Positions 1 to 64,000 of a DNA stretch of 64,000 nt are shown here, piece after piece (the stretch's first letter is position 1; each line of letters starts with the position of its first letter). The position numbers and the translations under genes were made by a program. The stretch comes from a virus: IMG/VR virus record IMGVR_UViG_3300021185_003351, positions 108,974-172,973 of that record; one strand, given 5' to 3'. The notes under the pieces were generated by a model, which saw nothing but the letters and a program-made list of their open reading frames with translations, ran no database searches and was not told the origin of the DNA.

Positions 1-138
1 GTATGTATAGATGGAATTTGTGACACAATGCCAAGATATTGTTCAAATTGGTCCGGTCGTAAGTTTGCACTTTGGCCATATTTTGGAGGAGACGAACCAG
101 CTCCTCATGATATAACGATTAAAATAAAAAATATATAA
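1..138 (+). CDS. C-terminal end of an unidentified protein (partial)
   Basis: An open frame runs from the first base to a TAA at 136-138 and gives 45 residues ending in a basic tail. The piece is rich in Trp, Tyr, Pro and Gly (for example WPYFGGDEPAPHD). The start lies upstream of the window. The stop overlaps the next start as TAATG, so the two genes are translationally coupled. I do not recognise the family from this fragment. Confidence 0.6.
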   Translation, partial: VCIDGICDTMPRYCSNWSGRKFALWPYFGGDEPAPHDITIKIKNI

Positions 139-800
139 TGCCAGATAATAAAGACAAAAATCCTCCGAAAGGAAACATAAAATTTAATATTACATTATCA
201 GATGAACAAAAATTAGCTAAAGCTGAGATATTACACCATCCTTACAATTTTATTATAGGTAAGGCTGGAAGTGGAAAAACCTTATTAGCAGTACAGGTTG
301 CATTGGATATGTTTTTTAAAAGAAGTGTTAATCAAATTATTATTACTAGACCAACTGTATCAAATGAAGATAATGGTTATTTACCTGGATCATTAAATGA
401 AAAAATGGAACCTTGGTTAGTACCAATTCGTTCTAATATGAGAAAAGTTTATAATAAACCAGCTATACTTGAAAAAATGGAAAATGATGAAAATATTGAG
501 TTAGTATCGTTATCCCATTTTAGAGGCAGGACATTTGAAAATGCTTGTGTGATTATAGACGAGTTTCAAAATTTAACTAAACAACAACTAGGGATGGTAT
601 TAGGTAGATTAGGTAAAAACTCAACTATGATATTAACAGGCGACCCACAACAAATAGATTTAAAATTTGGTAATGACTCAGCTATACATGATGTTCCTAA
701 AGTAAAAGATTCAAAATTTGTTCATGCTGTTACTTTAAAGGATAATCATCGACATTCAGCACTAAACGAAGTATTGAGATTATTACAATCATATTCATAA
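138..800 (+). CDS. phoH: PhoH-like P-loop ATPase
   Basis: A 220-residue PhoH-family ATPase. Walker A is GKAGSGKT near residues 42-49, Walker B is VIIDEFQN near 137-144, and a sensor-like TGDPQQID follows near 169-176. This is the superfamily 1 helicase-like core of PhoH without extra domains, the compact form usual in phages. PhoH proteins are linked to RNA metabolism and phosphate stress in bacteria, but their role in phages is unsettled. The start overlaps the upstream stop (TAATG). It lies upstream of the repair and polymerase genes but is separated from them by a promoter. Confidence 0.9.
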   Translation: MPDNKDKNPPKGNIKFNITLSDEQKLAKAEILHHPYNFIIGKAGSGKTLLAVQVALDMFFKRSVNQIIITRPTVSNEDNGYLPGSLNEKMEPWLVPIRSNMRKVYNKPAILEKMENDENIELVSLSHFRGRTFENACVIIDEFQNLTKQQLGMVLGRLGKNSTMILTGDPQQIDLKFGNDSAIHDVPKVKDSKFVHAVTLKDNHRHSALNEVLRLLQSYS

Positions 801-802
801 AC

Positions 803-831
803 TTGGATATTACATAATTATTTCTTATTAT
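803..831 (+). promoter_or_regulatory. Promoter upstream of the UV endonuclease gene
   Basis: TTGGAT at 803-808, a 17-base spacer and TATTAT at 826-831, followed by an A-rich leader to the ATG at 843. The same architecture recurs at 12 other sites in the window. Confidence 0.75.
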
Positions 832-842
832 ATAATAAAAAT

Positions 843-1877
843 ATGATTAGATATGGTTATGCATGTGTCAATCAGACACTAACAAGTAGACCCAAGAATG
901 AAGGTGGTAGAGTTACTACTTCAAGGACTGCACGTAAAGCTTCTTGGTATCCCGATAATTTACAGCTTATTTCAGATAAAGCATTAGACAATGCTAAAGA
1001 TTTACTTACTTATCTGAAATGGAATGACGACCATGGTATTACTTTATTTCGTGTAGGCTCCGAATTATTTCCATGGCATGATCAATATGAATTACATGAT
1101 TTACCTGACTTTGAAGAAATTGCTTATCACTTGCATGCAGCTGGAGAATTTGCTAGAGACAATGGACATAGACTAACTACTCATCCTGGACCGTTCCATG
1201 TATTAGGTTCTCCTAGGCAAGATGTTGTAGAAAAAAGTATTATTGGTCTAGAACGACACTCTGAAATGTTTGATATTATGGGTTATGAGCCGTCCTTTGA
1301 GAATAAGATTAATATACATGTTGCTGGCGCATATGGTGATCGTGAAGCTACTGCTAAGCGGTGGATCAAGACCTGGAGACGATTATCTGAGTCTTGTAGA
1401 TCTAGATTAGTACTAGAGAATGATGATAAGGCATCTATGTATAGTGTAAGGCATCTATACGAGCTTATACACCAAGAAATTGGTATTCCCATTACATTTG
1501 ACTATTGGCATCATACCTTTTGTACAGGCGATTTATCTGAACGTGAGGCATTCTTTATGGCAAGATCTACTTGGGAGAAGTATGGTGTAACTCAATGTAC
1601 TCATTATTCTGAGTCTAGACGAAACGAAAAAAAAGCTTTCTTGAATGAAGTATGTAGCAAGCATGGTATTTCGTGGGATGAAATTGATAGCTGGCCTACC
1701 TTTGCAAAGTTCAAGAAAGAATTCTCAAAGATAAAAGAGCCTGCCCATGCAGATTATATTGTGAATACTCCTAATACTTATAATGTTGATAATCTAGACA
1801 TAGTAGTTGAAGCTAAGGCAAAAGAGTTAGCTATTTTACCGGTATTGGAAAAACAAAAAGAATTACTTATATTATAA
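843..1877 (+). CDS. uvsE: UV damage endonuclease (UvdE/UvsE family)
   Basis: A 344-residue TIM-barrel repair enzyme that would nick DNA 5' of UV photoproducts and start an excision pathway. The N-terminus has the family-type RYGYAC start. Metal-site stretches follow in order: THPGPFH (about residues 112-118), INIHVAGAYGDR (about 156-167), RLVLENDD (about 187-194), and a late TFDYWHH (about 217-223). Length fits the bacterial family (about 300-340). It starts after a strong promoter and is followed two bases later by a small membrane protein. For a sunlit marine phage this is a plausible repair gene; T4 uses the unrelated DenV instead. The gene uses more G- and C-ending codons than its neighbours by eye. 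Confidence 0.85.
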   Translation: MIRYGYACVNQTLTSRPKNEGGRVTTSRTARKASWYPDNLQLISDKALDNAKDLLTYLKWNDDHGITLFRVGSELFPWHDQYELHDLPDFEEIAYHLHAAGEFARDNGHRLTTHPGPFHVLGSPRQDVVEKSIIGLERHSEMFDIMGYEPSFENKINIHVAGAYGDREATAKRWIKTWRRLSESCRSRLVLENDDKASMYSVRHLYELIHQEIGIPITFDYWHHTFCTGDLSEREAFFMARSTWEKYGVTQCTHYSESRRNEKKAFLNEVCSKHGISWDEIDSWPTFAKFKKEFSKIKEPAHADYIVNTPNTYNVDNLDIVVEAKAKELAILPVLEKQKELLIL

Positions 1878-1879
1878 TT

Positions 1880-2107
1880 ATGATAGACTTATTAGGATGG
1901 ATTAGTACTGGATTAGTATTATTAGGGTATGTTTATAATGCTCGCCAATTAACTATATATGCAATGATTGCATGGATTATAGGAGATACAGGATGGATAA
2001 TATATGATTTCTTTATCGATAATTTTAGTCATCTAGTACTAAGTTTTGTTATTATATCAATTAATATATACGGAATGTATAACATAAAAAAAGCAGAAAA
2101 ACAATAA
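1880..2107 (+). CDS. Small three-helix membrane protein
   Basis: A 75-residue protein that is nearly all hydrophobic, with three predicted membrane helices (about residues 4-20, 26-43 and 48-66) and a short Lys-rich tail. The size and helix spacing are reminiscent of small PnuC- or SWEET-like phage membrane proteins, but no defining motif is visible. It lies between the UV endonuclease and the DNA polymerase, with one base to the next start. Function unknown. Confidence 0.7.
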   Translation: MIDLLGWISTGLVLLGYVYNARQLTIYAMIAWIIGDTGWIIYDFFIDNFSHLVLSFVIISINIYGMYNIKKAEKQ

Positions 2108-4627
2108 ATGTATCAAAATATAGCATATCATAAGAAAACTGGCACAATGCATGTATGGGATGACGAATTAGGTCATAAAACTTTTAAGTTTACTCCATAT
2201 GGATATATTCCAGATACAAATGGAGAATATGTATCACTAAATGGCACTAAATTATCAAAGACTCCAGGCAATCATAGAGATAATTCAGATGCATATGAAT
2301 CTGATTTAAATGAAGAGGTTAGAACATTAATAGACTTATATTATGAGTCTGATTTAGTATCCACTGGTCATTCCGACTTCTTTTTTGATATTGAAACAGC
2401 AAAAGATGCAGATGGATATTCTACTCCAGAAGATGTTAGAACCGAAATAACATCAATAGCATATTATGACAAAGTTGGCAAAGATAGGAGAGTATTAGTA
2501 TTGGATAAAGCAAACAGATTATCTGATGACATTATATACGGTGATAACTATACTGTTGAGGTATTTGATAATGAAGCAAATTTGCTAATTAAATTTATTA
2601 ACTATTTTTCAGAAATACAACCTACTGTTATAACTGGCTGGAATACTGATGGGTATGATATTCCATATCTTATTAATAGAATTAAAAAAGTATTAGGTCC
2701 TAAGTCTGCCAATAAATTATCTCCAGCTGGAATTGTAGAATGGAATAAACATCGTGAAAGATATAAAATATTTGGAGTTTCTAGTTTAGATTATATTAAA
2801 TTATATAAAAACTTCACATATACAGAACTTCCTAATTATAGATTAGATACAGTAGGTAAAACAGAGTTAGGTAAAGGTAAAATTGAATATGATGGTGACT
2901 TAGATGATTTATTTGTTTCAGACATTAACAAGTTCATAGAATATAATATGACTGATGTTGATCTTGTATATGAGTTGGATGAAAAATTACAATTAATCAA
3001 CTTAGCAAGAACTATATGCCATAAAGGACATGTTCCATATGAAGATGTTTATTACGCATCTAAATATCTTGATGGTGCAGCTATTGTAGATTTAAAAAGA
3101 AACGGATTAGTAGCTCCAAATAAACAATTTAGATTTGTTGAAGATGAAGAGCAGAATAAATTAGCCGGTGCATATGTTATGCCTCCTATACCAGGCCTAT
3201 ATAAATGGATATACGATTTAGATTTAACATCTCTATATCCATCCATCATAATGAGCCTTAATATATCTCCAGAAACTAAAATAGGTGTTATTCCAAATTG
3301 GAAACAAGAATCATTGCTAAGTAAAGAGCCTGTTAGTGTAGTATGTAACGGCCAGACTATTCCAGATATTAAACAATGGCTAATTGATAATAAATTTACT
3401 GTTGCAAGTAATGGAGTAGTATATGATACTAGAAGTAAAGGATTCTTACCAAAGATATTAGAAAAATGGTTTGATGAACGTGTTAAATTTAAAAATGAAC
3501 GAGATAATCATGAAGTAGGAAGTGATAAGTATAAATTTTATGATGCAATGCAATTAACACAAAAAGTATTGTTAAATTCATTTTATGGAGTATTAGGATT
3601 AAAGACATTTAGATTTCATGATTTAGATAACGCAGGAGCTATCACAGCAACTGGCCAAAGTGTTATTAAATTTTCTGCAAAAGTTATTAATGGGTACTAT
3701 AAGAAAGAAGTTGGTAAAGATTATTTTATTAATGCTAATGGCAATAAAGCAGAATTTTCATTCTATACAGATACAGATTCAACATTTGTATCTAGTTTAC
3801 CTTTAATAGAAAAAAGATATCCTGGATTTGATGAATCTGATGAAAAGTTTATGATTGAAAAAACAAATGAAATAGCATCTGAAATACAATCGCATGTAAA
3901 TAAAATGTATGATCAATATGCAGTTCATTTTCATAATACATTTGATCATAGATGGCAAATTAAACAAGAATATGTTGCTAAGTCTGGTCTGTGGATAGCA
4001 AAAAAGAGATATGCTCAGTGGGTAATATTTAAAGAAGGTAAACCTACGGATAAAATGGATATAAAAGGATTAGACGTAGTCAGATCATCTTTCCCTACTG
4101 AATTTAAAACTATAATGAAAGAAACATTATGGTATATACTCAAAGAAAAGTCAAAGAATGCCACAACTAACTTAATAATGGATTTCAAAGACAAAATACA
4201 AGATTCTCCAATATTGGATGTCATGAAGAATACAGGTGTTAAAAATATCACAAAGTATACTAAAGGAAGAAAAACATTATCTGGATATCCATTAGGAACC
4301 CCAGTACATGTTAAATCTTCAATAAATTACAATGATATGCTTAAACATTTAGGTATAAATAAAAATGCAAAAAACTTTGCAGATATACAAAATGGAGATA
4401 AGATTAAATGGGCGTATCTTAAAACAAATCAAATGGGGTTTGATACCATTGCACTTAGAGGTTATGAAGATCCAACCCAAATAACAGAATTTGTTGAAAA
4501 ATTTATTGATAGAAATAAAATATTTGACAGAGAGATACGTGGAAAGTTAGATGACTTTTACGCATCAATGAATTGGGATAAACTTCCTGAAAATAATAAT
4601 ATGAATAAGTTCTTTTCATTTGGATAA
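2108..4627 (+). CDS. 43: Family B DNA polymerase (T4 gp43-like)
   Basis: An 839-residue replicative polymerase with both activities visible. Exonuclease motifs are Exo I with DIET at residues 94-97, Exo II NTDGYD near 179, and Exo III YNMTD near 279. Polymerase motif A is DLTSLYPS near 371, motif B is KVLLNSFYG near 486, and motif C is YTDTDS near 553. Catalytic Asp residues are present in all of them, so the enzyme should synthesise and proofread. T4 gp43 is 898 residues. The C-terminus ends in a short Phe-rich peptide (NKFFSFG), a plausible clamp-binding tail like that of T4 gp43. Clamp and clamp-loader genes lie 3-6 kb downstream. A promoter overlaps the last codons. Confidence 0.97.
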   Translation: MYQNIAYHKKTGTMHVWDDELGHKTFKFTPYGYIPDTNGEYVSLNGTKLSKTPGNHRDNSDAYESDLNEEVRTLIDLYYESDLVSTGHSDFFFDIETAKDADGYSTPEDVRTEITSIAYYDKVGKDRRVLVLDKANRLSDDIIYGDNYTVEVFDNEANLLIKFINYFSEIQPTVITGWNTDGYDIPYLINRIKKVLGPKSANKLSPAGIVEWNKHRERYKIFGVSSLDYIKLYKNFTYTELPNYRLDTVGKTELGKGKIEYDGDLDDLFVSDINKFIEYNMTDVDLVYELDEKLQLINLARTICHKGHVPYEDVYYASKYLDGAAIVDLKRNGLVAPNKQFRFVEDEEQNKLAGAYVMPPIPGLYKWIYDLDLTSLYPSIIMSLNISPETKIGVIPNWKQESLLSKEPVSVVCNGQTIPDIKQWLIDNKFTVASNGVVYDTRSKGFLPKILEKWFDERVKFKNERDNHEVGSDKYKFYDAMQLTQKVLLNSFYGVLGLKTFRFHDLDNAGAITATGQSVIKFSAKVINGYYKKEVGKDYFINANGNKAEFSFYTDTDSTFVSSLPLIEKRYPGFDESDEKFMIEKTNEIASEIQSHVNKMYDQYAVHFHNTFDHRWQIKQEYVAKSGLWIAKKRYAQWVIFKEGKPTDKMDIKGLDVVRSSFPTEFKTIMKETLWYILKEKSKNATTNLIMDFKDKIQDSPILDVMKNTGVKNITKYTKGRKTLSGYPLGTPVHVKSSINYNDMLKHLGINKNAKNFADIQNGDKIKWAYLKTNQMGFDTIALRGYEDPTQITEFVEKFIDRNKIFDREIRGKLDDFYASMNWDKLPENNNMNKFFSFG

Positions 4628-4648
4628 TTCAATAAAATTAATTATAAT
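4620..4648 (+). promoter_or_regulatory. Promoter overlapping the end of the polymerase gene
   Basis: TTGGAT at 4620-4625 sits in the last codons of the polymerase, with a 17-base spacer to TATAAT at 4643-4648. It would drive the block from 4660 through the DNA-modification and clamp genes. Confidence 0.75.
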
Positions 4649-4659
4649 AAAGAAAAAAT

Positions 4660-5112
4660 ATGTACGGTAAGCATCAATGGAAAGGTAGAGAAGTAGAAGG
4701 TCGTTATTCAGATCTTATGACTTTCTTCGTAAGAGACTTAAATCATAATATTAAAAAAACTTATGGTTTAGAAGTAGAAAATTTTAATGAATATCCTCAT
4801 TATTATTTTACAATTGAATTCATGAAAAAGTCTATGAAAGACGAAAAATATTTGGAAAGTATTAGACGTATATTAGATGAATCAAATTGTGCTGTAACTA
4901 TAGAAGCTACTAAAGACACTTTAGACACAATTAAACCAGACTTATTTAATAGATGTCATATTATATATAGAATTTCAGATCCTTATTTAGAAATGCTTAA
5001 AGACACTGACACATTATCAATCGATGCAGGTTGGTATAGAGTTCATCAAGTAACTAAATGTAATATGATGGAAATTCAACCAGATAACTATAAATTTGAC
5101 GAAGAAATATGA
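4660..5112 (+). CDS. Protein of unknown function, first gene of the modification/clamp operon
   Basis: 150 residues, soluble, with no signal or membrane segment. The N-terminus contains WKGREVEGRYSDLMTFFV and the rest is a mixed alpha/beta sequence with an internal HYYFTIEF strand. I do not recognise the family. It is first behind a promoter and overlaps the QueD-like gene by four bases (ATGA), so a role with that protein is possible. The stretch EGRYSDLMTFFV faintly recalls the start of QueE proteins, but the radical-SAM cysteines are missing, so I do not call it that. Confidence 0.75.
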   Translation: MYGKHQWKGREVEGRYSDLMTFFVRDLNHNIKKTYGLEVENFNEYPHYYFTIEFMKKSMKDEKYLESIRRILDESNCAVTIEATKDTLDTIKPDLFNRCHIIYRISDPYLEMLKDTDTLSIDAGWYRVHQVTKCNMMEIQPDNYKFDEEI

Positions 5113-5456
5113 AATATTCAGTAGTTGTATCATTTAGCGTAGAAGGATTTCATTGTTGGCCAGAAGCTAAAGAAATTTTCCCGGAAGTTGGATTTTTATC
5201 TGACAGACATAGGCATATGTTTGGATTCCGTTGCTATGCAAAAGTAACACATACAGATAGAGATGAAGAATTTATTTTAATGCAAAGAAAATTAAAAAAA
5301 CAACTAAGAACTAATTTTGGTGGTAATATATTAGAATTTGGTAGAATGAGTTGTGAAGATATAGGCGCTTGGATTTTAGAACAAAATAATAATTTGTATA
5401 AAGTAGAAGTTTGGGAAGATTGGGAAAACGGAGCAATAGTAGAATTAGGTTATTAA
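5109..5456 (+). CDS. QueD/6-pyruvoyl-tetrahydropterin synthase-like T-fold protein
   Basis: 115 residues. The layout fits a small T-fold enzyme: a first strand ending in GFHCW, then a HRHMFGF motif at about residues 34-40 where QueD has its HxH zinc ligands, then MSCEDIGAWILE near 79-90 matching the QueD PTAENLA helix, then VEVWEDWENGA near 98-108 matching the final VxVxET strand. QueD makes 6-carboxy-tetrahydropterin, an early step to preQ0 and 7-deazaguanines. The usual catalytic Cys before the first His is not obvious, so the activity could differ. It belongs to a group of short conserved phage proteins that I recall but cannot name. The DpdA-like gene four positions downstream supports a 7-deazaguanine role. 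Confidence 0.55.
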   Translation: MKYSVVVSFSVEGFHCWPEAKEIFPEVGFLSDRHRHMFGFRCYAKVTHTDRDEEFILMQRKLKKQLRTNFGGNILEFGRMSCEDIGAWILEQNNNLYKVEVWEDWENGAIVELGY

Positions 5457-5457
5457 T

Positions 5458-6645
5458 ATGAAAAAAGTATTTTATTTTGGTTTAGAGCCTTTAAAGGCTA
5501 GATATACATATCAGTTATCTAAAGAATGGATGCCGGCAACATTCCAGCCATATGTTGATGCAGGTAAAATTGAATATATTGATGTAGAAGGAGAATTTGA
5601 TCCAGATCAACAAATTAAAATTGGAGCTGTATTAGATGCAGTAGGTAGAGGTAAGTTTGCTATGAGTCAATGTAGCAACTTTTTAGATATGATGAATCGA
5701 GATGAGGTTAGAGACGGAGATGTTATATTTTTACAAGACTATTGGCATCCAGGTATCGGATCTATTTTGTATGCAGCTGATTTATATGGTATTAAATTGG
5801 AAATATATGCAATGTTACATGCTCAAAGTGTAGATGAATATGATTTTACATATCCTATGAGAACATGGATGCGAGGTTTTGAATTAGGTTTAGACAAAAG
5901 AATGACAGGTATATTTGTAGGATCTAGTATTCATAAAGAACAACTACGAGTAGCTGGATTTGAATCTCCAATACATGTTGTTTCATTACCAATTCATAAA
6001 CAAGCTACATTAGACAAATTGCCTAGTTATAACTCCGGTGCAGAAAGAAAACCATTTGTTGTATACTCTAGCAGATTAGACAAAGAGAAAAATCCATTTT
6101 TCATGATGGAAGTAGCAACAGAATTTCTACAAGAATATACAGATTGGGAATGGCACATAACTACCTCAGGCAAAGAGTTTAGATCAATGTTACCAGGCGT
6201 TATTGATAAATTAAGATCATTAGCAAAACAAGAGCCTAGATTTAAATTATTAGAAGGATTAACAAAAGAAGAATATTATACAGAGTTATCTACTTGCAGT
6301 ATACAGTTTAATTCAGCTTTACAAGATTATGTATCATGGACTGTAATTGAAGCTACTGCTTTTGGAGCAGATATTGTATATCCTAATTTTAGATCATTTC
6401 CAGAATTTATTGACAGTAAAAGAATGTATAAACCATTTAATGTACAATCTGCATTAGATACATTTAGTGATGTAATGCTGTTTCCTAATAGACACAATGA
6501 AATAGTAGATATATCTGATCTAGGTAGACAAATGGAAGGATACATTGTAGCAAATGGTATTAATCAAGAAATTAATGTTTGGCATGAAGCCGAATATTGT
6601 AAAATTTTATTAAATAAAAAAGAGGAAAAACATGAAAATAGATAA
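5458..6645 (+). CDS. GT-B glycosyltransferase inside the DNA replication/modification operon
   Basis: 395 residues. The second half has GT4-like features: VVYSSRLDKEKNPFFMMEVA at about residues 198-217, where GT4 enzymes have their R and K donor-binding residues, and SWTVIEATAFG near 294-304 in place of the E-x7-E element. The first half (for example FLQDYWHPG near 91) would be the acceptor domain. No signal or membrane segment. It stands apart from the glycan cluster, between a QueD-like and a DpdA-like gene and among replication genes. The likeliest inference is that it glycosylates a modified base in phage DNA, as the T4 DNA glucosyltransferases do. A surface-glycan role cannot be excluded. 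Confidence 0.8.
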   Translation: MKKVFYFGLEPLKARYTYQLSKEWMPATFQPYVDAGKIEYIDVEGEFDPDQQIKIGAVLDAVGRGKFAMSQCSNFLDMMNRDEVRDGDVIFLQDYWHPGIGSILYAADLYGIKLEIYAMLHAQSVDEYDFTYPMRTWMRGFELGLDKRMTGIFVGSSIHKEQLRVAGFESPIHVVSLPIHKQATLDKLPSYNSGAERKPFVVYSSRLDKEKNPFFMMEVATEFLQEYTDWEWHITTSGKEFRSMLPGVIDKLRSLAKQEPRFKLLEGLTKEEYYTELSTCSIQFNSALQDYVSWTVIEATAFGADIVYPNFRSFPEFIDSKRMYKPFNVQSALDTFSDVMLFPNRHNEIVDISDLGRQMEGYIVANGINQEINVWHEAEYCKILLNKKEEKHENR

Positions 6646-6811
6646 ACAAGGTTTAGAAGAAATTAGAAGTACTATTGAAACTCCCTTTAAAGCTTTAGCA
6701 GAACAGCTAAGTGATAAAGGATGTTTAGATAAACAATCTGCAGAAATAGTAACATTTATATTTTCGAAAATTGAAACTCTCGGAGATTCATCATGGGAAG
6801 TAATTGATTAA
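6632..6811 (+). CDS. Small protein of unknown function between glycosyltransferase and DpdA-like genes
   Basis: 59 residues, mostly helical by composition (KIDKQGLEEIRSTIE...). It starts inside the end of the glycosyltransferase gene after an AGAGGAAAA ribosome-binding site, and its TAA overlaps the next ATG (TAATG). The tight coupling on both sides supports a real gene. Function unknown. Confidence 0.7.
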   Translation: MKIDKQGLEEIRSTIETPFKALAEQLSDKGCLDKQSAEIVTFIFSKIETLGDSSWEVID

Positions 6812-8061
6812 TGGATAAAAATTTTATATATTATCCATCGTTATCAGCTGGTAGTATGGTGTCTGCATTCAAAAAGAATACAAAATTTGAGGATGGAACT
6901 ACAACAAGATTCTTTTCAAAAGAGTATCCTGCAGAATGGAGACATCCATATTTCTTAATCACTGCTGGACATCATTTCAAAAAGATGGATTTTCGTGATC
7001 AGTTAGGTTTAGATGATGAGGTATTAGTATTCGGAGATTCAGGCGGATTCCAAATAGCAACAGGAGCTTTAAAGTGGGACGGTACTATTCGTGAAAGAAT
7101 ATTTGAATGGTTAGAACATAATTCAGATGTAGCAGCAAATTTAGATATTCCACCAAGAGCAAAATATGAAAATAGATTTGCCGAATCCATGGATATTAGT
7201 TTTGATAATTTTAAATATTTTGAATCTAAACAAACTGGAAAAACTGATTTCTTAAATGTTATACAAGGAACATATACAGAAGAATATGAAGAATGGTATC
7301 ATAAGTTTAAGGATTTTGCATTTAATGGTTGGTGTATCGGAGGCCCTAAGAAATTAGTAGATTTCATGTATGTTATTGCTTTAATGTTAAAGGAACGAGA
7401 ATTTGAAAAGAATCATGTAAAGTATATACATTTACTAGGAATATCAAAAATATCAGACTTTTTTATATTAGCAACATTACAAAAGTTAATTAACAAATTA
7501 ACTGATAACAGAGTATTATTCTCAACAGATTCTAGTTCACCAGGACAATATCCAGTATTTGGAACATATTTACATTCTGGGAATTATAAAACTCAAACAT
7601 TTACAGAATTATACTTTCCAAAAAATAATGAATATAGAAGAAAATCTCATGCTAATAGATCTAATAAAACAGTAGCCATTGACACTACTAAACACGTGCC
7701 ATGTAGTTTAGGCTGCCCTGCTTGTAATGATTTTACATATGATTATTTAGGAGGCCAGACAGCAACTGGGTTAGATAGATATAGCCAAGAAGGTATGCCT
7801 AGAATGGTTATACATAATACTCATTTATATGTCGACATTGCAAAAGATGTAAGCAAACTAGTAAATAATCATGTTGAATTGTTAGAAACAGCAATTCCAA
7901 AACCATTATACGATGTTATATTATCATTACACGATATGTTTGCCGATCCAGACAATGCAATGAGAGTATATGCGACTTATAAAAAAACATACAAAAAGTT
8001 TGGTGGTGATAGTATATCAACTACTGACGCAAATCAATTCAATAAATTCTTTAAATTTTAA
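6811..8061 (+). CDS. dpdA: DpdA-like DNA-guanine transglycosylase (TGT family)
   Basis: 416 residues of the tRNA-guanine transglycosylase superfamily. FGDSGGFQ near residues 73-80 matches the substrate-binding DSGGFQ of TGT. NVIQGTYTEEY near 150 corresponds to the VQGG loop, CIGGP near 176 to the GG loop, and HLLGISK near 209 to the LMGVG strand. FSTDSSSP near 231 supplies a candidate nucleophilic Asp. CSLGCPAC near 297 plus a later His (IHNTHLY near 332) form the zinc site. Phage members of this branch (DpdA) exchange guanine in DNA for 7-deazaguanines and protect against host restriction. Its place beside a QueD-like protein, among replication genes, supports DNA rather than tRNA as substrate. 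The substrate base remains inference. Confidence 0.8.
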   Translation: MDKNFIYYPSLSAGSMVSAFKKNTKFEDGTTTRFFSKEYPAEWRHPYFLITAGHHFKKMDFRDQLGLDDEVLVFGDSGGFQIATGALKWDGTIRERIFEWLEHNSDVAANLDIPPRAKYENRFAESMDISFDNFKYFESKQTGKTDFLNVIQGTYTEEYEEWYHKFKDFAFNGWCIGGPKKLVDFMYVIALMLKEREFEKNHVKYIHLLGISKISDFFILATLQKLINKLTDNRVLFSTDSSSPGQYPVFGTYLHSGNYKTQTFTELYFPKNNEYRRKSHANRSNKTVAIDTTKHVPCSLGCPACNDFTYDYLGGQTATGLDRYSQEGMPRMVIHNTHLYVDIAKDVSKLVNNHVELLETAIPKPLYDVILSLHDMFADPDNAMRVYATYKKTYKKFGGDSISTTDANQFNKFFKF

Positions 8062-8073
8062 AAATAAAAGCAA

Positions 8074-8781
8074 ATGGAAAAAAGTAAATTACAATCGTTT
8101 ATTAACAGATATTATCTAGCAGGAAATTGCGAAGCTGTAACTGTTAAAGCAAATGGTCAGTCTGTTAATTGTGAATTAATAGATGTTGATCAAACAGTAG
8201 TCGGAAAAATAAAATGGAAAACAGATCCATTTATGTCTGGCGAATTAGGTATTAATCATACAGGTGGATTAACAAAAATGTTATCCGCAGTAGGTGAAAA
8301 TATCGATATCAATGTACAAGAGTCTGCAGGTAAGAATTATGCTATGAAGATCAAAGAAGGAAGTACCACAATGACTTTCATGTTAGCTGATACTTCTGTT
8401 ATACCAGCAGTTCCTGCAATTAACGCAGAACCAGAATATAATGTTACAATTGATATTGATGAATTATTTGTTAATAAATTTATAAAAGCAAAAAATGCAT
8501 TACCAGACGCAAAGAATTTTGCAGTACAAGTACAAAACGGTAAAATAAAGTTTATTATTAATTATACAACTATTAATTCAGACAATGTTACATTTGAAAT
8601 AGATGGTGGTACAGAAGCAATGGAACCAATTTGTTTCTCTGCAGATAAACTAAAAGAAGTATTAACTGCAAATAAAGGAGATAAAGGTACAATGCATTTT
8701 TCATCTAAAGGATTAGCTAGAATAGATTTTACAGGTCCTGACTTTGATTCAAATTATTGGTTAGTTCAATTACAAAATTAA
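8074..8781 (+). CDS. 45: Sliding clamp (T4 gp45-like)
   Basis: 235 residues, close to T4 gp45 (228). The sequence has the alternating short strands and helices of a clamp and no enzymatic motif. LTKMLSAVGENIDINV (about residues 67-82) and the C-terminal SADKLKEVLTANKG (about 190-203) look like the equivalent helices of the two repeated subdomains. It would tether the polymerase and, by analogy with T4, could also act in late transcription. It is followed two bases later by dUTPase and then the clamp-loader ATPase. Identification rests on size, fold pattern and context more than on a signature. Confidence 0.85.
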   Translation: MEKSKLQSFINRYYLAGNCEAVTVKANGQSVNCELIDVDQTVVGKIKWKTDPFMSGELGINHTGGLTKMLSAVGENIDINVQESAGKNYAMKIKEGSTTMTFMLADTSVIPAVPAINAEPEYNVTIDIDELFVNKFIKAKNALPDAKNFAVQVQNGKIKFIINYTTINSDNVTFEIDGGTEAMEPICFSADKLKEVLTANKGDKGTMHFSSKGLARIDFTGPDFDSNYWLVQLQN

Positions 8782-8782
8782 T

Positions 8783-9211
8783 ATGGAAGTACGAGTAATA
8801 AATAAATCAGACAACGATCTTCCTGGCTATGAAACTATAGGTAGTGCCGGATGTGATGTTAGATCAACTCATGGAGCAATAATAGGACCTGGATTGAGTA
8901 CTTTAATTAAAACTGGGTTATATGTAGAAATACCAGTAGGTTATGAAATACAAGTGAGGCCAAGAAGTGGATTAGCATATAAAAAACAAATAACGGTTTT
9001 AAATAGTCCTGGCACTATAGACGCAGATTATAGAGGAGAAATTGGAGTAATTATAATTAATCACGGATTATCAAAAGTTACTTTAGAAAAAGGCGAACGA
9101 ATAGGACAATTAGTATTAAATAAAGTTGAACAAATAAAATGGAATCCTGTATTAGCATTAGCCGACACTACGAGAGGTTCTGGAGGATTTGGATCAACAG
9201 GAAAACAATAA
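8783..9211 (+). CDS. dut: dUTP diphosphatase (trimeric dUTPase)
   Basis: 142 residues with all five dUTPase motifs in order: AGCDVRS (about 22-28), RPRSGLA (about 60-66), a third motif with GTIDADYRGEIG (about 78-89), GERIGQLVL (about 105-113) and the Gly-rich C-terminal arm RGSGGFGSTG (about 130-139). It hydrolyses dUTP to dUMP, keeping uracil out of phage DNA and feeding dTMP synthesis. It lies between the clamp and clamp-loader genes. Confidence 0.95.
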   Translation: MEVRVINKSDNDLPGYETIGSAGCDVRSTHGAIIGPGLSTLIKTGLYVEIPVGYEIQVRPRSGLAYKKQITVLNSPGTIDADYRGEIGVIIINHGLSKVTLEKGERIGQLVLNKVEQIKWNPVLALADTTRGSGGFGSTGKQ

Positions 9212-9214
9212 ATT

Positions 9215-10141
9215 ATGTTTGGAGTAACAGAAAATACACTTTGGGTAGAAGCATTTAGACCTGATACATTAGATGGATATATTGGTAATGAGCATATCAT
9301 TGATAAAGTTAAAATATTCATTGAAAATGGAGATGTTCCACATTTGCTATTTTATGGAGGAGCAGGCACAGGTAAGACTACATTAGCAAAAATTATTGCA
9401 AATAATGTAGATGCAGATTTAATGTACATTAATGCATCTGATGAAAACTCAGTAGACGCAGTAAGAGATAAAATAAAAAGATATGCATCTACAGTAGGAT
9501 TTAAAAGATGGAAAATTGTTATATTAGATGAAGCTGATTATCTTACCCCAAATGCACAAGCAGCATTGAGAAATATAATGGAAACATATAGTAAAACTAC
9601 TAGATTTATTCTAACATGTAACTATGTTGAAAAAATTATAGATCCAATTCAAAGTAGATGTCAAACATTTGGTATTGCACCTCCTAGCAAAAAAGATGTA
9701 GCTCAACGATTAGTTACAGTATTAGAAGAAAAACAAGTTGAATATGACATTAAAGATGTTGCAGCTATTATTAATTCTTCATATCCTGATATACGTAGAG
9801 CAATTAATGCAGCACAAAGCCATGTAGTTAAAGGTAAGTTAACATTAGACAAAAATAGCGTTGTACAAGCTAATTATATGACTAAATTACTAGAGTTATT
9901 AAAGAATGTAACAGATAAAAAAGAAACATTTAAAAGTATCCGACAAATTATAGCAGATAGCAAAGTTAAAGATTTTACACCGCTATATACTTATTTGTAT
10001 GAAAATTTAGATGAATTTGCAACTGGATCTATTGCTTCTTGTATATTAATTATAGCAGAATCTCAGTATACTGATTCTCATGTAGTAGATAAAGAAATAA
10101 ATATAATGGCAATGTTTGTTAAATTAATGAATGAATTATGA
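9215..10141 (+). CDS. 44: Clamp-loader ATPase subunit (T4 gp44-like)
   Basis: 308 residues, an AAA+ clamp loader. It opens with LWVEAFRPDTLDGYIG, the usual clamp-loader start. Walker A is GGAGTGKT near residues 49-56, Walker B VILDEAD near 106-112, sensor 1 TCNY near 137 and the SRC arginine finger QSRCQ near 148-152. T4 gp44 is 319 residues. With the gp62-like product of 10568-11011 it would load the clamp onto primed DNA. Its stop overlaps the next start. Confidence 0.95.
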   Translation: MFGVTENTLWVEAFRPDTLDGYIGNEHIIDKVKIFIENGDVPHLLFYGGAGTGKTTLAKIIANNVDADLMYINASDENSVDAVRDKIKRYASTVGFKRWKIVILDEADYLTPNAQAALRNIMETYSKTTRFILTCNYVEKIIDPIQSRCQTFGIAPPSKKDVAQRLVTVLEEKQVEYDIKDVAAIINSSYPDIRRAINAAQSHVVKGKLTLDKNSVVQANYMTKLLELLKNVTDKKETFKSIRQIIADSKVKDFTPLYTYLYENLDEFATGSIASCILIIAESQYTDSHVVDKEINIMAMFVKLMNEL

Positions 10142-10359
10142 TGAATCCAAATCAACCAAATATCAATCCTGCAGATTTAAAACCAATGATCTGTACAGAA
10201 TGCGGAGGAATGTATTTTAGACAAGTAATGAGTATTAACAAAGTATCTAGATTTGTAACTGGTGCAGACAAAGACACAGTAGTCCCAATACCAGTATTTA
10301 GATGTGACGATTGTGGACATGTTCCAGAAGAGTTTAGACCAGTAATACCTAGTAAGTAA
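10138..10359 (+). CDS. Small zinc-ribbon protein
   Basis: 73 residues with two Cys pairs, CTECGG at about residues 19-24 and CDDCGH at about 55-60. This is a typical four-Cys zinc ribbon. It overlaps the clamp-loader gene by four bases and sits between the two clamp-loader subunits, so an auxiliary replication or transcription role is possible. No family assignment. Confidence 0.8.
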   Translation: MMNPNQPNINPADLKPMICTECGGMYFRQVMSINKVSRFVTGADKDTVVPIPVFRCDDCGHVPEEFRPVIPSK

Positions 10360-10571
10360 TGGGAGCTCCATATCCAAAAGAACCAGTAGTCTTAGTTTTC
10401 AAAACATCAAATAGGTCAAATGCTCGAACTAAAATGAAAGTTTATAAAAATAAAAATGTTGATTATGTAAACGAAAAGAAACTTCCAGGAGTGCCAGAAA
10501 ATTCAATATTTTTGGAATTAGCTATTGGAGAACATTATATTGAAAAATACAAACAAAAATATAAATTATGA
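10359..10571 (+). CDS. Small basic protein of unknown function
   Basis: 70 residues, Lys-rich (for example NARTKMKVYKNKN), with no recognisable motif. It is coupled on both sides: TAATG with the zinc-ribbon gene and ATGA with the gp62-like gene. Function unknown. Confidence 0.65.
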   Translation: MGAPYPKEPVVLVFKTSNRSNARTKMKVYKNKNVDYVNEKKLPGVPENSIFLELAIGEHYIEKYKQKYKL

Positions 10572-11011
10572 CAAAGAAACCTGCAACTATTTTCGATTTC
10601 ATTGATGGGATGACTCATAAGAAGAAAGCTTGGTCTGAATATACAGAAATAGACCATAAAAAGTTTTCTCCTTTTCTAATTAATAGATGGTTATCAATGA
10701 GAATAGAACTAATTGAAGTTATCAATCAGTTACAGAAATACACAATAGGGTTACTATCCCATGAGAATACTTATCGTCTCTATCACGGCCTCTTACCAGC
10801 CCAGAGAACCTTTGCTAAGTACGTAAAAGGAAAAAAGGAAGATAAGTATGACAAACAGTTAGTTTCACACATTGCAGACCACTACCTAATAAGTAAAGCA
10901 GAGGCCATTGATTATATCGAGTTAATGCCAAAAGATAGTTGCAGTTCTTTGTTATCATTATATGGATATACAGAAAAAGAAATTAAAAAAATGCTAAAAG
11001 GTAAAAAATGA
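10568..11011 (+). CDS. 62: Clamp-loader small subunit (T4 gp62-like)
   Basis: 147 residues, all-helical in composition. The early segment FSPFLINRWLSM (about residues 32-43) followed by IEVINQLQKYT resembles the conserved N-terminal part of gp62 proteins from T4-like marine phages. T4 gp62 is 187 residues. Position just after the gp44-like gene fits its role as the non-ATPase subunit bridging the gp44 ring. Codon use includes more C- and G-ending codons than the flanking genes. Confidence 0.7.
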   Translation: MTKKPATIFDFIDGMTHKKKAWSEYTEIDHKKFSPFLINRWLSMRIELIEVINQLQKYTIGLLSHENTYRLYHGLLPAQRTFAKYVKGKKEDKYDKQLVSHIADHYLISKAEAIDYIELMPKDSCSSLLSLYGYTEKEIKKMLKGKK

Positions 11012-11235
11012 CATTTGAATCAGATAACACAGAATCAATAAATACACAATATCATTATGTTGGTAAATCTAGTTTATACAAATTTTCAGAAGAATGGGAG
11101 TTAAACTCATATGAATTTGATATTATTAAAAGAATTGTCAGGTGTAGGAAAAAAGGTCAATTTGAAGAAGACTTAAAAAAATCAAAGGATTTAATAGATA
11201 TATATCTTACTGAACATTTGGATCAATCCGAATAA
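11008..11235 (+). CDS. DUF3310-like small phage protein
   Basis: 75 residues. ELNSYEFDIIKRIVRCRKKGQFEEDLKKSKDLIDIYL (about 30-66) has the spacing of DUF3310, a short helical domain common in phages and sometimes labelled nucleotide-kinase-like. No catalytic motif is visible and the family function is not established. It overlaps the gp62-like gene by four bases. The next promoter begins inside its last codons. Confidence 0.65.
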   Translation: MTFESDNTESINTQYHYVGKSSLYKFSEEWELNSYEFDIIKRIVRCRKKGQFEEDLKKSKDLIDIYLTEHLDQSE

Positions 11236-11246
11236 TTTCTTATAAT
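11218..11246 (+). promoter_or_regulatory. Promoter upstream of the Api92-like gene
   Basis: TTGGAT at 11218-11223, 17 bases, TATAAT at 11241-11246. The -35-like box lies in the last codons of the upstream gene. Confidence 0.75.
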
Positions 11247-11261
11247 ATAATAAAAAAGAAT

Positions 11262-11846
11262 ATGGCAAATAACGTATATACAGTTGTGAGTATAGAAGCT
11301 TCTAAAGAAGTTCTTAAGAATTTTGTAGACAAAATATTTACTCCAGAAGTAGAAGAAGCCAATTGGCAGAAAAAAAGTGATTTATTAGCTGACAATTTAT
11401 ATGGACTATTATATAAAGATTATCCAAAAGACAATTTAACTAGAGATTGGATGACTGAAAATGTAGGAGCAAAATGGTGTTTTGTACACGATTGGCAAAT
11501 AGATGATGATATAATTGATTTGACATTTAATTCAGCATGGTATCCACCTGAAGAGTTGTTTCATGAAATTGCAGATTGGTTTATAAAGCGAGGAGAATTT
11601 GAAATGGAAGCTAGAAGTGAAGATGAGGCGTATTTACATGTTTCAGGAGGATATGCTAATCAAAACGGATCTGAATTTATAATGGAAGATGACAATTTGC
11701 CAGAATATCCGGATGAAGATGACTTTGAGGATAACGAAGATGAATATGCATATGATGAAGCTGTTGATAAGTTTTATGATAAAATTTCTGAAATAAAAGA
11801 CGACCTTATATTAGAATGTAAACAAGATCTTATAGTATACCCATAA
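11262..11846 (+). CDS. Api92/DUF1281-like ferredoxin-fold protein
   Basis: 194 residues. RDWMTENVGAKWCFVHDW (about 66-83) followed by LTFNSAWYPPEELFHEIADW (about 90-109) matches the pattern of the Api92-like/DUF1281 domain found in phages and plasmids, where a W-rich NWGTKW motif precedes a SAWSPP motif. The C-terminal third is very acidic (EYPDEDDFEDNEDEY near 148-162), as in some DNA-mimic or acidic phage proteins. The domain has no established activity. First gene behind a promoter. Confidence 0.65.
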   Translation: MANNVYTVVSIEASKEVLKNFVDKIFTPEVEEANWQKKSDLLADNLYGLLYKDYPKDNLTRDWMTENVGAKWCFVHDWQIDDDIIDLTFNSAWYPPEELFHEIADWFIKRGEFEMEARSEDEAYLHVSGGYANQNGSEFIMEDDNLPEYPDEDDFEDNEDEYAYDEAVDKFYDKISEIKDDLILECKQDLIVYP

Positions 11847-11847
11847 T

Positions 11848-12801
11848 ATGAAAAGCGGTTACATAAATCCAGTATACAAACTATCATTAAATGATGTATC
11901 TAAAGTTCCTGCAAAGATATCTTATTCACAATGGTCTATGTTTGAAAAGTGTCCTAGACAATGGAAGCTTTCTTATATTGACAAATTAGCTCCATTTACT
12001 CATAGTATAGCAACATGTTTTGGAACAGCATTTCATGAAACATTGCAAGAATATTTAACTGTGATGTATACTGACTCGGTTAAAGCAGCAAATGAAATTG
12101 ACTTTCGTGATATGTTGCTAACATGTTTAAAGATGGAATATCAAAAAGGCGTCAAGGCAAATAATGGCGAACATTTTTCTACTCCAACTGAGTTAGCAGA
12201 ACATTTAGAAGATGGTGTACAAATACTAGAATGGTTTACTAAAAGAAGAGCTCAATATTTTTCAACAAAGAATCAAGAGCTTGTTGGAATAGAAGTAGAA
12301 TTAGGAGTCCCTGCTTCTCCTAGCAATAAAAATGTATACTGGTACGGATTTATAGATATAGTAGTTAGAGATACCGTTCAGAATAAAATAAAGATACTAG
12401 ATATTAAAACTAGTAGAATGGGTTGGAATAAATGGCAAAAAGCAGACAAGTTAAAAGCTGCTCAATTGGTTGCATATAAAAAGTACTTTTCAGACCAATT
12501 TGGCACTCCAATTGATAATATTGATATTGAGTTTTTCATAGTTAAACGAAAACTATTAGAAGAGTCAATGTTTCCTCAAAAAAGGATACAATTACTTAAT
12601 CCAGCGTCTGGCTCTGTTACTAGAAAAAAAATACAACGAAGTATTGACACATTTATTGAGTATTGTTTTGATAAAGATGGTAACAAGCAAACAGATAAAA
12701 ATTATTTAGCTATAGCTGGTAAAGGTGCAAAACATTGCAAATGGTGTCCTTTTAAAACAGACTATGATAATTGTCCTAAAGAAAATAGGATTCGTGAATA
12801 A
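11848..12801 (+). CDS. Cas4/RecB-like PD-(D/E)XK exonuclease with an iron-sulfur site
   Basis: 317 residues. SYSQWSMFEKCPRQWKLSY (about 25-43) is the first conserved block of RecB/AddB-type nucleases and gives the first Cys. FGTAFHETL (about 58-66) adds the conserved His. The catalytic core is GFIDIVV (about 167-173) then KILDIKTS (about 182-189). The C-terminal CKWCPFKTDYDNC (about 298-310) gives three more Cys, completing a probable 4Fe-4S cluster. It should degrade or process DNA ends and could take the place of other recombination nucleases in this phage. A promoter overlaps its end. Confidence 0.85.
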   Translation: MKSGYINPVYKLSLNDVSKVPAKISYSQWSMFEKCPRQWKLSYIDKLAPFTHSIATCFGTAFHETLQEYLTVMYTDSVKAANEIDFRDMLLTCLKMEYQKGVKANNGEHFSTPTELAEHLEDGVQILEWFTKRRAQYFSTKNQELVGIEVELGVPASPSNKNVYWYGFIDIVVRDTVQNKIKILDIKTSRMGWNKWQKADKLKAAQLVAYKKYFSDQFGTPIDNIDIEFFIVKRKLLEESMFPQKRIQLLNPASGSVTRKKIQRSIDTFIEYCFDKDGNKQTDKNYLAIAGKGAKHCKWCPFKTDYDNCPKENRIRE

Positions 12802-12814
12802 TTTTTATTATAAT
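12786..12814 (+). promoter_or_regulatory. Promoter upstream of the secreted-protein gene
   Basis: TAGGAT at 12786-12791, 17 bases, TATAAT at 12809-12814. It is a variant -35-like box with the same spacing as the other sites. Confidence 0.65.
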
Positions 12815-12853
12815 AATAATAAGTAGTTTAACAAATAAAAAAGAAACAAATAT

Positions 12854-13207
12854 ATGAAAAAATCAATAATTACAATAGGCTTGTTTTTAATAGCAATTTC
12901 ATTTTCTGCACAAGAAAAAGGACACAAAAACACTACCCCTATCAAAGATACTAAGGTTGTAGTTAACCCAATTAAACCAAATGTATTTAATCAAAAAAAT
13001 AATATGGTTGTAGTCCCAGTTGCTAATGTAAAATATCAAACATCAACTACAAGAGCAACATCATCAACTAACAGACCAGAACAGGTTAAAGGTGAAAGAA
13101 AAGACAATGTAAAAGTTGTAAATAACAGATCCAAAAATGCTCCAAAGCCAACTGGTTTAAATCCTGAAAAAGTTAAAGAAGTAACTAAAGAAAGAAACGA
13201 TAAATAA
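12854..13207 (+). CDS. Small exported protein of unknown function
   Basis: 117 residues with a clear signal peptide (MKKSIITIGLFLIAISFSA, predicted cut near residue 19-20). The mature part is basic, Lys/Asn/Thr-rich and probably disordered, without cysteines. It should end up in the periplasm. It is the only exported protein in this replication-side block and has its own promoter, so a role in altering the host envelope is possible. No family recognised. Confidence 0.7.
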   Translation: MKKSIITIGLFLIAISFSAQEKGHKNTTPIKDTKVVVNPIKPNVFNQKNNMVVVPVANVKYQTSTTRATSSTNRPEQVKGERKDNVKVVNNRSKNAPKPTGLNPEKVKEVTKERNDK

Positions 13208-13208
13208 T

Positions 13209-13454
13209 ATGAATGGGTTATTATTAGACGCGTTATATGCAAAATATCATGCAGATAAAGCTGATGCAGTTGCTAGATTAGATATTTACCTAAACAATTC
13301 TGTTGGTATTGGAGAACATCCGCAACATACAGAAGAAATGGATAATATAGTAGCACAATTTGCAGACGCACAAGACAAATTAGAATCTTTAAAAATGATG
13401 CTTTCTCATATAAGCAACGGAAATATGTCACAAAAAGAACTTTTAAATGACTAA
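13209..13454 (+). CDS. Small helical protein of unknown function
   Basis: 81 residues, predicted as two long helices with coiled-coil character (for example AQFADAQDKLESLKMMLSHI). The start LLLDALYAKYHADKADA and the GIGEHPQHTEEMD loop look like a conserved phage family, but I know no function for it. It begins one base after the upstream stop and overlaps the next gene by eight bases. Confidence 0.7.
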   Translation: MNGLLLDALYAKYHADKADAVARLDIYLNNSVGIGEHPQHTEEMDNIVAQFADAQDKLESLKMMLSHISNGNMSQKELLND

Positions 13455-13851
13455 AATTGCAGTTGTTGGAAATAAAGAATGGCAAAATAAAAGAAAAATA
13501 CAAAAAGTACTGTTAGAACTAAGACAAAAATTTAAAGAAGAATTAATATTAATTGGAGCTGGCGGGTCTGAAGGAGCAAATTATATGATTAGAAAATTTG
13601 CATTAGAATTTGGAATTAAATATCAAGAATATAATGCATCATATACTGGATATAATTTGTATTCAGCATTACCAGAATCATATTATGGAAAGAATTATCA
13701 CTTTTCTCAGTTATTACATCGAATGAAAATTTTAGCTGAAAATTGTGATTATTTAATGATTTTAAATAACCAAATAGATTTGAACCCACAACTGCAAACA
13801 GCATATAATAAAGTTACAAAGTTAAATAAGCCTGTTGTTGTATTAGGTTGA
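13447..13851 (+). CDS. YspA/DUF2493-like SLOG-domain protein
   Basis: 134 residues with a Rossmann-like start (KIAVVGNKEW) and a Gly-rich loop LIGAGGSEGANYMIRKFALEFGI (about 36-58). That is the SLOG-superfamily pattern in which a GGAxG loop binds nucleotide or a nucleotide-derived ligand. The C-terminal LMILNNQ and PVVVLG strands complete the fold. Members are thought to sense or process nucleotide signals, so a role in counter-defence or nucleotide signalling is possible but unproven. Last gene before the late-type motif and the glycan operon. Confidence 0.6.
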   Translation: MTKIAVVGNKEWQNKRKIQKVLLELRQKFKEELILIGAGGSEGANYMIRKFALEFGIKYQEYNASYTGYNLYSALPESYYGKNYHFSQLLHRMKILAENCDYLMILNNQIDLNPQLQTAYNKVTKLNKPVVVLG

Positions 13852-13864
13852 TATTTATATTAAA
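13850..13864 (+). promoter_or_regulatory. Late-type promoter motif ahead of the glycan operon
   Basis: GATATTTATATTAAA, one of eight copies of an ATATTTATATAAA-like motif found just upstream of the glycan, lysis and virion genes. No -35-like box sits at the usual distance. It is the only promoter candidate for the 14.4 kb operon that follows. Confidence 0.55.
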
Positions 13865-13886
13865 TAAGTTATAAATAAGGACATAA

Positions 13887-15377
13887 ATGGAGTTACCAAA
13901 GTTAAAAAAAATAGACTCAAACAAACAAAAAAAGAAAAAGATATTATTACTAGCTGATGATTTAAGATTACCATCAGGCATAGGAACAATATCAAAAGAA
14001 ATTGTGTTGAACACAGTACGCCAATATGATTGGGTACAAATTGGAGCAGCAATGAATCATCCAGATGCTGGTAAAATGTTCGACGTTTCAAAAGACGTAG
14101 CAAAAGAATCTGGAATAGAAGATGCAGTTGTTAAAATTATTCCATCAAATGGATATGGTGATAGAAACTTATTATTTGCTGTATTACATCAAGAGAAACC
14201 AGATGCTATATTTCATTTCACAGATCCTAGATATTGGGAATGGTTATATGCTATTGAACATGAAATAAAAACAACATTTAATATTCCAATCATATATTAT
14301 TCAATTTGGGACGATCTACCATATCCAATGTGGAATGCGCCCTTTTATGCGAGCTGTGACCTAATAATGGGAATTTCTAAGCAATCTGATAATATACATC
14401 GAGAAGTGTTGTTACAGAACGATTATGGGGTGTATGACTTTGATGCAGAAGAAAATAAAGAAGATCCTGAATTAGAGTGGGATGAAGTTGTAACAGGATA
14501 TGTTCCACACGGATTAAATCACAACGCTTACAAGACATTATTAGAGTCTGATGAGTTATATGAAAGATTCTATACTGATATAAAAGTGAAAAATGATGTC
14601 GACTTTGTTGTATTTTGGAATAATAGGAATATTAGAAGAAAACAGCCAGGCGATGTTGTACTAGCTTTCCAGCATTTCAGAAACATGTTACCAAAAGATA
14701 AAAAAGATCGAGTAGCTTTATTAATGCATACTCAACCGTCTGATTCAAACGGTACAGATATAAGAGCTGTTTGGAAAAACATAGCACCAGAATGTAAAGT
14801 TATATTTTCTGAAAAGAAATTAACATTACAAGAATTAAATGCAATGTATAATATTTCAGATGTTGTATTAAATATTGCTTCAAACGAAGGATGGGGGTTA
14901 AGTAGCACAGAAGCATTATTATCAGGTACTCCAATTGTTAATAATGTAACTGGAGGGTTACAAGATCAATGTAGATTTGAAGATGAAAATGGAGAATGGA
15001 TTACATTTGACGGTACATTCTCGACAAATCATAAAGGAAGATATAAAAAACATGGAAAGTGGGTAAGACCAGTATTTCCTTCAAATAGATCATGCCAAGG
15101 ATCGCCAGTCACTCCTTATATATTTGACGATCGTGCACAATTCGAGGATGTAGGAGATGCATTATTATATTGGTGGAATATGCCAAAAGAACAACGAGAA
15201 GAATGTGGAGAAGCTGGAAGAGAGTTTTGTTTAAATCATGGATTAACAGCAAAACAAATGGGTGACAAAATGATAGAAATAATGGATTTCTTATTTAAAT
15301 ATCCAAAAAAATCTAGGCCTAAATATACATTAAGAAAAGTAACAAATAAACAATATAAAGAAATGGGAATAGTATGA
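13887..15377 (+). CDS. GT4-type GT-B glycosyltransferase
   Basis: 496 residues. DDLRLPSGIGTISKEI (about 24-39) is the Gly-rich acceptor-side loop of GT4 enzymes. FVVFWNNRNIRRKQPGDVV (about 230-248) carries the donor-binding Arg/Lys, and NEGWGLSSTEALLSG (about 332-346) is the E-x7-E donor site. It would use an activated sugar to extend a glycan. The first residues, MELPKLKK, form a short basic leader that matches the repeated LPKL tail of the next protein. First gene of the cluster. Confidence 0.88.
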   Translation: MELPKLKKIDSNKQKKKKILLLADDLRLPSGIGTISKEIVLNTVRQYDWVQIGAAMNHPDAGKMFDVSKDVAKESGIEDAVVKIIPSNGYGDRNLLFAVLHQEKPDAIFHFTDPRYWEWLYAIEHEIKTTFNIPIIYYSIWDDLPYPMWNAPFYASCDLIMGISKQSDNIHREVLLQNDYGVYDFDAEENKEDPELEWDEVVTGYVPHGLNHNAYKTLLESDELYERFYTDIKVKNDVDFVVFWNNRNIRRKQPGDVVLAFQHFRNMLPKDKKDRVALLMHTQPSDSNGTDIRAVWKNIAPECKVIFSEKKLTLQELNAMYNISDVVLNIASNEGWGLSSTEALLSGTPIVNNVTGGLQDQCRFEDENGEWITFDGTFSTNHKGRYKKHGKWVRPVFPSNRSCQGSPVTPYIFDDRAQFEDVGDALLYWWNMPKEQREECGEAGREFCLNHGLTAKQMGDKMIEIMDFLFKYPKKSRPKYTLRKVTNKQYKEMGIV

Positions 15378-16663
15378 GAAAATGTGTAATATCAAGTCCA
15401 TTAGCAACACAATCGGGATATGGACACCATGCAAGAGAAGTTATAGAAAATATAATTGAACAACGAGGAAAAGAATGGAATATTAAATTGTTATCAATGC
15501 CATGGGGCAATACACCATTAACATTTCCAATATCAAACGAAATGCGAACTAGAGTAGTTCCATTACCATTAACAGAACAACCAGATATATGGATACAAAT
15601 AACAATCCCAAATGAATTTCAACCGGTTGGAAAATTTAATATCGGAGTAACTGCAGTAACCGAAGGCGATATATGTTCAAAAGAATGGATTGATTCTATT
15701 AATAAAATGCAAGTTATCATAGTTCCATCTGAATTTACTAAATCAGTATTAACAAAAACTGCAGAAAAACATAATATTGCAATTTCGACAGAAATACATG
15801 TTATATCAGAATATTTTAATAAAGATATATACAATAAAAATAATAGAGCTGAATCAATTGATTTGAGTGAAGTACATGAATCATTTTGTTATTTGTTTGT
15901 AGGACATTGGCTTCAGGGATCATTAGGAGAAGATAGAAAAAATATAACTGGATTACTTCACAATTTTTTAGAAACATTTAAAAACAAAGAAAAAACTCCA
16001 GGATTAATATTAAAAACTAGTTCTGCAACATACTCTGTTACTGACAGAAGTAAAATGGAACAATATATTAATTCAATTCGTGACTTATTTCCTAAAACTG
16101 CTAAACTTCCAAATATATATTTATTACATGGAGATTTATCTGACAATGAAATGAATTCATTATATAATCATTCCAAAGTTAAAGCAATGGTTTCATATAC
16201 TAAAGGAGAAGGATTTGGAAGACCTTTATTAGAATTTGCATCTACAGGAAAACCTATTATAGCACCACACTATTCAGGCCAAGCAGATTTCTTAAAGAAA
16301 GAGCATATAGTTGCATTAGCAGGAGGATTAACAGAAGTACATCCATCGGCTAGAAATCAATGGATTATTGAAGGATCTAAATGGTTTACTCCCGATTATG
16401 CATATTCAAAAAAAGCATTAAAAGAAGTACATAAACATTACAGCAAATTTATTCCTGGAGCTAGAGAGCAAAAGAAATTTGTTACAGAAAATTTTACGAA
16501 AATTGCAATTGCTCCTAGTTATACAAAGTTAATAGAATTAATTGAAAGTAGAGTAGTAGAAGGTCCTAGTATGCAGCAATTAAAATTGCCACAGCTTAAT
16601 AAACCAAATCTTAAAACAGTTGAACTTCCTAAGTTAAAATTACCTAAACTAAATAAAGTATGA
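15374..16663 (+). CDS. GT4-type GT-B glycosyltransferase with a repetitive LPKL tail
   Basis: 429 residues. SPLATQSGYGHHAREV (about 8-23) is the N-terminal Gly-rich loop and GEGFGRPLLEFASTGKPII (about 278-296) is the E-x7-E donor-binding block. The last 30 or so residues (about 398-429) are a low-complexity tail of Leu-Pro-(Lys/Gln)-Leu units separated by Lys/Asn, which looks like a docking or tethering segment rather than part of the fold. It overlaps its neighbours on both sides by four bases. Confidence 0.85.
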   Translation: MRKCVISSPLATQSGYGHHAREVIENIIEQRGKEWNIKLLSMPWGNTPLTFPISNEMRTRVVPLPLTEQPDIWIQITIPNEFQPVGKFNIGVTAVTEGDICSKEWIDSINKMQVIIVPSEFTKSVLTKTAEKHNIAISTEIHVISEYFNKDIYNKNNRAESIDLSEVHESFCYLFVGHWLQGSLGEDRKNITGLLHNFLETFKNKEKTPGLILKTSSATYSVTDRSKMEQYINSIRDLFPKTAKLPNIYLLHGDLSDNEMNSLYNHSKVKAMVSYTKGEGFGRPLLEFASTGKPIIAPHYSGQADFLKKEHIVALAGGLTEVHPSARNQWIIEGSKWFTPDYAYSKKALKEVHKHYSKFIPGAREQKKFVTENFTKIAIAPSYTKLIELIESRVVEGPSMQQLKLPQLNKPNLKTVELPKLKLPKLNKV

Positions 16664-17292
16664 AAATAGGATATTTCATAACAGCCTGTAATGAATATGA
16701 AGAGTTAAAAAAACTTTTAATATTGTTACGAACTAATATAGACAAAAATGACTGTATTGGTGTTTTATTAGATGAAAAAAACGTGACAGATGAAGTTGAT
16801 TCATTATGCAATCAATTTTTAGTTCCAAATAATGAGTCTTTTCGGGTAATATACAGTAACTTAGACAATGACTTTGCATCATTTAAAAACTTAGGATATC
16901 ATTTATTTGATGATTGTGATTGGATTTTTAATATAGATGCTGATGAATTACCATCTTCAATTTTAATACAAAATATTAAACAAGTTATAAATTTAAATCC
17001 AGAAACAGAATTAATATATGTTCCAAGAATAAATACAGTTGAAGGATTGACACAAGATCATATTAATAAATGGAGATGGCAAGTAAACGATGAAGGATGG
17101 GTGAATTGGCCAGATTACCAAGGCAGAATATATAAACGATCGCCTATGATAGAATGGAAAGGTAAAGTGCATGAGCGAATAGAAGGAATGAAAAAATATT
17201 CACATCTTCCAGCTAAAGAAGAATTTGCATTTCACCATCCTAAAACAATTGAACGACAAGAGCGTCAAAATAAATTTTATGAAAGTATATAA
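16660..17292 (+). CDS. GT2-type GT-A glycosyltransferase (WaaE-like)
   Basis: 210 residues. It starts KIGYFITACNEYEELKKLL, the GT2 nucleotide-binding strand and loop. NIDADELPS (about 90-98) is the DxD metal site, and WKGKVHERIEG (about 165-175) resembles the His-containing acceptor loop of WaaE/LgtF-like glucosyltransferases. It is shorter than typical (about 250), with no C-terminal helical extension. Sugar and acceptor cannot be told from sequence. Confidence 0.82.
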   Translation: MKIGYFITACNEYEELKKLLILLRTNIDKNDCIGVLLDEKNVTDEVDSLCNQFLVPNNESFRVIYSNLDNDFASFKNLGYHLFDDCDWIFNIDADELPSSILIQNIKQVINLNPETELIYVPRINTVEGLTQDHINKWRWQVNDEGWVNWPDYQGRIYKRSPMIEWKGKVHERIEGMKKYSHLPAKEEFAFHHPKTIERQERQNKFYESI

Positions 17293-17295
17293 AAA

Positions 17296-18069
17296 ATGAG
17301 TGTTACAGTAATATTAAATGGATATAAGCGTGGTAATCAATTAAATGAACAGTTAGAAGCATTACATAATCAAACTATACAACCAAATGAAATATTATTA
17401 TGGTATAACAATCCAGGAGATGATTCACTAATTAATTATGATGTTATGAGTTCTATACCTACTGCATTATGTAATTATAATTTTGGAGTATGGGCTAGAT
17501 TTGCATTTGCATTTAACGCACAATCTAAATATGTTTGTATATTTGATGATGATACAATTCCTGGAAAAAAATGGTTAGAAAATTGTTTAGACACTATGAA
17601 GAAAAATGAGGGATTGTTAGGAACAGTTGGATTATTATATTTAAATCCATTACCACCAGAACAATCATCATATTATGAACATTATCTAAGATTTGGATGG
17701 GTTCCTAATGGCAATAATGAAGAAACAGTTCAAGTAGATTTAGTGGGGCATAGTTGGTTTTTCAAAAAAGAATGGTTGAGTCATATGTGGAGAGAAATAC
17801 CAGATCCAAAATATAATACATGCGGAGAAGATATGCATTTTAGTTATATGTTACAAAAATATGCTAATATACCAACATATGTTCCTCCACACCCAATTAA
17901 TGATAAAGAATTATGGGGAAGTTTAAAAGGAGCCGAATATGGAGGAGATCAAAATTCAATGTGGGAAACTAATCAATTAAGCAAAGATGGAATACCATTC
18001 AAAAACTTAATGAATGAATATTTCCATATTCAACGAAAAAAAGGATGGAAGTTAGTTAATGAAAAATAA
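17296..18069 (+). CDS. GT-A glycosyltransferase
   Basis: 257 residues. SVTVILNGYKRGNQLNEQLEAL is a GT2 start. FDDDTIPGKKWLENCLDTM (about 81-99) gives the DxD motif and the helix that follows, and CGEDMHFSYMLQKY (about 176-189) gives the catalytic ED pair. No membrane segment. It overlaps the next gene (epimerase) by 11 bases. Confidence 0.82.
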   Translation: MSVTVILNGYKRGNQLNEQLEALHNQTIQPNEILLWYNNPGDDSLINYDVMSSIPTALCNYNFGVWARFAFAFNAQSKYVCIFDDDTIPGKKWLENCLDTMKKNEGLLGTVGLLYLNPLPPEQSSYYEHYLRFGWVPNGNNEETVQVDLVGHSWFFKKEWLSHMWREIPDPKYNTCGEDMHFSYMLQKYANIPTYVPPHPINDKELWGSLKGAEYGGDQNSMWETNQLSKDGIPFKNLMNEYFHIQRKKGWKLVNEK

Positions 18070-19045
18070 AATTTTATTATGTTTCGGGACTAGACCAGAA
18101 TGGCTAAAAATAAAACCATTGATAAAAGTTTTAGATAATTATGAATTATTATTTACTGGCCAGCATGTAGATTTACTAAAAGATATACAAGTAGATTATA
18201 AAATTAAAATGAACGAAAATACCAATCGGTTAGATCAACTAGTAAGTGATTGTTTAATACAATTTCCAATCGGAAATTTTGATTCAGTATTAGTTCAAGG
18301 GGATACTGCATCTGCATTTGCTTGTGCAATTGCTGCACTACATCGAAAGCTTAAAATCTATTATTTAGAGGCAGGACTTCGAAGTTATAATTTAAATCAT
18401 CCATACCCAGAAGAAGGATATAGACAAATGATATCAAGAATATCAGATGTTAATTTATGTCCTACAGAGTTATCTCTTAATAATCTAGTAAATGAAAAAG
18501 TAAATGGAAAACATCATATAGTAGGAAATACCGTATTAGATAATTTATTACCATACAAAGATGAATGCGAATATACTAATAAAGTACTAGTAACATTACA
18601 TAGAAGAGAGAATCATCATTGGATGGATAAATGGTTTATTGAAATAAATAATTTAGCAAAAGAAAATCCAGATTTAGAATTTATATTGCCAATACACCCA
18701 AATCCAAATGTACAAAAACATAAACATTTACTTACAAATATTAACGTTATAGATCCATTAACACATTCTGAATTGCTAGATATTTTAGTAAAATGTAAAT
18801 TAGTAATTAGTGATAGTGGGGGACTACAAGAAGAAGGGAGCTTTTTTAATAAAAAAGTTATTGTTTGTAGAAAAACAACAGAACGACCGGAAGGATTAGA
18901 TACTGGCCATTTAATTATGTGCGAAACACCTGATCTATTAAATAAACATTTTGGAAATGTAAATAAAAATTATTATATTAGTAATAAATGCCCATATGGG
19001 GATGGCTATTCTTCTATTTACATAAAAGACATATTATCAATATGA
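18059..19045 (+). CDS. wecB: UDP-N-acetylglucosamine 2-epimerase (WecB/MnaA family)
   Basis: 328 residues, slightly short for the family (about 370). FGTRPEWLKIKPL (about 9-21) is the start motif. VLVQGDTASAFACAIAA (about 77-93) has the catalytic Asp, EAGLRSYN and YPEEGYRQM (about 103-125) the two catalytic Glu, TLHRREN (about 181-187) the His, and SDSGGLQEEG (about 254-263) the UDP-binding loop. It converts UDP-GlcNAc to UDP-ManNAc, so ManNAc or a derivative is a likely building block of this glycan. Confidence 0.92.
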   Translation: MKNKILLCFGTRPEWLKIKPLIKVLDNYELLFTGQHVDLLKDIQVDYKIKMNENTNRLDQLVSDCLIQFPIGNFDSVLVQGDTASAFACAIAALHRKLKIYYLEAGLRSYNLNHPYPEEGYRQMISRISDVNLCPTELSLNNLVNEKVNGKHHIVGNTVLDNLLPYKDECEYTNKVLVTLHRRENHHWMDKWFIEINNLAKENPDLEFILPIHPNPNVQKHKHLLTNINVIDPLTHSELLDILVKCKLVISDSGGLQEEGSFFNKKVIVCRKTTERPEGLDTGHLIMCETPDLLNKHFGNVNKNYYISNKCPYGDGYSSIYIKDILSI

Positions 19046-19824
19046 GACAAAAAACATTTAAATCTGATTTTTTATTTTTTAAAAATAAAATACAAAACAA
19101 TGAAAACTTTGCGTTTTCTAGATTTTCAGATGGAGAAATGTATATTTTACAAAATCGTAGATTAAAGTTAGGAGATAATCAAATACAAATTGATAATACA
19201 ATACAAAATGGACCTTATCAAAAATTTGATTTTAAAGATTTTAATCCAGATATTCATTCTTTATATAAAGATAAACTCATTGAATCTTTTAAACATAAAC
19301 AACAAAATTATTATAAAGGAATTAGTTGTAGCTGTTGTGTAGGAAAAGAAAATTTTGATTGGCAAATTAACTTACATCAAGGAGATGATGACTCATTAAC
19401 TTGGGCTAATTTATGGGTAAATTCTAATTATCCAGATTTTATTAGTTCAATACTACCTATGTTTTATAATAAAAAATGTATATTTATAGGACACGAATCT
19501 GCAGACATAACAAAATTTCCTTTTTTTATTAAAGATTTTAGAGTTGGATATAATGCATTTGTAAATGATTATAATGTAATTACAGATATATCTAATTGGA
19601 TAGAAGAAAATAATATAGAAAATCATATGTTTTTATTTTCAGCTTCATCATTTACAAATTTAGCAATATATGAACTTTTTAAAAATCATAATAATAATAG
19701 TTATATTGATATTGGAACATGCTTTACTCCAATGATGTCGATGCCAACTGAAAGAGATTATCTTCAAGGATTTTGGAATTATAGAAGAACAACTAGCTTA
19801 GAATTAAATTGTGTATGGAATTAA
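19042..19824 (+). CDS. GT-D/DUF1792-like glycosyltransferase
   Basis: 260 residues from the ATG at 19042, which overlaps the epimerase stop as ATGA. A longer reading from 18988 lies inside the epimerase and is unlikely. FAFSRFSDGEMYIL (about 22-35) matches the RFGDGE motif of the GT-D fold (DUF1792, first described in streptococcal adhesin glycosylation), where the DxE binds metal and UDP-sugar. The match suggests a protein- or polysaccharide-modifying glucosyltransferase. Confidence 0.75.
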   Translation: MRQKTFKSDFLFFKNKIQNNENFAFSRFSDGEMYILQNRRLKLGDNQIQIDNTIQNGPYQKFDFKDFNPDIHSLYKDKLIESFKHKQQNYYKGISCSCCVGKENFDWQINLHQGDDDSLTWANLWVNSNYPDFISSILPMFYNKKCIFIGHESADITKFPFFIKDFRVGYNAFVNDYNVITDISNWIEENNIENHMFLFSASSFTNLAIYELFKNHNNNSYIDIGTCFTPMMSMPTERDYLQGFWNYRRTTSLELNCVWN

Positions 19825-20219
19825 TAGAATGTAATAAAGAATATTGGGAGTTTGTTAGAACTCTTCGAAATGATGATCAAGTACAAAACGGATTTATAGA
19901 GACTATAGAAATAACTTCAGAAATGCAAAATGCATATATGAATAAGTATAGTGACTGTTATAGAATTGCATTAATAGAAATACATACAGGAGACTCATTA
20001 CATTTAGTGCCAGCTGGGTTTGTTGGAGTTATTGATGATGATATACGAGTATGCACCGTTCCAGAATTTCAAGGAATGGGTATTGGAAAGTTTATGATTA
20101 ACGAATGTATGAAATTATGGCCCAATGCTTTTGCTAAAGTTAAAATTAATAATGAAGCTTCAAAAAAATTATTTAAAGCATGCGGATTTAAAGAAAAATT
20201 TATAATATTTGAACAATGA
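19815..20219 (+). CDS. GNAT-family N-acetyltransferase
   Basis: 134 residues from the ATG at 19815, overlapping the previous stop by ten bases; an earlier TTG at 19809 adds only two residues. VPEFQGMGIGKFMINECMK (about 76-94) is the acetyl-CoA binding Q/R-x-x-G-x-G/A loop, and NNEASKKLFKACGFKE (about 108-123) is the family C-terminal motif. Next to an aminotransferase gene, it likely N-acetylates an amino sugar. Confidence 0.85.
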   Translation: MELIECNKEYWEFVRTLRNDDQVQNGFIETIEITSEMQNAYMNKYSDCYRIALIEIHTGDSLHLVPAGFVGVIDDDIRVCTVPEFQGMGIGKFMINECMKLWPNAFAKVKINNEASKKLFKACGFKEKFIIFEQ

Positions 20220-20842
20220 TACATAATCCTTATAAAATAGTAAAAATGTTCGAAGAAGAGTTGTCTAATTATACAAATGCTCCATATGTAGTTACAGTAG
20301 ACAGTTGTACTAATGCATTATTCTTAGTATGTAAATATCTAAACGTTAAACAAGTAACAATACCATCAAAAACTTATTTATCAGTTCCACAATCAATTAT
20401 TCATGCCGGTGGAGAAGTTATATTTGATAAAAGAATAAAAACTAATCATTGGAGAGGAATATATCAATTAAAACCATATCCTATATATGACGCTGCAAAA
20501 AGATTTACATCTAATATGTATATTCCAAAATCATATATGTGTTTATCTTTTCATATTAAAAAACAATTGCCAATTTGGAAAGGAGGAGCTATATTATGTG
20601 ATAATAAAGAAGCTTATGAATGGTTTAAACGAGCTAGATATGAAGGTAGAAGTGAAAAATATTATAAAGATGATGATATCGAATTTTTAGGATGGAATAT
20701 GTATATGACTCCGCAACAAGCTGCACATGGTTTAGCTATGATGCAAAATTATCCAATACATAAAGAAGATTTAGGCGAAATAAGCGGGTATCGAGATTTA
20801 ACAAAATTTACAGTTTTTAAAAATAATAAAGTTATAAAATAA
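20216..20842 (+). CDS. Compact DegT/DnrJ-type sugar aminotransferase
   Basis: 208 residues, little more than half the usual 370-390. The PLP core is present: TVDSCTNALFLVCKYL (about 27-42) is the phosphate loop and helix, YDAAKRF (about 91-97) the Asp that pairs with the PLP nitrogen, and SFHIKKQLPIWKGGAIL (about 111-127) the Schiff-base Lys and GGA strand. The conventional C-terminal small domain is cut short after residue 170. With the following GNAT it would make an acetamido sugar. Whether the short form is active is uncertain. Confidence 0.8.
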   Translation: MIHNPYKIVKMFEEELSNYTNAPYVVTVDSCTNALFLVCKYLNVKQVTIPSKTYLSVPQSIIHAGGEVIFDKRIKTNHWRGIYQLKPYPIYDAAKRFTSNMYIPKSYMCLSFHIKKQLPIWKGGAILCDNKEAYEWFKRARYEGRSEKYYKDDDIEFLGWNMYMTPQQAAHGLAMMQNYPIHKEDLGEISGYRDLTKFTVFKNNKVIK

Positions 20843-21507
20843 TGAAAATAGCATTATGTTTATCAGGGTATTTTGATTCACTTACTGATTCTTCATCAAA
20901 AGGTATAGATGGGTATGATCATCTAGAGCGTCATGTATTTAGTAAAGGGGATGTAGACGTATATATTCATAGTTGGGATATAGAAAATGAACAACAAATT
21001 AAAAAACTATATAATCCCAAACATTCAGTATTTGAACAACAAATAGATTTTTCTGATATAATAAAAGAAAAAGGATATGATCAAATTCCTAATCCGCCAA
21101 GATCACCGCAAACTATTTATTCACACTTTTATTCTACATCTGAATCTTTTAAACATATTCAAGGTGAATATGATTGGATTATTAAAAGTAGATTTGATAT
21201 TGGAAGAATTAATCGTAGAACATCTGGACCACATAATCCTAATAATCCCTATCCAGTACAATGTATTAATTTTAATCCAACATTAGATCCAAATAAGTTA
21301 TATATGGCTAATTGGCAATACTTAGAAAGTGATGGCCCTGCAGATATGTGGTTTTACGGAAGTCAAACTATAATGAAACCATTTGCATTTATATATGATA
21401 ATATTGATAGATATTTTAAATGTAATGCAATACATTTATATAAAGAATTTATGATACAAAACAATTTATGGAATAATAAAGTAACATTGGATACAGTATG
21501 GGAGTAA
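20842..21507 (+). CDS. Putative glycosyltransferase (KIALCLSGYFDS family)
   Basis: 221 residues. It opens KIALCLSGYFDSL and later has VDVYIHSWD (about 39-47) and WIIKSRFDIG (about 112-121), a layout I associate with glycosyltransferase-like proteins of phages and giant viruses in which the RxD replaces DxD. No signal or membrane segment. Its TAATG and ATG overlaps place it firmly in the operon. Function by context; the family call is tentative. Confidence 0.6.
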   Translation: MKIALCLSGYFDSLTDSSSKGIDGYDHLERHVFSKGDVDVYIHSWDIENEQQIKKLYNPKHSVFEQQIDFSDIIKEKGYDQIPNPPRSPQTIYSHFYSTSESFKHIQGEYDWIIKSRFDIGRINRRTSGPHNPNNPYPVQCINFNPTLDPNKLYMANWQYLESDGPADMWFYGSQTIMKPFAFIYDNIDRYFKCNAIHLYKEFMIQNNLWNNKVTLDTVWE

Positions 21508-22193
21508 AACCAGCAATAGTAATTTATACACATACAGACTATAGTGATATATGGACTCCTTTATTTTCACGTATAAAAAAATATATGAATTCATATAAAG
21601 TTAATATATTTGTTAATCAAGAACACGAATTAATACCAACAGAATATAATATTATAACGTATGATTCTAAATTAATTTATACAGAACGATTGAAATCATG
21701 CTTAGAACAATTAAAAGATGAACTTATCTTATTTCTTCATGAAGACATGATATTATATGATGTACCATTACATGAAGAAATAAGTAGGTTATCAAAATTA
21801 TTTGATTCAAATGATTTGAGTAGTATTAAGTTAATTTATGTAAAAGATGATGATTATCCTAGTTATGTAGATGACAAATTAATATATAATAATTCTTCAA
21901 AATTTTCTATACAGCCTACTATTACAACAAAATCATATATGTTGGAATTAACTACAAAATATAAATTAAACATATGGGATTTCGAAGCAGCAATTGACAA
22001 TTCAGGAAACGATTTTATGTATAAAACCGGTAATGAAATTTTACGTGGAATGTATCATTGTGATAGTATAATATTTCCGTATATAGCAACCGCTATTGTA
22101 AAAGGTAAATGGAATGAAAGTGAATATAAAAATGAATTAACTGATATATTTACTGAGTTTAATATTGATAAAACAATTCGTGGAGTAGTATGA
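21498..22193 (+). CDS. Putative GT-A-like glycosyltransferase
   Basis: 231 residues. AIVIYTHTDYSDIWTPLFSRI (about 6-26) is a Rossmann-like start, and ILFLHEDMILYD (about 77-88) has an EDM in the DxD position. This resembles small GT-A-type proteins of phage glycan clusters. It overlaps both neighbours. Substrate unknown. Confidence 0.6.
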   Translation: MGVKPAIVIYTHTDYSDIWTPLFSRIKKYMNSYKVNIFVNQEHELIPTEYNIITYDSKLIYTERLKSCLEQLKDELILFLHEDMILYDVPLHEEISRLSKLFDSNDLSSIKLIYVKDDDYPSYVDDKLIYNNSSKFSIQPTITTKSYMLELTTKYKLNIWDFEAAIDNSGNDFMYKTGNEILRGMYHCDSIIFPYIATAIVKGKWNESEYKNELTDIFTEFNIDKTIRGVV

Positions 22194-23554
22194 TAAAACT
22201 AATAATATTTGATTTAGATGGAGTTTTAGTAGAAGCTAAAAATATACATTATGATGCTTTAAATGAAGCATTAGGTGATAATTATTTTATTAGTTGGAGT
22301 GAACATTTATCTATATATGATGGATTAAAAACCAATCAAAAATTAGAAATATTAAGTGAAAGAAACGGATTACCAGAGACAAAACACACAGAAATATGGA
22401 ATCATAAACAAAAAATAACATTAGAAAAATTAAAACAATTAAAACAAAATAATATTCTTATCAAATTAATGTCTAATTTAGTAGATAACGGATATAAAAT
22501 TGCAGTTTGTTCTAATTCAATTAGAAAAACAGTATTAACAGTTTTATCGAAATTAGGTATTATGGAATTTATGGACTATATTATATCAAACGAAGATGTT
22601 GAAAATAGTAAGCCACACCCTGAAATGTATTGGAATGCTATTTCTAAAATGAAATGTTTGCCAGAAGAGACTCTCATTGTAGAAGATTCTCCATATGGAC
22701 TATTGGCAGCTTCTAGATCTAAATCACATATATTACGAGTAAAAAACACAAAAGAGACTAATTTAAAAAATATAAATAATAAACTAAGGCAAATAGAAAT
22801 GGGAGAACAACAAATTACGCCGGCTTGGAGAGATGAAACATTAAATGTTTTAATACCAATGGCTGGTGCTGGAAGTAGATTTCAACAAGCAGGATATACA
22901 TTTCCTAAACCACTTATCGAAGTTAAAGGAAAGCCTATGATTCAAGTTGTAGTTGAAAATTTAAATATTAAAGCAAATTTTATTTATGTAGTACAAAAAG
23001 AACATAGAGAAAAATATAACTTAGACACTTTACTTAATCTGATTACACCAAATTGTAAAATTGTTGAGGTAGATGGAATTACGGATGGAGCTGCGTGTAC
23101 TGCATTATTAGCAAAAGAATACATTAATTCTAAAAATCCTTTATTTTTTGCAAACTCTGATCAATTCGTAGAATGGGATTCAAATGAATTTTTATATAAA
23201 ATGAATGAAACAAATGCAGATGGTGGTATTGTATCATTTAAGGCAATACATCCTAAATGGAGTTTTGCAAAAGTAAATGAAATTGGATTAGTAACTGAAG
23301 TTGCAGAAAAAAATCCTATTTCAGATATTGCTACAGTTGGATATTATTATTGGAAACATGGTTCTGATTTTGTAAAGTATGCAGAAGATATGATTGAGAA
23401 AGATATCAGAGTAAACAATGAGTTCTATGTTTGTCCTGTTTTTAATCAAGCAATAAAAGATGGAAAAGAAATTCGTACCTTTGATATTCCTAAAATGTGG
23501 GGATTGGGTACACCAGAAGATTTAAAATTTTATTTAGAAAATTATGGAAAATAA
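22190..23554 (+). CDS. Fusion of HAD phosphatase and sugar nucleotidyltransferase
   Basis: 454 residues with two enzymes in one chain. Residues 1-200 are a HAD hydrolase of the phosphoglucomutase type: FDLDGVLVEA (about 7-16) with the nucleophile and acid Asp, AVCSNS (about 104-109), KPHPEMYW (about 140-147) and VEDSPYGLLAA (about 162-172). Residues about 216-454 are a nucleotidyltransferase: VLIPMAGAGSRFQQAGYTFPKPLIEVKGKPM (about 219-249) with the signature G-x-G-x-R and PKPL. The pair would activate a sugar-1-phosphate and dephosphorylate or isomerise a phosphorylated precursor, channelling a nucleotide sugar to the transferases around it. Confidence 0.88.
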   Translation: MIKLIIFDLDGVLVEAKNIHYDALNEALGDNYFISWSEHLSIYDGLKTNQKLEILSERNGLPETKHTEIWNHKQKITLEKLKQLKQNNILIKLMSNLVDNGYKIAVCSNSIRKTVLTVLSKLGIMEFMDYIISNEDVENSKPHPEMYWNAISKMKCLPEETLIVEDSPYGLLAASRSKSHILRVKNTKETNLKNINNKLRQIEMGEQQITPAWRDETLNVLIPMAGAGSRFQQAGYTFPKPLIEVKGKPMIQVVVENLNIKANFIYVVQKEHREKYNLDTLLNLITPNCKIVEVDGITDGAACTALLAKEYINSKNPLFFANSDQFVEWDSNEFLYKMNETNADGGIVSFKAIHPKWSFAKVNEIGLVTEVAEKNPISDIATVGYYYWKHGSDFVKYAEDMIEKDIRVNNEFYVCPVFNQAIKDGKEIRTFDIPKMWGLGTPEDLKFYLENYGK

Positions 23555-24236
23555 TATATACACACAAATGCAAATAAGGACGTATGCTCCTGGAACCTCT
23601 AATCATGATGAACATAATACAAATCCAGATTATTGGGATATACTTTTATCAGATTTAAAAGATAAAAATTTATGGGAAGATAAAGTAGCTTTAGACTTTG
23701 CATGCGGAAAAGGCAGAAATGTAACTAATATGTTATCTATATGTGATTGGAAACGTATTGATGGAATTGATATATCGCAATCTAATATTGATTTCTGTAA
23801 TGATCAATATGATATAAAAATATATCCTAGCAATTGGTATTGTAATAATGGTACTGATGTGTCTAATTTAAAATCTAACGAATATGATTTTATTATGTCT
23901 ACAATTGCACTACAACATATTCCTGTATACGACATTAGAAAATCATTAATTACAGATTTATTAAGAACATTGAAGCCTGGCGGACTATTTTCATTTCAAA
24001 TGGGATACGGTGAAGGATTAGATTCTCCAATTGGCCCTAGAAGTGCATATTATGATAATACATATGACGCCACTAATACTAATTCAGCACATGATGTTAG
24101 AGTACACAATGAACAAGATGTTATTGAAGATTTAAGTACGATAGGATATAATAATATAACAACTATTGTTAGACCTTCATATTCTGATAGTGGACATGAG
24201 AAATGGATTTATATAAAAGCATATAAACCAATATGA
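23544..24236 (+). CDS. Class I SAM-dependent methyltransferase
   Basis: 230 residues. VALDFACGKGRNVTNML (about 48-64) is motif I (the SAM-binding GxGxG variant), RIDGIDIS (about 71-78) the acidic end of strand 2, FIMSTIALQHI (about 116-126) the strand-4 region and LKPGGLFSFQM (about 144-154) the family motif after helix E. In this operon it probably O- or N-methylates a sugar, a common glycan cap. Overlaps the fusion gene by 11 bases. Confidence 0.85.
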   Translation: MENNIYTQMQIRTYAPGTSNHDEHNTNPDYWDILLSDLKDKNLWEDKVALDFACGKGRNVTNMLSICDWKRIDGIDISQSNIDFCNDQYDIKIYPSNWYCNNGTDVSNLKSNEYDFIMSTIALQHIPVYDIRKSLITDLLRTLKPGGLFSFQMGYGEGLDSPIGPRSAYYDNTYDATNTNSAHDVRVHNEQDVIEDLSTIGYNNITTIVRPSYSDSGHEKWIYIKAYKPI

Positions 24237-24658
24237 TTTTAATATCACATAGAGGAAATATTTCTGGAAAGATATCAAACAAGGAAAATAGTCCAGAATA
24301 TATAGTTTCAGCATTAACTAAAGGATATAATGTTGAAATAGATGTTTGGTATGATAATGGATATTGGTTAGGTCATGATGAACCTATGTATAATATAGAT
24401 AAAGATTTTTTACTAAATGATAAATTTTGGTGTCACGCAAAAAATGGAAAAGCTTTATATCATATGTTACAAGATGATATACATTGTTTTTGGCATCAAG
24501 ATGATGATTTTACATTAACTTCCAATAACTTTATTTGGACTTATCCTAATAAATTATTATATTATAATAGTATATGCGTATTACCAGAATTAGGTATTAA
24601 TGGAGATATTGATATTTGCTCTGGAATATGTAGTGATTTTATTGAAAGATATTCATGA
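24233..24658 (+). CDS. Short GDPD-like TIM-barrel protein
   Basis: 141 residues. LISHRGNISGKISNKENSP (about 3-21) and GYNVEIDVWYDNGYWLGHDEP (about 31-51) carry the HR, EN, EID and HDEP motifs of glycerophosphodiester phosphodiesterases and related phospholyases. Family members are usually 230-300 residues, so about half the barrel is missing or reduced. It might trim glycerol-phosphate from a glycan or act on a host polymer. Activity is uncertain because of the length. Confidence 0.7.
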   Translation: MILISHRGNISGKISNKENSPEYIVSALTKGYNVEIDVWYDNGYWLGHDEPMYNIDKDFLLNDKFWCHAKNGKALYHMLQDDIHCFWHQDDDFTLTSNNFIWTYPNKLLYYNSICVLPELGINGDIDICSGICSDFIERYS

Positions 24659-24873
24659 AAAATTTAAAATCAACAGTTAATGAGCAAGGCGAAACAGTTA
24701 CTCAAATTATTCATTTTATTGATGGAGTTAAGAGAACATATCATGGTATTTTATCTGAAAGTATTAAACAAGGACAATTTACAAAAATGAAATGTAAAGA
24801 TGGTACTATGCTAATGATAAATGATAATAATGTTTTATGTATAGAAGTATTTAAAGAAGATGATAATAGGTAA
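24655..24873 (+). CDS. Small protein of unknown function in the glycan operon
   Basis: 72 residues, with two predicted beta strands (TQIIHFIDGVKRTYHGIL) and no known motif. It overlaps the GDPD-like gene by four bases and the SDR-like gene by 14. It could be a small partner protein of either. Function unknown. Confidence 0.65.
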   Translation: MKNLKSTVNEQGETVTQIIHFIDGVKRTYHGILSESIKQGQFTKMKCKDGTMLMINDNNVLCIEVFKEDDNR

Positions 24874-25369
24874 CGGCAGTATAGCGTCAGTTTTAAAAGA
24901 AATAGATACTCCAGATTTAATATTTTTTGCATCTGGTGTTAGTGATAGTTCTTGTACAGACGAATTTGAATATCAAAGAGAACGTAACTTAATGCTAACA
25001 GTCCCATATAATAAACATATAGTATATTTTTCTAATTTAGGAGTCTACTATAAAAATGATAGATATACTCAACATAAAATAGATACTGAAGAATTTATTA
25101 GAAACAATTATAACAGTTATACTATTGTTCGAATCGAAGTTTGCGAATGGGTTTCAACACCAACTACAATATTAAATGTATTTAAAAATCAATTAAAAAA
25201 TGATATCGAGCCAGTAATACATGATACTACAAGATATGTTCTAAGTGTCAAAGAATTTTTATATTGGATATCATTAATAAAACCAAGCATAAAAAATGAA
25301 ATGAATGTTTTAGGTAGAAAAATGAAAATTTCAGAAATAGTTCAAGAAATAAAAGATAATAAACTATGA
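24860..25369 (+). CDS. Short NAD(P)-epimerase/reductase-like protein (SDR fold)
   Basis: 169 residues. MIIGNGSIASVL is a truncated GxGxxA dinucleotide loop, DLIFFASGVSDS (about 19-30) the strand after the cofactor site, and HIVYFSNLGVYYKNDRYTQHKIDTEE (about 54-79) supplies a Ser, a Tyr and a Lys placed like the SDR catalytic YxxxK region (here YTQHK). Usual length is 250-330, so this is a minimal form. Plausibly a sugar-nucleotide reductase or epimerase. Confidence 0.65.
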   Translation: MIIGNGSIASVLKEIDTPDLIFFASGVSDSSCTDEFEYQRERNLMLTVPYNKHIVYFSNLGVYYKNDRYTQHKIDTEEFIRNNYNSYTIVRIEVCEWVSTPTTILNVFKNQLKNDIEPVIHDTTRYVLSVKEFLYWISLIKPSIKNEMNVLGRKMKISEIVQEIKDNKL

Positions 25370-26283
25370 TAAATGTAAAGATACATTATTTAATTATGCC
25401 ATGGCAAATTGATTATGCACAACAATCATATATACAATTTAAAAAATCAAAGTATTATTTATCAGATGATGTTAATATTACAATTGATACTCATTTAAAT
25501 CTTTCTAGTTTTATAATTGATTGGAACAATACCAAAATTCCTAAACAATACTTTATAGATAAATTTAAAAGTTTAGAACCATTATTATCTGATTATACTC
25601 ATAATTCAATAATATATGATGGACAAGATAATTATGGATTGTTTGATATGCAAAAAGCTGCAATTGGTAATTATGATTATTATATACCAGTTTGTCCAGA
25701 TATATATTTTTCAGAAACATTATTATATTATTTAATTGAATCAGCTAGAATAGTCACAAATAAATATTTTGTTATAACGCCAGAAATTCCTAAAATGTGG
25801 GATGCATCATGGGATGTATTAACAAGTAAACAATATATTAATACAGACAGAAGTAGTTGGATAACTTCAGATATATTTGACATACGACATGATACTAAAA
25901 CATTAAATAACGAAAGAAAATTAGATGTTGTTAATCAACACAAATGGGCTATATGGTTTGATTTATATAATAAAGAATTTTATGAAAATCTATGTCCATT
26001 ACATGATGATTGGATAGGATATGGCCCATGGGACTGGTATTCAAATATGTTATCGCAACATGCAAAGAATATAGGAGTTGATATGCAACAATTTGTTTTG
26101 CGTGGAGAAATAATTAGTGAATATCAAACAGGTCCATTGCGGGATATTGGATTTGATGAACATTACAAAAAATATTTTAATATTAAAACTGGCGCTAAGA
26201 ATCAAAGAGATTTATTTGAAAAAAATATGAATTTACATTTAGAACGTGGTATGAATATGTTAAAAGAAAAGAATATTATATGA
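25366..26283 (+). CDS. Putative glycosyltransferase
   Basis: 305 residues with no signal or membrane segment. The order of elements is GT-A-like: a start KIHYLIMPWQIDYAQQSY, a central YYIPVCPDIYFSETLLYYL (about 105-123) with a PDIYF in the DxD position, and a late DDWIGYGPWDWYSNML (about 216-231) resembling the GYGxED acceptor loop of GT2 enzymes. Assigned mainly by these positions and by the surrounding operon; not certain. Confidence 0.55.
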   Translation: MINVKIHYLIMPWQIDYAQQSYIQFKKSKYYLSDDVNITIDTHLNLSSFIIDWNNTKIPKQYFIDKFKSLEPLLSDYTHNSIIYDGQDNYGLFDMQKAAIGNYDYYIPVCPDIYFSETLLYYLIESARIVTNKYFVITPEIPKMWDASWDVLTSKQYINTDRSSWITSDIFDIRHDTKTLNNERKLDVVNQHKWAIWFDLYNKEFYENLCPLHDDWIGYGPWDWYSNMLSQHAKNIGVDMQQFVLRGEIISEYQTGPLRDIGFDEHYKKYFNIKTGAKNQRDLFEKNMNLHLERGMNMLKEKNII

Positions 26284-27260
26284 AAATAGCATTCATAACA
26301 GAAATGGGATTTGAAGGTTATATTGAACAATCACATCCTAATATGAGAACTGAATTTGCTTGGATGTATGCATTACATTCAAATCATATACCATTGTCTA
26401 AATATAATGAAGTATCTGATTATGATCATGTATTTATAATATTTCCAAAAGGAAAATTAAATGTTAACGCTGAAGGAAGTGTTATTGGAAATCAATCTAA
26501 TCCAGCATCTCACTACTTAAAATCTAATCTTATTCAAAAATTAAAGTCATGTAATAAAAAAGTATATTATGTTCAAGAAGGACCAACCTGGTGGTTTACC
26601 GATTATGAAGTAGAAGATCAAATATTATTTTATAACATGTTATCTTCTGTGGATGCTATATATGCTCACAATGAATATGATATGAAATTTTATCGAGGAC
26701 TTATTCCAGGACAAAATGTTCAATGTATTTCTACTTTAATGATTGAAGAATGGATACAAGAGATTGTTCCTCAGACAGAAAACAAAGTTTTAATTGGAGG
26801 AAATTTTGCTAGATGGTATAATGGATTTCAAAGTTATTTGGTTGCATCTGAGTTTGGAGTTCCAATATGGACTCAAGAATCTCATGCAAAAAGAATCAAT
26901 GAGGATCAAATAGAAAATTTAAATCATTTTCCTAGGATGTTGTGGAATCAATGGATGCAAGAAGTTTCTAAATTCAAATATGCAGTTCATTTAATGCCAA
27001 CTATCGCTGCAGGAACATTTAGTTTAAATTGTGCGTATTTTGGAATTCCTTGTATAGGAAATAACAATGTCGACACTCAAAAAATATGTCATCCAGAATT
27101 ATGCGTCGACGTTGATGATATAGAATCAGCTAGACAATTAGCAATTCGATTACGAGATGATTCTGAATTTTATAAAAAGTGTAGCATGGAAGCAAATAAA
27201 AACTATAAACAATATTATAATATAAAAGCATGGAAGAAAAAAATATACGACACACTGTAA
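26280..27260 (+). CDS. GT-B-like glycosyltransferase
   Basis: 326 residues. The N-terminal half begins KIAFITEMGFEGYIEQS. The C-terminal half has KVLIGGNFARWYNGFQSYLVA (about 168-188) with an Arg in the donor site, and AAGTFSLNCAYFGIPCIGNNN (about 242-262), which matches the layout of the nucleotide-binding loop of GT-B enzymes without a strict E-x7-E. The acceptor is unknown. It overlaps the next gene by 31 bases, the longest overlap in the operon. Confidence 0.65.
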   Translation: MKIAFITEMGFEGYIEQSHPNMRTEFAWMYALHSNHIPLSKYNEVSDYDHVFIIFPKGKLNVNAEGSVIGNQSNPASHYLKSNLIQKLKSCNKKVYYVQEGPTWWFTDYEVEDQILFYNMLSSVDAIYAHNEYDMKFYRGLIPGQNVQCISTLMIEEWIQEIVPQTENKVLIGGNFARWYNGFQSYLVASEFGVPIWTQESHAKRINEDQIENLNHFPRMLWNQWMQEVSKFKYAVHLMPTIAAGTFSLNCAYFGIPCIGNNNVDTQKICHPELCVDVDDIESARQLAIRLRDDSEFYKKCSMEANKNYKQYYNIKAWKKKIYDTL

Positions 27261-28285
27261 TAGTACCTAGTTATAATACTCTAGAGCATTTAAAAAATAC
27301 ATATAAAAGTTTACTGTTATATAGTAACAATGTAGATATTATTTTAATTGATGATGCATCAAAAGATGGAACTGCAGAATGGTTTAAAACTATCAAAGAA
27401 TTAAATGTTAAAACTATAGTTTCATCAACTAGAAAAGGACATACATATTGGTATGATGAAGGTATGAGATTGTCAAAAACAGATATAGTTTCAATTTTAC
27501 ACTCAGATATGATAATAGGTCCATGTTATTTTGAAAATATGTTACGTCATTTAGAACCCGGTCGAGTTGTTTGTTCTACAAGAATTGAACCTCCAATACA
27601 TCCTGCAGGAAAAGAAAAGATTGTTAAAGATTTTGGTGATGAAGCTGACACTTTTAATTGGAATGCTTTTGAATCATTTTGTAATGAGGAACGAACATTA
27701 AAATTTGGTGAAACTACTAGAGGTATATTTGCTCCATGGATGCTTTATAAGGAAGATCATCTATCGATCGGAGGACATGATCAAGGATTTGCACCATATG
27801 GGTATGAAGACTCTGATATATTCAATAGATGGATATTAGCTGGTTATGAAATGATACAAGCTCGTGATTCATTATGTTATCATATGACTTGTAGAGGACA
27901 TCGATGGAATGCTGGTGTAGGAATAGAAAACTCAGATTATCAAGAAACTATGAATAATGGTCGTAGACATTTTTTAAAGAAATGGGGGCATTGGATTAAA
28001 AATGATGAATATCAATATCCAATTATTAGTCCCGTTTATAATAAAAAACTAATAATTAATAATATTAATTCAGGATTAGAACAATTAAAAGACTGGTTTA
28101 ATGACGGAGAAGATATTATAGTTGAAATTGACGGAACTACATTTACTCAACAAGATTTTCAATATATATCTAATCTAAATGATATCATAGCAGATAGTGG
28201 CGAAATTGGAACATTTGAGCTAGGAAATATCAAAGTTACTATTAATAATATTAAAGATTACTCAAAAGACCTAATTTTTTTATAG
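27230..28285 (+). CDS. GT2 family glycosyltransferase
   Basis: 351 residues. HTVIVPSYNTLEHLKNTYKSLLLY is the GT2 opening, LIDDASKDGTAEWF (about 38-51) the UDP-binding DD and SxDGT, ILHSDMIIGP (about 87-96) the DxD-type motif, and FAPYGYEDSDIFNRW (about 184-198) the GYEDxD acceptor site. The last 90 residues are an Asn/Asp-rich extension without recognised motif. Last gene of the glycan operon; a T-rich stretch follows its stop. Confidence 0.85.
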   Translation: MEEKNIRHTVIVPSYNTLEHLKNTYKSLLLYSNNVDIILIDDASKDGTAEWFKTIKELNVKTIVSSTRKGHTYWYDEGMRLSKTDIVSILHSDMIIGPCYFENMLRHLEPGRVVCSTRIEPPIHPAGKEKIVKDFGDEADTFNWNAFESFCNEERTLKFGETTRGIFAPWMLYKEDHLSIGGHDQGFAPYGYEDSDIFNRWILAGYEMIQARDSLCYHMTCRGHRWNAGVGIENSDYQETMNNGRRHFLKKWGHWIKNDEYQYPIISPVYNKKLIINNINSGLEQLKDWFNDGEDIIVEIDGTTFTQQDFQYISNLNDIIADSGEIGTFELGNIKVTINNIKDYSKDLIFL

Positions 28286-28300
28286 TTATTGTTACTTTAA

Positions 28301-28316
28301 CATATTTATTTTAAAA
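28301..28316 (+). promoter_or_regulatory. Late-type promoter motif ahead of the lysis genes
   Basis: CATATTTATTTTAAAA lies nine bases before the endolysin ATG. Same late-type core as at 13850, 35239, 38820, 41565, 43675, 63671 and 63939. Confidence 0.5.
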
Positions 28317-28324
28317 GGTAAATA

Positions 28325-29242
28325 ATGTTATTAAAGAAAGGATCAAAAGGTCCAGAAGTTAAAAAACTACAAGAAGCATTAGGATTATCTGCAGATGGAA
28401 TATTTGGTGGAGGTACTAAATTAGCTGTAATAAAATTTCAATCAAATAATGGATTAAATGCAGATGGTATAGTAGGACCTTCAACATGGGAAGTTATTGG
28501 TATCGATACAGATCAAACTAGTGCAGCAGAAGAATCAGAATATACAACTAAAGACGGTTTAGTTATAGATAGAGAATATCTAGATAAAGACGAATATGTA
28601 AGAGATTATGGTAAAATAGAACCATTAGGATTCTTTATTCATCACACTGCAGGATGGGATAATCCTTATAAAACAATACGTGGATGGAACCGAGATACAA
28701 GAGGTAGAGTAGCTACACAATATTGTATTGGCGGCACTAATGTAAAAGGTAAAGCAGCACCCCATGACGGACAAGTAGTAGAATGTTTTCCAAATAACTA
28801 TTTAGGATGGCATTTAGGTAAAGTAGGTGGATTTGATATTTCTAAATTTTCAGGAGGTGTTGAATTAAATAATTTTGGTTATTTAAAAAAGAAAGATGGT
28901 AAGTATTATACTTATGTTAACACGGAAGTAAAACCAGAATATGTTTGTGATTTAGGATATAAATTTAGAGGCCATCAATATTGGCACGCTTATTCCGACA
29001 AACAAATAGAAAGTTTAAGACTGCTTATTTTACATTTAAAAGATATTTATCCTAAAATGGACTTAGAAAATGGTATTCCTAAAATGTTAAAAGAAGGAGT
29101 ACACCCAAAAGAAGCATTTGAATTTAATGAAGATGCTTATAATGCAAAACAATTTGGGTTATGGTCACACACATCTGTAAGAAAAGACAAGTTTGATTGT
29201 TTCCCTCAACCAGAATTAGTAGAAATGTTAAAAAATATATAA
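28325..29242 (+). CDS. Endolysin: peptidoglycan-binding domain plus N-acetylmuramoyl-L-alanine amidase
   Basis: 305 residues. Residues 1-60 are a peptidoglycan-binding domain (KGSKGPEVKKLQEALGL, then DGIFGGGTKLAVIKFQ and DGIVGPSTW). Residues about 95-260 are an amidase-2 domain: GFFIHHTAGWDNP (about 99-111) with the zinc His pair, YCIGG (about 137-141), and GWHLGK (about 161-166) near the second metal ligand. No signal peptide, so it needs a holin, which fits the membrane protein 59 bases downstream. It cuts the amide link between MurNAc and the stem peptide. Confidence 0.9.
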   Translation: MLLKKGSKGPEVKKLQEALGLSADGIFGGGTKLAVIKFQSNNGLNADGIVGPSTWEVIGIDTDQTSAAEESEYTTKDGLVIDREYLDKDEYVRDYGKIEPLGFFIHHTAGWDNPYKTIRGWNRDTRGRVATQYCIGGTNVKGKAAPHDGQVVECFPNNYLGWHLGKVGGFDISKFSGGVELNNFGYLKKKDGKYYTYVNTEVKPEYVCDLGYKFRGHQYWHAYSDKQIESLRLLILHLKDIYPKMDLENGIPKMLKEGVHPKEAFEFNEDAYNAKQFGLWSHTSVRKDKFDCFPQPELVEMLKNI

Positions 29243-29300
29243 AAATAAAAAATAGGTTACTATTATGAATAAGTTACTTCTAAAATTAAGAAGGAAGATT

Positions 29301-29552
29301 ATGGCCTTTAGAGACATGTTTAAAGACGATAATGATATTAATGAGAAAAATGTAGTTGGATTTGCTGCATTTGCAGTAATGGTAATATTTGCAATTGCAG
29401 ATATTGTTACTGGATATATGGGAGAACCATTACATGTAAATGAATTCATATATAATTCGTTTTTATGGATTACCTTAGGTAGTTTTGGTATAGCTGAAGC
29501 CGGTAAGATATTAGGAAAATCAAACTCAGATGATGATCATGAAAATATTTAA
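29301..29552 (+). CDS. Two-helix membrane protein, holin candidate
   Basis: 83 residues from the ATG at 29301, chosen because AAGGAAG lies at the right distance; an ATG at 29265 would add 12 basic residues. Two predicted membrane helices (about 20-37 and 48-66) are separated by a short loop, with charged ends and an acidic tail, as in class II holins. It follows the endolysin and overlaps the adhesin gene. Holin is an inference from size, topology and position. Confidence 0.6.
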   Translation: MAFRDMFKDDNDINEKNVVGFAAFAVMVIFAIADIVTGYMGEPLHVNEFIYNSFLWITLGSFGIAEAGKILGKSNSDDDHENI

Positions 29553-32500
29553 GTATTTATTAATTACTCTATTTAGTCTTATTGTATACAATAGTAATGC
29601 CCAAAATTTAACATTCGGTTGCACAGATCCAGCTGCAGCTAATTATGATCCAAATGCAGACCAACCATTAGAAGGATTAGTTGAAGCATCATCATGTAAT
29701 TTTGTTTGGTTCCAAAATTATGTAGGAATCAATGAAGCATTTTATAATGATTACAGTAGCGAATTTGCAGTTGGTACTAAAATTACATTTGCTGGACAAG
29801 AATATTGGATAGATGCTGTAGCATTTCATAGCAATTGTAATGCTGGAGTAGCGTTAGTATATGTTGCTAATTCTCCTGGCCAAGCAGATGGCAATGAATG
29901 GACTATAGGTGGAATGCTTAACGGTCCTATCTTTTCAGGATCTCCATGGAGCATAACAGAATGTTTTTATAATCCTGGCTGTATGGATGATGATTATATA
30001 GAATATGATCCAAATGCAGATTGGGATGATGGTAGTTGTCAAACTTTAAAAGTATTCGGATGTACAAATCCTAATTCTATTAATTATAATCCTTGGGCTA
30101 ATACTGATGACGGTTCTTGTATAGCTGATTTAAATTGTGGATTTGATTCAATAGAAATTAAAGTAACAATAAAAGTAGATAATTGGCCCGGCGAAACTAG
30201 TTGGTATTTACAACATACCAATCCAACTCAAAATTTAACAGATACAGTTTTTTATGCTCAAAGAGGAACTTATGGTTGGGGACAACAAGGACAAACAATT
30301 GTAACTAAATTTTGCGCTCCAGCTGGTCCAAATCATTTATTACAATTTGTATTGCAAGATTCATATGGTGATGGTATAAGAGGTTCTCAACCACCAACTA
30401 ATAGTGGATTTTGTTTAGTTGAAAATATGTCTTGTCCGGATACTATATTTTATATGTCTGAAGGAGATGCCGATTTTGGTTATATAACTACTAGTGACCC
30501 AAATTATTGGAGTCAAAGAGAACAATATTGCGGTGGACCTCTAATAGACGGATGCACAGATCCATCATATCAAGAATATGATTCATTAGCAACAAATAAT
30601 GATGGCAGTTGTCAAAATCTTCATGTATATGGTTGTATGGATACGTCGGCAATTAATTACAATCCTAATCATACTGCGTGGGATAATATTGAAACATGCG
30701 AATATAGAATTATATTAGAAGACGATGGTGGAGATGGTTGGGGAGAAAGCTTTGTTGGAATTAAACAAGGAGATTCTTTATGGGACTTTAGATTAGGTCC
30801 TGGTACATATGTAGATACATTTTATTTACATTTTATAGTAGAAGATAATCCAAGCCTACAAGAAGAAGTTGAACTGTATTATTTTGAGATAGGTGACGGT
30901 CAACAAAATTCTCAACAAATAGATATTCAAACAATACAGAACTCAGTTAAAATAGAAAATGATTATGGTATTTTAATACATGAAGGAAATTTTCCATGGG
31001 CTAATGGCAATAAGCTCAAAAAGTTTAATACTGTAGCAGATGTTTATACCGCAATACCATTTTGTGGGTATGTATGTACTCCTAAGATATATGGTTGTAT
31101 GGACTCAACATCATTAAATTATAATCCAGACGCCAATGTTGATAATGGTACCTGTATTCCTATTATATATGGATGTACTAATCCATTAGCATTTAATTAT
31201 GATTCAACTGCAACAATAGATGATGGAAGTTGTGTTGCCGTAGTAAATGGGTGCATGGATCCAAATGCATGGAACTATAATTCAAATGCTAACACAGATG
31301 ATGGAAGCTGTATTTATCTAGGATGTACAGATGTAACTGCTTGTAACTATGATTCAATAGCAAATGTTGATAATGGTGGTTGTATGTACCCTGCTCAATA
31401 TTATGATTGCAATTACGTTTGTTTAGAAGACACAGATGGAGATGGTATTTGCGATTCATTAGAGATACCAGGATGTATGAATCCACTTTCAATAAATTAT
31501 AATCCTAATGCAACTGATGACGATGGTTCATGTATACCTTATATATATGGTTGTACCGACTCAACCGCATTTAATTATAATCCATTGGCAAACACAGATG
31601 ATGGTAGCTGTATTCCTATTGTAACGGGGTGTACAGACCCTACCATGTTCAATTATGATCCAAATGCTAACACAGATAATGGTAGTTGTATACCTATTGT
31701 ATACGGTTGCACAGACCCAACATCATTTAATTATAATCCTAATGCTAACACAGATAATGGATCTTGCGTTCCATATATTTACGGCTGTATGGATTCAACT
31801 TCATTGAACTATGATCCAAATGCAAATGTTGATAACGGAACTTGTATACCATTTATTTATGGTTGTATGGATAATACAATGTTTAATTATGATTCAACTG
31901 CAACTGTTGATAATGGCTCATGTATACCATTTATTTATGGTTGTACTGATTCGACAGCATTTAACTATGATCCTTTAGCTAATACCGATAATGGAACTTG
32001 TATTCCTGTAATATATGGTTGTACAGATCCAAGTGCATTTAATTATAATCCTTTAGCTAATACAGAAGATTTTAGTTGTATACCTGTAATATATGGTTGT
32101 ACAGATTCATTAGCTGTAAATTATGATCCTGCAGCAAATGTAGATAATGGTTCTTGTATAACTGCAGTTCCTGGTTGTACAGATCCAAATGCTTATAATT
32201 ATAATCCTAATGCAAACGTTCCTGACTCAGCTTCATGTTTATATGATGCCGGTTGTATTACCGGACCAGGTAATCCATATTGGTTAAATGATGATTGCTA
32301 TGCTTGGGTCATTAATATAGATCCTTATTGTTGTACGGTAGGATGGGATGCGAATTGTCAAAACACATATGACTATTGTGCTGCTAATAGTGGATGGGTT
32401 GGTATTGAAGATTTGGTATATGATGGAGCAGTAGCAATTTATCCAAATCCAACCACCGGAGAAATAAATATAGCAAGTTCAAGATTTAAAAATATTATTG

Positions 32501-32646
32501 TAACTATATATTCAGTTTCCGGTCAGATAGTTGTTAATGAAACAAATGATAATGTTATTGATATAAGTCACTTAGAAGATGGAGTTTATTTTATGAACGT
32601 GAAAGTAGGGGAATTAACTTATATTAGAAAGGTAATCAAACAATGA
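29539..32646 (+). CDS. Secreted Cys/Asp-repeat adhesin-like protein with type IX secretion sorting domain
   Basis: 1035 residues from the ATG at 29539 (an upstream ATG at 29530 adds three). A signal peptide (KIFKYLLITLFSLIVYNSNA) is followed by 19 repeats of the form GC(T/M)D-x4-NY-(D/N)-P-x-A-N-x-D-(D/N)-G-(S/T)-C, the acidic DDGSC unit seen in many flavobacterial surface proteins. Most of the second half is uninterrupted repeats linked by IYGC. A Cys-rich block (DPYCCTVGWDANC) precedes the end. The last 75 residues (AIYPNPTTGEINIASS, ending GELTYIRKVIKQ) are a type A C-terminal sorting domain of the type IX secretion system. It would be carried across the outer membrane by host machinery and anchored on the cell. 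Function on the surface is unknown. Confidence 0.88.
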   Translation: MKIFKYLLITLFSLIVYNSNAQNLTFGCTDPAAANYDPNADQPLEGLVEASSCNFVWFQNYVGINEAFYNDYSSEFAVGTKITFAGQEYWIDAVAFHSNCNAGVALVYVANSPGQADGNEWTIGGMLNGPIFSGSPWSITECFYNPGCMDDDYIEYDPNADWDDGSCQTLKVFGCTNPNSINYNPWANTDDGSCIADLNCGFDSIEIKVTIKVDNWPGETSWYLQHTNPTQNLTDTVFYAQRGTYGWGQQGQTIVTKFCAPAGPNHLLQFVLQDSYGDGIRGSQPPTNSGFCLVENMSCPDTIFYMSEGDADFGYITTSDPNYWSQREQYCGGPLIDGCTDPSYQEYDSLATNNDGSCQNLHVYGCMDTSAINYNPNHTAWDNIETCEYRIILEDDGGDGWGESFVGIKQGDSLWDFRLGPGTYVDTFYLHFIVEDNPSLQEEVELYYFEIGDGQQNSQQIDIQTIQNSVKIENDYGILIHEGNFPWANGNKLKKFNTVADVYTAIPFCGYVCTPKIYGCMDSTSLNYNPDANVDNGTCIPIIYGCTNPLAFNYDSTATIDDGSCVAVVNGCMDPNAWNYNSNANTDDGSCIYLGCTDVTACNYDSIANVDNGGCMYPAQYYDCNYVCLEDTDGDGICDSLEIPGCMNPLSINYNPNATDDDGSCIPYIYGCTDSTAFNYNPLANTDDGSCIPIVTGCTDPTMFNYDPNANTDNGSCIPIVYGCTDPTSFNYNPNANTDNGSCVPYIYGCMDSTSLNYDPNANVDNGTCIPFIYGCMDNTMFNYDSTATVDNGSCIPFIYGCTDSTAFNYDPLANTDNGTCIPVIYGCTDPSAFNYNPLANTEDFSCIPVIYGCTDSLAVNYDPAANVDNGSCITAVPGCTDPNAYNYNPNANVPDSASCLYDAGCITGPGNPYWLNDDCYAWVINIDPYCCTVGWDANCQNTYDYCAANSGWVGIEDLVYDGAVAIYPNPTTGEINIASSRFKNIIVTIYSVSGQIVVNETNDNVIDISHLEDGVYFMNVKVGELTYIRKVIKQ

Positions 32647-33767
32647 TTAGACATTTATTATTAATATTAACTTTAGTACCAACTATTTTATTTAGCCAAT
32701 TCACAGTAACTACTAGTACTAAATCTTGGGATAAAGAAAAAGAAAAATGGAAGCCGTTTGAAGACTTTGACAAAAAATTTAAGAAGGCAATTAAATTTGC
32801 TACTTTCTATGGCGCATTTAATGGTAACAATAGTATTGCAGATGTAGACGTATTTTCAGTTAATACAGGACAATTAATTACTAAAACAAATGAAACTCCA
32901 TTTGATTATTCCATTGTAGCCGGCGTTAGAAAAATTGCAAGATTTGGATATGAAAATAGACAATCTGTATTTTATAATGGAACAGAACATTCGTATGCAG
33001 ATGCAGCTACAATAGGTAAGGTATCTGGATTTGAATTTTTATTTGAAGTAGATTGGAAGCGAAGATTTGGAAATACCTTTTTAGATCAACAGCATTTTTT
33101 AAGATATGTAGCTGATCAATGGATTATAAAAGTAGAATATATGCAGCAAGGTTTTGCTGATATAAAATATTTTGAGTCTTCACAAAGATATAGACAAAAA
33201 GTTGGAGATAAATTTTCTTGGAATATAGGTATAGTTCAAAGAATTTCAGAACCATATGGATATAATCCATTAGAAGAATTTATATTACCAAATGGTAGTT
33301 TACATTACACTTCATTAGCATTACAAGAAGGATATAATGTAGATTTTTTACCTGGAGGCGAAATAAATTATTTGAATCCAGAAGGAGAAGTAGTTGCAGA
33401 TAATAGTATAATTTGGGAAGAAGTAGTTATACCTCAAGTATTATCTGATTATGTGGAAAGAAAGAAAAATGAAATACCACAACAATGGAATCATTCGTTG
33501 GTAATGGGATATGATTTTTATCATTATACTAAAACATTTTGGATACATTCTTGGGCAAGTGTAATGCCATTTCATTTAGAAACAGGTACTTATGCTTATC
33601 ATAAATTTATAGCACCTAAGCAAACATGGATAGACTTTGGTGGAGGATTCATTCTAGGAAATAGGATAAACAAACATTTAGGTATATTTATAGAGGGCAA
33701 GTATAACAAGTATTGGAATAGAAGATGGCATGATTTTAGTGTGGGATTGAATTACATAATTTTTTGA
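32643..33767 (+). CDS. Predicted outer-membrane beta-barrel protein
   Basis: 374 residues with a signal peptide (IRHLLLILTLVPTILFS) and many alternating hydrophobic strands flanked by aromatic residues. It ends HDFSVGLNYIIF, a terminal strand closing with Phe as in BamA-inserted barrels. It overlaps the adhesin gene by four bases. In gliding flavobacteria a barrel-associated SprF partner often follows its T9SS adhesin gene, but the PorP/SprF hallmark near the N-terminus is absent here, so a partner role is only a suggestion. It could instead mask a receptor. Confidence 0.7.
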   Translation: MIRHLLLILTLVPTILFSQFTVTTSTKSWDKEKEKWKPFEDFDKKFKKAIKFATFYGAFNGNNSIADVDVFSVNTGQLITKTNETPFDYSIVAGVRKIARFGYENRQSVFYNGTEHSYADAATIGKVSGFEFLFEVDWKRRFGNTFLDQQHFLRYVADQWIIKVEYMQQGFADIKYFESSQRYRQKVGDKFSWNIGIVQRISEPYGYNPLEEFILPNGSLHYTSLALQEGYNVDFLPGGEINYLNPEGEVVADNSIIWEEVVIPQVLSDYVERKKNEIPQQWNHSLVMGYDFYHYTKTFWIHSWASVMPFHLETGTYAYHKFIAPKQTWIDFGGGFILGNRINKHLGIFIEGKYNKYWNRRWHDFSVGLNYIIF

Positions 33768-33775
33768 GAGATAAA

Positions 33776-34072
33776 ATGGCAACAGAATTAAATGAAGACA
33801 CAGGTTTTAGAATAAGTATAAAAAGCTTAGTTGGAATAGGTGCCGGAATGGCAACAATTATTAGTATGTGGTTTGTATTACAAGCAGATATAGCAGAAGC
33901 AAAAGAGTTACCAGCACCTTTACCACCAGATGTTACTAGAATGGAATTTGATATGAAGGATCAATTGATTCGTCAAACAATTATGACTACACAAAAAGAT
34001 GTAGAAGAAGTAAAAGAAGATATGAAAAGAATTGAGGAAAAGTTAGATAAGTTGATTGAAAAAAGGAGATAA
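33776..34072 (+). CDS. Membrane-anchored coiled-coil protein, possible spanin-like
   Basis: 98 residues from the ATG at 33776 (a TTG at 33764 is less likely). One membrane helix (about 20-36) is followed by a Pro-rich linker (ELPAPLPPD) and a coiled coil of heptads to the C-terminus (TTQKDVEEVKEDMKRIEEKLDKLIEKRR). Such a single-helix plus coiled-coil layout is typical of phage i-spanins. It lies in the lysis and envelope block. No lipobox partner was seen next to it. Confidence 0.6.
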   Translation: MATELNEDTGFRISIKSLVGIGAGMATIISMWFVLQADIAEAKELPAPLPPDVTRMEFDMKDQLIRQTIMTTQKDVEEVKEDMKRIEEKLDKLIEKRR

Positions 34073-34074
34073 TC

Positions 34075-34401
34075 ATGAAAATGTTTTTAACAATAATAGG
34101 GTTATTTGTATCAACACTATGTTTTTCACAAATACAAGTTATACAATTTAATGCAAATTGGAATAATGCTAATTCAGTAACTTGGTTAAATAAATTATCA
34201 GATTGTAAGACAGGTCAAGTAGACATTGTAACTGATAAAGCATCACAAGCAAAATATAAAATAATAGTAGTTCCGACCATAATAGTTTTCAACCAAGGCG
34301 AAGAAATAAAAAGATATCAAGCAAATATCATGATGCAAATAGACGCCAAGTTAGAAGATATTCAAACAGTTGTAGATGAAACGGTAATGGAATCTTTCTA
34401 A
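34075..34401 (+). CDS. Exported thioredoxin-fold protein lacking the CxxC active site
   Basis: 108 residues with a signal peptide (KMFLTIIGLFVSTLCFS). VIQFNANWNNANSVTWLNKL (about 23-42) aligns with the thioredoxin strand and WCGPC active site, but the cysteines are replaced (NWNNAN). YKIIVVPTIIVFNQGEEIKRY (about 62-82) contains the cis-Pro strand VPT. It probably binds rather than reduces a periplasmic or surface protein. Neighbours are the adhesin and barrel genes. Its stop overlaps the next start (TAATG). Confidence 0.65.
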   Translation: MKMFLTIIGLFVSTLCFSQIQVIQFNANWNNANSVTWLNKLSDCKTGQVDIVTDKASQAKYKIIVVPTIIVFNQGEEIKRYQANIMMQIDAKLEDIQTVVDETVMESF

Positions 34402-34856
34402 TGTATGAATATAAATGCACAGTAAATAAAATAGTAGACGGAGATACGGTAGACGTAGATATAGATTTAGGATTTGGGATAGTACTAACTGACGAACGAG
34501 TTAGAATTATGGGAATCGATACTCCAGAATCAAGAACAAGAAATAAAATTGAAAAACTTTTTGGGTTAGCAGCAAAGAAACGATTAAAAGAACTTCTTTC
34601 AAAACATTGTGTTCTTAAAACAGAAATCAATAAAGACGGCGAAGATATGAAAGGAAAGTTTGGAAGAGTACTAGGAGATTTTGTAGCAGCAGATGGTAGA
34701 CTAGTAACTGACATAATGATAGAAGAAGGCCATGCAGTTGCATATCATGGGCAATCCAAAGATGACGTTCAAGTTGCACACTTAGAAAATAGAAAAAAAT
34801 TATTAGCAGAAGGTATTATACTTCAATCGGATATCAATAAAGTTTCAAAAAAATAG
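34401..34856 (+). CDS. Staphylococcal-nuclease-type thermonuclease
   Basis: 151 residues. VNKIVDGDTVDVDIDLGFG (about 7-25) holds the two calcium-site Asp, RVRIMGIDTPESRT (about 33-46) the catalytic Arg and Glu, and KFGRVLG (about 88-94) the second catalytic Arg. No signal peptide. It would cut DNA or RNA to short oligonucleotides. Possible roles are host DNA breakdown or clearing DNA at lysis; the first is likelier without export. Ends just before a promoter. Confidence 0.88.
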   Translation: MYEYKCTVNKIVDGDTVDVDIDLGFGIVLTDERVRIMGIDTPESRTRNKIEKLFGLAAKKRLKELLSKHCVLKTEINKDGEDMKGKFGRVLGDFVAADGRLVTDIMIEEGHAVAYHGQSKDDVQVAHLENRKKLLAEGIILQSDINKVSKK

Positions 34857-34882
34857 GATATCTGTATATTTTTTCATATAAT
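34854..34882 (+). promoter_or_regulatory. Promoter upstream of the membrane-protein gene
   Basis: TAGGAT at 34854-34859 (at the thermonuclease stop), 17 bases, TATAAT at 34877-34882; the ATG follows eight bases later. Confidence 0.65.
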
Positions 34883-34889
34883 ATAATAT

Positions 34890-35237
34890 ATGAATTATCG
34901 ACTAATAACATTTGCAATCATTTTATTTATAATAGGCCAAGGAATGGTTTGGATACAAGTTAATGGACCTCTAATATGGCCATGGGCTAAAAAATATAAA
35001 TTATTACTATTATTATTTGGAATTCCAATTACTTATTTGTTTATGGAAGCAACAAGATTTGCAGTAACTGGATTTGAAGGAATGTTTTGGCCCGGTAGAT
35101 TTGTATCATTTGTTTCCGGAATCATGATATTTACATTGTTTACATATATGTTTAAAGGAGAAGGCATAACATTGAAAACTGCAGTTTCGTTAACATTGGC
35201 ATCGTGTATAATATTAATACAGTTATTTTGGAAATAA
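34890..35237 (+). CDS. Four-helix membrane protein of unknown function
   Basis: 115 residues with four predicted membrane helices (about 5-24, 36-53, 68-87 and 94-112), short loops and no signal peptide. Conserved-looking GQGMVWIQVNGP after helix 1 and ATRFAV before helix 3. It resembles membrane proteins found in marine T4-like phages, with no known function. Single gene between an early-type promoter and a late motif. Confidence 0.65.
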   Translation: MNYRLITFAIILFIIGQGMVWIQVNGPLIWPWAKKYKLLLLLFGIPITYLFMEATRFAVTGFEGMFWPGRFVSFVSGIMIFTLFTYMFKGEGITLKTAVSLTLASCIILIQLFWK

Positions 35238-35238
35238 A

Positions 35239-35255
35239 CATATTTATATATAAAA
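35239..35255 (+). promoter_or_regulatory. Late-type promoter motif ahead of the 847-residue protein
   Basis: CATATTTATATATAAAA, followed after 16 bases by the ATG at 35272. Confidence 0.55.
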
Positions 35256-35271
35256 TAGCACTAGGAATTAT

Positions 35272-37815
35272 ATGAGTAATAAATCATATCTAAAAAAATT
35301 AGTTTTCGAAGAATATAAAAAACAATCTAAGAAATTGTATCTAGAAAAGTTAATATTAGAAGAATATCAGAAGATTATACAAGAACAAACAGATACAGAA
35401 AAATTATCTCGTAACACTTTAGAGTTATGGTGGAATAAGGAAAATTATGGCAAATTCGATCCACCGGTGGATGCTAAAGGAGAACAAGCAGAAGAAGGAT
35501 ATGATATTTTAATGAATGAGTTAAACGGAGAATGGCCAGCTTATCCAGGATCCCAATGGAAAAAACAACCTGGAATTAGAATTATTCTCGCAAAAGACTT
35601 AATTAAATATTTAGGATTGACCCCTAAAATAAAAAAACAATCAAAAGGATTTGAAGTTACTCCGGGAGAAAAAGATGCTCCTGCATTAAAAATAGAATCA
35701 AAAGATATTATATTCTATCCTAATGGTATATGTACTTTAGAGTCGACTGTAGAGGATATGACAACCCAAAATGAGGTGCATTGGTATATAAGTCCAGATG
35801 AAAATGGAAAGGAAGTAATTACAATAAATCTTTCTAGAAATCAAGAAGATAACAAAGTTGTAGGAGCTCTTTATAATCGTAGCGGAAATATTATATTAGA
35901 GAAGCCAGAAGAAATTTCATATAAAAATTATACATTTGATAAAGTACAATCCGGATTAGATTGGGCAGGAATGGCCCCGGTGATAGGAGCACCTATAGAT
36001 GTACTTAACACAATAGGATATATTTTTAGAGGGAAATACTATTCAGCTCTTTTCTCTGCGTTAGGTATAGTACCGTTTATTGGAGATTCTTTTAGTGCTT
36101 CAACTAAAGGATTAAAAAAGTTTATAAAAGCCACCGGATTAAGTAAAGCAAAATATAATAGATTAGCAAAAGATGCATTTTATGGAAATGTTGATTCAAT
36201 ACAAGAATTTTATGAGCTAATATCTAAAAGTAAAAAGACTCGTGAGGCCATAACTGGTGTTACTGGAATCTCTAGAAGAAAATTTCTACAAACAATTAAA
36301 AAATATACGGATCCAGTTGAAATATCATTAAAAGAAATAAAAGATTTATTAAAATCAGACAAGTTTTTTGTTCCAGATGCTATAGAAAATTCAGCTAGAA
36401 AAGCAGTTGATTTATTTGAAAAATTTCTTTTTAATAATAAAAAAGCTTTAGAAAATTTAGATGAATTATATGACGCACAATTAAAATTTAAAAAATTTAA
36501 AATTCGACCTAGTATAGAATTTCTAGACGCTACTAAAAAACTAGCAACAGGAAACATGAAGTATCTGCAGCAGATTATGAAAAAGTTACCAACTGCAGCT
36601 CAATTAATAGCTGGAATAAAAACTGGAGGATTATCTGCAGGTGCAGAAGCTGGTATTAGAGCAGTATTTAAAGGAGTATATAACCCTGAGAAAATAGCTA
36701 AATTAAGTAAATTATATAAAAGGGAAGTTTTTGGAAGACTTGCTAAAAATGATCAAGCAATAGAAGTAATAGGTAAACTATTACCATATGAAGCATTTAA
36801 AGGGATATTTCAACCAGAAGAATTAAGAAACATAGCAACAAAATATTATCAAAAAAATCCAAAAGCTTTACTCTCAGATTTTCCAAATGGTTATAAAGAA
36901 TTACAAGCAAGTATGAAAATTGAAAAAAATCTTCAAAAGCTTTTTTCAAGATCTGATTTTTGGAAGAATTCTGATCTAATAGATCAATTGAAAGACACTT
37001 TGTCCTCCGGTAAAAGTGGCACTGACAAATTATTGCAAATGGCTGCTGAAAGTAAGAATCCTGCATTACAGGTATTTTTTAATAATAAACAATGGCAATT
37101 TGAAAATATATTTAAAGGAAGTTTGGATTTTTTCTTTAATTTTGGTACTGAATATAAAACATTTTTATCAAATTATGTAAAGCTTCGAAAGAATTTCTTT
37201 GGTTGGAAAACCTTAGACATATGGTGGAATGAATTAACAGAATTAGCAGGACGTCTTAATCTAGGACGAGCAGAAACAGCAGATCCAGATTCTATAATTG
37301 TTCCTATTTTATTTGGCATGCTAGATATTACACAAGGTAAACCGCTCGGGACTACAAAAGATAAAATAGGTAGAAGTAGCAAACTATCTATTCAGATATC
37401 TGACATTCTAGATACGTGGTTTGAATTTTTTACAGGACGATTAAACACCATACCTGGATTTTCACAACTTGGAACATATATTTATGATTTTATATACAAA
37501 TATGGAATAAAACAACTAGTTGATGATCCAGATGGAGGAATTAAATTTAGACAATTTAAAATACCAAAAGAATCATACAACTATTTGTATAATGAAGCAA
37601 AAAATGCAAATCCAGGAAAACCTATTACAGTCGATGATATGATGAAAATTTTTGATTCTAAACATTGGACTAATATTCCACCTGAAATAAAACCACAATT
37701 TGAACCATTTAGAACAACTCTTCAAAAGGCTTTACAAGATCAACTTATTTATAATCCTCCTCCGGAGGAAGAATATGAAGATCAAAAAGATTCAATGAAA
37801 AATTATCAACGATAA
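35272..37815 (+). CDS. Large protein with a capsid-targeting-like leader, candidate internal virion protein
   Basis: 847 residues, no signal peptide. The first 38 residues are a basic helical leader with three short Leu/Ile-rich segments each ending in Glu (LVFE, LILE, IIQE), like the sites cut by the T4 prohead protease. Residues about 228-283 contain GLDWAGMAPVIGAPIDVLN and ALGIVPFIGDSFSAS, a hydrophobic hairpin with PIIGD-like turn seen in pre-toxin regions of polymorphic toxins and in some phage proteins. The rest is helical and Lys-rich. Size, late promoter and leader suggest it is packed in the head and perhaps ejected with DNA; enzymatic activity is not visible. Confidence 0.65.
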   Translation: MSNKSYLKKLVFEEYKKQSKKLYLEKLILEEYQKIIQEQTDTEKLSRNTLELWWNKENYGKFDPPVDAKGEQAEEGYDILMNELNGEWPAYPGSQWKKQPGIRIILAKDLIKYLGLTPKIKKQSKGFEVTPGEKDAPALKIESKDIIFYPNGICTLESTVEDMTTQNEVHWYISPDENGKEVITINLSRNQEDNKVVGALYNRSGNIILEKPEEISYKNYTFDKVQSGLDWAGMAPVIGAPIDVLNTIGYIFRGKYYSALFSALGIVPFIGDSFSASTKGLKKFIKATGLSKAKYNRLAKDAFYGNVDSIQEFYELISKSKKTREAITGVTGISRRKFLQTIKKYTDPVEISLKEIKDLLKSDKFFVPDAIENSARKAVDLFEKFLFNNKKALENLDELYDAQLKFKKFKIRPSIEFLDATKKLATGNMKYLQQIMKKLPTAAQLIAGIKTGGLSAGAEAGIRAVFKGVYNPEKIAKLSKLYKREVFGRLAKNDQAIEVIGKLLPYEAFKGIFQPEELRNIATKYYQKNPKALLSDFPNGYKELQASMKIEKNLQKLFSRSDFWKNSDLIDQLKDTLSSGKSGTDKLLQMAAESKNPALQVFFNNKQWQFENIFKGSLDFFFNFGTEYKTFLSNYVKLRKNFFGWKTLDIWWNELTELAGRLNLGRAETADPDSIIVPILFGMLDITQGKPLGTTKDKIGRSSKLSIQISDILDTWFEFFTGRLNTIPGFSQLGTYIYDFIYKYGIKQLVDDPDGGIKFRQFKIPKESYNYLYNEAKNANPGKPITVDDMMKIFDSKHWTNIPPEIKPQFEPFRTTLQKALQDQLIYNPPPEEEYEDQKDSMKNYQR

Positions 37816-37823
37816 ATCATTTA

Positions 37824-38198
37824 ATGATTAAACTAAAAGACATACTAGAACAAGATTTTCCAGGACCATTTGGAAAGGAACATGATTATTCAGATTATGG
37901 AGGACCATGGGGTACAGGACATCATCATAAGACAGATTTCAAAAAAGGACCTGGTAAGAATCCAACTGATTCAATTAGCTCTGATAGAGGAGAAGAAGAA
38001 AAGGAAGATGATGATGAAACCGGATATAAAGCAGAAAATTTTGCAGACGGAAAAAATCCAGGCAGAAAAGGATTATCACAAAGAGTTGGAATACCAAAAA
38101 ATGCTACTATAGCTCAATTAGAAAAAGCAGCGAAGGCAAAAGGTGAAAAGGGGAGATTAGCTCGATGGCAATTAAACATGAGACGAGGTAAAAAATGA
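37824..38198 (+). CDS. Small basic protein with capsid-targeting-like leader
   Basis: 124 residues. It starts MIKLKDILEQ, matching the leaders at 38834, 39447 and 63966. The middle is Gly/His-rich (GGPWGTGHHHKTDF) then strongly acidic. The last 45 residues (GLSQRVGIPKNATIAQLEKAAKAKGEKG...RRGKK) are basic and helical, as in small DNA-binding phage proteins. I infer an internal head protein; the biochemical function is unknown. Confidence 0.65.
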   Translation: MIKLKDILEQDFPGPFGKEHDYSDYGGPWGTGHHHKTDFKKGPGKNPTDSISSDRGEEEKEDDDETGYKAENFADGKNPGRKGLSQRVGIPKNATIAQLEKAAKAKGEKGRLARWQLNMRRGKK

Positions 38199-38821
38199 TA
38201 TTATCAAAAAATAAATTAACTTCAACTGCTACATATACCAATCAAACATATGATATTGATACATTATTAGATAGTGATAGTGTGAATTTATTTGATCAAA
38301 ATGGATATCATTTAACTAAAGCTGAACAAGTATATCTACAACCTAATGGATATAATCCTATAGAACGTAGACATGAAGACTGTTTAAGATATGATTGGTT
38401 TATATGGGATAAACGAGACGGAGCTCATATCAACCATTCAGATTTATTTGAAAGAAAAGGATTTTCAGAATCCGCATTAGAACAATTACATAAGTATGCA
38501 AAACGAAATCCAATGCTATATAAATTAATTAAAATGAAACCTAAATGGGGAATTGATATATCAATTGATTATGTGTCTCCCGACGCAGTATTTGAAGTGT
38601 TTCATTATGAATGGGATTCATTTGAGTATAACGCTATTGAAGATAAAAAATTTCAAATTGAAGAATTTATATTATCAAAAGATTGGGACGATGTTGCAAA
38701 AACATTATGGAATAAAAAAGATGAATGGTATGATTTAGACTTTTTTGAACAAACAAAATGGAGAACAGATTATTTTAATTTGTCGCCAGAAAAATTTAAA
38801 AACGTTATTTGGACTAATTGA
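38195..38821 (+). CDS. Protein of unknown function in the virion block
   Basis: 208 residues, soluble, rich in Trp, Tyr and Asp, with no signal peptide and no leader of the type on the flanking proteins. GYNPIERRHEDCLRYDWFIWDKRDG (about 50-74) and the repeated W/D pattern near the C-terminus are the only landmarks. It overlaps its upstream neighbour by four bases. Function unknown. Confidence 0.7.
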   Translation: MILSKNKLTSTATYTNQTYDIDTLLDSDSVNLFDQNGYHLTKAEQVYLQPNGYNPIERRHEDCLRYDWFIWDKRDGAHINHSDLFERKGFSESALEQLHKYAKRNPMLYKLIKMKPKWGIDISIDYVSPDAVFEVFHYEWDSFEYNAIEDKKFQIEEFILSKDWDDVAKTLWNKKDEWYDLDFFEQTKWRTDYFNLSPEKFKNVIWTN

Positions 38822-38833
38822 TATTTATATAAA
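38820..38833 (+). promoter_or_regulatory. Late-type promoter motif ahead of the Cys-rich virion-block protein
   Basis: GATATTTATATAAA abuts the ATG at 38834, leaving almost no leader, so transcription from it would give an mRNA with little or no 5' untranslated region, or would serve the genes further down. Confidence 0.5.
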
Positions 38834-39298
38834 ATGAATAAGTTAAAGAACATACTAAAAGATACTATATTAGAATCAAAAGATAGTTATAACACTCCAG
38901 CTGCAGTAGCTAAAGAAAAGTCAATTGGTAGTAAAAAAGTTAAACCAGAAGATGCAATAACAGATTTAGATTTAAATACATTAAATAGAAATCAAACCAT
39001 TAAAGAATATAGTTATGGACCATTAAATCCAGACGACAAAAAAGGATCTGAACCATTTTGGAAAGATAAAGCAGATTTATGGAATACGACTGTTGAAGCT
39101 GCAAAGGAGTCTAGATGTTCTAATTGTGGAGCATTTGATCAAAAAAAATCAACATTAGCTAAAATAGAAAAAGCTATAGGTTCCGATGGTAAAACAATTG
39201 TTAAAAATGCCAATATTGGATTCTGTGAGTTTTTCTGGTTTAAATGTGCAGGAGCAAGAAGTTGTGATGCATGGGTTGGAGGAGGCCCAATAAAATGA
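38834..39298 (+). CDS. Cys-rich phage protein with capsid-targeting-like leader
   Basis: 154 residues. The leader MNKLKNILKDTILESK fits the family of start peptides in this block, with a possible cut after ILE. The second half has RCSNCGAFDQ (about 94-103), GFCEFFWFKCAGARSCDAWVGGGPIK (about 129-154): five Cys spaced as in a metal or iron-sulfur site and a C-terminus that I recognise as a recurring phage motif. Function is not established. Confidence 0.65.
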   Translation: MNKLKNILKDTILESKDSYNTPAAVAKEKSIGSKKVKPEDAITDLDLNTLNRNQTIKEYSYGPLNPDDKKGSEPFWKDKADLWNTTVEAAKESRCSNCGAFDQKKSTLAKIEKAIGSDGKTIVKNANIGFCEFFWFKCAGARSCDAWVGGGPIK

Positions 39299-39450
39299 AA
39301 TCTAGAGGTTTAGGCGACGATATAAAAAAAATTACATCTGCTACAAGATTAGATAAGTTAGCAGAACGAATTGCAGAACTTACAAATAGTGATTGTGGAT
39401 GTGATAGAAGACAAGAAAAATTAAATAAAATATTTCCTTATAAGAAATGA
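39295..39450 (+). CDS. Small conserved phage protein with CxC motif
   Basis: 51 residues: a helical start (KSRGLGDDIKKITSATRLDK), then SDCGCDRRQEKLNKIFPYKK. The GLGDxIxKxT...CGCxxRxxxLNKxFPYKK pattern recurs in phages of this type. It overlaps both neighbours by four bases, which decides the start at 39295. Function unknown. Confidence 0.7.
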   Translation: MKSRGLGDDIKKITSATRLDKLAERIAELTNSDCGCDRRQEKLNKIFPYKK

Positions 39451-39983
39451 TATTACTCAAAAACATATTAAACGAACAAGTAACTCCATCAGTACCAAAT
39501 CCACGTAAACAGAAAATATTAAACACAAAAGACTCTGTTTCTAAAATAGCAAACAAGATTGATCAATTAGGCTTAGGAGCTCCTATCGCATCATTTTTAA
39601 TTCGTATTGCATCAGTTGAATCATGTTATGGATTAAATAAAAGAGCTGGTAATAATATATGGCAAGTAGATCCTATAGCTTTTAAAGACACACAAAATTT
39701 ATCATCGCATCCAGGATTAAAATCAAAATTTAAAATTTTAAAAGACAATGGAATCGATTGGCCAAAATTAACATATACTCAAATTAAATCAAAGCCATTA
39801 TTAAATGCTATAGCTGCTAGATTATATATAGGAAATATGCCAGGAGATATTCCAAAAGATTTAAAAGGTCAAGCTAATTATTGGAAGAGTAATTATAACA
39901 CATCATCTGGTGGCGGATCTACATATGAGTTTATAAAAAAGAATTCTGGAGATGGTACATCTGGATGTATCGATTACGTATAG
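39447..39983 (+). CDS. Virion lytic transglycosylase-like protein with capsid-targeting-like leader
   Basis: 178 residues. The leader MILLKNILNEQ precedes a lysozyme-like domain: FLIRIASVESCYG (about 50-62) gives the catalytic Glu, NNIWQVDPIAF (about 69-79) the second conserved block and AARLYIGNMPGDIP (about 121-134) followed by QANYWKSNYNT (about 140-150) the third, as in GH23-type transglycosylases. No signal peptide. With the leader, it may be packed in the head and used to open the peptidoglycan during DNA entry, distinct from the endolysin at 28325. Confidence 0.7.
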   Translation: MILLKNILNEQVTPSVPNPRKQKILNTKDSVSKIANKIDQLGLGAPIASFLIRIASVESCYGLNKRAGNNIWQVDPIAFKDTQNLSSHPGLKSKFKILKDNGIDWPKLTYTQIKSKPLLNAIAARLYIGNMPGDIPKDLKGQANYWKSNYNTSSGGGSTYEFIKKNSGDGTSGCIDYV

Positions 39984-39984
39984 G

Positions 39985-40013
39985 TTGTATTTTTACCAAA
40001 AAATCATTATAAT
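39985..40013 (+). promoter_or_regulatory. Promoter upstream of the ClpS gene pair
   Basis: TTGTAT at 39985-39990, 17 bases, TATAAT at 40008-40013. Five bases then lead to the ATG at 40019, so the leader is very short. Confidence 0.55.
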
Positions 40014-40018
40014 ATATT

Positions 40019-40213
40019 ATGGAAGAAAATTATTTGGATAAAGTAATACTATCTTCAATAGACTCAATGAGTAAATCAAAATGGAGATGGCCTAGTGAGT
40101 GGAGTAAAGATGAGAAATTAGGATTTTTAGATGAATGCTTAATTTGGCTAGAAAAAAATGAACATTATGAAAAATGTGAAGTTATAGTAAATGAAAAAAA
40201 GAAGTTATCGTAA
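40019..40213 (+). CDS. Small acidic protein of unknown function before clpS
   Basis: 64 residues, Trp-rich in the middle (KWRWPSEWSKDEK), helical at the end. No known family. It overlaps the ClpS gene by 23 bases, so the two are translated together, perhaps as partners. Confidence 0.6.
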   Translation: MEENYLDKVILSSIDSMSKSKWRWPSEWSKDEKLGFLDECLIWLEKNEHYEKCEVIVNEKKKLS

Positions 40214-40451
40214 AAAAAATAATTGTGCACTTATATTATTAGATGATGATATCAATACATTTCAACATGTAACAGATGCATTACAAGAAGTATGTGGACA
40301 CAATTACTTTCAAGCTGTACAAATAGCTCATATAGTTGATGGAGTTGGTAAATGTGAAATCTTTAAAGATAAATGTAACCTAGTAGAAGAAGTATATGAA
40401 GATTTAAAAGATTTAGGATTGATAGTTAAACTAATTAGGCAAATTGGATGA
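40191..40451 (+). CDS. clpS: ClpS-like adaptor protein
   Basis: 86 residues. ALILLDDDINTFQHVTDALQEVCGHNYFQAVQIAHIVDGVGKCEI (about 13-57) follows ClpS: the LLNDDxxT segment, the helix before the VxG turn, and the QAxxIAxxVHxxG helix in which DG replaces the usual HxxG. ClpS delivers N-degron substrates to ClpAP and alters its substrate choice. A phage copy could divert the host protease to host proteins or spare phage ones. The residues that line the N-degron pocket (D, N/D in the first loop) are kept, so substrate binding is plausible. Confidence 0.82.
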   Translation: MKKRSYRKKNNCALILLDDDINTFQHVTDALQEVCGHNYFQAVQIAHIVDGVGKCEIFKDKCNLVEEVYEDLKDLGLIVKLIRQIG

Positions 40452-40663
40452 AATTATTTAGAAACATACTGATAGGAATATATCATGCAAAATATCATAG
40501 AAATATGAAATTGGCAATAACGTCAAAAGATAAAAAAAATATTAAAAAATTTAAAAAATATGTTTATCGTGCTGAAGATGCATGGAGGCAAGTTGTATTA
40601 TTAACAAAAAAACCAAAAAGAAATAGTTATGGCAAAAAAAGCAACAATAGGAGATTCTCCTAA
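40448..40663 (+). CDS. Small basic protein of unknown function
   Basis: 71 residues, strongly basic (Lys/Arg/His about one third), helical start KLFRNILIGIYHAKYH and a Lys/Asn/Arg tail. It could bind nucleic acid. It overlaps clpS by four bases and the next gene by 35. Confidence 0.6.
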   Translation: MKLFRNILIGIYHAKYHRNMKLAITSKDKKNIKKFKKYVYRAEDAWRQVVLLTKKPKRNSYGKKSNNRRFS

Positions 40664-41024
40664 AGACAGATCCATGGATATAATGGACAAGTTTATTAAA
40701 AGACAAGAACGAAAAAATAAACACAAAGAATTATTACCAGGCAGAAGAAAAGCAAAAGATGTTCCAATTGATATGTGGCCGTTAAAAGATCAAATTGAAT
40801 ATTGGGAGAACCAATCTGCAGAGCAAAAATTTGATAGAAAATATTCAAGTTATATCGACTGGTTAGATACTATTAAAGAAATAACAGGTTATCCAGATAG
40901 ATCATTTATGGATATGATTTCTCCTGTAAAGCATAGAGAACGAATGAAAGAGGTATATGCCCAAAAGGTGTTGCCAAAACAAGCTTATCAAATGTTGTTA
41001 AAAGAAAATATTTTGTGGGTATAG
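40629..41024 (+). CDS. Protein of unknown function, possible virion component
   Basis: 131 residues, helical and charged, beginning AKKATIGDSPKDRSMDIMDKFIKRQERKNK. DMWPLKDQIEYWE (about 48-60) and a C-terminal helix are the only landmarks. It overlaps both neighbours. I do not recognise a family. Confidence 0.65.
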   Translation: MAKKATIGDSPKDRSMDIMDKFIKRQERKNKHKELLPGRRKAKDVPIDMWPLKDQIEYWENQSAEQKFDRKYSSYIDWLDTIKEITGYPDRSFMDMISPVKHRERMKEVYAQKVLPKQAYQMLLKENILWV

Positions 41025-41566
41025 ACTATAAATATGTTTATGGTCGTGGGAGATCAGCTTTAAATTTATCAGAGTCTGAAATTAGGTATGCGATGGAAAA
41101 TACCAAATCTAATTCAGAAGCTGCTAGATTCCTTAAAGTATCATTTTCCACATACAAAAAATATGCAAAACAATACACTGATTCAGAATCAGGAAAAACA
41201 CTATGGGAACTTCATAAGAATCAAGCCGGAAAAGGTATAAATAAGGACGTTACAAGAGCTACAGCTGGTCCATATGCCATAGATAGGATATTGGATGGAG
41301 ATCATCCAAATTACCCGGTTTGGAAGTTACGTAATAGAATAATAGCATTAGGTATATTACCAGAAAAATGTAACAGCTGCGGTTATGAAGAAAGAAGAAT
41401 AACAGATGATACTACTCCATTATTACTAGACCACAAAGATGGCGATGTATGCAATCATCAAATAAATAATTTACAGCTGTTATGTTTGAATTGTTATTAC
41501 ATGCAAACAGGTAATCCTTATAACAAAGACAAAGATCAATATTGGAATTATAATTTATTAGACTGA
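41015..41566 (+). CDS. HNH endonuclease with N-terminal helix-turn-helix-like region
   Basis: 183 residues from a GTG at 41015 (the first in-frame ATG lies about 26 codons later and would remove YVYGRGRSALNLSESEIRY). Residues about 15-53 look like a DNA-binding helix-turn-helix (SEAARFLKVSFSTYKKY). The nuclease part has two Cys pairs (CNSCG near 119 and LLCLNCY near 151) and LDHKDGDVCNHQINNLQLL (about 136-154), the HNH core with zinc support. Such genes are often free-standing homing endonucleases in T4-like phages. A late-type motif follows. Confidence 0.8.
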   Translation: MGIDYKYVYGRGRSALNLSESEIRYAMENTKSNSEAARFLKVSFSTYKKYAKQYTDSESGKTLWELHKNQAGKGINKDVTRATAGPYAIDRILDGDHPNYPVWKLRNRIIALGILPEKCNSCGYEERRITDDTTPLLLDHKDGDVCNHQINNLQLLCLNCYYMQTGNPYNKDKDQYWNYNLLD

Positions 41567-41579
41567 TATTTATATAAAA
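41565..41579 (+). promoter_or_regulatory. Late-type promoter motif ahead of the LamG genes
   Basis: GATATTTATATAAAA at the end of the HNH gene; the first LamG ATG is at 41590. Confidence 0.55.
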
Positions 41580-41589
41580 AGAACAGATT

Positions 41590-42300
41590 ATGGCATTTCA
41601 TCATTCACCGAGAATAGTATCAGACCAACTAGTTTTTGCGTGGGATATTCCTAACAAAAAGTCATATCCTGGTTCTGGTACTTCCATAACAAATTTAATA
41701 TCTGGTTCTGAAAATCTTATAATAAATAATGCTACTATACAATCTGGTTCAGTAAATGGCAATGGATCTGTTGTAATGGATGGTGCTGGAGATTATTTAT
41801 CTTTTTCTGCAACTACTTTTGCTGATATAATAACTATTTCAATATGGCATAAAGCTAGAAGAAGTGATGGGACATCATCCGATCCGTACTCGTATGGATA
41901 TTTGTTTGCAAATAGTTCAACAGGTCAAGGATTTGCATTTAGTGAAGGCGGAACATCTGGAAATATAGATCCTGGAATGTATTATTATTATCCTGGTGTT
42001 GGCGGAGGCGGAAGTTCAACCGCAATATCAACAGCCGTTGGACAAAATAATGTATGGGGTAATGTTACAGCTGTAATTAACACAACAGCTAATCAAGTAA
42101 AATTTTATTTTAACGGAGTGTTAAATCAAACTACGTCGTTAACAATGAATAATACTAATACATATAATCAGTTAGGTAGATATCTAACTAACAATTGGTA
42201 TATAATAGGAGAGTTAGCAGCATGTTATGTTTATAACAAAGAATTATCAGCTGCAGAAGCTTTACAAAACTATAACGCATTAAAAGGGAGGTTCGAGTAA
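41590..42300 (+). CDS. LamG/concanavalin-like virion protein, copy 1
   Basis: 236 residues of a single jelly-roll lectin-like domain. Landmarks shared with the next two genes are a start VSDQLVFAWDIPNKKSYPGSGT, a central strand pair with ITISIWHKAR, KFYFNGVLN, and the end YNKELSAAEALQNYNALKGRF. Such domains bind glycans and are frequent in marine phage virions as fibre or capsid decorations. It carries a Gly-rich loop (GVGGGGSST) not in the other copies. It is coupled to copy 2 by TAATG. Confidence 0.8.
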   Translation: MAFHHSPRIVSDQLVFAWDIPNKKSYPGSGTSITNLISGSENLIINNATIQSGSVNGNGSVVMDGAGDYLSFSATTFADIITISIWHKARRSDGTSSDPYSYGYLFANSSTGQGFAFSEGGTSGNIDPGMYYYYPGVGGGGSSTAISTAVGQNNVWGNVTAVINTTANQVKFYFNGVLNQTTSLTMNNTNTYNQLGRYLTNNWYIIGELAACYVYNKELSAAEALQNYNALKGRFE

Positions 42301-43004
42301 TGGCAGTTAATTATTCAACAGCTCCGATAGTAACAAATGGATTAGTTTATGTATTGGATGCAGCAAATATTAAAATGTATCCTGGGTCTGGAACTACAGT
42401 AACAGATACTATTAGTGATACTTCTGGTACATTTACTGGTGCTGGATTTTATGATACTTCAACATTCGCAACTCCAGTATTTTCTTTTGATGGAAGTAAT
42501 GATTATCTAACATATACTGATAGTACTATTCCAACACTAGGATCAGCGTTAACATGCGGGTTATGGATCAAATCATCTGATTCGCAAGCTGAATTATTTT
42601 GTACATTTGAAACAGCTAATCCGTATAAAGGATTTTTATTTGGTATTGGATTTTCTGGAAATAATGGGAAATTAGATCTATACTGTTCACCAACAGATGG
42701 ATCCGGTGGATCAGCAGCTGCTGATACAGGTGTAGCTGTCAATGATAATACAATAAAATATGTTGTAGTTACTTATGATGGATCTAATGCAAGATTTTAT
42801 CATGATGGAGTATTATCATCAACAGTAAGTTTTACAAAAACAGCAGGCGCTTCAACTCAACCATTTAGAATAGGAGCTTCAAATAATTCCCCTGCTAATA
42901 GAATTTATTCAGGATTGATGGGTCCAGGACATATATACAATAGAACATTGACAGATGCAGAAGTACTTCAAAACTATAACGCAATGGCCGGGAGGTTCTC
43001 ATAA
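42300..43004 (+). CDS. LamG/concanavalin-like virion protein, copy 2
   Basis: 234 residues, paralogue of the flanking genes: VTNGLVYVLDAANIKMYPGSGTTVTD at the start, LTCGLWIKSSD in the middle, RFYHDGVLSS, and HIYNRTLTDAEVLQNYNAMAGRF at the end. Tandem divergence suggests three glycan specificities or a hetero-oligomeric spike. TAATG coupling on both sides. Confidence 0.8.
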   Translation: MAVNYSTAPIVTNGLVYVLDAANIKMYPGSGTTVTDTISDTSGTFTGAGFYDTSTFATPVFSFDGSNDYLTYTDSTIPTLGSALTCGLWIKSSDSQAELFCTFETANPYKGFLFGIGFSGNNGKLDLYCSPTDGSGGSAAADTGVAVNDNTIKYVVVTYDGSNARFYHDGVLSSTVSFTKTAGASTQPFRIGASNNSPANRIYSGLMGPGHIYNRTLTDAEVLQNYNAMAGRFS

Positions 43005-43669
43005 TGGGAGTAATAGGCGGAAATGAAATAATACGTAACGGATTGATACATTATTATGATCCTGCAAATACAAGATCATATCTTAGTTCCGGTACTACTC
43101 TAACTGATTTAGCAGGTAGTGACAATGGAACAATAAGTGGCGCTACATTTGATGTTAATAACCATGGAAGTCTTTATTTTGATGGAGCAGATGATATTAT
43201 AACCTTTGGAACAGAATTAAATTTAGGTATTACACAAACAATATCATTTTGGCTAAAACAAAATAGACCAACAAATGCTGAAAGTATACTAGGAAATTCT
43301 CTCGCAAATAATTATTTATTCTATAGACAATCAGCTGGAATATATTTTAGATCTGGAACAGGATATTGGGTATTTTCTAATACAGATACATTAAACAATT
43401 TTCAGGTTACTGATTGGATTAATGTTTCTATAGTCAGAATAGCATCAAACCAGACCAGATTTTACATTAACGGAACATTAACTTCAGAAGGAACAAGAAA
43501 TATAAGTGCAGGGACAAATGGCAATACTTTACTTAAATCTATAGGAGCAGAACCAGACCTTACATATGATTTTCAAGGATATATATCAATGTTCCTTATT
43601 TATAATCGAATTTTATCAGATGCTGAAGTATTACAAAATTATAATGATACCAAATATAGATTTGTATAA
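43004..43669 (+). CDS. LamG/concanavalin-like virion protein, copy 3
   Basis: 221 residues, third paralogue: IRNGLIHYYDPANTRSYLSSGT at the start, QTISFWLKQNRP in the middle, RFYINGTLTS, and LIYNRILSDAEVLQNYNDTKYRF at the end. It is the shortest copy. A late-type motif follows before the next gene. Confidence 0.8.
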   Translation: MGVIGGNEIIRNGLIHYYDPANTRSYLSSGTTLTDLAGSDNGTISGATFDVNNHGSLYFDGADDIITFGTELNLGITQTISFWLKQNRPTNAESILGNSLANNYLFYRQSAGIYFRSGTGYWVFSNTDTLNNFQVTDWINVSIVRIASNQTRFYINGTLTSEGTRNISAGTNGNTLLKSIGAEPDLTYDFQGYISMFLIYNRILSDAEVLQNYNDTKYRFV

Positions 43670-43674
43670 TTGAA

Positions 43675-43694
43675 AATATTTATATATAATAAAA
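43675..43694 (+). promoter_or_regulatory. Late-type promoter motif
   Basis: AATATTTATATATAATAAAA, then an AAAGGAAA ribosome-binding site before the ATG at 43713. Confidence 0.55.
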
Positions 43695-43712
43695 ATAAAA
43701 GGAAAACAAAAA

Positions 43713-43973
43713 ATGGATTACACAGATAGAACATATGCAATTGCAAAATGGGCAGACATAGGATCAGTAGACTTCACACAAGTAATGGAAACATCTGCAG
43801 GAACAGTAAGAAAATCATTGGATAGTGATTTATTTATATTGAAATGGTATACAGCAAATGAACCAACATTTATCGCAGATGATAGTGTTGAATTAACATG
43901 GTCAGGATCTCACTCACAATGTTTGCAACAATTGCTAGGACCTAATTGGACTGACACAGGATCAATGCCGTAA
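43713..43973 (+). CDS. Small phage protein of unknown function
   Basis: 86 residues with TDRTYAIAKWADIGSVDFTQVMETSAGTVRKS at the start and a Trp-rich end. I recall similar short proteins near fibre genes of marine T4-like phages, but no function. AAAGGAAA gives one of the clearer ribosome-binding sites of the window, suggesting high expression late in infection. Confidence 0.65.
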   Translation: MDYTDRTYAIAKWADIGSVDFTQVMETSAGTVRKSLDSDLFILKWYTANEPTFIADDSVELTWSGSHSQCLQQLLGPNWTDTGSMP

Positions 43974-43979
43974 TAGGAT

Positions 43980-44606
43980 TTGCAACCTACTGCAATACAT
44001 ATACCCGGTAAGTATAGAACTATAGTTACAAAATTAAGCAATTTAATTTTAGACACTCTAATTGAAGTTCCAACTATATCTACAGAATATAATAATATTT
44101 TATTTGTAGAAGTTCGAAACTCAAATATTCCATTACATTTTTATTTTGGTTTACAAACTAGATATGGAGAAACATATGTAAATGGAGATGCATACAATCC
44201 AACCGAGTCTACTAGCAAACAAATTCCTTATATTGAAATAACTATTCAAACTGATAATAGGAAACAAGATAGAAGTTTAATAGCTATGAAGTTACGAAAT
44301 TCAATTCGACATGAGCTAGAACATTTAACTCAAAGTGGATTAAACACATTACCAGGCAAGTATTTACCAGACGATCAAACAGCTAGATCATTAGCATCAA
44401 GAAAAGATTATTTGTTGTTAGAAAAAGAAGTTCCGGCAATGTTAAAAGGATTACATTTTCAAGCAACAAAAGAACGAAAACCTTTTAATGAAATAGTTAA
44501 TAAATATTTAAATGATACATATTTATTAAAAAAAGAAATTGATGAAGTTAAATCAATTTGGATACAAAAATCTAAGGAGTTAAACCTATGGAAGAATATG
44601 ACGTAG
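43980..44606 (+). CDS. Phage zinc metallopeptidase-like protein
   Basis: 208 residues from a TTG at 43980; no ATG exists upstream of the conserved region, and the next in-frame ATG (near residue 103) would cut into it. NSIRHELEHLTQSG (about 107-120) holds the HExxH zinc motif. The N-terminal IHIPGKYRTIVTKL resembles a conserved start in this phage family. Predicted to cleave protein, possibly in virion assembly or at entry; substrate unknown. It overlaps the next gene by 19 bases. Confidence 0.7.
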   Translation: MQPTAIHIPGKYRTIVTKLSNLILDTLIEVPTISTEYNNILFVEVRNSNIPLHFYFGLQTRYGETYVNGDAYNPTESTSKQIPYIEITIQTDNRKQDRSLIAMKLRNSIRHELEHLTQSGLNTLPGKYLPDDQTARSLASRKDYLLLEKEVPAMLKGLHFQATKERKPFNEIVNKYLNDTYLLKKEIDEVKSIWIQKSKELNLWKNMT

Positions 44607-44938
44607 AAAATTATCAAGATATAAAAGAATTTATACAATTCATAAAAGAATATAAAGCAGATGTAAATGAAGCTGAGTATAGAGGTAGAAAAGTTAAACT
44701 TGGAAAACCAATGCGTGGAGATGTTAAAAAGTTTAAAGTTTACGTTAAAAATCCAAAAGGAAACGTTGTTAAAGTTAATTTCGGACATGGCGGAACATCA
44801 GCAAAAAAAGCCGGACAGAAAACCATGAAGATTAGAAAAAATAATCCAGCAGCTCGTAGATCATTTAGAGCAAGGCATCGATGCGAAACACCTGGCCCTA
44901 GGCATAAAGCTAGATATTGGTCATGTAGGAAATGGTAA
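44588..44938 (+). CDS. Conserved basic phage protein (YRGRKV family)
   Basis: 116 residues. The N-terminal third is acidic; then YRGRKVKLGKPMRGDVKKFKVYVKNPKGNVVKVNFG (about 31-66), an Arg/Lys-rich segment and a C-terminal RHRCETPGPRHKARYWSCRKW. I recognise this arrangement as a conserved domain of marine T4-like phages, often in the capsid gene region. Function is not known. Confidence 0.7.
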   Translation: MEEYDVENYQDIKEFIQFIKEYKADVNEAEYRGRKVKLGKPMRGDVKKFKVYVKNPKGNVVKVNFGHGGTSAKKAGQKTMKIRKNNPAARRSFRARHRCETPGPRHKARYWSCRKW

Positions 44939-45175
44939 ATGAAATTAAAAGACTGCTTACCATCCAATAAGCAACCAGCTAAGTATATAGACACGCCAGA
45001 TGGAAGTGTTAAGATTTGCGAATCTGGACCTTTACCAAAAACAGATTTTATAGTAGGACCATACACAGACGCAAAAGCATCTGATAAGATTCCTGGATGG
45101 AATAAGGCAAAATATTATAAAGAATACATAACAAGACTGTTACCAGAGTCAATGATAAAGAAAGAGTTACCATGA
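44939..45175 (+). CDS. Small protein of unknown function
   Basis: 78 residues: MKLKDCLPSNKQPAKYIDTPDGSVKI followed by GPYTDAKASDKIPGWNK and a helical end. No family recognised. It begins right after the previous stop and overlaps the next gene by four bases. The start loosely resembles the leaders in this block, but no Leu-x-Glu follows. Confidence 0.65.
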   Translation: MKLKDCLPSNKQPAKYIDTPDGSVKICESGPLPKTDFIVGPYTDAKASDKIPGWNKAKYYKEYITRLLPESMIKKELP

Positions 45176-45324
45176 GTAAATTAGAAGACCTACTTTGGAG
45201 TGCTGAAGAGTATGGCAAAAGACCCCAAATGTTCAAAGAAATACATAAAATACGAACTGCAAATCCTGAACTTACGCTAGAACAACAATATGAACAAGCA
45301 TATCAAAAAGTAATGAAAACATAG
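45172..45324 (+). CDS. Small helical protein of unknown function
   Basis: 50 residues, SKLEDLLWSAEEYGKRPQM then a second helix ending EQAYQKVMKT. It overlaps the previous gene by four bases (ATGA) and stops before a promoter. Confidence 0.65.
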   Translation: MSKLEDLLWSAEEYGKRPQMFKEIHKIRTANPELTLEQQYEQAYQKVMKT

Positions 45325-45333
45325 AATATTTGG

Positions 45334-45362
45334 TTGGATAATATAATTTTATTTCTTATTAT
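45334..45362 (+). promoter_or_regulatory. Promoter upstream of the MoxR-type ATPase gene
   Basis: TTGGAT at 45334-45339, 17 bases, TATTAT at 45357-45362, A-rich leader to the ATG at 45381. Confidence 0.75.
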
Positions 45363-45380
45363 ATATAAAAAAATAAAGTT

Positions 45381-46523
45381 ATGAAAGACGAAATATTTGG
45401 TTCCGTTACCACAGAAGACGGTGAGTTTATAAAAGTAGTTAGTATGGATGGCAATGACATCACGCATCTATTCAGAGATGATATGATTAAGATTGCTTAT
45501 AAAGAAGGCCAAGGCCTCAAATATAATTCAACAACAGGTAGAAGTAAAAGAATTGATTTAGACGAAGTGCCAGCACCAGCACCGCCTAAACAAGAAAAAG
45601 AAATAGTCAACGACGATCCGGTATTAGCATTTATTACCAATGCTCCTTCTATTAAGCCTGATCATTTAGAAATTACAGACATTAAATGGAAGTATCTAAT
45701 TAGATCAGCAGTTAGAGGTAAGAATATCATGATGGTAGGTCCTGCAGGATCTGGTAAGACAGAAGCAGCAAAAGCATTGCCTACGGCAACTAATAGACCA
45801 TTCTTTTATTTTAACTTAGGAGCAACTCAAGATCCTAGATCAACATTAATTGGTAATACGCATTTTAAGAACAACGAGACACTGTTTGATGAATCAGCAT
45901 TCATAAAGGCTATTAAGACAGAAAATGCTGTAATTCTTTTAGATGAGCTGTCTAGAGCACATCCTGAAGCTTGGAATATATTAATGACTGTATTAGATGA
46001 AGGCCAAAGATATTTGAGATTAGACGAAAATATTGATGCACCATTAGTAAATGTAGCTTCAGGAGTGTCTTTTATAGCTACGGCAAATATTGGAACAGAA
46101 TATACATCTACTAGAGTATTAGATAGAGCATTATTAGATAGGTTCGAAGTTATTGAAGTAGATATATTATCTAAAGAAAGAGAGCATGTTCTTTTAAGTA
46201 AAAGATTTGGCAACAAAGTTGAGGATTCATTATTAGAATCAGTAGCAGATATTGCAGATGTAACTAGAAAAGAATGGAAGTCTGATGAAGGAAAGCTTAG
46301 CACAATGATATCGACACGTATGACAGTTAGAATATGTGAGTTATTAGCAGATGGATTTACATTAGAAGAAGCTTCTGAAGTAGGTATATTACCATTCTTT
46401 GATGCATCTGGCGGAGGAGACTCTGAAAGATTGTTTGTTAAGCAAGTTATTCAGAAACATTTAGGTACCGCAGAAGAAGATATCTTTAATGTTGGAGAAG
46501 AAAAAGTAGAAGCCGAATATTAA
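45381..46523 (+). CDS. MoxR/CobS-type AAA+ ATPase
   Basis: 380 residues. After about 90 residues of unknown domain and a Pro-rich linker (PAPAPPKQEKE near 64-74), the AAA core has Walker A GPAGSGKTE near 119-127, Walker B VILLDELSRA near 183-192, the pre-sensor-1 VSFIATANIGTEY near 229-241 and LLDRFEVIEVD near 254-264. It belongs to the AAA_5/MoxR group that works with VWA partners such as CobT, CbbO or BchD. Such a cobS-like gene is known in T4-like cyanophages. Its partner is the VWA protein at 47013. Likely a metal-chelatase-like or protein-remodelling machine. Confidence 0.9.
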   Translation: MKDEIFGSVTTEDGEFIKVVSMDGNDITHLFRDDMIKIAYKEGQGLKYNSTTGRSKRIDLDEVPAPAPPKQEKEIVNDDPVLAFITNAPSIKPDHLEITDIKWKYLIRSAVRGKNIMMVGPAGSGKTEAAKALPTATNRPFFYFNLGATQDPRSTLIGNTHFKNNETLFDESAFIKAIKTENAVILLDELSRAHPEAWNILMTVLDEGQRYLRLDENIDAPLVNVASGVSFIATANIGTEYTSTRVLDRALLDRFEVIEVDILSKEREHVLLSKRFGNKVEDSLLESVADIADVTRKEWKSDEGKLSTMISTRMTVRICELLADGFTLEEASEVGILPFFDASGGGDSERLFVKQVIQKHLGTAEEDIFNVGEEKVEAEY

Positions 46524-46561
46524 AATATTGCAGCTATGCATTAAATAGCATCTTTCATATC

Positions 46562-46603
46562 TTAAAGGGAGTTAGACATGCGTAGGCATTAGCTCCCTTT
46601 TAA
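46562..46603 (+). terminator. Hairpin after the MoxR-type ATPase gene
   Basis: AAAGGGAG (46564-46571) pairs with CTCCCTTT (46593-46600), with a second stem ATGC/GCAT (46578-46581 and 46586-46589) around a GTAG loop. Only four T follow, so it may be a weak terminator or an RNA-stability element. Confidence 0.6.
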
Positions 46604-46609
46604 AGTATT

Positions 46610-46959
46610 GTTGGGTTCTTTGACATAAATAAGAAAGGAAGCATATGGAAACAAATATGTTAATAGGAATCCTTATCGGATCCAGTGCTGTAGCTTTATT
46701 GGCATTTTTTGCTTATAGGGTAAAGACATCTTTTGATAGGGTGAATAGAAATCACGAAGATCTAAACTCAGATGTATTTAGTAGTTTAGAACAATTGAAA
46801 AATCAAGTTGATCAAATGATAGATAACATTGATAGATCATTAAACGATAGAATCGATGATGTACATAGAACAATGGATTCTAGATTTGATAAAACAGAAT
46901 CAAGAATAATATCACAAGTACAAAAGAAAAATAAATAAATAATCTTCAAAGAACCCAAC
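46610..46959. repeat. 14-base inverted repeat enclosing the coiled-coil gene
   Basis: GTTGGGTTCTTTGA at 46610-46623 and its exact reverse complement at 46946-46959 flank the gene at 46645. The right arm is followed by TTTTTT (46960-46965). In RNA the arms could pair around the gene and act as a long-looped terminator. Confidence 0.7.
46645..46938 (+). CDS. Membrane-anchored coiled-coil protein between the ATPase and VWA genes
   Basis: 97 residues: a short N-terminus, one membrane helix (about 6-24), then a long coiled coil (RVNRNHEDLNSDVFSSLEQLKNQVDQ to the end). It starts after AAGGAAG. The inverted repeat around it and its place between a MoxR ATPase and its VWA partner suggest it links the pair to the membrane. 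No known family. Confidence 0.7.
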   Translation: METNMLIGILIGSSAVALLAFFAYRVKTSFDRVNRNHEDLNSDVFSSLEQLKNQVDQMIDNIDRSLNDRIDDVHRTMDSRFDKTESRIISQVQKKNK

Positions 46960-46966
46960 TTTTTTC

Positions 46967-46995
46967 TTGGATAAATGAATTAGTTTTCTTATTAT
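46967..46995 (+). promoter_or_regulatory. Promoter upstream of the VWA gene
   Basis: TTGGAT at 46967-46972, 17 bases, TATTAT at 46990-46995. It follows directly on the T-run of the inverted repeat, so termination of one unit and start of the next are adjacent. Confidence 0.75.
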
Positions 46996-47012
46996 ATATA
47001 AAAGAGATATTT

Positions 47013-48977
47013 ATGAAAAAGATACGCATTAGAAAGGCATTAGCCAATCCAGTTAAGACATATGAAGAGTCGGCATCTAGTTATTGGTTTGATGATATTG
47101 ATACTGATTTTACTTATGAAGTCAACAACAAGAAACAAGTTGATTACACTAAGTTAGCTTCTGCTCAACGAGCCATTGGCAATTTTGTTAGCATTGTTAC
47201 AGGTAAACAAATTCCAGTTCATTTTCAAAATAATGATCAAAGTTATACAGATGGTCGATCTGTTACTATAGGATCTAAAATAGAAGATAATAACTTTGAT
47301 GCAACTGTAGGACTAGCATTACATGAAGGCTCTCATATAGCATTAACTAATTTCAAATTATTAGATGGATGTTATATTGGAAGTAGCTTTCATAGTTATA
47401 TTGCTATGAGAGGTGGAGACCCGGATATGAATATGGTTGAGTCTGATATAATGCAAGTAAAAGATTTATTTAATTGGATAGAAGACAGAAGAATTGATTA
47501 TCATGTATATACAAATGCACCAGGATATAGAAAATATTATGAGTCAATGTACGAAAAGTATTTTAATTCTGCTATTGTTGATAAAGCATTACAATCAGAA
47601 GAAAAGACAGATGAAGATTGGGATTCATATATGTTTAGGATTATTAACTTAACTAACCCTAATAGAAAAATAGATGCATTAGAAGTATTGCCAATTGTAT
47701 GGAAAACAATCGATTTGAAAAATATCAAGAGACTTAAAACTTCAGAAGATGCATTGAATATAGCAATTGAAGTTTATAAAATAGTTTCTAAACAAGTTAA
47801 AGGATCTGCTTCAAAACAGCAACAAGATAAATCTAATAAGACGTCAAGCAAACCGCAATCAAAGACCAAGTCTATTGTTAACAGTAAGCTTTCTAATAGA
47901 CAACAAGAAAGATTAAGAAAACAAATACAAAAGCAAAAAGAATTTGTTAATGGTAAGCCTAAAAAAGTTGGGAAACTTTCAAAGAAAGACAATGCAATTG
48001 TTAAAAGCTTAAAAGAGTCTGGTACTGAAAGTAATCCGGTTAATACAGGTAAGTTTGGCTCTCATATGTATAATGTAGATGCAATTGTTATCAAAAAAAT
48101 GACTCACTCAGTTATGTGTCATATGGAATCTATATTTGATTCGAGAGGATTAAAAGAAAATAGAGAACCTAAAAGTTGGTATGGTCCTGGTGACGGAATA
48201 CAGAAAGGTATTATATTAGGCAAACAATTGGGAAAGAAATTGCAATTGAGAAATGAAGAGAAGTCATTGAAGTCTACAAGATTAAATACAGGCAAAATTG
48301 ATAGAAGATTGATATCCCAATTAGGATTCCAAAATGCTAATGTGTTTCATAGAATTGTAACCGATAGATATAAAAATTTCTTTATACATATTTCAATTGA
48401 TGCCTCCGGGTCAATGGGCGGCAGAAGATTTCGAAACGCTATTAAGTCCGCAGTAGCAATTGCTCAAGCAGCATCTATGACAACAGGCATTAGAGTTCAA
48501 ATATCTTTGAGAGGCACAAGTAATTTAGAAGGTAATTCAGAAAAAACAGTTACAGTGTATACATATGATAGCGCAGTAGATAAAATGTCTAAGATAAAAA
48601 AATATTTTCCATATCTGCAAACATTTGGATGTACACCAGAAGGGCTATCTTTTAAAAGTATTCTTCCATATATCAAAGCTGATGCTAAAGGAGATGAGTG
48701 TATATTTATTAACTATTCAGATGGAGCTCCTAGTTCAGTAACCGGATGTGCGTATACATATAATGGAATTGACTTTACTAGAAAAGTTATTAATGAAATG
48801 AAAGAAATAGGTATTAATGTGTTATCATATTTTATTGATGGACGATCGGAAGGTTGGTGTGCAGATGCATTTAGAAGAATGTATGGCAATAATGCAGAAT
48901 TCATAGATACCAGTAACCTTACTCAAATTTCAAAGTCAATTAATAAGAAGTTTTTAGAAATATCAGAAACAATATAA
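47013..48977 (+). CDS. CobT-like VWA-domain protein, partner of the MoxR-type ATPase
   Basis: 654 residues. The N-terminal region contains LALHEGSHIALTNF (about 107-120) with an HExxH-like element. The middle (about 265-335) is a low-complexity Lys/Gln/Ser linker as in CobT proteins. Residues about 455-650 are a von Willebrand A domain with the MIDAS motif DASGSMGG (about 463-470), a second Thr/Gly site TFGCTPEG (about 540-547) and NYSDGAP (about 569-575). CobT and the ATPase drive metal insertion by CobN; other MoxR-VWA pairs activate enzymes. No CobN-like subunit is visible in the window. Confidence 0.85.
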   Translation: MKKIRIRKALANPVKTYEESASSYWFDDIDTDFTYEVNNKKQVDYTKLASAQRAIGNFVSIVTGKQIPVHFQNNDQSYTDGRSVTIGSKIEDNNFDATVGLALHEGSHIALTNFKLLDGCYIGSSFHSYIAMRGGDPDMNMVESDIMQVKDLFNWIEDRRIDYHVYTNAPGYRKYYESMYEKYFNSAIVDKALQSEEKTDEDWDSYMFRIINLTNPNRKIDALEVLPIVWKTIDLKNIKRLKTSEDALNIAIEVYKIVSKQVKGSASKQQQDKSNKTSSKPQSKTKSIVNSKLSNRQQERLRKQIQKQKEFVNGKPKKVGKLSKKDNAIVKSLKESGTESNPVNTGKFGSHMYNVDAIVIKKMTHSVMCHMESIFDSRGLKENREPKSWYGPGDGIQKGIILGKQLGKKLQLRNEEKSLKSTRLNTGKIDRRLISQLGFQNANVFHRIVTDRYKNFFIHISIDASGSMGGRRFRNAIKSAVAIAQAASMTTGIRVQISLRGTSNLEGNSEKTVTVYTYDSAVDKMSKIKKYFPYLQTFGCTPEGLSFKSILPYIKADAKGDECIFINYSDGAPSSVTGCAYTYNGIDFTRKVINEMKEIGINVLSYFIDGRSEGWCADAFRRMYGNNAEFIDTSNLTQISKSINKKFLEISETI

Positions 48978-48978
48978 A

Positions 48979-49269
48979 ATGATAAAAAAAGAATGGTTTT
49001 GGATGTCGACCTATAAAAGACAAAAAGAAGATCATTGCCATTATTCGGGACTACCATCCCCAATGGCATATAAAAATAAACAAGATAAAATAACAATTAT
49101 GAAAAAATCAATTTTAAAATGGTACCCAATTGGTATCGCTTTTATTTGCCTACTATATTCAGTAGGATTAGGATTATATGGTAACACAGCTGAAGCTATG
49201 TACTCAGCACATTGGCCAGGAACAATATTATTATTTAGCATAGCAATTAATCAAATTAAAAGACAATGA
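48979..49269 (+). CDS. Small membrane protein of unknown function
   Basis: 96 residues. The N-terminus contains KKEWFWMSTYKRQKEDHCHYSGLPSPM, followed by two membrane helices (about 47-64 and 76-91). A second ATG at 49099 would give a 56-residue protein beginning just before the first helix; the full frame is open, so I keep the longer one with doubt. It overlaps the next gene by four bases. Confidence 0.55.
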   Translation: MIKKEWFWMSTYKRQKEDHCHYSGLPSPMAYKNKQDKITIMKKSILKWYPIGIAFICLLYSVGLGLYGNTAEAMYSAHWPGTILLFSIAINQIKRQ

Positions 49270-49517
49270 GTATAGTGTTTTTCGGAGTTGGTTTTTTATT
49301 GTTTTCAGTTTATTTAATATTTCTTATTTGGAATATAATACATAATGGAAATAAACAACAAGAAGAAAATTACCCAACATTACAGGATAGTGTAATAGAC
49401 ATGGATGGTATAGGCAATCAAGGGCGTATACCTACTCACACAACAATTAGAACTAAAAAAAGAAAAACTAAATCTTATGGTAACAAAGAGAGAACAAAAG
49501 GATGGAAGAGTAATTAA
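49266..49517 (+). CDS. Single-pass membrane protein of unknown function
   Basis: 83 residues with one N-terminal membrane helix (VFFGVGFLLFSVYLIFLIWNI) and a cytoplasmic tail ending in basic residues (KKRKTKSYGNKERTKG). Overlaps the next gene by 41 bases. No family. Confidence 0.6.
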   Translation: MSIVFFGVGFLLFSVYLIFLIWNIIHNGNKQQEENYPTLQDSVIDMDGIGNQGRIPTHTTIRTKKRKTKSYGNKERTKGWKSN

Positions 49518-50019
49518 TCTTCCAGTATATGTTAGTAATCATATAACAGACGAAATGATTAGATTGTTTCTAGAAACCGGAAAGGCAATGTCGGTAAATG
49601 CCGGAAGAATATCAGAGCAAGTAGTACTACCGTATTTAGAAACTCATTTTAAATGTAAAGGAGAAGTAGTTGATGCAGATGGATATGATCATTTATTTGT
49701 TAATGGTATTAAAAATGAACATAAAAAATTAGTTATAACTGGCACTAAGACAACAGCTATGGCAAAGAGATTAGGAAAGAATAAAGAAGGAAAGTGTGAC
49801 ACTATCTCATTTCATCATCCAGCACAGAATGCTATATATGTTATAAATGCAGAAACGTTTTATAAACATGTATCATTGAATCGTGATAAATATTGTAATA
49901 CATATGACGTAATGTTTTATCGTGATATGCAATTAGAAGGCAAAGGTAAACGAAAAGAAAGTTATACAAGAAATAATACAGAAATGTTATTGAAGTATGC
50001 AACTAAATTAGAATTATAA
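49477..50019 (+). CDS. Putative PD-(D/E)XK-like nuclease
   Basis: 180 residues. EVVDADGYDHLFVNGIKNEHKKLVITGTKTT (about 62-92) has an Asp at the end of a strand and an E-H-K one strand later, the spacing of the restriction-endonuclease fold. A helix before it (AGRISEQVVLPYLET) and the later ISFHHPAQNAIYVINAETF fit such a core. Identification is tentative. It could process DNA or act as a restriction-like enzyme. Confidence 0.5.
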   Translation: MVTKREQKDGRVINLPVYVSNHITDEMIRLFLETGKAMSVNAGRISEQVVLPYLETHFKCKGEVVDADGYDHLFVNGIKNEHKKLVITGTKTTAMAKRLGKNKEGKCDTISFHHPAQNAIYVINAETFYKHVSLNRDKYCNTYDVMFYRDMQLEGKGKRKESYTRNNTEMLLKYATKLEL

Positions 50020-50021
50020 TT

Positions 50022-50183
50022 ATGGAAGAACCATCACTTTTAGCTTATATATTAGTATTAACATTAGTAGGAATAGTATGCAGCGGAGTATTATTAATAA
50101 TGTTTCTAATGTCAGAGTATCTTAGTAAACTTATAAGGAACAGAAAAAAGCGTAAAACGGTTTGGAAATTTCCAAAAGAATAA
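50022..50183 (+). CDS. Single-pass membrane peptide
   Basis: 53 residues: EEPSLLAYILVLTLVGIVCSGV begins one membrane helix that runs to about residue 30; a basic cytoplasmic tail (RNRKKRKTVWKFPKE) follows. It starts two bases after the previous stop. Function unknown. Confidence 0.65.
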   Translation: MEEPSLLAYILVLTLVGIVCSGVLLIMFLMSEYLSKLIRNRKKRKTVWKFPKE

Positions 50184-50190
50184 TTATAAT
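50162..50190 (+). promoter_or_regulatory. Promoter at the end of the membrane-peptide gene
   Basis: TTGGAA at 50162-50167, 17 bases, TATAAT at 50185-50190; the next ATG is at 50199. Confidence 0.55.
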
Positions 50191-50198
50191 ATATATAT

Positions 50199-50456
50199 AT
50201 GGAAACAGAACAAATAGAAGTTAATGAATTGATAGCCAGGAGAGTACCTCCGGGAGATAACTGGATATTAGTAGCAGATGAAACCGATACAGTACATCCA
50301 ACATTGACTGATACATTAGAAGTTTGGTTTAGTATGTCCGGTGAAAAAGTAGAATTTAGACTAGCTCCATTAGATAGTAAATTATATGCTATTAGATACG
50401 AGCAAAAGCAAATAGAACAACCTAAACCTAAAAAGTTTAATTTATATGGGGAATAA
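50199..50456 (+). CDS. Small protein of unknown function
   Basis: 85 residues, beta-rich and acidic, with VPPGDNWILVADETDTVHPT and a Pro/Lys end (EQPKPKKFNLYGE). No motif recognised. First gene behind a promoter and overlapping the next by 11 bases. Confidence 0.6.
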   Translation: METEQIEVNELIARRVPPGDNWILVADETDTVHPTLTDTLEVWFSMSGEKVEFRLAPLDSKLYAIRYEQKQIEQPKPKKFNLYGE

Positions 50457-50640
50457 AATACGTAATAAATTACATCAGTATTTAAGAAAACAACGCCATG
50501 AAGCATATATACTAAATAGAATAGTAGAGTTAAGAAATCAAATATGTCGACAAGCTTGTATGTATGGCACAGTCGACGAAATAACTAGAACAGTGTATTT
50601 AAAATATAATAAGCGTTTAAGTGAATTACAAAATAAATAA
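50446..50640 (+). CDS. Small basic helical protein of unknown function
   Basis: 64 residues, basic helices (NKIRNKLHQYLRKQRHEAYILNRI) with two Cys in QICRQACMYG. No family recognised. Confidence 0.6.
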   Translation: MGNKIRNKLHQYLRKQRHEAYILNRIVELRNQICRQACMYGTVDEITRTVYLKYNKRLSELQNK

Positions 50641-50644
50641 TTAT

Positions 50645-50809
50645 ATGAAGAAATTAATAAAGATAGTAGGATTGGCATTAGCCGGATTGATGACATGGTT
50701 TTCTCCTGTACAGATGGCTAACTCCGGGATTTGTTGCGTAGCTTGTGCTATGAAAAAAGAAGAAGAAGTTAAAATTGAATACGTAAAAGAAGAGGATACA
50801 AAAGAATGA
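50645..50809 (+). CDS. Small exported Cys-containing peptide
   Basis: 54 residues from the ATG at 50645, chosen over a GTG at 50621 because that start lies inside the previous gene. A signal-like helix (KKLIKIVGLALAGLMTWF) is followed by NSGICCVACAMKKEEEVK: four Cys close together in an acidic tail. The CC and CAxC pattern could carry a lipid or metal. Overlaps the HGPRT gene. Confidence 0.6.
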   Translation: MKKLIKIVGLALAGLMTWFSPVQMANSGICCVACAMKKEEEVKIEYVKEEDTKE

Positions 50810-51330
50810 AACAACTATTAACTGAAAAAGAAATAGACATACAAAGTAAAATTATAGCAAAACAAATTAATGATAAGCATAGAGACGACAAGACTCCAGT
50901 AGTATTTGTTGGATTACTTAATGGATGTTTTATGTTTTATTCTGATTTTATAAAAAATCTTTCAATTGATATAGAATGTGATTTTATGCGAGTAAAGTCT
51001 TATATATCAAAAAAGAAACAAGGAGATGTTCAAATAACTAAAGACTTAGAGACGGCGATCAAAGGCAAACATGTATATATTGTAGATGACATATATGATA
51101 CTGGTAATACTATTAATGCTGTTATCGATTATCTGAAAGTAAAAGACCCTTCAATGATATCAATAGTAACTTTATTGAAAAGAAAAAGTTCTCCGCCATT
51201 ACTAGTACCAAATTCATTTGTAGATAATCATTACAATGTTTTTGAAATTGATGAAGAGTGGGTAATAGGTTATGGATTAGACAATGATAACGGCCATTGT
51301 AGGAATTATAGGACTATATATGAAATTTAG
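50806..51330 (+). CDS. hpt: Hypoxanthine/guanine phosphoribosyltransferase-like enzyme
   Basis: 174 residues. VVFVGLLNGCFMFYSDFIKNL (about 31-51) is the PPi loop region and VYIVDDIYDTGNTINAVIDYL (about 88-108) the PRPP loop with the DD pair and DTGxT. A Lys-containing strand (LLKRKSSPP near 124) and the WVIGYGLD (about 151-158) complete the type I fold. It salvages hypoxanthine or guanine into nucleotides, useful for a phage that degrades host DNA and needs purines. If the phage makes 7-deazaguanine DNA, guanine bases freed by the transglycosylase would be a substrate. Confidence 0.85.
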   Translation: MKQLLTEKEIDIQSKIIAKQINDKHRDDKTPVVFVGLLNGCFMFYSDFIKNLSIDIECDFMRVKSYISKKKQGDVQITKDLETAIKGKHVYIVDDIYDTGNTINAVIDYLKVKDPSMISIVTLLKRKSSPPLLVPNSFVDNHYNVFEIDEEWVIGYGLDNDNGHCRNYRTIYEI

Positions 51331-51532
51331 ATCAGGAAAATATGCAGGATTAACTATAGATCATGTTAGAACAATAGCTCCATGGTACATAAAATGGGTT
51401 AAAGAGAATCGACCGGAAATGCTAAAAGAACATAAGTTTATCCCAAAAGCAAAAAAGACAAATAATACAGTACGATTTCAACCATTTGCTGGACTTAAAC
51501 CTTGTTATGATTTTGATACAACAAATAAATAA
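51320..51532 (+). CDS. Small DUF3820-like protein (exonuclease X C-terminal-like)
   Basis: 70 residues from the ATG at 51320; a longer reading from 51284 lies inside the HGPRT gene. KFRSGKYAGLTIDHVRTIAPWYIKWVKENRP (about 2-32) matches the F-GKYxGxxxxxVPxxYLxWL pattern of DUF3820 and the C-terminus of exodeoxyribonuclease X. Probably a small DNA-metabolism accessory protein. Confidence 0.65.
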   Translation: MKFRSGKYAGLTIDHVRTIAPWYIKWVKENRPEMLKEHKFIPKAKKTNNTVRFQPFAGLKPCYDFDTTNK

Positions 51533-51534
51533 TT

Positions 51535-51813
51535 ATGAAATTAATAAATAAATGGAAACAAAAATTAGGATTAGACGATTGGTTTATAACAACTGAATCT
51601 ATCAGTGATAAACAAGTAACATATCCTAATGATTTAGATTTAAAAGAATTTATTGGTATCACTATTGATAGTGAAAATAAATTTGGAATAATAAATCATA
51701 CTAGACCATTAACACCTTTTGATGTGATACATGAACTATTACATGTTAAGTATCCTTCATGGACCGAAGAACAAGTAAACAATCAAACAAATATATATCT
51801 AAACAATGAATAA
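51535..51813 (+). CDS. Small HExxH metallopeptidase-like protein
   Basis: 92 residues. FDVIHELLHVKYPSWTEEQV (about 62-81) contains HELLH followed by a Trp-Thr-Glu-Glu that could supply the third ligand, as in short metallopeptidase cores. No signal peptide. Function unproven. Confidence 0.65.
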   Translation: MKLINKWKQKLGLDDWFITTESISDKQVTYPNDLDLKEFIGITIDSENKFGIINHTRPLTPFDVIHELLHVKYPSWTEEQVNNQTNIYLNNE

Positions 51814-51958
51814 CGAACAAATACAAGAGTATGTTTATAAGAATTATAAATCATATAAAGGCAAGACATTAATTATTACAGAACACACAAATCATTTTTC
51901 TATTCGAAGACATAAAGATGAAGCACCATTAGTTCTAGGAAAAACGATATTGGAATAA
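51806..51958 (+). CDS. Small protein of unknown function
   Basis: 50 residues: NNEQIQEYVYKNYKSYKGKT then TLIITEHTNHFSIRRHKDEAP. It starts in the last codons of the previous gene and its TAA overlaps the next ATG. No family. Confidence 0.65.
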   Translation: MNNEQIQEYVYKNYKSYKGKTLIITEHTNHFSIRRHKDEAPLVLGKTILE

Positions 51959-52308
51959 TGGAAACAAGTAAAATAGTAATTTTAATAACATTAAATGTTA
52001 TTCTTATGTTAGGTTGGACAATAGCACTAACTCAAAAACAATTAAAAAATGGTAAACATTTAATCAAAAAAGGCTGGATGAAAATACTAGTCAGAGAACG
52101 AAAACTAACACCTAAAGAACGTTTAGCAGCAAGAATAGGTTATTTAGGAGCAGGTTTATTAATAGCAGCTCAATGGACAGTAGCACCTCCTTTATATATA
52201 GCTGGTTTTATTTGTGTATTAATCCAAACTTCAGTTCGTAAACAATGGAACTTAGTTGCATTACAGGTAAATGGATTGATAGCTTGGATAATACATTTAT
52301 TAACATGA
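51958..52308 (+). CDS. Membrane protein of unknown function
   Basis: 116 residues with an N-terminal membrane helix (KIVILITLNVILMLGWTIAL), a basic cytoplasmic stretch (about 28-58) and two or three further helices to the end. No family recognised. Confidence 0.65.
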   Translation: METSKIVILITLNVILMLGWTIALTQKQLKNGKHLIKKGWMKILVRERKLTPKERLAARIGYLGAGLLIAAQWTVAPPLYIAGFICVLIQTSVRKQWNLVALQVNGLIAWIIHLLT

Positions 52309-52433
52309 AAAAACAATATTATTGTGAAATGAAAAGTCCTATCTATAGACAAATTATAGCTGAAAAGTTAAAAATAGAAGGCAAAGAAATTAAAGGAAAT
52401 AAAAAAGGTAAAAGAAAAAATGTCACTTTATAA
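52305..52433 (+). CDS. Small basic peptide
   Basis: 42 residues from the ATG at 52305, which overlaps the previous stop as ATGA. A longer frame from 52245 is inside the membrane-protein gene and is rejected. Ends in a Lys-rich tail (KGNKKGKRKN). Function unknown. Confidence 0.6.
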   Translation: MKKQYYCEMKSPIYRQIIAEKLKIEGKEIKGNKKGKRKNVTL

Positions 52434-52605
52434 ATGTAATAACTGTGGATCTACAAAAGAAATAACAAAGCAAACCATTAAAATAATTAACGGTACAGCT
52501 GAAATAGTTGAGGCATTGTGTAACTGCGGACATTATATGAAAGACACAGTTGGATTTAAAGGTTATCCAAATTTAATAAGAACAGAACCGTCACTAAAAG
52601 GATAG
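52420..52605 (+). CDS. Small zinc-ribbon-like protein
   Basis: 61 residues with CNNCG (about 6-10) and CNCG (about 34-37), a four-Cys ribbon. It could bind nucleic acid or protein. Overlaps the previous gene by 14 bases. Confidence 0.7.
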   Translation: MSLYKCNNCGSTKEITKQTIKIINGTAEIVEALCNCGHYMKDTVGFKGYPNLIRTEPSLKG

Positions 52606-52607
52606 AT

Positions 52608-52790
52608 ATGATAGGAAAAAATAGTAAATTTAAAGTAGGAGATAAAGCATTTAAGCCTAAAGGATATAAATATCCATGCACAATTGTATCAGTATTTGAA
52701 ACAACATCAGGAGAAGTTCGTATAGTAGGCGAACTAGATGATTATAAAATGTTACATATATTTAATGAAACTCAATTAGAACATATATGA
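52608..52790 (+). CDS. Small SH3/KOW-like beta protein
   Basis: 60 residues. FKVGDKAFKPKGYKYPCTIVSVFETTSGEVRIVGE (about 8-42) reads as a five-strand SH3-like barrel of the kind found in KOW or Tudor-type small proteins. Function unknown. Confidence 0.55.
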   Translation: MIGKNSKFKVGDKAFKPKGYKYPCTIVSVFETTSGEVRIVGELDDYKMLHIFNETQLEHI

Positions 52791-53128
52791 AAAAATATTT
52801 TTATTTATTATTATATTATGTAGCTATCATATTAGGAGTTACTATTTTAACAGGTATATACACCACAGCTACAAGTCAAATGTCAATGTCGACAGAGCCT
52901 TCAATTGTTGATTTAAATATTAAACCACAAACTATTTATAATAAAGAAGTTAACATGAAAGCCATAACATTATTAACTGGTGCAACAATGACAACAATTG
53001 GAGTAGTAAATATATTGAATGGCAAAAGTTTTGATCATAAAAGTGTTAGAAACACCATTCCTTTGGATCCACATAGAGTACTAGTAGGAGTAGGATTAAC
53101 TACAATTTCAATAAGTATTTTTATATAG
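52787..53128 (+). CDS. Two-helix membrane protein
   Basis: 113 residues with membrane helices near 4-24 and 90-112, and a possible third near 57-72. The loop is polar. No family. A promoter follows its stop. Confidence 0.6.
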   Translation: MKKYFYLLLYYVAIILGVTILTGIYTTATSQMSMSTEPSIVDLNIKPQTIYNKEVNMKAITLLTGATMTTIGVVNILNGKSFDHKSVRNTIPLDPHRVLVGVGLTTISISIFI

Positions 53129-53133
53129 TTTGG

Positions 53134-53162
53134 TTGGATCTTTGAAATCTATTTCTTATAAT
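53134..53162 (+). promoter_or_regulatory. Promoter upstream of 53183
   Basis: TTGGAT at 53134-53139, 17 bases, TATAAT at 53157-53162. Confidence 0.75.
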
Positions 53163-53182
53163 ATAGAAAATAAAAGGAATAT

Positions 53183-53515
53183 ATGAGTTATAAATTAGGA
53201 GATAAATGGTCAAGAACATTTGACTATGATGGTATGTTAGAAAAAGGCACTGACGCTAGCGTCGAATGGTCTATAGAAGACTTACAATTATTATTCAATT
53301 CATTTGAAGATGTAAATTATCATCGAGAAGCTGGACACTTATGGGCAGCAATACAAGAATTAAAAAAAGGTCATGTCACAGAAACAGCTAGATATGATAT
53401 AGATAAGTTTAATTCTGAATGCGAAAAGACATTGTCAGAACTTACACAACCAGAAACAAAATTTGACACTGATTGGGATGACGACGATTTTTCAGATATT
53501 GTAGCACCAGTTTAA
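53183..53515 (+). CDS. Acidic protein of unknown function
   Basis: 110 residues: YKLGDKWSRTFDYDGMLEKGTDASVEW then helices and an acidic C-terminus (FDTDWDDDDFSD). No motif recognised. First gene behind its promoter. Confidence 0.6.
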   Translation: MSYKLGDKWSRTFDYDGMLEKGTDASVEWSIEDLQLLFNSFEDVNYHREAGHLWAAIQELKKGHVTETARYDIDKFNSECEKTLSELTQPETKFDTDWDDDDFSDIVAPV

Positions 53516-53524
53516 AATAGAAAC

Positions 53525-53674
53525 ATGAGTTTAGATAGTTATTATGCCATGACGGCAGCAAGAAGAAACAATACTACCGTTGAATCCGAAATGGAGAAAA
53601 AGGGATATGTTAAAGATTATTACATTGGAGCTGGAGCTTGGCAATGGAAAAAAGTTTTAAAAACGGTTGGATAA
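53525..53674 (+). CDS. Small protein of unknown function
   Basis: 49 residues, SLDSYYAMTAARRNNTTVESEMEKKG then GAGAWQWKKVLKTVG. Its last codons contain the -35-like box of the next promoter. No family. Confidence 0.6.
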   Translation: MSLDSYYAMTAARRNNTTVESEMEKKGYVKDYYIGAGAWQWKKVLKTVG

Positions 53675-53695
53675 TTAAATTATAATTCTTATTAT
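53667..53695 (+). promoter_or_regulatory. Promoter overlapping the end of the 49-residue gene
   Basis: TTGGAT at 53667-53672, 17 bases, TATTAT at 53690-53695. Confidence 0.75.
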
Positions 53696-53714
53696 ATAGA
53701 AAAAAATAAGAGAT

Positions 53715-54122
53715 ATGACAGATGAAAAACAAATAGAATTAGCAAAAAGATATTTAAATGTTACATTCACCGAAGACTTTGACAATGCAGACATATATTG
53801 TTATACAGAATCAACCAGAGATGGATATGATGTATATGTTCTAACCCATGATCATACCGCTCCTAGTATTTGCGAAGACGTATTTTATTATGATTCAGAG
53901 TTAGCTAGCTCATTAATGGAAGAAATTGAATCATATGGAGGCTTTATTAAGGTACATATCGATAGCTACTTAGCAGATGATATATATCTAGATGATCAGT
54001 TCCTAGAATATTTTGTTGAGCACGCAGAAGAAATTATTAAAGATTTCGAAGATGAATTATCGGAAGAAGAAATACAAGAATTTAAAGTTGAAGATGGTTT
54101 AATTGAAGAGGATGAAGCTTAA
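53715..54122 (+). CDS. Strongly acidic protein of unknown function
   Basis: 135 residues with about one residue in three Asp or Glu, spread through the chain and densest at the C-terminus (IIKDFEDELSEEEIQEFKVED). Such charge is typical of DNA-mimic or anti-restriction phage proteins, but no specific family is visible. Overlaps the next gene. Confidence 0.6.
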   Translation: MTDEKQIELAKRYLNVTFTEDFDNADIYCYTESTRDGYDVYVLTHDHTAPSICEDVFYYDSELASSLMEEIESYGGFIKVHIDSYLADDIYLDDQFLEYFVEHAEEIIKDFEDELSEEEIQEFKVEDGLIEEDEA

Positions 54123-54498
54123 GAAGTATAATATAGCTATAACTAAGCCATGGTCATCAGAGATGTATGCTCATAACGATGAAGTATTAAAAGAAGTTAT
54201 AGAAAAAGTTAAAGCAAAATGGCTACATGCTTATCACGATTCAGAAAATGAATATTATATAGGATCTTCGGATTCTGATAATGAATTTCAAGATGCTCCA
54301 TGGAACCATGAAGCAAATACAATAATGCAAAATATTCAAGAAGCAGTATTAGTAACTACATATGGTAGTGGATTCACAATGTATGATGTACATAACGATG
54401 TTCATCTAGAGTTAGAAGCTATATCTTATTGGAGAGCAAAAGAAGTAGCAGAAGATTTGTCATTGTTATTGAGTAAAGAATTTATTGGATTAGGATAA
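54112..54498 (+). CDS. Protein of unknown function
   Basis: 128 residues from the ATG at 54112; a TTG at 54103 is less likely. KLKKYNIAITKPWSSEMYAHND at the start, helical end. No family. Its stop overlaps the next start (TAATG). Confidence 0.6.
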   Translation: MKLKKYNIAITKPWSSEMYAHNDEVLKEVIEKVKAKWLHAYHDSENEYYIGSSDSDNEFQDAPWNHEANTIMQNIQEAVLVTTYGSGFTMYDVHNDVHLELEAISYWRAKEVAEDLSLLLSKEFIGLG

Positions 54499-54689
54499 TG
54501 GCACGTAGTTGGAAGTTTAGAGAAATGGGTAGTAGAAATAAAAAAACTGGTAAGTTATCTTATTACGATGTGACAGTAACCGATCATCGAATATCCAATT
54601 GTAACTGCAAAGCAAAAGAATTCAAACCATATGCTCCATGTAAACATATGATCCGGTTAAAAGAAAAATTATCACATTATACTATTTAA
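54498..54689 (+). CDS. SWIM zinc-finger protein
   Basis: 63 residues. YYDVTVTDHRISNCNCKAKEFKPYAPCKHMIRLKE (about 22-56) is a SWIM motif: CxC, then CxH, after two strands. SWIM domains bind DNA or proteins. A free-standing SWIM finger next to DNA ligase may act in DNA repair or recombination. Confidence 0.8.
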   Translation: MARSWKFREMGSRNKKTGKLSYYDVTVTDHRISNCNCKAKEFKPYAPCKHMIRLKEKLSHYTI

Positions 54690-54691
54690 AC

Positions 54692-55978
54692 ATGTTAGAA
54701 AAATTACAAAAGTTTGTAGATGAAATGAAATCTACTTCATCACTCAACGAAAAAAAAGTTATCATAGATTCAATAAAAAACAATGAGTTCATTACATCGG
54801 CACTAAATTATACATATGATCCTTATAAAAAGTATTATGTAACCAGTAAGTCATGTAAAAAGAATTCAGGTTTATTTAAATACAATATTTATAATGATTT
54901 ATTTAATTTATTAGATGATTTATCAAATCGTGTAATTACTGGACATGATTCAATTGCAGCAGTAAATGGGTTTGTAACAGCTAATACTAAATATAAAGAT
55001 CTAATTTTTTCTATTATAGATAGAAACTTAGAAATTAGAGCATCTGATTCAGTTATTAATAAAGTTATACCAAATTTAATTCCAACCTTTGATGTTGCAT
55101 TAGCAACTAAATATGAACCTAAATTTTGCGACTTTGAAAATGAAGTATGGTTAGGATCTAGAAAATTAGATGGAGTTAGATGTCTTATAAGGAAAGAAGG
55201 TAACAAGGTAACTGCATATTCTAGACAAGGCAATGAATTCACAACCATACAAAAAGTTTTAGATGAGGTAGCATTAATACCAGGAGATTTCGTATTAGAT
55301 GGAGAAATTTGTTTGATGGATAAAGATGGCAATGAAGATTTTCAAGGTATAATGAAACAAATAAAAAGAAAAGATCATACAATAGAAAATCCTAAATATG
55401 TTATATTTGATTATTTAACTTTAGAAGAATTTGCTAATAAAGAAGGAACAACAAAATTACAAGATAGATATACTAGTCTGCAAACATGTTTTAAAATTAG
55501 TGATTTAACTTTCACTAATATATTAAGTTTATTATCTCAAATACAAATAACGGGAATAGACCATTTATCAGAAATGATTGCAAATGCAGATGCTAATGGA
55601 TATGAAGGAATCATGTTAAGAAAAAATGCCGGGTATGAAGGTAAGAGATCAAAGAATTTATTAAAATGTAAAAAGTTTTTTGATGCTGAGTATGAAGTGT
55701 TAGACATTGAATTTGATAGTCATAGAGTCATTAGAGAAGGCAAAGAAATAGTAATACCAATGTTAGCTAATGTATGGATTGAACATAAAGGTTACAGGGT
55801 AGCAGTTGGATCAGGATGGAATCAAGAACAGAGGATACGATACCAAGCAAATCCAGAACAATTATTAGGTAAAACAATTACCGTTCAATATTTTGAAGAA
55901 ACAAAGAATCAAGAAGGTGGAATAAGTTTAAGATTCCCTACGGTAAAACATGTTTATGAAAATGGCAGAAATGTTTAA
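54692..55978 (+). CDS. 30: ATP-dependent DNA ligase (T4 gp30-like)
   Basis: 428 residues (T4 gp30 is 487). Motif I is SRKLDGVRCLI (about 155-165), with the Lys that forms the AMP adduct. SRQGNEF (about 174-180) is motif Ia/III region, DGEICLMDKDG (about 207-217) motif III, NPKYVIFDYL (about 234-243) motif IIIa, GYEGIMLRK (about 303-311) motif IV and LLKCKKFFDAEYEV (about 324-337) motif V. It seals nicks after lagging-strand synthesis and repair. It follows the SWIM-finger gene after two bases. Confidence 0.92.
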   Translation: MLEKLQKFVDEMKSTSSLNEKKVIIDSIKNNEFITSALNYTYDPYKKYYVTSKSCKKNSGLFKYNIYNDLFNLLDDLSNRVITGHDSIAAVNGFVTANTKYKDLIFSIIDRNLEIRASDSVINKVIPNLIPTFDVALATKYEPKFCDFENEVWLGSRKLDGVRCLIRKEGNKVTAYSRQGNEFTTIQKVLDEVALIPGDFVLDGEICLMDKDGNEDFQGIMKQIKRKDHTIENPKYVIFDYLTLEEFANKEGTTKLQDRYTSLQTCFKISDLTFTNILSLLSQIQITGIDHLSEMIANADANGYEGIMLRKNAGYEGKRSKNLLKCKKFFDAEYEVLDIEFDSHRVIREGKEIVIPMLANVWIEHKGYRVAVGSGWNQEQRIRYQANPEQLLGKTITVQYFEETKNQEGGISLRFPTVKHVYENGRNV

Positions 55979-55984
55979 AAATTA

Positions 55985-56013
55985 TTGGATTATTTAAATT
56001 AATTACTTATTAT
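55985..56013 (+). promoter_or_regulatory. Promoter after the ligase gene
   Basis: TTGGAT at 55985-55990, 17 bases, TATTAT at 56008-56013. It would drive a run of about 13 tiny genes to 58267. Confidence 0.7.
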
Positions 56014-56024
56014 ATAGAAAAGAT

Positions 56025-56123
56025 ATGAAGAAATATGAAACATATTGGGATAATTTTAATGTAGAATTATATGCATTAATAAAGCAAGTTAAAAAGAATA
56101 AAAACTTAAAGTGGAAATTGTAG
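56025..56123 (+). CDS. Very small basic peptide
   Basis: 32 residues (KKYETYWDNFNVELYALIKQ, then a Lys-rich end), directly behind a promoter. Support is its position and ATG; function unknown. Confidence 0.45.
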   Translation: MKKYETYWDNFNVELYALIKQVKKNKNLKWKL

Positions 56124-56194
56124 TATTAATATTTATAATAGGACTAGGCCTGGTAGGTATATGGACTATTGAAACACCAAATAACAATGAGTAA
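56111..56194 (+). CDS. Very small membrane peptide (GTG start)
   Basis: 27 residues from a GTG at 56111: EIVVLIFIIGLGLVGIWTIE is one membrane helix. It overlaps the previous and next genes. It could instead be chance, because only a GTG start is available. Confidence 0.35.
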   Translation: MEIVVLIFIIGLGLVGIWTIETPNNNE

Positions 56195-56378
56195 AGAAGA
56201 TGAATACCATTATGAAAATCAAGCAGAAACATTGGATAAATTTAGAAGAGTATTAATGAATGTATTTGACGGTGATGCAGATGCTATGTTAGGAAATTTA
56301 GAAAAGCGAATGGTAGAGAATGAAGATTATGAAACGGCAGCACAAATGCGAGATATAAGGAGTAGAATAAATGAATAA
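56187..56378 (+). CDS. UVR-domain small protein
   Basis: 63 residues from the ATG at 56187 (a TTG at 56169 is earlier but less likely). LEKRMVENEDYETAAQMRDIRSRINE (about 38-63) is a UVR motif, the helical hairpin by which UvrB and some adaptor proteins bind partners such as UvrC or McsA. It may interact with host repair or protease systems. Confidence 0.65.
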   Translation: MSKEDEYHYENQAETLDKFRRVLMNVFDGDADAMLGNLEKRMVENEDYETAAQMRDIRSRINE

Positions 56379-56610
56379 AAAAAGAACTATGAACGAGTAT
56401 AGACAAACTAAGGAATATACTAGTAATCCATGGGCCTTGTATGGACTTCCTCAAATTGGATCAGAAGGCGAAGTAATTAATCATGATATACATAGTATTG
56501 CTCCATCAGAAACTAAAGACGATCAACTTTTATTTGAATTAAAACAACTAAGAAAACAATATCCAAATGATCAAGAATTTGGAAAGCGTGTAGCAATAAT
56601 TATAAGATGA
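56371..56610 (+). CDS. Small protein of unknown function
   Basis: 79 residues: NKKRTMNEYRQTKEYTSNPWALYGLPQIG at the start and a helical end (LFELKQLRKQYPND). Overlaps the UVR-domain gene by eight bases. No family. Confidence 0.6.
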   Translation: MNKKRTMNEYRQTKEYTSNPWALYGLPQIGSEGEVINHDIHSIAPSETKDDQLLFELKQLRKQYPNDQEFGKRVAIIIR

Positions 56611-56786
56611 ATTATTGGGTAATACATAGAGAACAAGCTATATCGGAATTTATTATAGAACATTACAATGATAAGCTAGTAGCAGAATCTAGGCAAAAGG
56701 ATCTTCGACAACGATATCATGATGTTTTGATAGTTGATCAGATGGATATTAATGAAATGTTTTTACAATCTAGGACAACTAAATGA
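56607..56786 (+). CDS. Small protein of unknown function
   Basis: 59 residues, NYWVIHREQAISEFIIEHYND then charged helices. Overlaps both neighbours by four bases (ATGA). No family. Confidence 0.6.
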   Translation: MNYWVIHREQAISEFIIEHYNDKLVAESRQKDLRQRYHDVLIVDQMDINEMFLQSRTTK

Positions 56787-57064
56787 AAAGAAAAATGAGA
56801 ACATATAGAATAACCTCAACAATATTAATGGTAATATGCGTAGTATTATTAATTAAATCAAATTCACATAATATTGAGAAAGCAGATATAATTGATAAAT
56901 ATTTTGATTTACAATCTGAATATGATAAGATATATGATGATGTGCAGCAACTAGAAGTATATTCAGAAAGATTGGAAAATCAAATCGATATACTAAGCTC
57001 ATTTATTGCCGACTCAGAATATGAAATTGATACGGTGACGAACGGTAAAGAAGTAGTACGTTAG
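56783..57064 (+). CDS. Membrane-anchored coiled-coil protein
   Basis: 93 residues: one N-terminal membrane helix (ITSTILMVICVVLLI) and a long acidic coiled coil (SEYDKIYDDVQQLEVYSERLENQIDIL). Similar in plan to the proteins at 33776 and 46645. The stop codon lies inside the 18-base inverted repeat that recurs at 63918. Confidence 0.65.
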   Translation: MKRKMRTYRITSTILMVICVVLLIKSNSHNIEKADIIDKYFDLQSEYDKIYDDVQQLEVYSERLENQIDILSSFIADSEYEIDTVTNGKEVVR

Positions 57065-57071
57065 TACGCCC
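57054..57071. repeat. Left copy of an 18-base inverted repeat
   Basis: TAGTACGTTAGTACGCCC at 57054-57071. Its exact reverse complement lies at 63918-63935. The unit itself contains the direct repeat TAGTACG twice. Confidence 0.8.
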
Positions 57072-57116
57072 CGTCGCTCCCTTTCAGGAAGCTCGAGTCG
57101 TAAACGTGAAAAGGTT

Positions 57117-57239
57117 ATGAAACTATATAAAATAACAGTGAATGGAGTATCCAATGAGACCCGTACGGGAATGGAATTGTATACAGCTATATTAGACAAG
57201 TTTCATGTTAAATACAAATTAGAAGTAATAGAAGAATGA
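57117..57239 (+). CDS. Small protein of unknown function
   Basis: 40 residues: KLYKITVNGVSNETRTGMEL then YTAILDKFHVKYKLEVIEE, beta-alpha-beta by pattern, after an AAAAGG ribosome-binding site. Overlaps the next gene by four bases. Confidence 0.55.
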   Translation: MKLYKITVNGVSNETRTGMELYTAILDKFHVKYKLEVIEE

Positions 57240-57370
57240 CAACAGTGACATTGGAATATTTAATGGAAGTGCATTATTGGGCATTGGCAGAACTATTTGT
57301 TTTTGCTTTTGCTATATATTTTGCTAAGTCATGGATAGACTATTGGTTTGCAAAACGATTAAAAAAATAA
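57236..57370 (+). CDS. Small membrane peptide
   Basis: 44 residues with one membrane helix (LAELFVFAFAIYFAKSWI) and a basic end (FAKRLKK). Starts at ATGA with the previous gene. Unknown function. Confidence 0.55.
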   Translation: MTTVTLEYLMEVHYWALAELFVFAFAIYFAKSWIDYWFAKRLKK

Positions 57371-57371
57371 T

Positions 57372-57455
57372 ATGATAAGTGATATATCAATAATTGCAAT
57401 GCTAACGTTCGTTGTGATGTGTGCAGTAGTAACTATAATTAAAGATGAAGTATGA
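57372..57455 (+). CDS. Very small membrane peptide
   Basis: 27 residues, one membrane helix (ISIIAMLTFVVMCAVVTII). It begins one base after the previous stop and overlaps the next ATG (ATGA). Confidence 0.5.
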   Translation: MISDISIIAMLTFVVMCAVVTIIKDEV

Positions 57456-57676
57456 GCAACAAGAAAAAAGACGAAGAAGAAGATTGGACAAAGGATAAGG
57501 ATGTGCAAGAGTTTTTGGAGTGGGCAGACAAACCAGGGCCATGGGATGAGCAGTATGATAAGTCTTATACAGTGGGAGGCTTATCAGCAGACAAAGACAA
57601 GGATTTCATGAAGTTTCAAAACAAAATAAAAAAGCGTGAAGACATGGAAGGTCCTAATGCCGGTAAGGGAATATGA
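57452..57676 (+). CDS. Small charged protein of unknown function
   Basis: 74 residues, half charged (KKKDEEEDWTKDKDVQEFLEWADKPG), Gly/Asp-rich centre, basic helix. Codons include many G-ending ones (AAG, GAG), unlike the AT-rich genes around it. No family. Confidence 0.6.
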   Translation: MSNKKKDEEEDWTKDKDVQEFLEWADKPGPWDEQYDKSYTVGGLSADKDKDFMKFQNKIKKREDMEGPNAGKGI

Positions 57677-57750
57677 TAAAGTTAATAGCAGTGATAATAT
57701 TTTTTGGATTGGGTTACATAATTAGCTCGATAAATACAAGAATAAAATAA
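57673..57750 (+). CDS. Very small membrane peptide
   Basis: 25 residues, one membrane helix (IKLIAVIIFFGLGYIISSI). It overlaps the previous stop as ATGA. Confidence 0.5.
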   Translation: MIKLIAVIIFFGLGYIISSINTRIK

Positions 57751-57760
57751 AGAAGTTGGA

Positions 57761-57898
57761 ATGGACAAAGAAAAATTAGAACGAGAGATCATGAGGTTGA
57801 AGACAGAGATTGTGATGGATGGATATAATGGATGGAATACCAAAGAGATGCTTCAAGAGCGATTAAAAGAATTAGAAGAACAATTAAATAGTTTATAA
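57761..57898 (+). CDS. Small coiled-coil protein
   Basis: 45 residues, two charged helices with heptads (DKEKLEREIMRLKTEIVMDG and EMLQERLKELEEQLNSL). Unknown function. Confidence 0.55.
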   Translation: MDKEKLEREIMRLKTEIVMDGYNGWNTKEMLQERLKELEEQLNSL

Positions 57899-57899
57899 T

Positions 57900-58124
57900 A
57901 TGAAACAATTGAGTTTTGATAGATTAGAGGATCATGAAGCGATAGCTAGTATAAGCTTTCGCAATGCATATGATTTACTTGTAGGTAATAAGACATTTGA
58001 TGAGTTGTCGCAACAAGACGAATTTTATTTGCCAAAGGATTGGGAAGATCCAGAAGTACTTCTACGGTACTATGAAGAAGAAGAAGATTATGAACGGTGT
58101 AATGAAATAATAAGTAAACAATGA
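57900..58124 (+). CDS. Small acidic protein of unknown function
   Basis: 74 residues: KQLSFDRLEDHEAIASISFRNAYDLL, then EFYLPKDWEDPEVLLRYYEEEEDYERCNEI, an acidic helical hairpin similar in outline to the UVR-type pair at 56187. Overlaps the next gene. Confidence 0.6.
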   Translation: MKQLSFDRLEDHEAIASISFRNAYDLLVGNKTFDELSQQDEFYLPKDWEDPEVLLRYYEEEEDYERCNEIISKQ

Positions 58125-58267
58125 GAAGTAAAGAAGAATTAATAATTGCGTGGATAGTATTAACAATGGTAGCAATACCAGTAGTAGTGTTATTCCCTGT
58201 AACTATATTACTAGGTATAATAGGTTACTGTCTATACATACTGTATAGCCATTATAGTAAGCCTTAG
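58121..58267 (+). CDS. Two-helix membrane peptide
   Basis: 48 residues with two membrane helices (LIIAWIVLTMVAIPVVVLF and TILLGIIGYCLYILY). Last gene of the tiny-gene run; non-coding DNA follows. Confidence 0.6.
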   Translation: MRSKEELIIAWIVLTMVAIPVVVLFPVTILLGIIGYCLYILYSHYSKP

Positions 58268-58676
58268 AGAGGGAGAAGAGGGAGAGGGCCGACGCCTTTA
58301 TTTTTAGAATATATTAATACCCTTTATCCACCCAATCAGGTGTCTATTACTTTTAGAATATATACAAACCACTTTGTAATTCAAAGTATTTTCCCTATAC
58401 ACTGATAGTATTTTTAGAATGGGATGTGTGTATTGTATATTTGAAGAATGGTAAAGCTCCCTTCCTGGCGTTCCAGTTTATTTTTAGTGCGAGTATGCTC
58501 TTTATTTTTAGATCCTATAGGGAGAAGGCCCGGGTTTATTTTTAGTGCAGTATATGTGCTTTTACTTTTAGATTATATCGAGTTACTTTTAGATTATATT
58601 TAGACACATATTTACTTTTAGTTCAGATCACTAGCTATACGGAGTAATACTTTTAGATTTATTTTTAGAAAAACGG
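58268..58676. repeat. Non-coding region with about 11 copies of TA(C/T)TTTTAG
   Basis: No credible gene lies between 58268 and 58723. The stretch holds TATTTTTAG or TACTTTTAG, all in the same orientation, beginning near 58300, 58348, 58409, 58480, 58503, 58538, 58563, 58585, 58613, 58648 and 58661, plus a variant near 58598. Most are followed by A or T, several by ATATA. It starts with a purine-rich block (58265-58288) and includes one copy of the 17-base palindrome also found at 59074. It may be a regulatory array or an origin-like element. Confidence 0.75.
58371..58387. promoter_or_regulatory. 17-base palindromic site, copy 1
   Basis: ACTTTGTAATTCAAAGT: the arms ACTTTG and CAAAGT are exact inverted repeats around a 5-base centre. 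An identical copy lies at 59074-59090. Symmetry and duplication suggest a dimeric regulator site. Confidence 0.65.
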
Positions 58677-58705
58677 TTGGATTTTTGGTTGTTTCTTCTT
58701 ATTAT
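58677..58705 (+). promoter_or_regulatory. Promoter upstream of 58724
   Basis: TTGGAT at 58677-58682, 17 bases, TATTAT at 58700-58705. It begins directly after the last TATTTTTAG unit. Confidence 0.75.
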
Positions 58706-58723
58706 ATAGAAAAATAAAAAGAT

Positions 58724-58978
58724 ATGACAAAAGCTAGCACATTTTACAAAAGGAATTATACCAACGGCTATCAGGCAAAAGTAGAATATTGGTCAACGGA
58801 GTTAGCTATATATACTAAGTATGAAGCTCAGGACAAGATGTTAATGGCCAAAAAGAAGTTAGATTACTTTGTAGATAAGCAAATAGAATACCTGAACAAG
58901 AAACAGCATGATCTCCTAGCAGAAAGAATAGGAGTAGTCAGCCAAGACGGATTTGAAATAAAGACAATCCAGAAATAA
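58724..58978 (+). CDS. Small basic helical protein of unknown function
   Basis: 84 residues, TKASTFYKRNYTNGYQAKVEYW, then a long helix (KYEAQDKMLMAKKKLDYFVDKQIEYLNKKQHDLLAERIG). Uses GC-richer codons than most of the window. It lies alone between a promoter and a terminator, so it is a single-gene unit. Confidence 0.65.
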   Translation: MTKASTFYKRNYTNGYQAKVEYWSTELAIYTKYEAQDKMLMAKKKLDYFVDKQIEYLNKKQHDLLAERIGVVSQDGFEIKTIQK

Positions 58979-59024
58979 AAAGATATCGCCCTGGTATATG
59001 GCATCATTATATACTCATATCTCT

Positions 59025-59068
59025 AAAGTGGGAGCAGACTTCATATCCCTGCTCCCTTTCTTACTTTC
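59025..59068 (+). terminator. Rho-independent-like terminator
   Basis: GGGAGCAG (59030-59037) pairs with CTGCTCCC (59049-59056) around an 11-base loop, with flanking AAA/TTT pairing and a T-rich tail (TTTCTTACTTT). It closes the unit of the gene at 58724. Confidence 0.75.
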
Positions 59069-59073
59069 AGGAT

Positions 59074-59090
59074 ACTTTGTAATTCAAAGT
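59074..59090. promoter_or_regulatory. 17-base palindromic site, copy 2
   Basis: Identical to 58371-58387 and located about 30 bases upstream of the -35-like box of the next promoter, a good place for an operator or activator site. Confidence 0.65.
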
Positions 59091-59119
59091 ACTTTGTTTA
59101 AACTTTTCTGGTAAAAAGG

Positions 59120-59148
59120 TTGACACGTGTACTTTTTTTCCTTATATT
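59120..59148 (+). promoter_or_regulatory. Early promoter, TTGACA type
   Basis: TTGACA at 59120-59125, 17 bases, TATATT at 59143-59148 within CCTTATATTTAAGTA. An AACTTTTCTGGTAAAA element lies just upstream, shared with the promoter at 61181. Confidence 0.8.
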
Positions 59149-59178
59149 TAAGTAATTAATAATTAAAAAATAGAGAAT

Positions 59179-59430
59179 ATGACAAGAGCGAATTTATTAT
59201 CAAAAATAGAAGAGACATATAATAAGATATATGCATTCACAGACAGAATGGATGACGAGGCATTAAATGTATTAGATGAGTATGTGAGTCAATATAAATT
59301 AGATGAGGAGTATAGTATATTAATAGAGGCACTGTGCGATGATTACGATCCCACTAATTTATCCAAAGACACTTTATCATATTTATTGGATGCACATAAA
59401 GAAGCATTATCTGATTTGAGGTGTGAATAA
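59179..59430 (+). CDS. Small acidic helical protein of unknown function
   Basis: 83 residues, four charged helices (TRANLLSKIEETYNKIYAF ... LSYLLDAHKEALSDL), strongly acidic. Preceded by its own early promoter and an AGAGAA leader. Candidate early host-takeover protein. No family. Confidence 0.65.
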   Translation: MTRANLLSKIEETYNKIYAFTDRMDDEALNVLDEYVSQYKLDEEYSILIEALCDDYDPTNLSKDTLSYLLDAHKEALSDLRCE

Positions 59431-59457
59431 CTTTTTTAAAAATAAATGCAAAAAAAT

Positions 59458-59486
59458 TAGGATCCGAACAAAAAAATGCTTATATT
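59458..59486 (+). promoter_or_regulatory. Early promoter, TAGGAT type
   Basis: TAGGAT at 59458-59463 in TTAGGATCC, 17 bases, TATATT at 59481-59486, followed by the same TAAGTAATTAATAATT leader as at 59143. Confidence 0.75.
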
Positions 59487-59516
59487 TAAGTAATTAATAA
59501 TTAAAAAATAGAGAAT

Positions 59517-59687
59517 ATGAATAATGATATAAAAAATGAGTACACAAATTGCCTAAAAAATATTGAAGACAAATTACAATTTGCTTTCAGTGATTTAGAA
59601 GAAAATGGCAATTACATCCAAAATGAAATTTACAGAACCATTAGAACCCAAATAGATACATTATATAATAATATAATTAATTCTTAA
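59517..59687 (+). CDS. Small early helical protein
   Basis: 56 residues, NNDIKNEYTNCLKNIEDKLQ then FSDLEENGNYIQNEIYRTI; two or three helices, no motif. Single gene behind its own promoter. Confidence 0.65.
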   Translation: MNNDIKNEYTNCLKNIEDKLQFAFSDLEENGNYIQNEIYRTIRTQIDTLYNNIINS

Positions 59688-59718
59688 TAACTTTTTTAAA
59701 AAAAATATAGGGAAAAGG

Positions 59719-59747
59719 TTGACTCGCATTGATTTTTTCCTTATATT
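59719..59747 (+). promoter_or_regulatory. Early promoter, TTGACT type
   Basis: TTGACT at 59719-59724, 17 bases, TATATT at 59742-59747, then TAAGTAATT. Confidence 0.75.
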
Positions 59748-59770
59748 TAAGTAATTAAAATTTAAAGGAT

Positions 59771-59887
59771 ATGGATATATTAAAAGAAGTAGTAGAAGTA
59801 ACGTATACGGAGATAGTCTCAGTATGTTTATTATGTGTAACGTTAGGCATAATAGTAGCAATGGTAATTGAAGAATTTAAAAAATAG
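59771..59887 (+). CDS. Small early membrane peptide
   Basis: 38 residues: an acidic N-terminus and one membrane helix (IVSVCLLCVTLGIIVAMVI) with two Cys. AAAGGAT precedes the ATG. Could modify the host membrane early in infection. Confidence 0.6.
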   Translation: MDILKEVVEVTYTEIVSVCLLCVTLGIIVAMVIEEFKK

Positions 59888-59890
59888 GAT

Positions 59891-60019
59891 ATGAAAATGA
59901 ATGGAGGTTTACAAGCACATTGGCAAGACGAATGGATATTGTTAAAAAGAAAATGGAATATGATGCATCCCGATGAAAGAGGTAAATGGGAAGATTATTA
60001 TGATACAAATAGAAAATAA
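59891..60019 (+). CDS. Small early Trp-rich peptide
   Basis: 42 residues, KMNGGLQAHWQDEWILLKRKW then HPDERGKWEDYYDTN. Five Trp in 42 residues is unusual. TAGGAT just before the ATG serves as its ribosome-binding region. No family. Confidence 0.6.
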   Translation: MKMNGGLQAHWQDEWILLKRKWNMMHPDERGKWEDYYDTNRK

Positions 60020-60022
60020 GAT

Positions 60023-60145
60023 ATGAATAAGATAGATAAAATAGTTAAAGAAATGATCGAGCATGCAAATAATGCCGGCACAGAAGTCGAAGAATCAAAT
60101 CCTTTAAAGAAGCTACCAGGTTTTTTGGGTACAGAAAAAGGATAA
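60023..60145 (+). CDS. Small early protein of unknown function
   Basis: 40 residues: NKIDKIVKEMIEHANNAGTE then a Pro/Gly end (LKKLPGFLGTEKG). Third gene from the 59719 promoter. Confidence 0.6.
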   Translation: MNKIDKIVKEMIEHANNAGTEVEESNPLKKLPGFLGTEKG

Positions 60146-60173
60146 AAAAGTTTTAAAAAAGTTGGCAAAAGAT

Positions 60174-60202
60174 TAGGATCCTATCCTTTTTTGCCTTATA
60201 TT
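60174..60202 (+). promoter_or_regulatory. Early promoter, TAGGAT type, ahead of the sigma-factor operon
   Basis: TAGGAT at 60174-60179 in TTAGGATCC, 17 bases, TATATT at 60197-60202, then TAAGTATAATTTAAAA. Confidence 0.8.
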
Positions 60203-60226
60203 TAAGTATAATTTAAAATAAAGGAT

Positions 60227-60415
60227 ATGAGTAAAAAAATGAGTAAAGGTTATGATGCGCAGGATAGAGTCCTCGCAGGATTTAGGAGAGCCGCAAAGTC
60301 TTCTAATATTAATAGTGCCGTAGCAAAAGCTATGAGAAACAAGAAAAAAGTTAAACCGCAGAATGAGGAAGTAGTTTTTAGTCCTTTGGCATTAATTCAG
60401 TTATTAAATGGGTAA
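60227..60415 (+). CDS. Small basic protein upstream of the sigma factor
   Basis: 62 residues, basic (KKMSKGYDAQDRVLAGFRRAAKS), ending FSPLALIQLLNG. Its end overlaps the sigma-factor gene by eight bases, so it may be a partner or leader that sets sigma levels. Function unknown. Confidence 0.65.
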   Translation: MSKKMSKGYDAQDRVLAGFRRAAKSSNINSAVAKAMRNKKKVKPQNEEVVFSPLALIQLLNG

Positions 60416-61151
60416 GATATACGTAAGCACAGGCGCCGTAGTGACAGATACACCAAGCGTCAAAAAGTATATGGGAGAAATTAAGAAGGCTCCTTTATTA
60501 GATAGAGACGAAGAAACTAAATTAGCAACCGCCGCATTGGCTGGAGATAGGAAAGCTGTTAACAAGTTAGTTGAATCTAATTTGAGGTTTGCTGTACAGG
60601 TAGCTAAGCAATATCAAGGAATGGGTATTGAGTTAGAAGACTTAATTGGTTTTGCTAATATAGGATTATTTGAAGCAGCAAAGAGATTCGATCCTAGTAG
60701 AGGATTTAAATTTATATCCTTCGCTGTATGGTATGTGAGAGCTGAATTGCAGAAGTGTTTAAATGATTTAAGCAGAGTGGTAAGGATTCCATCTCACAAA
60801 ACAATGACAGAAGGAAAAGAGTTCTCAACTCTTAGTACTAGCAAAAAGGTTGGTGACGATGAAGAAAGCGAAACATATGCAGACAGATACTTATCCGGAG
60901 AGCAGTCTAAGCCTAAGCACGAGGTAACGGATTTGAAAGAAATGCTTAGTGTAGCATTGAATAGCCTAAAGCCTAAGCAAAGAGATGCCGTTAAAATGTT
61001 TTATGGTATTGACAGAGACTATGCTATGCACATGGAGCATATAGCTGAGGAGTTAAATGTTACAGGCGAAAGAGCGAGACAATTAATTAGACAAGGTGAA
61101 AAAGCTTTGCAAAGCGTTAAAGGTATAGATAAGCTATTACAATACCTTTAA
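60408..61151 (+). CDS. Sigma-70 family RNA polymerase sigma factor
   Basis: 247 residues of the primary-sigma type. SVKKYMGEIKKAPLLDRDEETKLA (about 17-40) is region 1.2. NLRFAVQVAKQYQGMGIELEDLIGFANIGLFEAAKRFDPSRGFKFISFAVWYVRAELQ (about 63-120) covers region 2 with the polymerase-binding and -10 recognition helices. RVVRIPSHK (about 126-134) opens region 3. ALNSLKPKQRDAVKMFYG, then ERARQLIRQGEKAL (about 182-235) is region 4 with the -35 recognition helix. It keeps the layout of Bacteroidota SigA, only shorter. It could direct host polymerase to phage promoters of the TTGGAT/TATTAT class. Confidence 0.92.
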   Translation: MGKIYVSTGAVVTDTPSVKKYMGEIKKAPLLDRDEETKLATAALAGDRKAVNKLVESNLRFAVQVAKQYQGMGIELEDLIGFANIGLFEAAKRFDPSRGFKFISFAVWYVRAELQKCLNDLSRVVRIPSHKTMTEGKEFSTLSTSKKVGDDEESETYADRYLSGEQSKPKHEVTDLKEMLSVALNSLKPKQRDAVKMFYGIDRDYAMHMEHIAEELNVTGERARQLIRQGEKALQSVKGIDKLLQYL

Positions 61152-61180
61152 AAATAAATTAAACTTTTCTGGTAAAAGAT

Positions 61181-61209
61181 TAGGATCCTATCAGAATTTA
61201 CCTTATATT
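61181..61209 (+). promoter_or_regulatory. Early promoter, TAGGAT type
   Basis: TAGGAT at 61181-61186 in TTAGGATCC, 17 bases, TATATT at 61204-61209; AACTTTTCTGGTAAAA lies upstream as at 59101. Confidence 0.75.
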
Positions 61210-61234
61210 TAAGTATAATTTAAAAAATAGAGAT

Positions 61235-61390
61235 ATGTATAGTTTATGTGCTAAGTATTATGATAAAGAGTTCGCAACGGTAGACGAACTGATGAATGAC
61301 GTAATGTTATCCGGAATGGATCCGAATTACGAAATTACCCTGAACGGCGGAGGTACCGGTGAAATGGCCTGTGATTTGTTAGTATTCTAA
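61235..61390 (+). CDS. Small early protein of unknown function
   Basis: 51 residues, YSLCAKYYDKEFATVDELMN then MDPNYEITLNGGGTGEMACDLL. Single gene behind a promoter and followed by the next promoter. GC-richer codons than average here. No family. Confidence 0.65.
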   Translation: MYSLCAKYYDKEFATVDELMNDVMLSGMDPNYEITLNGGGTGEMACDLLVF

Positions 61391-61425
61391 TAGGAAAAAA
61401 AGTTTAAACTTTTCTTGAAAAAAGG

Positions 61426-61454
61426 TTGACACGCACGGATATTTTCCTTATATT
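61426..61454 (+). promoter_or_regulatory. Early promoter, TTGACA type
   Basis: TTGACA at 61426-61431, 17 bases, TATATT at 61449-61454, then TAAGTATAATTTAAAA; a Lys-codon-free A/T-rich element (AAACTTTTCTTGAAAA) lies upstream. Confidence 0.8.
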
Positions 61455-61478
61455 TAAGTATAATTTAAAATTAGAGAT

Positions 61479-62414
61479 ATGAATAACATTTATAAGCCGG
61501 CCAGGATAGATGGCAAATTAGTAGCAAAGAATGTAGCTACCGGGAGTATAGCTCCAGAGAACTTAATAAGATATATACAAATTAGAAACGCTGAAAAGAA
61601 TAGTGAGTTGCTAGTTGTTAATGGTAATGGTAGAGTAAGCAGAATGCATAATACCAATTACAAAAGCAATGAGCCGCAGAAGCTAAGCTTTATGTCAGTA
61701 GTGGAAAAGAGAGATCCAAAGGTTATGTTTAATAACCTAGAAAGACTTACCAAGATGGTAGGTAGAGGTATTCAGCCTTCCTTAGTTATTACAGGCGGTG
61801 CTGGATTGGGTAAGACTTATTTGGTTAAGAAGACATTAACTGATATGGGATTAGAAGAAGCTAAGCAATTCGTTCACTTTAAAGGTAGAGCTACCGCAGC
61901 TGGATTGTTTGTAACGCTTTATGAGAATTCAGATAAGATAATTGTGTTGGATGATTGTGATAGTGTATTCAAAGACATGGATGCTGTTAATATGTTGAAA
62001 GCTGCATTGGATAGCTATGACACTAGAAAGCTTAGCTATATCAGTACTAAGCCATTGAAGGATGCCTATGGTGATCCAGTTCCTAGACACTTTGAGTTTA
62101 CCGGTAAGATAATCTTTATCTCTAATATATCTCAAAGCAAATTAGATGAGGCAATCAAATCCAGATCCTTTGTAAGTGATATTAGTATGAATACCAAGCA
62201 AATGTTCCAAAGAATAGATGACTTGAAAAATCAGATTGAAACTAAGATTCCCAATGAGGTTAAGGATAAGGCTTTGGAAATAATGAAAAGCTTGGAGAAG
62301 AAGTATGATGGAGTGGAGATTAATTTGAGATCCTTTATCAAAGCTTGTAGAATATGCGCAATGGGATTTGACAATGCCGAAGGAATGGTAGCAGAGCAGA
62401 TTATTAAGGCTTAA
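61479..62414 (+). CDS. AAA-type P-loop ATPase, early
   Basis: 311 residues. After about 70 residues of basic N-terminus, ITGGAGLGKTYL (about 107-118) is Walker A, KIIVLDDCDSVF (about 153-164) Walker B and GKIIFISNIS (about 208-217) sensor 1. SRSFVSDISM (about 226-235) offers the arginine. The C-terminal 60 residues are helical. Early expression and the DNA-processing style of the core suggest a helicase-loader or remodelling ATPase, but no specific family is evident. It uses a GC-richer codon set than most of the window. Confidence 0.85.
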   Translation: MNNIYKPARIDGKLVAKNVATGSIAPENLIRYIQIRNAEKNSELLVVNGNGRVSRMHNTNYKSNEPQKLSFMSVVEKRDPKVMFNNLERLTKMVGRGIQPSLVITGGAGLGKTYLVKKTLTDMGLEEAKQFVHFKGRATAAGLFVTLYENSDKIIVLDDCDSVFKDMDAVNMLKAALDSYDTRKLSYISTKPLKDAYGDPVPRHFEFTGKIIFISNISQSKLDEAIKSRSFVSDISMNTKQMFQRIDDLKNQIETKIPNEVKDKALEIMKSLEKKYDGVEINLRSFIKACRICAMGFDNAEGMVAEQIIKA

Positions 62415-62444
62415 AACTTTATTAAAAATAAAAGGCAAATGATT

Positions 62445-62473
62445 AGGACTTACGGATTATTTGCCTTATATTT
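62445..62473 (+). promoter_or_regulatory. Early promoter, TAGGAC type
   Basis: TAGGAC at 62445-62450, 17 bases, TATATT at 62468-62473 in CCTTATATTTATATAAA. The leader departs from TAAGTA and approaches the late-type motif. Confidence 0.65.
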
Positions 62474-62495
62474 ATATAAATAAAAAATAAGAGAT

Positions 62496-62624
62496 ATGAG
62501 CAATGAAAAACAATTAGTAGGCCAAGAGTTATTAGACTTTTTAATGAGTCGATTTAATATGACTGAAGACGAAGCTCTTCAAAACTTAGCAGAGAATATT
62601 GGTAACGTTAACTTAAATAAATAA
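62496..62624 (+). CDS. Small early helical protein
   Basis: 42 residues, SNEKQLVGQELLDFLMSRFN then MTEDEALQNLAENIGN. Two helices; no family. First of two genes behind the promoter. Confidence 0.6.
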   Translation: MSNEKQLVGQELLDFLMSRFNMTEDEALQNLAENIGNVNLNK

Positions 62625-62631
62625 TCCGGAT

Positions 62632-62967
62632 ATGAAGATAAAAGAAAATATAGAAGCAGGAATGTACTTTAAATTTAAAAAAGAAGAGTTCAAGAGTTAT
62701 ACAGAGGATGTATATAATGTAGAGACAAGCAAAGATGGTTTCATAACATTGCATAGACATCATATACATAGCAAGACAGGAGAATATATTCCTACGGACT
62801 TAGTAGTAGTTAGACGCATAGGAGAGAATAGCTTAGACTATTATAAGCACGACATGTTCGGTAAGAAGACGAGAGGTCGAATACATTATAATAGTATTGA
62901 TTCGTTCTTCTATATTAAACAAGACGTAGAAGGTAAAGACTATACTCATATAGAGAAAGCCGCTTAA
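62632..62967 (+). CDS. Small protein of unknown function
   Basis: 111 residues, mixed strands with many Tyr, His and Lys (for example ITLHRHHIHSKTGEY at about 36-50, a His-rich segment that could bind metal). No known motif. It ends the early operon; non-coding DNA follows. Confidence 0.65.
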   Translation: MKIKENIEAGMYFKFKKEEFKSYTEDVYNVETSKDGFITLHRHHIHSKTGEYIPTDLVVVRRIGENSLDYYKHDMFGKKTRGRIHYNSIDSFFYIKQDVEGKDYTHIEKAA

Positions 62968-63408
62968 CATATATTATAACAAGACGCCTGGACTATATTA
63001 TATATAAGTCATAAGCAAGGGCAAGGATAGACTTCGGGGAGACCTGGGGTCTATTCTACGTTCTAAGGGTATAGGGGTATAACAAAGGGGTATGGGGTAT
63101 AACAAGGGGGAGGGTGGGGCAAATAGGGGGTTAAAGGGGGGGTAGGGGAGGGTTTCATTAACGCCCCCCTCCCTCCGCTCCTAGAAGGAGGTGTTATACC
63201 TATTTTTATTGTGAGCATAGATTTTTTGCTATATAGGTGCTCTTTATTAGATATACAGCGTATATACATTCTAGCGCACGTAATAATTAAAGTTCTATAT
63301 AGATATATTGATTTTGTGTTTATACGGAATCACTTTAAAGTATCGCAACAAATAAAAGGCTCATATTTCTTTGATAATATCCATTATTTCAGTATAATAT
63401 ATATAAAC
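62968..63408. other. Non-coding region with G-rich tract and long inverted repeats
   Basis: No credible gene. A hairpin ATAGAC/GTCTAT lies at 63027-63054. From 63067 to 63152 there are eleven runs of three to seven G, enough for several G-quadruplexes on the + strand. A C-rich block (63163-63175) follows, able to pair partly with the G runs. GGTATAAC occurs at 63076-63083 and 63096-63103 and its complement GTTATACC at 63193-63200, closing the whole stretch. AAGGAGGTG at 63185-63193 is a perfect anti-SD match with no start at a suitable distance. From 63211 on it is AT-rich leader to the gene at 63409. Confidence 0.65.
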
Positions 63409-63672
63409 ATGATAGACTCTTTAATATACGGGATAATAGCATCCAGCTTCATATTAGGTATAACCCGCAGCGTATTGCTCTTATATGCGAAATTTCCTCG
63501 TTTAGGGTTTGGATTGGTATACGGATCGTTAGGGGTTAAGATGTTCGCTTTAGGAGCATTTACGCTGTTGTCTAAGCCTTATATCGATAATGTGGTTATA
63601 TATGCTGCGTTTATTCTTTCTGCTATTATATATAGCAATGTATACCTTCTGCTAAAACTTCGCCGTAAATAA
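63409..63672 (+). CDS. Three-helix membrane protein
   Basis: 87 residues from the ATG at 63409, chosen over a GTG at 63211 because the upstream extension lies in AT-rich leader and has no gene-like features. Membrane helices near 4-24, 32-55 and 62-80, with a basic end. No family recognised. Confidence 0.6.
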   Translation: MIDSLIYGIIASSFILGITRSVLLLYAKFPRLGFGLVYGSLGVKMFALGAFTLLSKPYIDNVVIYAAFILSAIIYSNVYLLLKLRRK

Positions 63673-63685
63673 TATTTATTTTAAA
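63671..63685 (+). promoter_or_regulatory. Late-type promoter motif near 63685
   Basis: AATATTTATTTTAAA ends at the ATG of the next gene. It may serve the genes downstream. Confidence 0.4.
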
Positions 63686-63867
63686 TGTTAACTGGAATAG
63701 GAATATACTTGGGAATTGGGTTAATTTGGATTATAATACTAGAATATTCAATTTACACACTTCCGGACGAGGAAATGGATACCCCAACCGTTCTAGCAAA
63801 TTTGCTGCTATGGCCGATGATCATAGTATATTTACTTGAAGAATTTAGGAAGCGTAATGGAGGATGA
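63685..63867 (+). CDS. Two-helix membrane peptide
   Basis: 60 residues, helices near 3-25 and 36-52 separated by an acidic loop (LPDEEMDTP), basic end (FRKRNGG). Unknown function. Confidence 0.6.
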   Translation: MLTGIGIYLGIGLIWIIILEYSIYTLPDEEMDTPTVLANLLLWPMIIVYLLEEFRKRNGG

Positions 63868-63901
63868 GTGGGATAATTGGTGGCCTAACGAGGATCTATA
63901 A
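63857..63901 (+). CDS. Possible 14-residue acidic peptide
   Basis: ATG to TAA gives MEDEWDNWWPNEDL, an acidic, Trp-rich peptide overlapping the previous gene by 11 bases after AGGAAGCG. It is too short to be confident. Confidence 0.3.
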   Translation: MEDEWDNWWPNEDL

Positions 63902-63917
63902 TAAGTATGACCTGTAA

Positions 63918-63935
63918 GGGCGTACTAACGTACTA
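63918..63935. repeat. Right copy of the 18-base inverted repeat
   Basis: GGGCGTACTAACGTACTA, the reverse complement of 57054-57071. It lies immediately upstream of the late-type motif at 63939, where a -35 box would normally be. Confidence 0.8.
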
Positions 63936-63938
63936 ACC

Positions 63939-63955
63939 TTATATTTATATATAAA
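63939..63955 (+). promoter_or_regulatory. Late-type promoter motif at the window end
   Basis: TTATATTTATATATAAA, followed by the ATG at 63966. It is preceded by the right copy of the inverted repeat. Confidence 0.5.
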
Positions 63956-63965
63956 AGAAAAAATC

Positions 63966-64000
63966 ATGATTAAATTAAAATCACTATTATCGGAAAAATA
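63966..64000 (+). CDS. Start of a protein with capsid-targeting-like leader (partial)
   Basis: The first 11 residues, MIKLKSLLSEK, match the leaders of the genes at 37824, 38834 and 39447, with a Leu-x-Glu at the expected cut site and a late-type motif upstream. The window ends inside the next codon, so the rest is unknown; that codon could even be a stop. Confidence 0.5.
   Translation, partial: MIKLKSLLSEK

Follow-up and report, generated by a model that had tools for sequence, protein, structure and literature searches.

The window analysed here, a stretch of 64,000 nucleotides, comprises positions 108,974-172,973 of a T4-like phage record of 172,973 bp. The rest of the record was retrieved as well and about 200 genes were called. 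The tagged genes described first are located on the plus strand. The gene at 35272-37815 codes for a protein of 847 amino acids with a tandem leader of the IIxEE class in residues 1-38 (35272-35385), in which VFE↓E, ILE↓E and IQE↓Q are candidate cuts (arrows mark putative cleavage positions). The central segment that follows is hydrophobic, and the remainder is helical. For this protein the search of related loci and INPHARED gave no hits, and distant syntenic relatives only were found among the fetched loci (L018, L104 and L276); they begin at the second leader copy, e.g. MNIEQIILEEYSKLQEQ. Peptidase or lysozyme domains were also guessed for these relatives, but the guess was unsupported by Pfam. 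The adjacent gene (37824-38198) encodes a cargo of 124 amino acids behind the leader MIKLKDILE↓Q (37824-37850), and a homologue of its C-terminal half was found in another locus. The gene at 38195, within the same interval, has no leader. A Cys-rich cargo of 154 amino acids (38834-39298) follows the leader MNKLKNILKDTILE (38834-38875), which would be cut before a serine. Homologues of this cargo carry at least five other leaders (MKLLDILNE, MKLSKLISE, MKLKHLALE, MDNFNLRKYLAE and MIKLQDILLGE). The protein of 178 amino acids encoded at 39447-39983, a probable muralytic enzyme, starts with MILLKNILNE↓Q (39447-39476). Finally, the gene of a 182-residue cargo with the leader MIKLKSLLSE↓K (63966-64000) is cut by the window end and continues as record 103-651.

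The leaders at 35272, 37824, 38834 (MNKLKNILKDTILES), 39447 (MILLKNILNEQ) and 63966 were all present as given in the initial annotation, which had treated them as one family. Two of them need qualification. The 847-residue protein does have a leader, but of a different, tandem type (YLKKLVFEE...YLEKLILEEYQKIIQEQ). The leader at 63966 is real, but it belongs to the same gene as the leader at record 103, because the two ends of the record share 137 bp that differ at one position.

The product of the gene at 39447 had been described as transglycosylase-like. It matched phrog_3108 (E=3e-10), a PHROG of unknown function; no Pfam or PDB match was obtained, the search of related loci was empty and the single-sequence structure had a pLDDT of 34. 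The locus of the window has syntenic counterparts in L018, L104 and L276, with a 115-residue membrane-type protein, a large IIxEE-tagged protein and a variable tagged block. The slot of the 39447 gene is occupied there by a PF07486 hydrolase (L018), a PF00959 lysozyme (L104) and a PF18013 lysozyme (L276), each behind a MIKLK[DN]IL leader. By synteny, the 39447 product is probably a muralytic enzyme, whereas the specific label rests on the PHROG of unknown function together with this synteny. An untagged amidase-type protein with PG_binding_1 and Amidase_2 domains (28325-29239) is probably the lysis endolysin. Since the record has this separate enzyme, the tagged enzyme need not be the lysis enzyme.

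Leaders with the consensus M-I-K-L-K-x-[IL]-L-x-E were found at the start of about 12 unrelated proteins of the record. A strict regular expression, M-x(1-3)-[LIV]-[KR]-x-[ILV]-[LIM]-x(1-2)-E, was run over 197 genes of the whole record and matched nine of them. The expected number was 0.04 when estimated at internal positions and 0.16 with shuffled N-termini (at most two in 1000 shuffles). Counting near variants, 12 genes have a MIKLK[DN]IL-type start, which answers the whole-genome scan proposed in the initial annotation. They begin at record positions 103, 788, 1252, 1948, 2502, 3566, 4943, 28554 and 97328 and at window positions 37824, 38834 and 39447; seven fall in record 103-6148. Comparison of the leader codons gave 219 identical, 142 synonymous and 101 non-synonymous pairs. 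The frequent synonymous differences point to constraint or selection on the peptide. Besides the tandem leader of the 847-residue protein, the record contains two leaders of the type MKR[FI]GTKNLxE (98023, 98349) and one IIREHLLE (4237).

The head module of the record includes terminase, portal, S77 prohead protease, an acidic gp22-like scaffold (record 51003) and the gp23 capsid protein (record 52048; PF07068, E=4e-77). The protease (record 49239-49865) was identified with PF03420 (E=9e-33) and phrog_207 (E=3e-56). Its residues aligned with H85 and S140, the catalytic residues of T4 gp21, are invariant in the alignment. PF04586 was considered as the protease family and was absent on search; the protease of the record is S77. 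Motifs of the type [LI]-x-E are also located near the N-termini of the protease, its neighbour (49862), the scaffold and the capsid protein. Thus, both the prohead protease gene and its putative sites in core proteins, which had been suggested as points to look for, were found. Judged by the capsid protein, the nearest cultured relatives are Flavobacterium phage immuto (57% identity), Microcystis phage Mel-JY01 (55%) and Rhodothermus phage RM378 (38%). As the closest isolate infects Flavobacterium, the host is likely a member of the Bacteroidota. In Mel-JY01 a gene annotated as ribosomal protein S21 (15185-15412) sits between the prohead protease and scaffold genes.

The occurrence of the leader beyond this phage was examined in IMG/VR with the first eight residues only, MIKLK[DN]IL, so that residue 10 was outside the pattern. 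At least 131 matches were obtained, at least 122 of them at the start of an ORF of at least 60 amino acids. After removal of the leader these ORFs formed at least 67 unrelated clusters. This agrees with the former statement that the tagged cargos are otherwise unrelated: at least 67 such cargos stand behind leader and [LI]-x-E in viral contigs. Among the matches listed, 57 of 67 clusters have glutamate as residue 10, with a background of 7%. A permuted pattern gave 117 stretches in the whole viral collection, 11 at such ORF starts, and glutamate in none of ten clusters. For bacterial and archaeal genomes, 30 likely starts with MIKLK[DN]IL were obtained and glutamate at residue 10 in two of them (p=8e-14 for viral versus genomic). 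Both S77 and gp23 were detected in all nine leader contigs of at least 100 kb, compared with three of ten controls (p=0.003) or four of ten with a weak match (p=0.011). Where S77 is missing from a shorter leader contig, so is gp23; such contigs are probably fragments. The accompaniment of S77 by gp23 was dropped as a discriminator, since nearly all control contigs show the same pairing. No strict MIKLK leader was found in the control contigs, including those positive for S77 and gp23; hence the MIKLK form marks one subset within the T4-like phages.

Further tag classes were identified in immuto, which carries FDLKKFLVENKLTxNSxLLxE, KKSQLRQIIKE and KKQILSEQFxRMQxLAGIITE. Tags of the FDLKKFL type were found on 58 unrelated cargos, ILAENMRRFGTKNLxE on 53 and N-terminal RMQKLAGI on 22. 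All three further classes end in [LI]-x-E, with glutamate enriched at the expected positions. Tags differ between homologous cargos: fifteen cargo clusters hold more than one tag class, and some of these cases reflect compound leaders. The motif MQKLAGI was present in 113 ORFs, in 81 of them at the extreme C-terminus and in 25 N-terminal. Of these 81 ORFs, 73 are directly upstream of gp23 and are thus scaffolds. Hence, the RMQKLAGI tag class has the same sequence as the C-terminal end of the gp22-like scaffold. Scaffolds of leader contigs have the tail R-phi-x-x-L-A-[GN]-[IL], with NRFTELINYNK as one weaker example; the tail of the present phage is NRWKKLAGLLS, and those of Mel-JY01 and RM378 agree with this type. 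A few other proteins have the MQKLAGI motif C-terminal or internal, beside cleavage motifs. Non-scaffold proteins with RMQKLAGI or KMQKLAGI at or near the C-terminus were observed in four loci. The MIKLKxIL class showed weak likeness to the scaffold tail (permutation p 0.015-0.045; 0.0006 for the variant MKKLENIL), and no match was obtained for the FxLKKFL and IIKEE classes.

Judged from these comparisons, the leaders are very likely short N-terminal head-targeting propeptides resembling the capsid-targeting sequences of T4. The resemblance, already stated in the initial annotation, is supported by S77, scaffold and gp23, by the [LI]-x-E rule of T4, by the at least 67 cargos and by the exchange of tags. 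T4 sequences were used as yardstick: ipII and ipIII (MKTYQEFIAE↓A), Alt (MELITE↓L), gp21 (MNEPQLLIE↓T), gp22 (MLKEQLIAE↓A) and gp23 (FLTE↓A). T4 gp21 removes nine residues of its own and 65 from gp23, which fits the positions in the T4 sequences (PMC9958956). As in T4, about ten N-terminal residues ending in [LI]-x-E precede unrelated cargos, S77 protease, scaffold and gp23 are present in the genome, and the cargos are diverse and variable (PMC3012670, PMC9958956). In contrast to T4 with its roughly four cargos, there are 12 or more, muralytic enzymes are among them, and one of several tag classes has the same sequence as the scaffold tail; the C-terminal end of T4 gp22 is IVSVYAKVASRF. The simplest account would be a T4-like capsid targeting with more cargos and diversified tags. 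Some observations speak against head targeting: the tag, MIKLK[DN]ILxE plus three other classes, differs from MKTYQEFIAE of T4, and the strict form is absent from the control contigs with S77 and gp23. So does the weak or missing likeness of the other classes to the scaffold tail.

In the proposed course, the leader would dock an otherwise unrelated cargo into the scaffold core during prohead assembly. Once the prohead has been completed, the S77 protease of the phage itself would cut after [LI]-x-E and the leader would be lost. The cargo would stay in the head beside the DNA and later pass into the host by ejection. Several classes of tag may serve this one purpose. We infer the binding partner from the class that copies the scaffold C-terminal tail and is flanked by cleavage motifs; docking probably uses the binding site of this tail. 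For RMQKLAGI-tagged cargos the identity strongly suggests docking where the scaffold tail docks, and the remaining classes may use the same site.

It is rather unlikely that the tags mark core or assembly factors of the prohead, comparable to gp67 and gp68 of T4, which enter the prohead, are destroyed there by the protease and never reach the host. Several leader genes are positioned between the protease and scaffold genes, and homologues of the protein encoded beside the protease (record 49862) are tagged, as would fit such factors. However, most cargos are encoded outside this block and differ from phage to phage. Many of them are enzymes (lysozymes, M23, NUDIX, exonuclease, ATP-grasp), and most show one cleavage motif close to the N-terminus rather than many. 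Less probable still is that the leader is an amphipathic helix with no link to the head, by which proteins are held at the host membrane or at some other structure of the cell. This would suit the basic and hydrophobic start and the poorly ordered leader segment in the model of the kinase-like cargo, but it explains neither the fixed glutamate at residue 10 nor the association with S77 nor the tag class identical to the scaffold tail. Similarly improbable is a translation or mRNA element or a trace of recent duplication, with no targeting role of the peptide. In its favour, the DNA of the leaders is rich in A and some codons are common to several of them; against it, the cargos are unrelated, many codon pairs are synonymous, the kinase-like family keeps its leader at 54-65% overall identity and the glutamate is missing from bacterial genes that share the eight residues.

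The head-targeting reading was also compared with other phages. The phiKZ-like giant phages (SPN3US with gp245 protease) have propeptides cut after glutamate by the prohead protease and ejection proteins carried in the head (PMC10052503). Their propeptides comprise mostly 111-254 residues (two have 20-24) and are undescribed as a common portable tag (PMC10052503), whereas the tags found here have about 10-25 residues and are shared between cargos. Immuto and Mel-JY01 are closer, with an annotated prohead protease and the scaffold tails RWQKLAGIIK and RMKKLAGIVK. Immuto also has four or more tag classes, but not the strict MIKLK form; mainly the classes FDLKKFLVENKL, KKSQLRQIIKE and RMQKLAGI are present. 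The tags are unmentioned in the immuto annotation. Neither proteomics of immuto nor the tag strings were found in the literature searched, with most subscription papers outside its coverage. How core proteins come to be localised in the prohead of T4 is described as mysterious in a recent review (PMC9958956). The tag class that has the sequence of the scaffold tail offers a concrete and testable answer to this question. The chances appear about even that a large group of uncultured T4-like phages targets the head by scaffold-tail mimicry, using portable copies of a docking peptide (usually N-terminal, sometimes C-terminal or internal) bounded by S77 motifs, and that the tags are a readable code marking the injected proteome including wall-degrading enzymes. 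They could allow the listing of injected, otherwise 'hypothetical' proteins from sequence alone in T4-like phages without isolates.

Several other cargos of the record gave indications of function. The model of the cargo at record 28554 had a pLDDT of 69 and weakly matched aminoglycoside phosphotransferases and kinases (E=8e-4, TM 0.32); as the model is moderate and the matches are weak, this cargo is named kinase-like only. The cargo at record 2502-3569 (355 amino acids) has a zinc-ribbon start common to several other phage proteins and a weak DUF4347-like match (E=0.02), which is a lead only. The same holds for the OmpA match of the cargo at record 4943 (E=5e-4, below the cut-off). Further cargos in viral contigs are an M23 peptidase, NUDIX, an RNase_T exonuclease, a RimK-like ATP-grasp and a P-loop kinase or zeta-like protein.

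Furthermore, a very basic protein of 116 amino acids (44588-44938) with a possible VNE↓AEY cut was observed in the window; homologues in two other loci are fused behind MIKLK leaders, and it is possibly a DNA-binding internal protein. A protein of 1038 amino acids (29530-32646) has a signal-peptide-like start, many repeats of the type GCTDPxAxNYDPxAxxDDGSC and a C-terminal stretch resembling a Bacteroidota secretion sorting domain. Three neighbouring paralogous LamG-like proteins (236, 234 and 221 amino acids) with the ends NYNA/DxxxRF are encoded at 41590-43669, and further paralogues were found at record 65442-68351 and 79963-81413.
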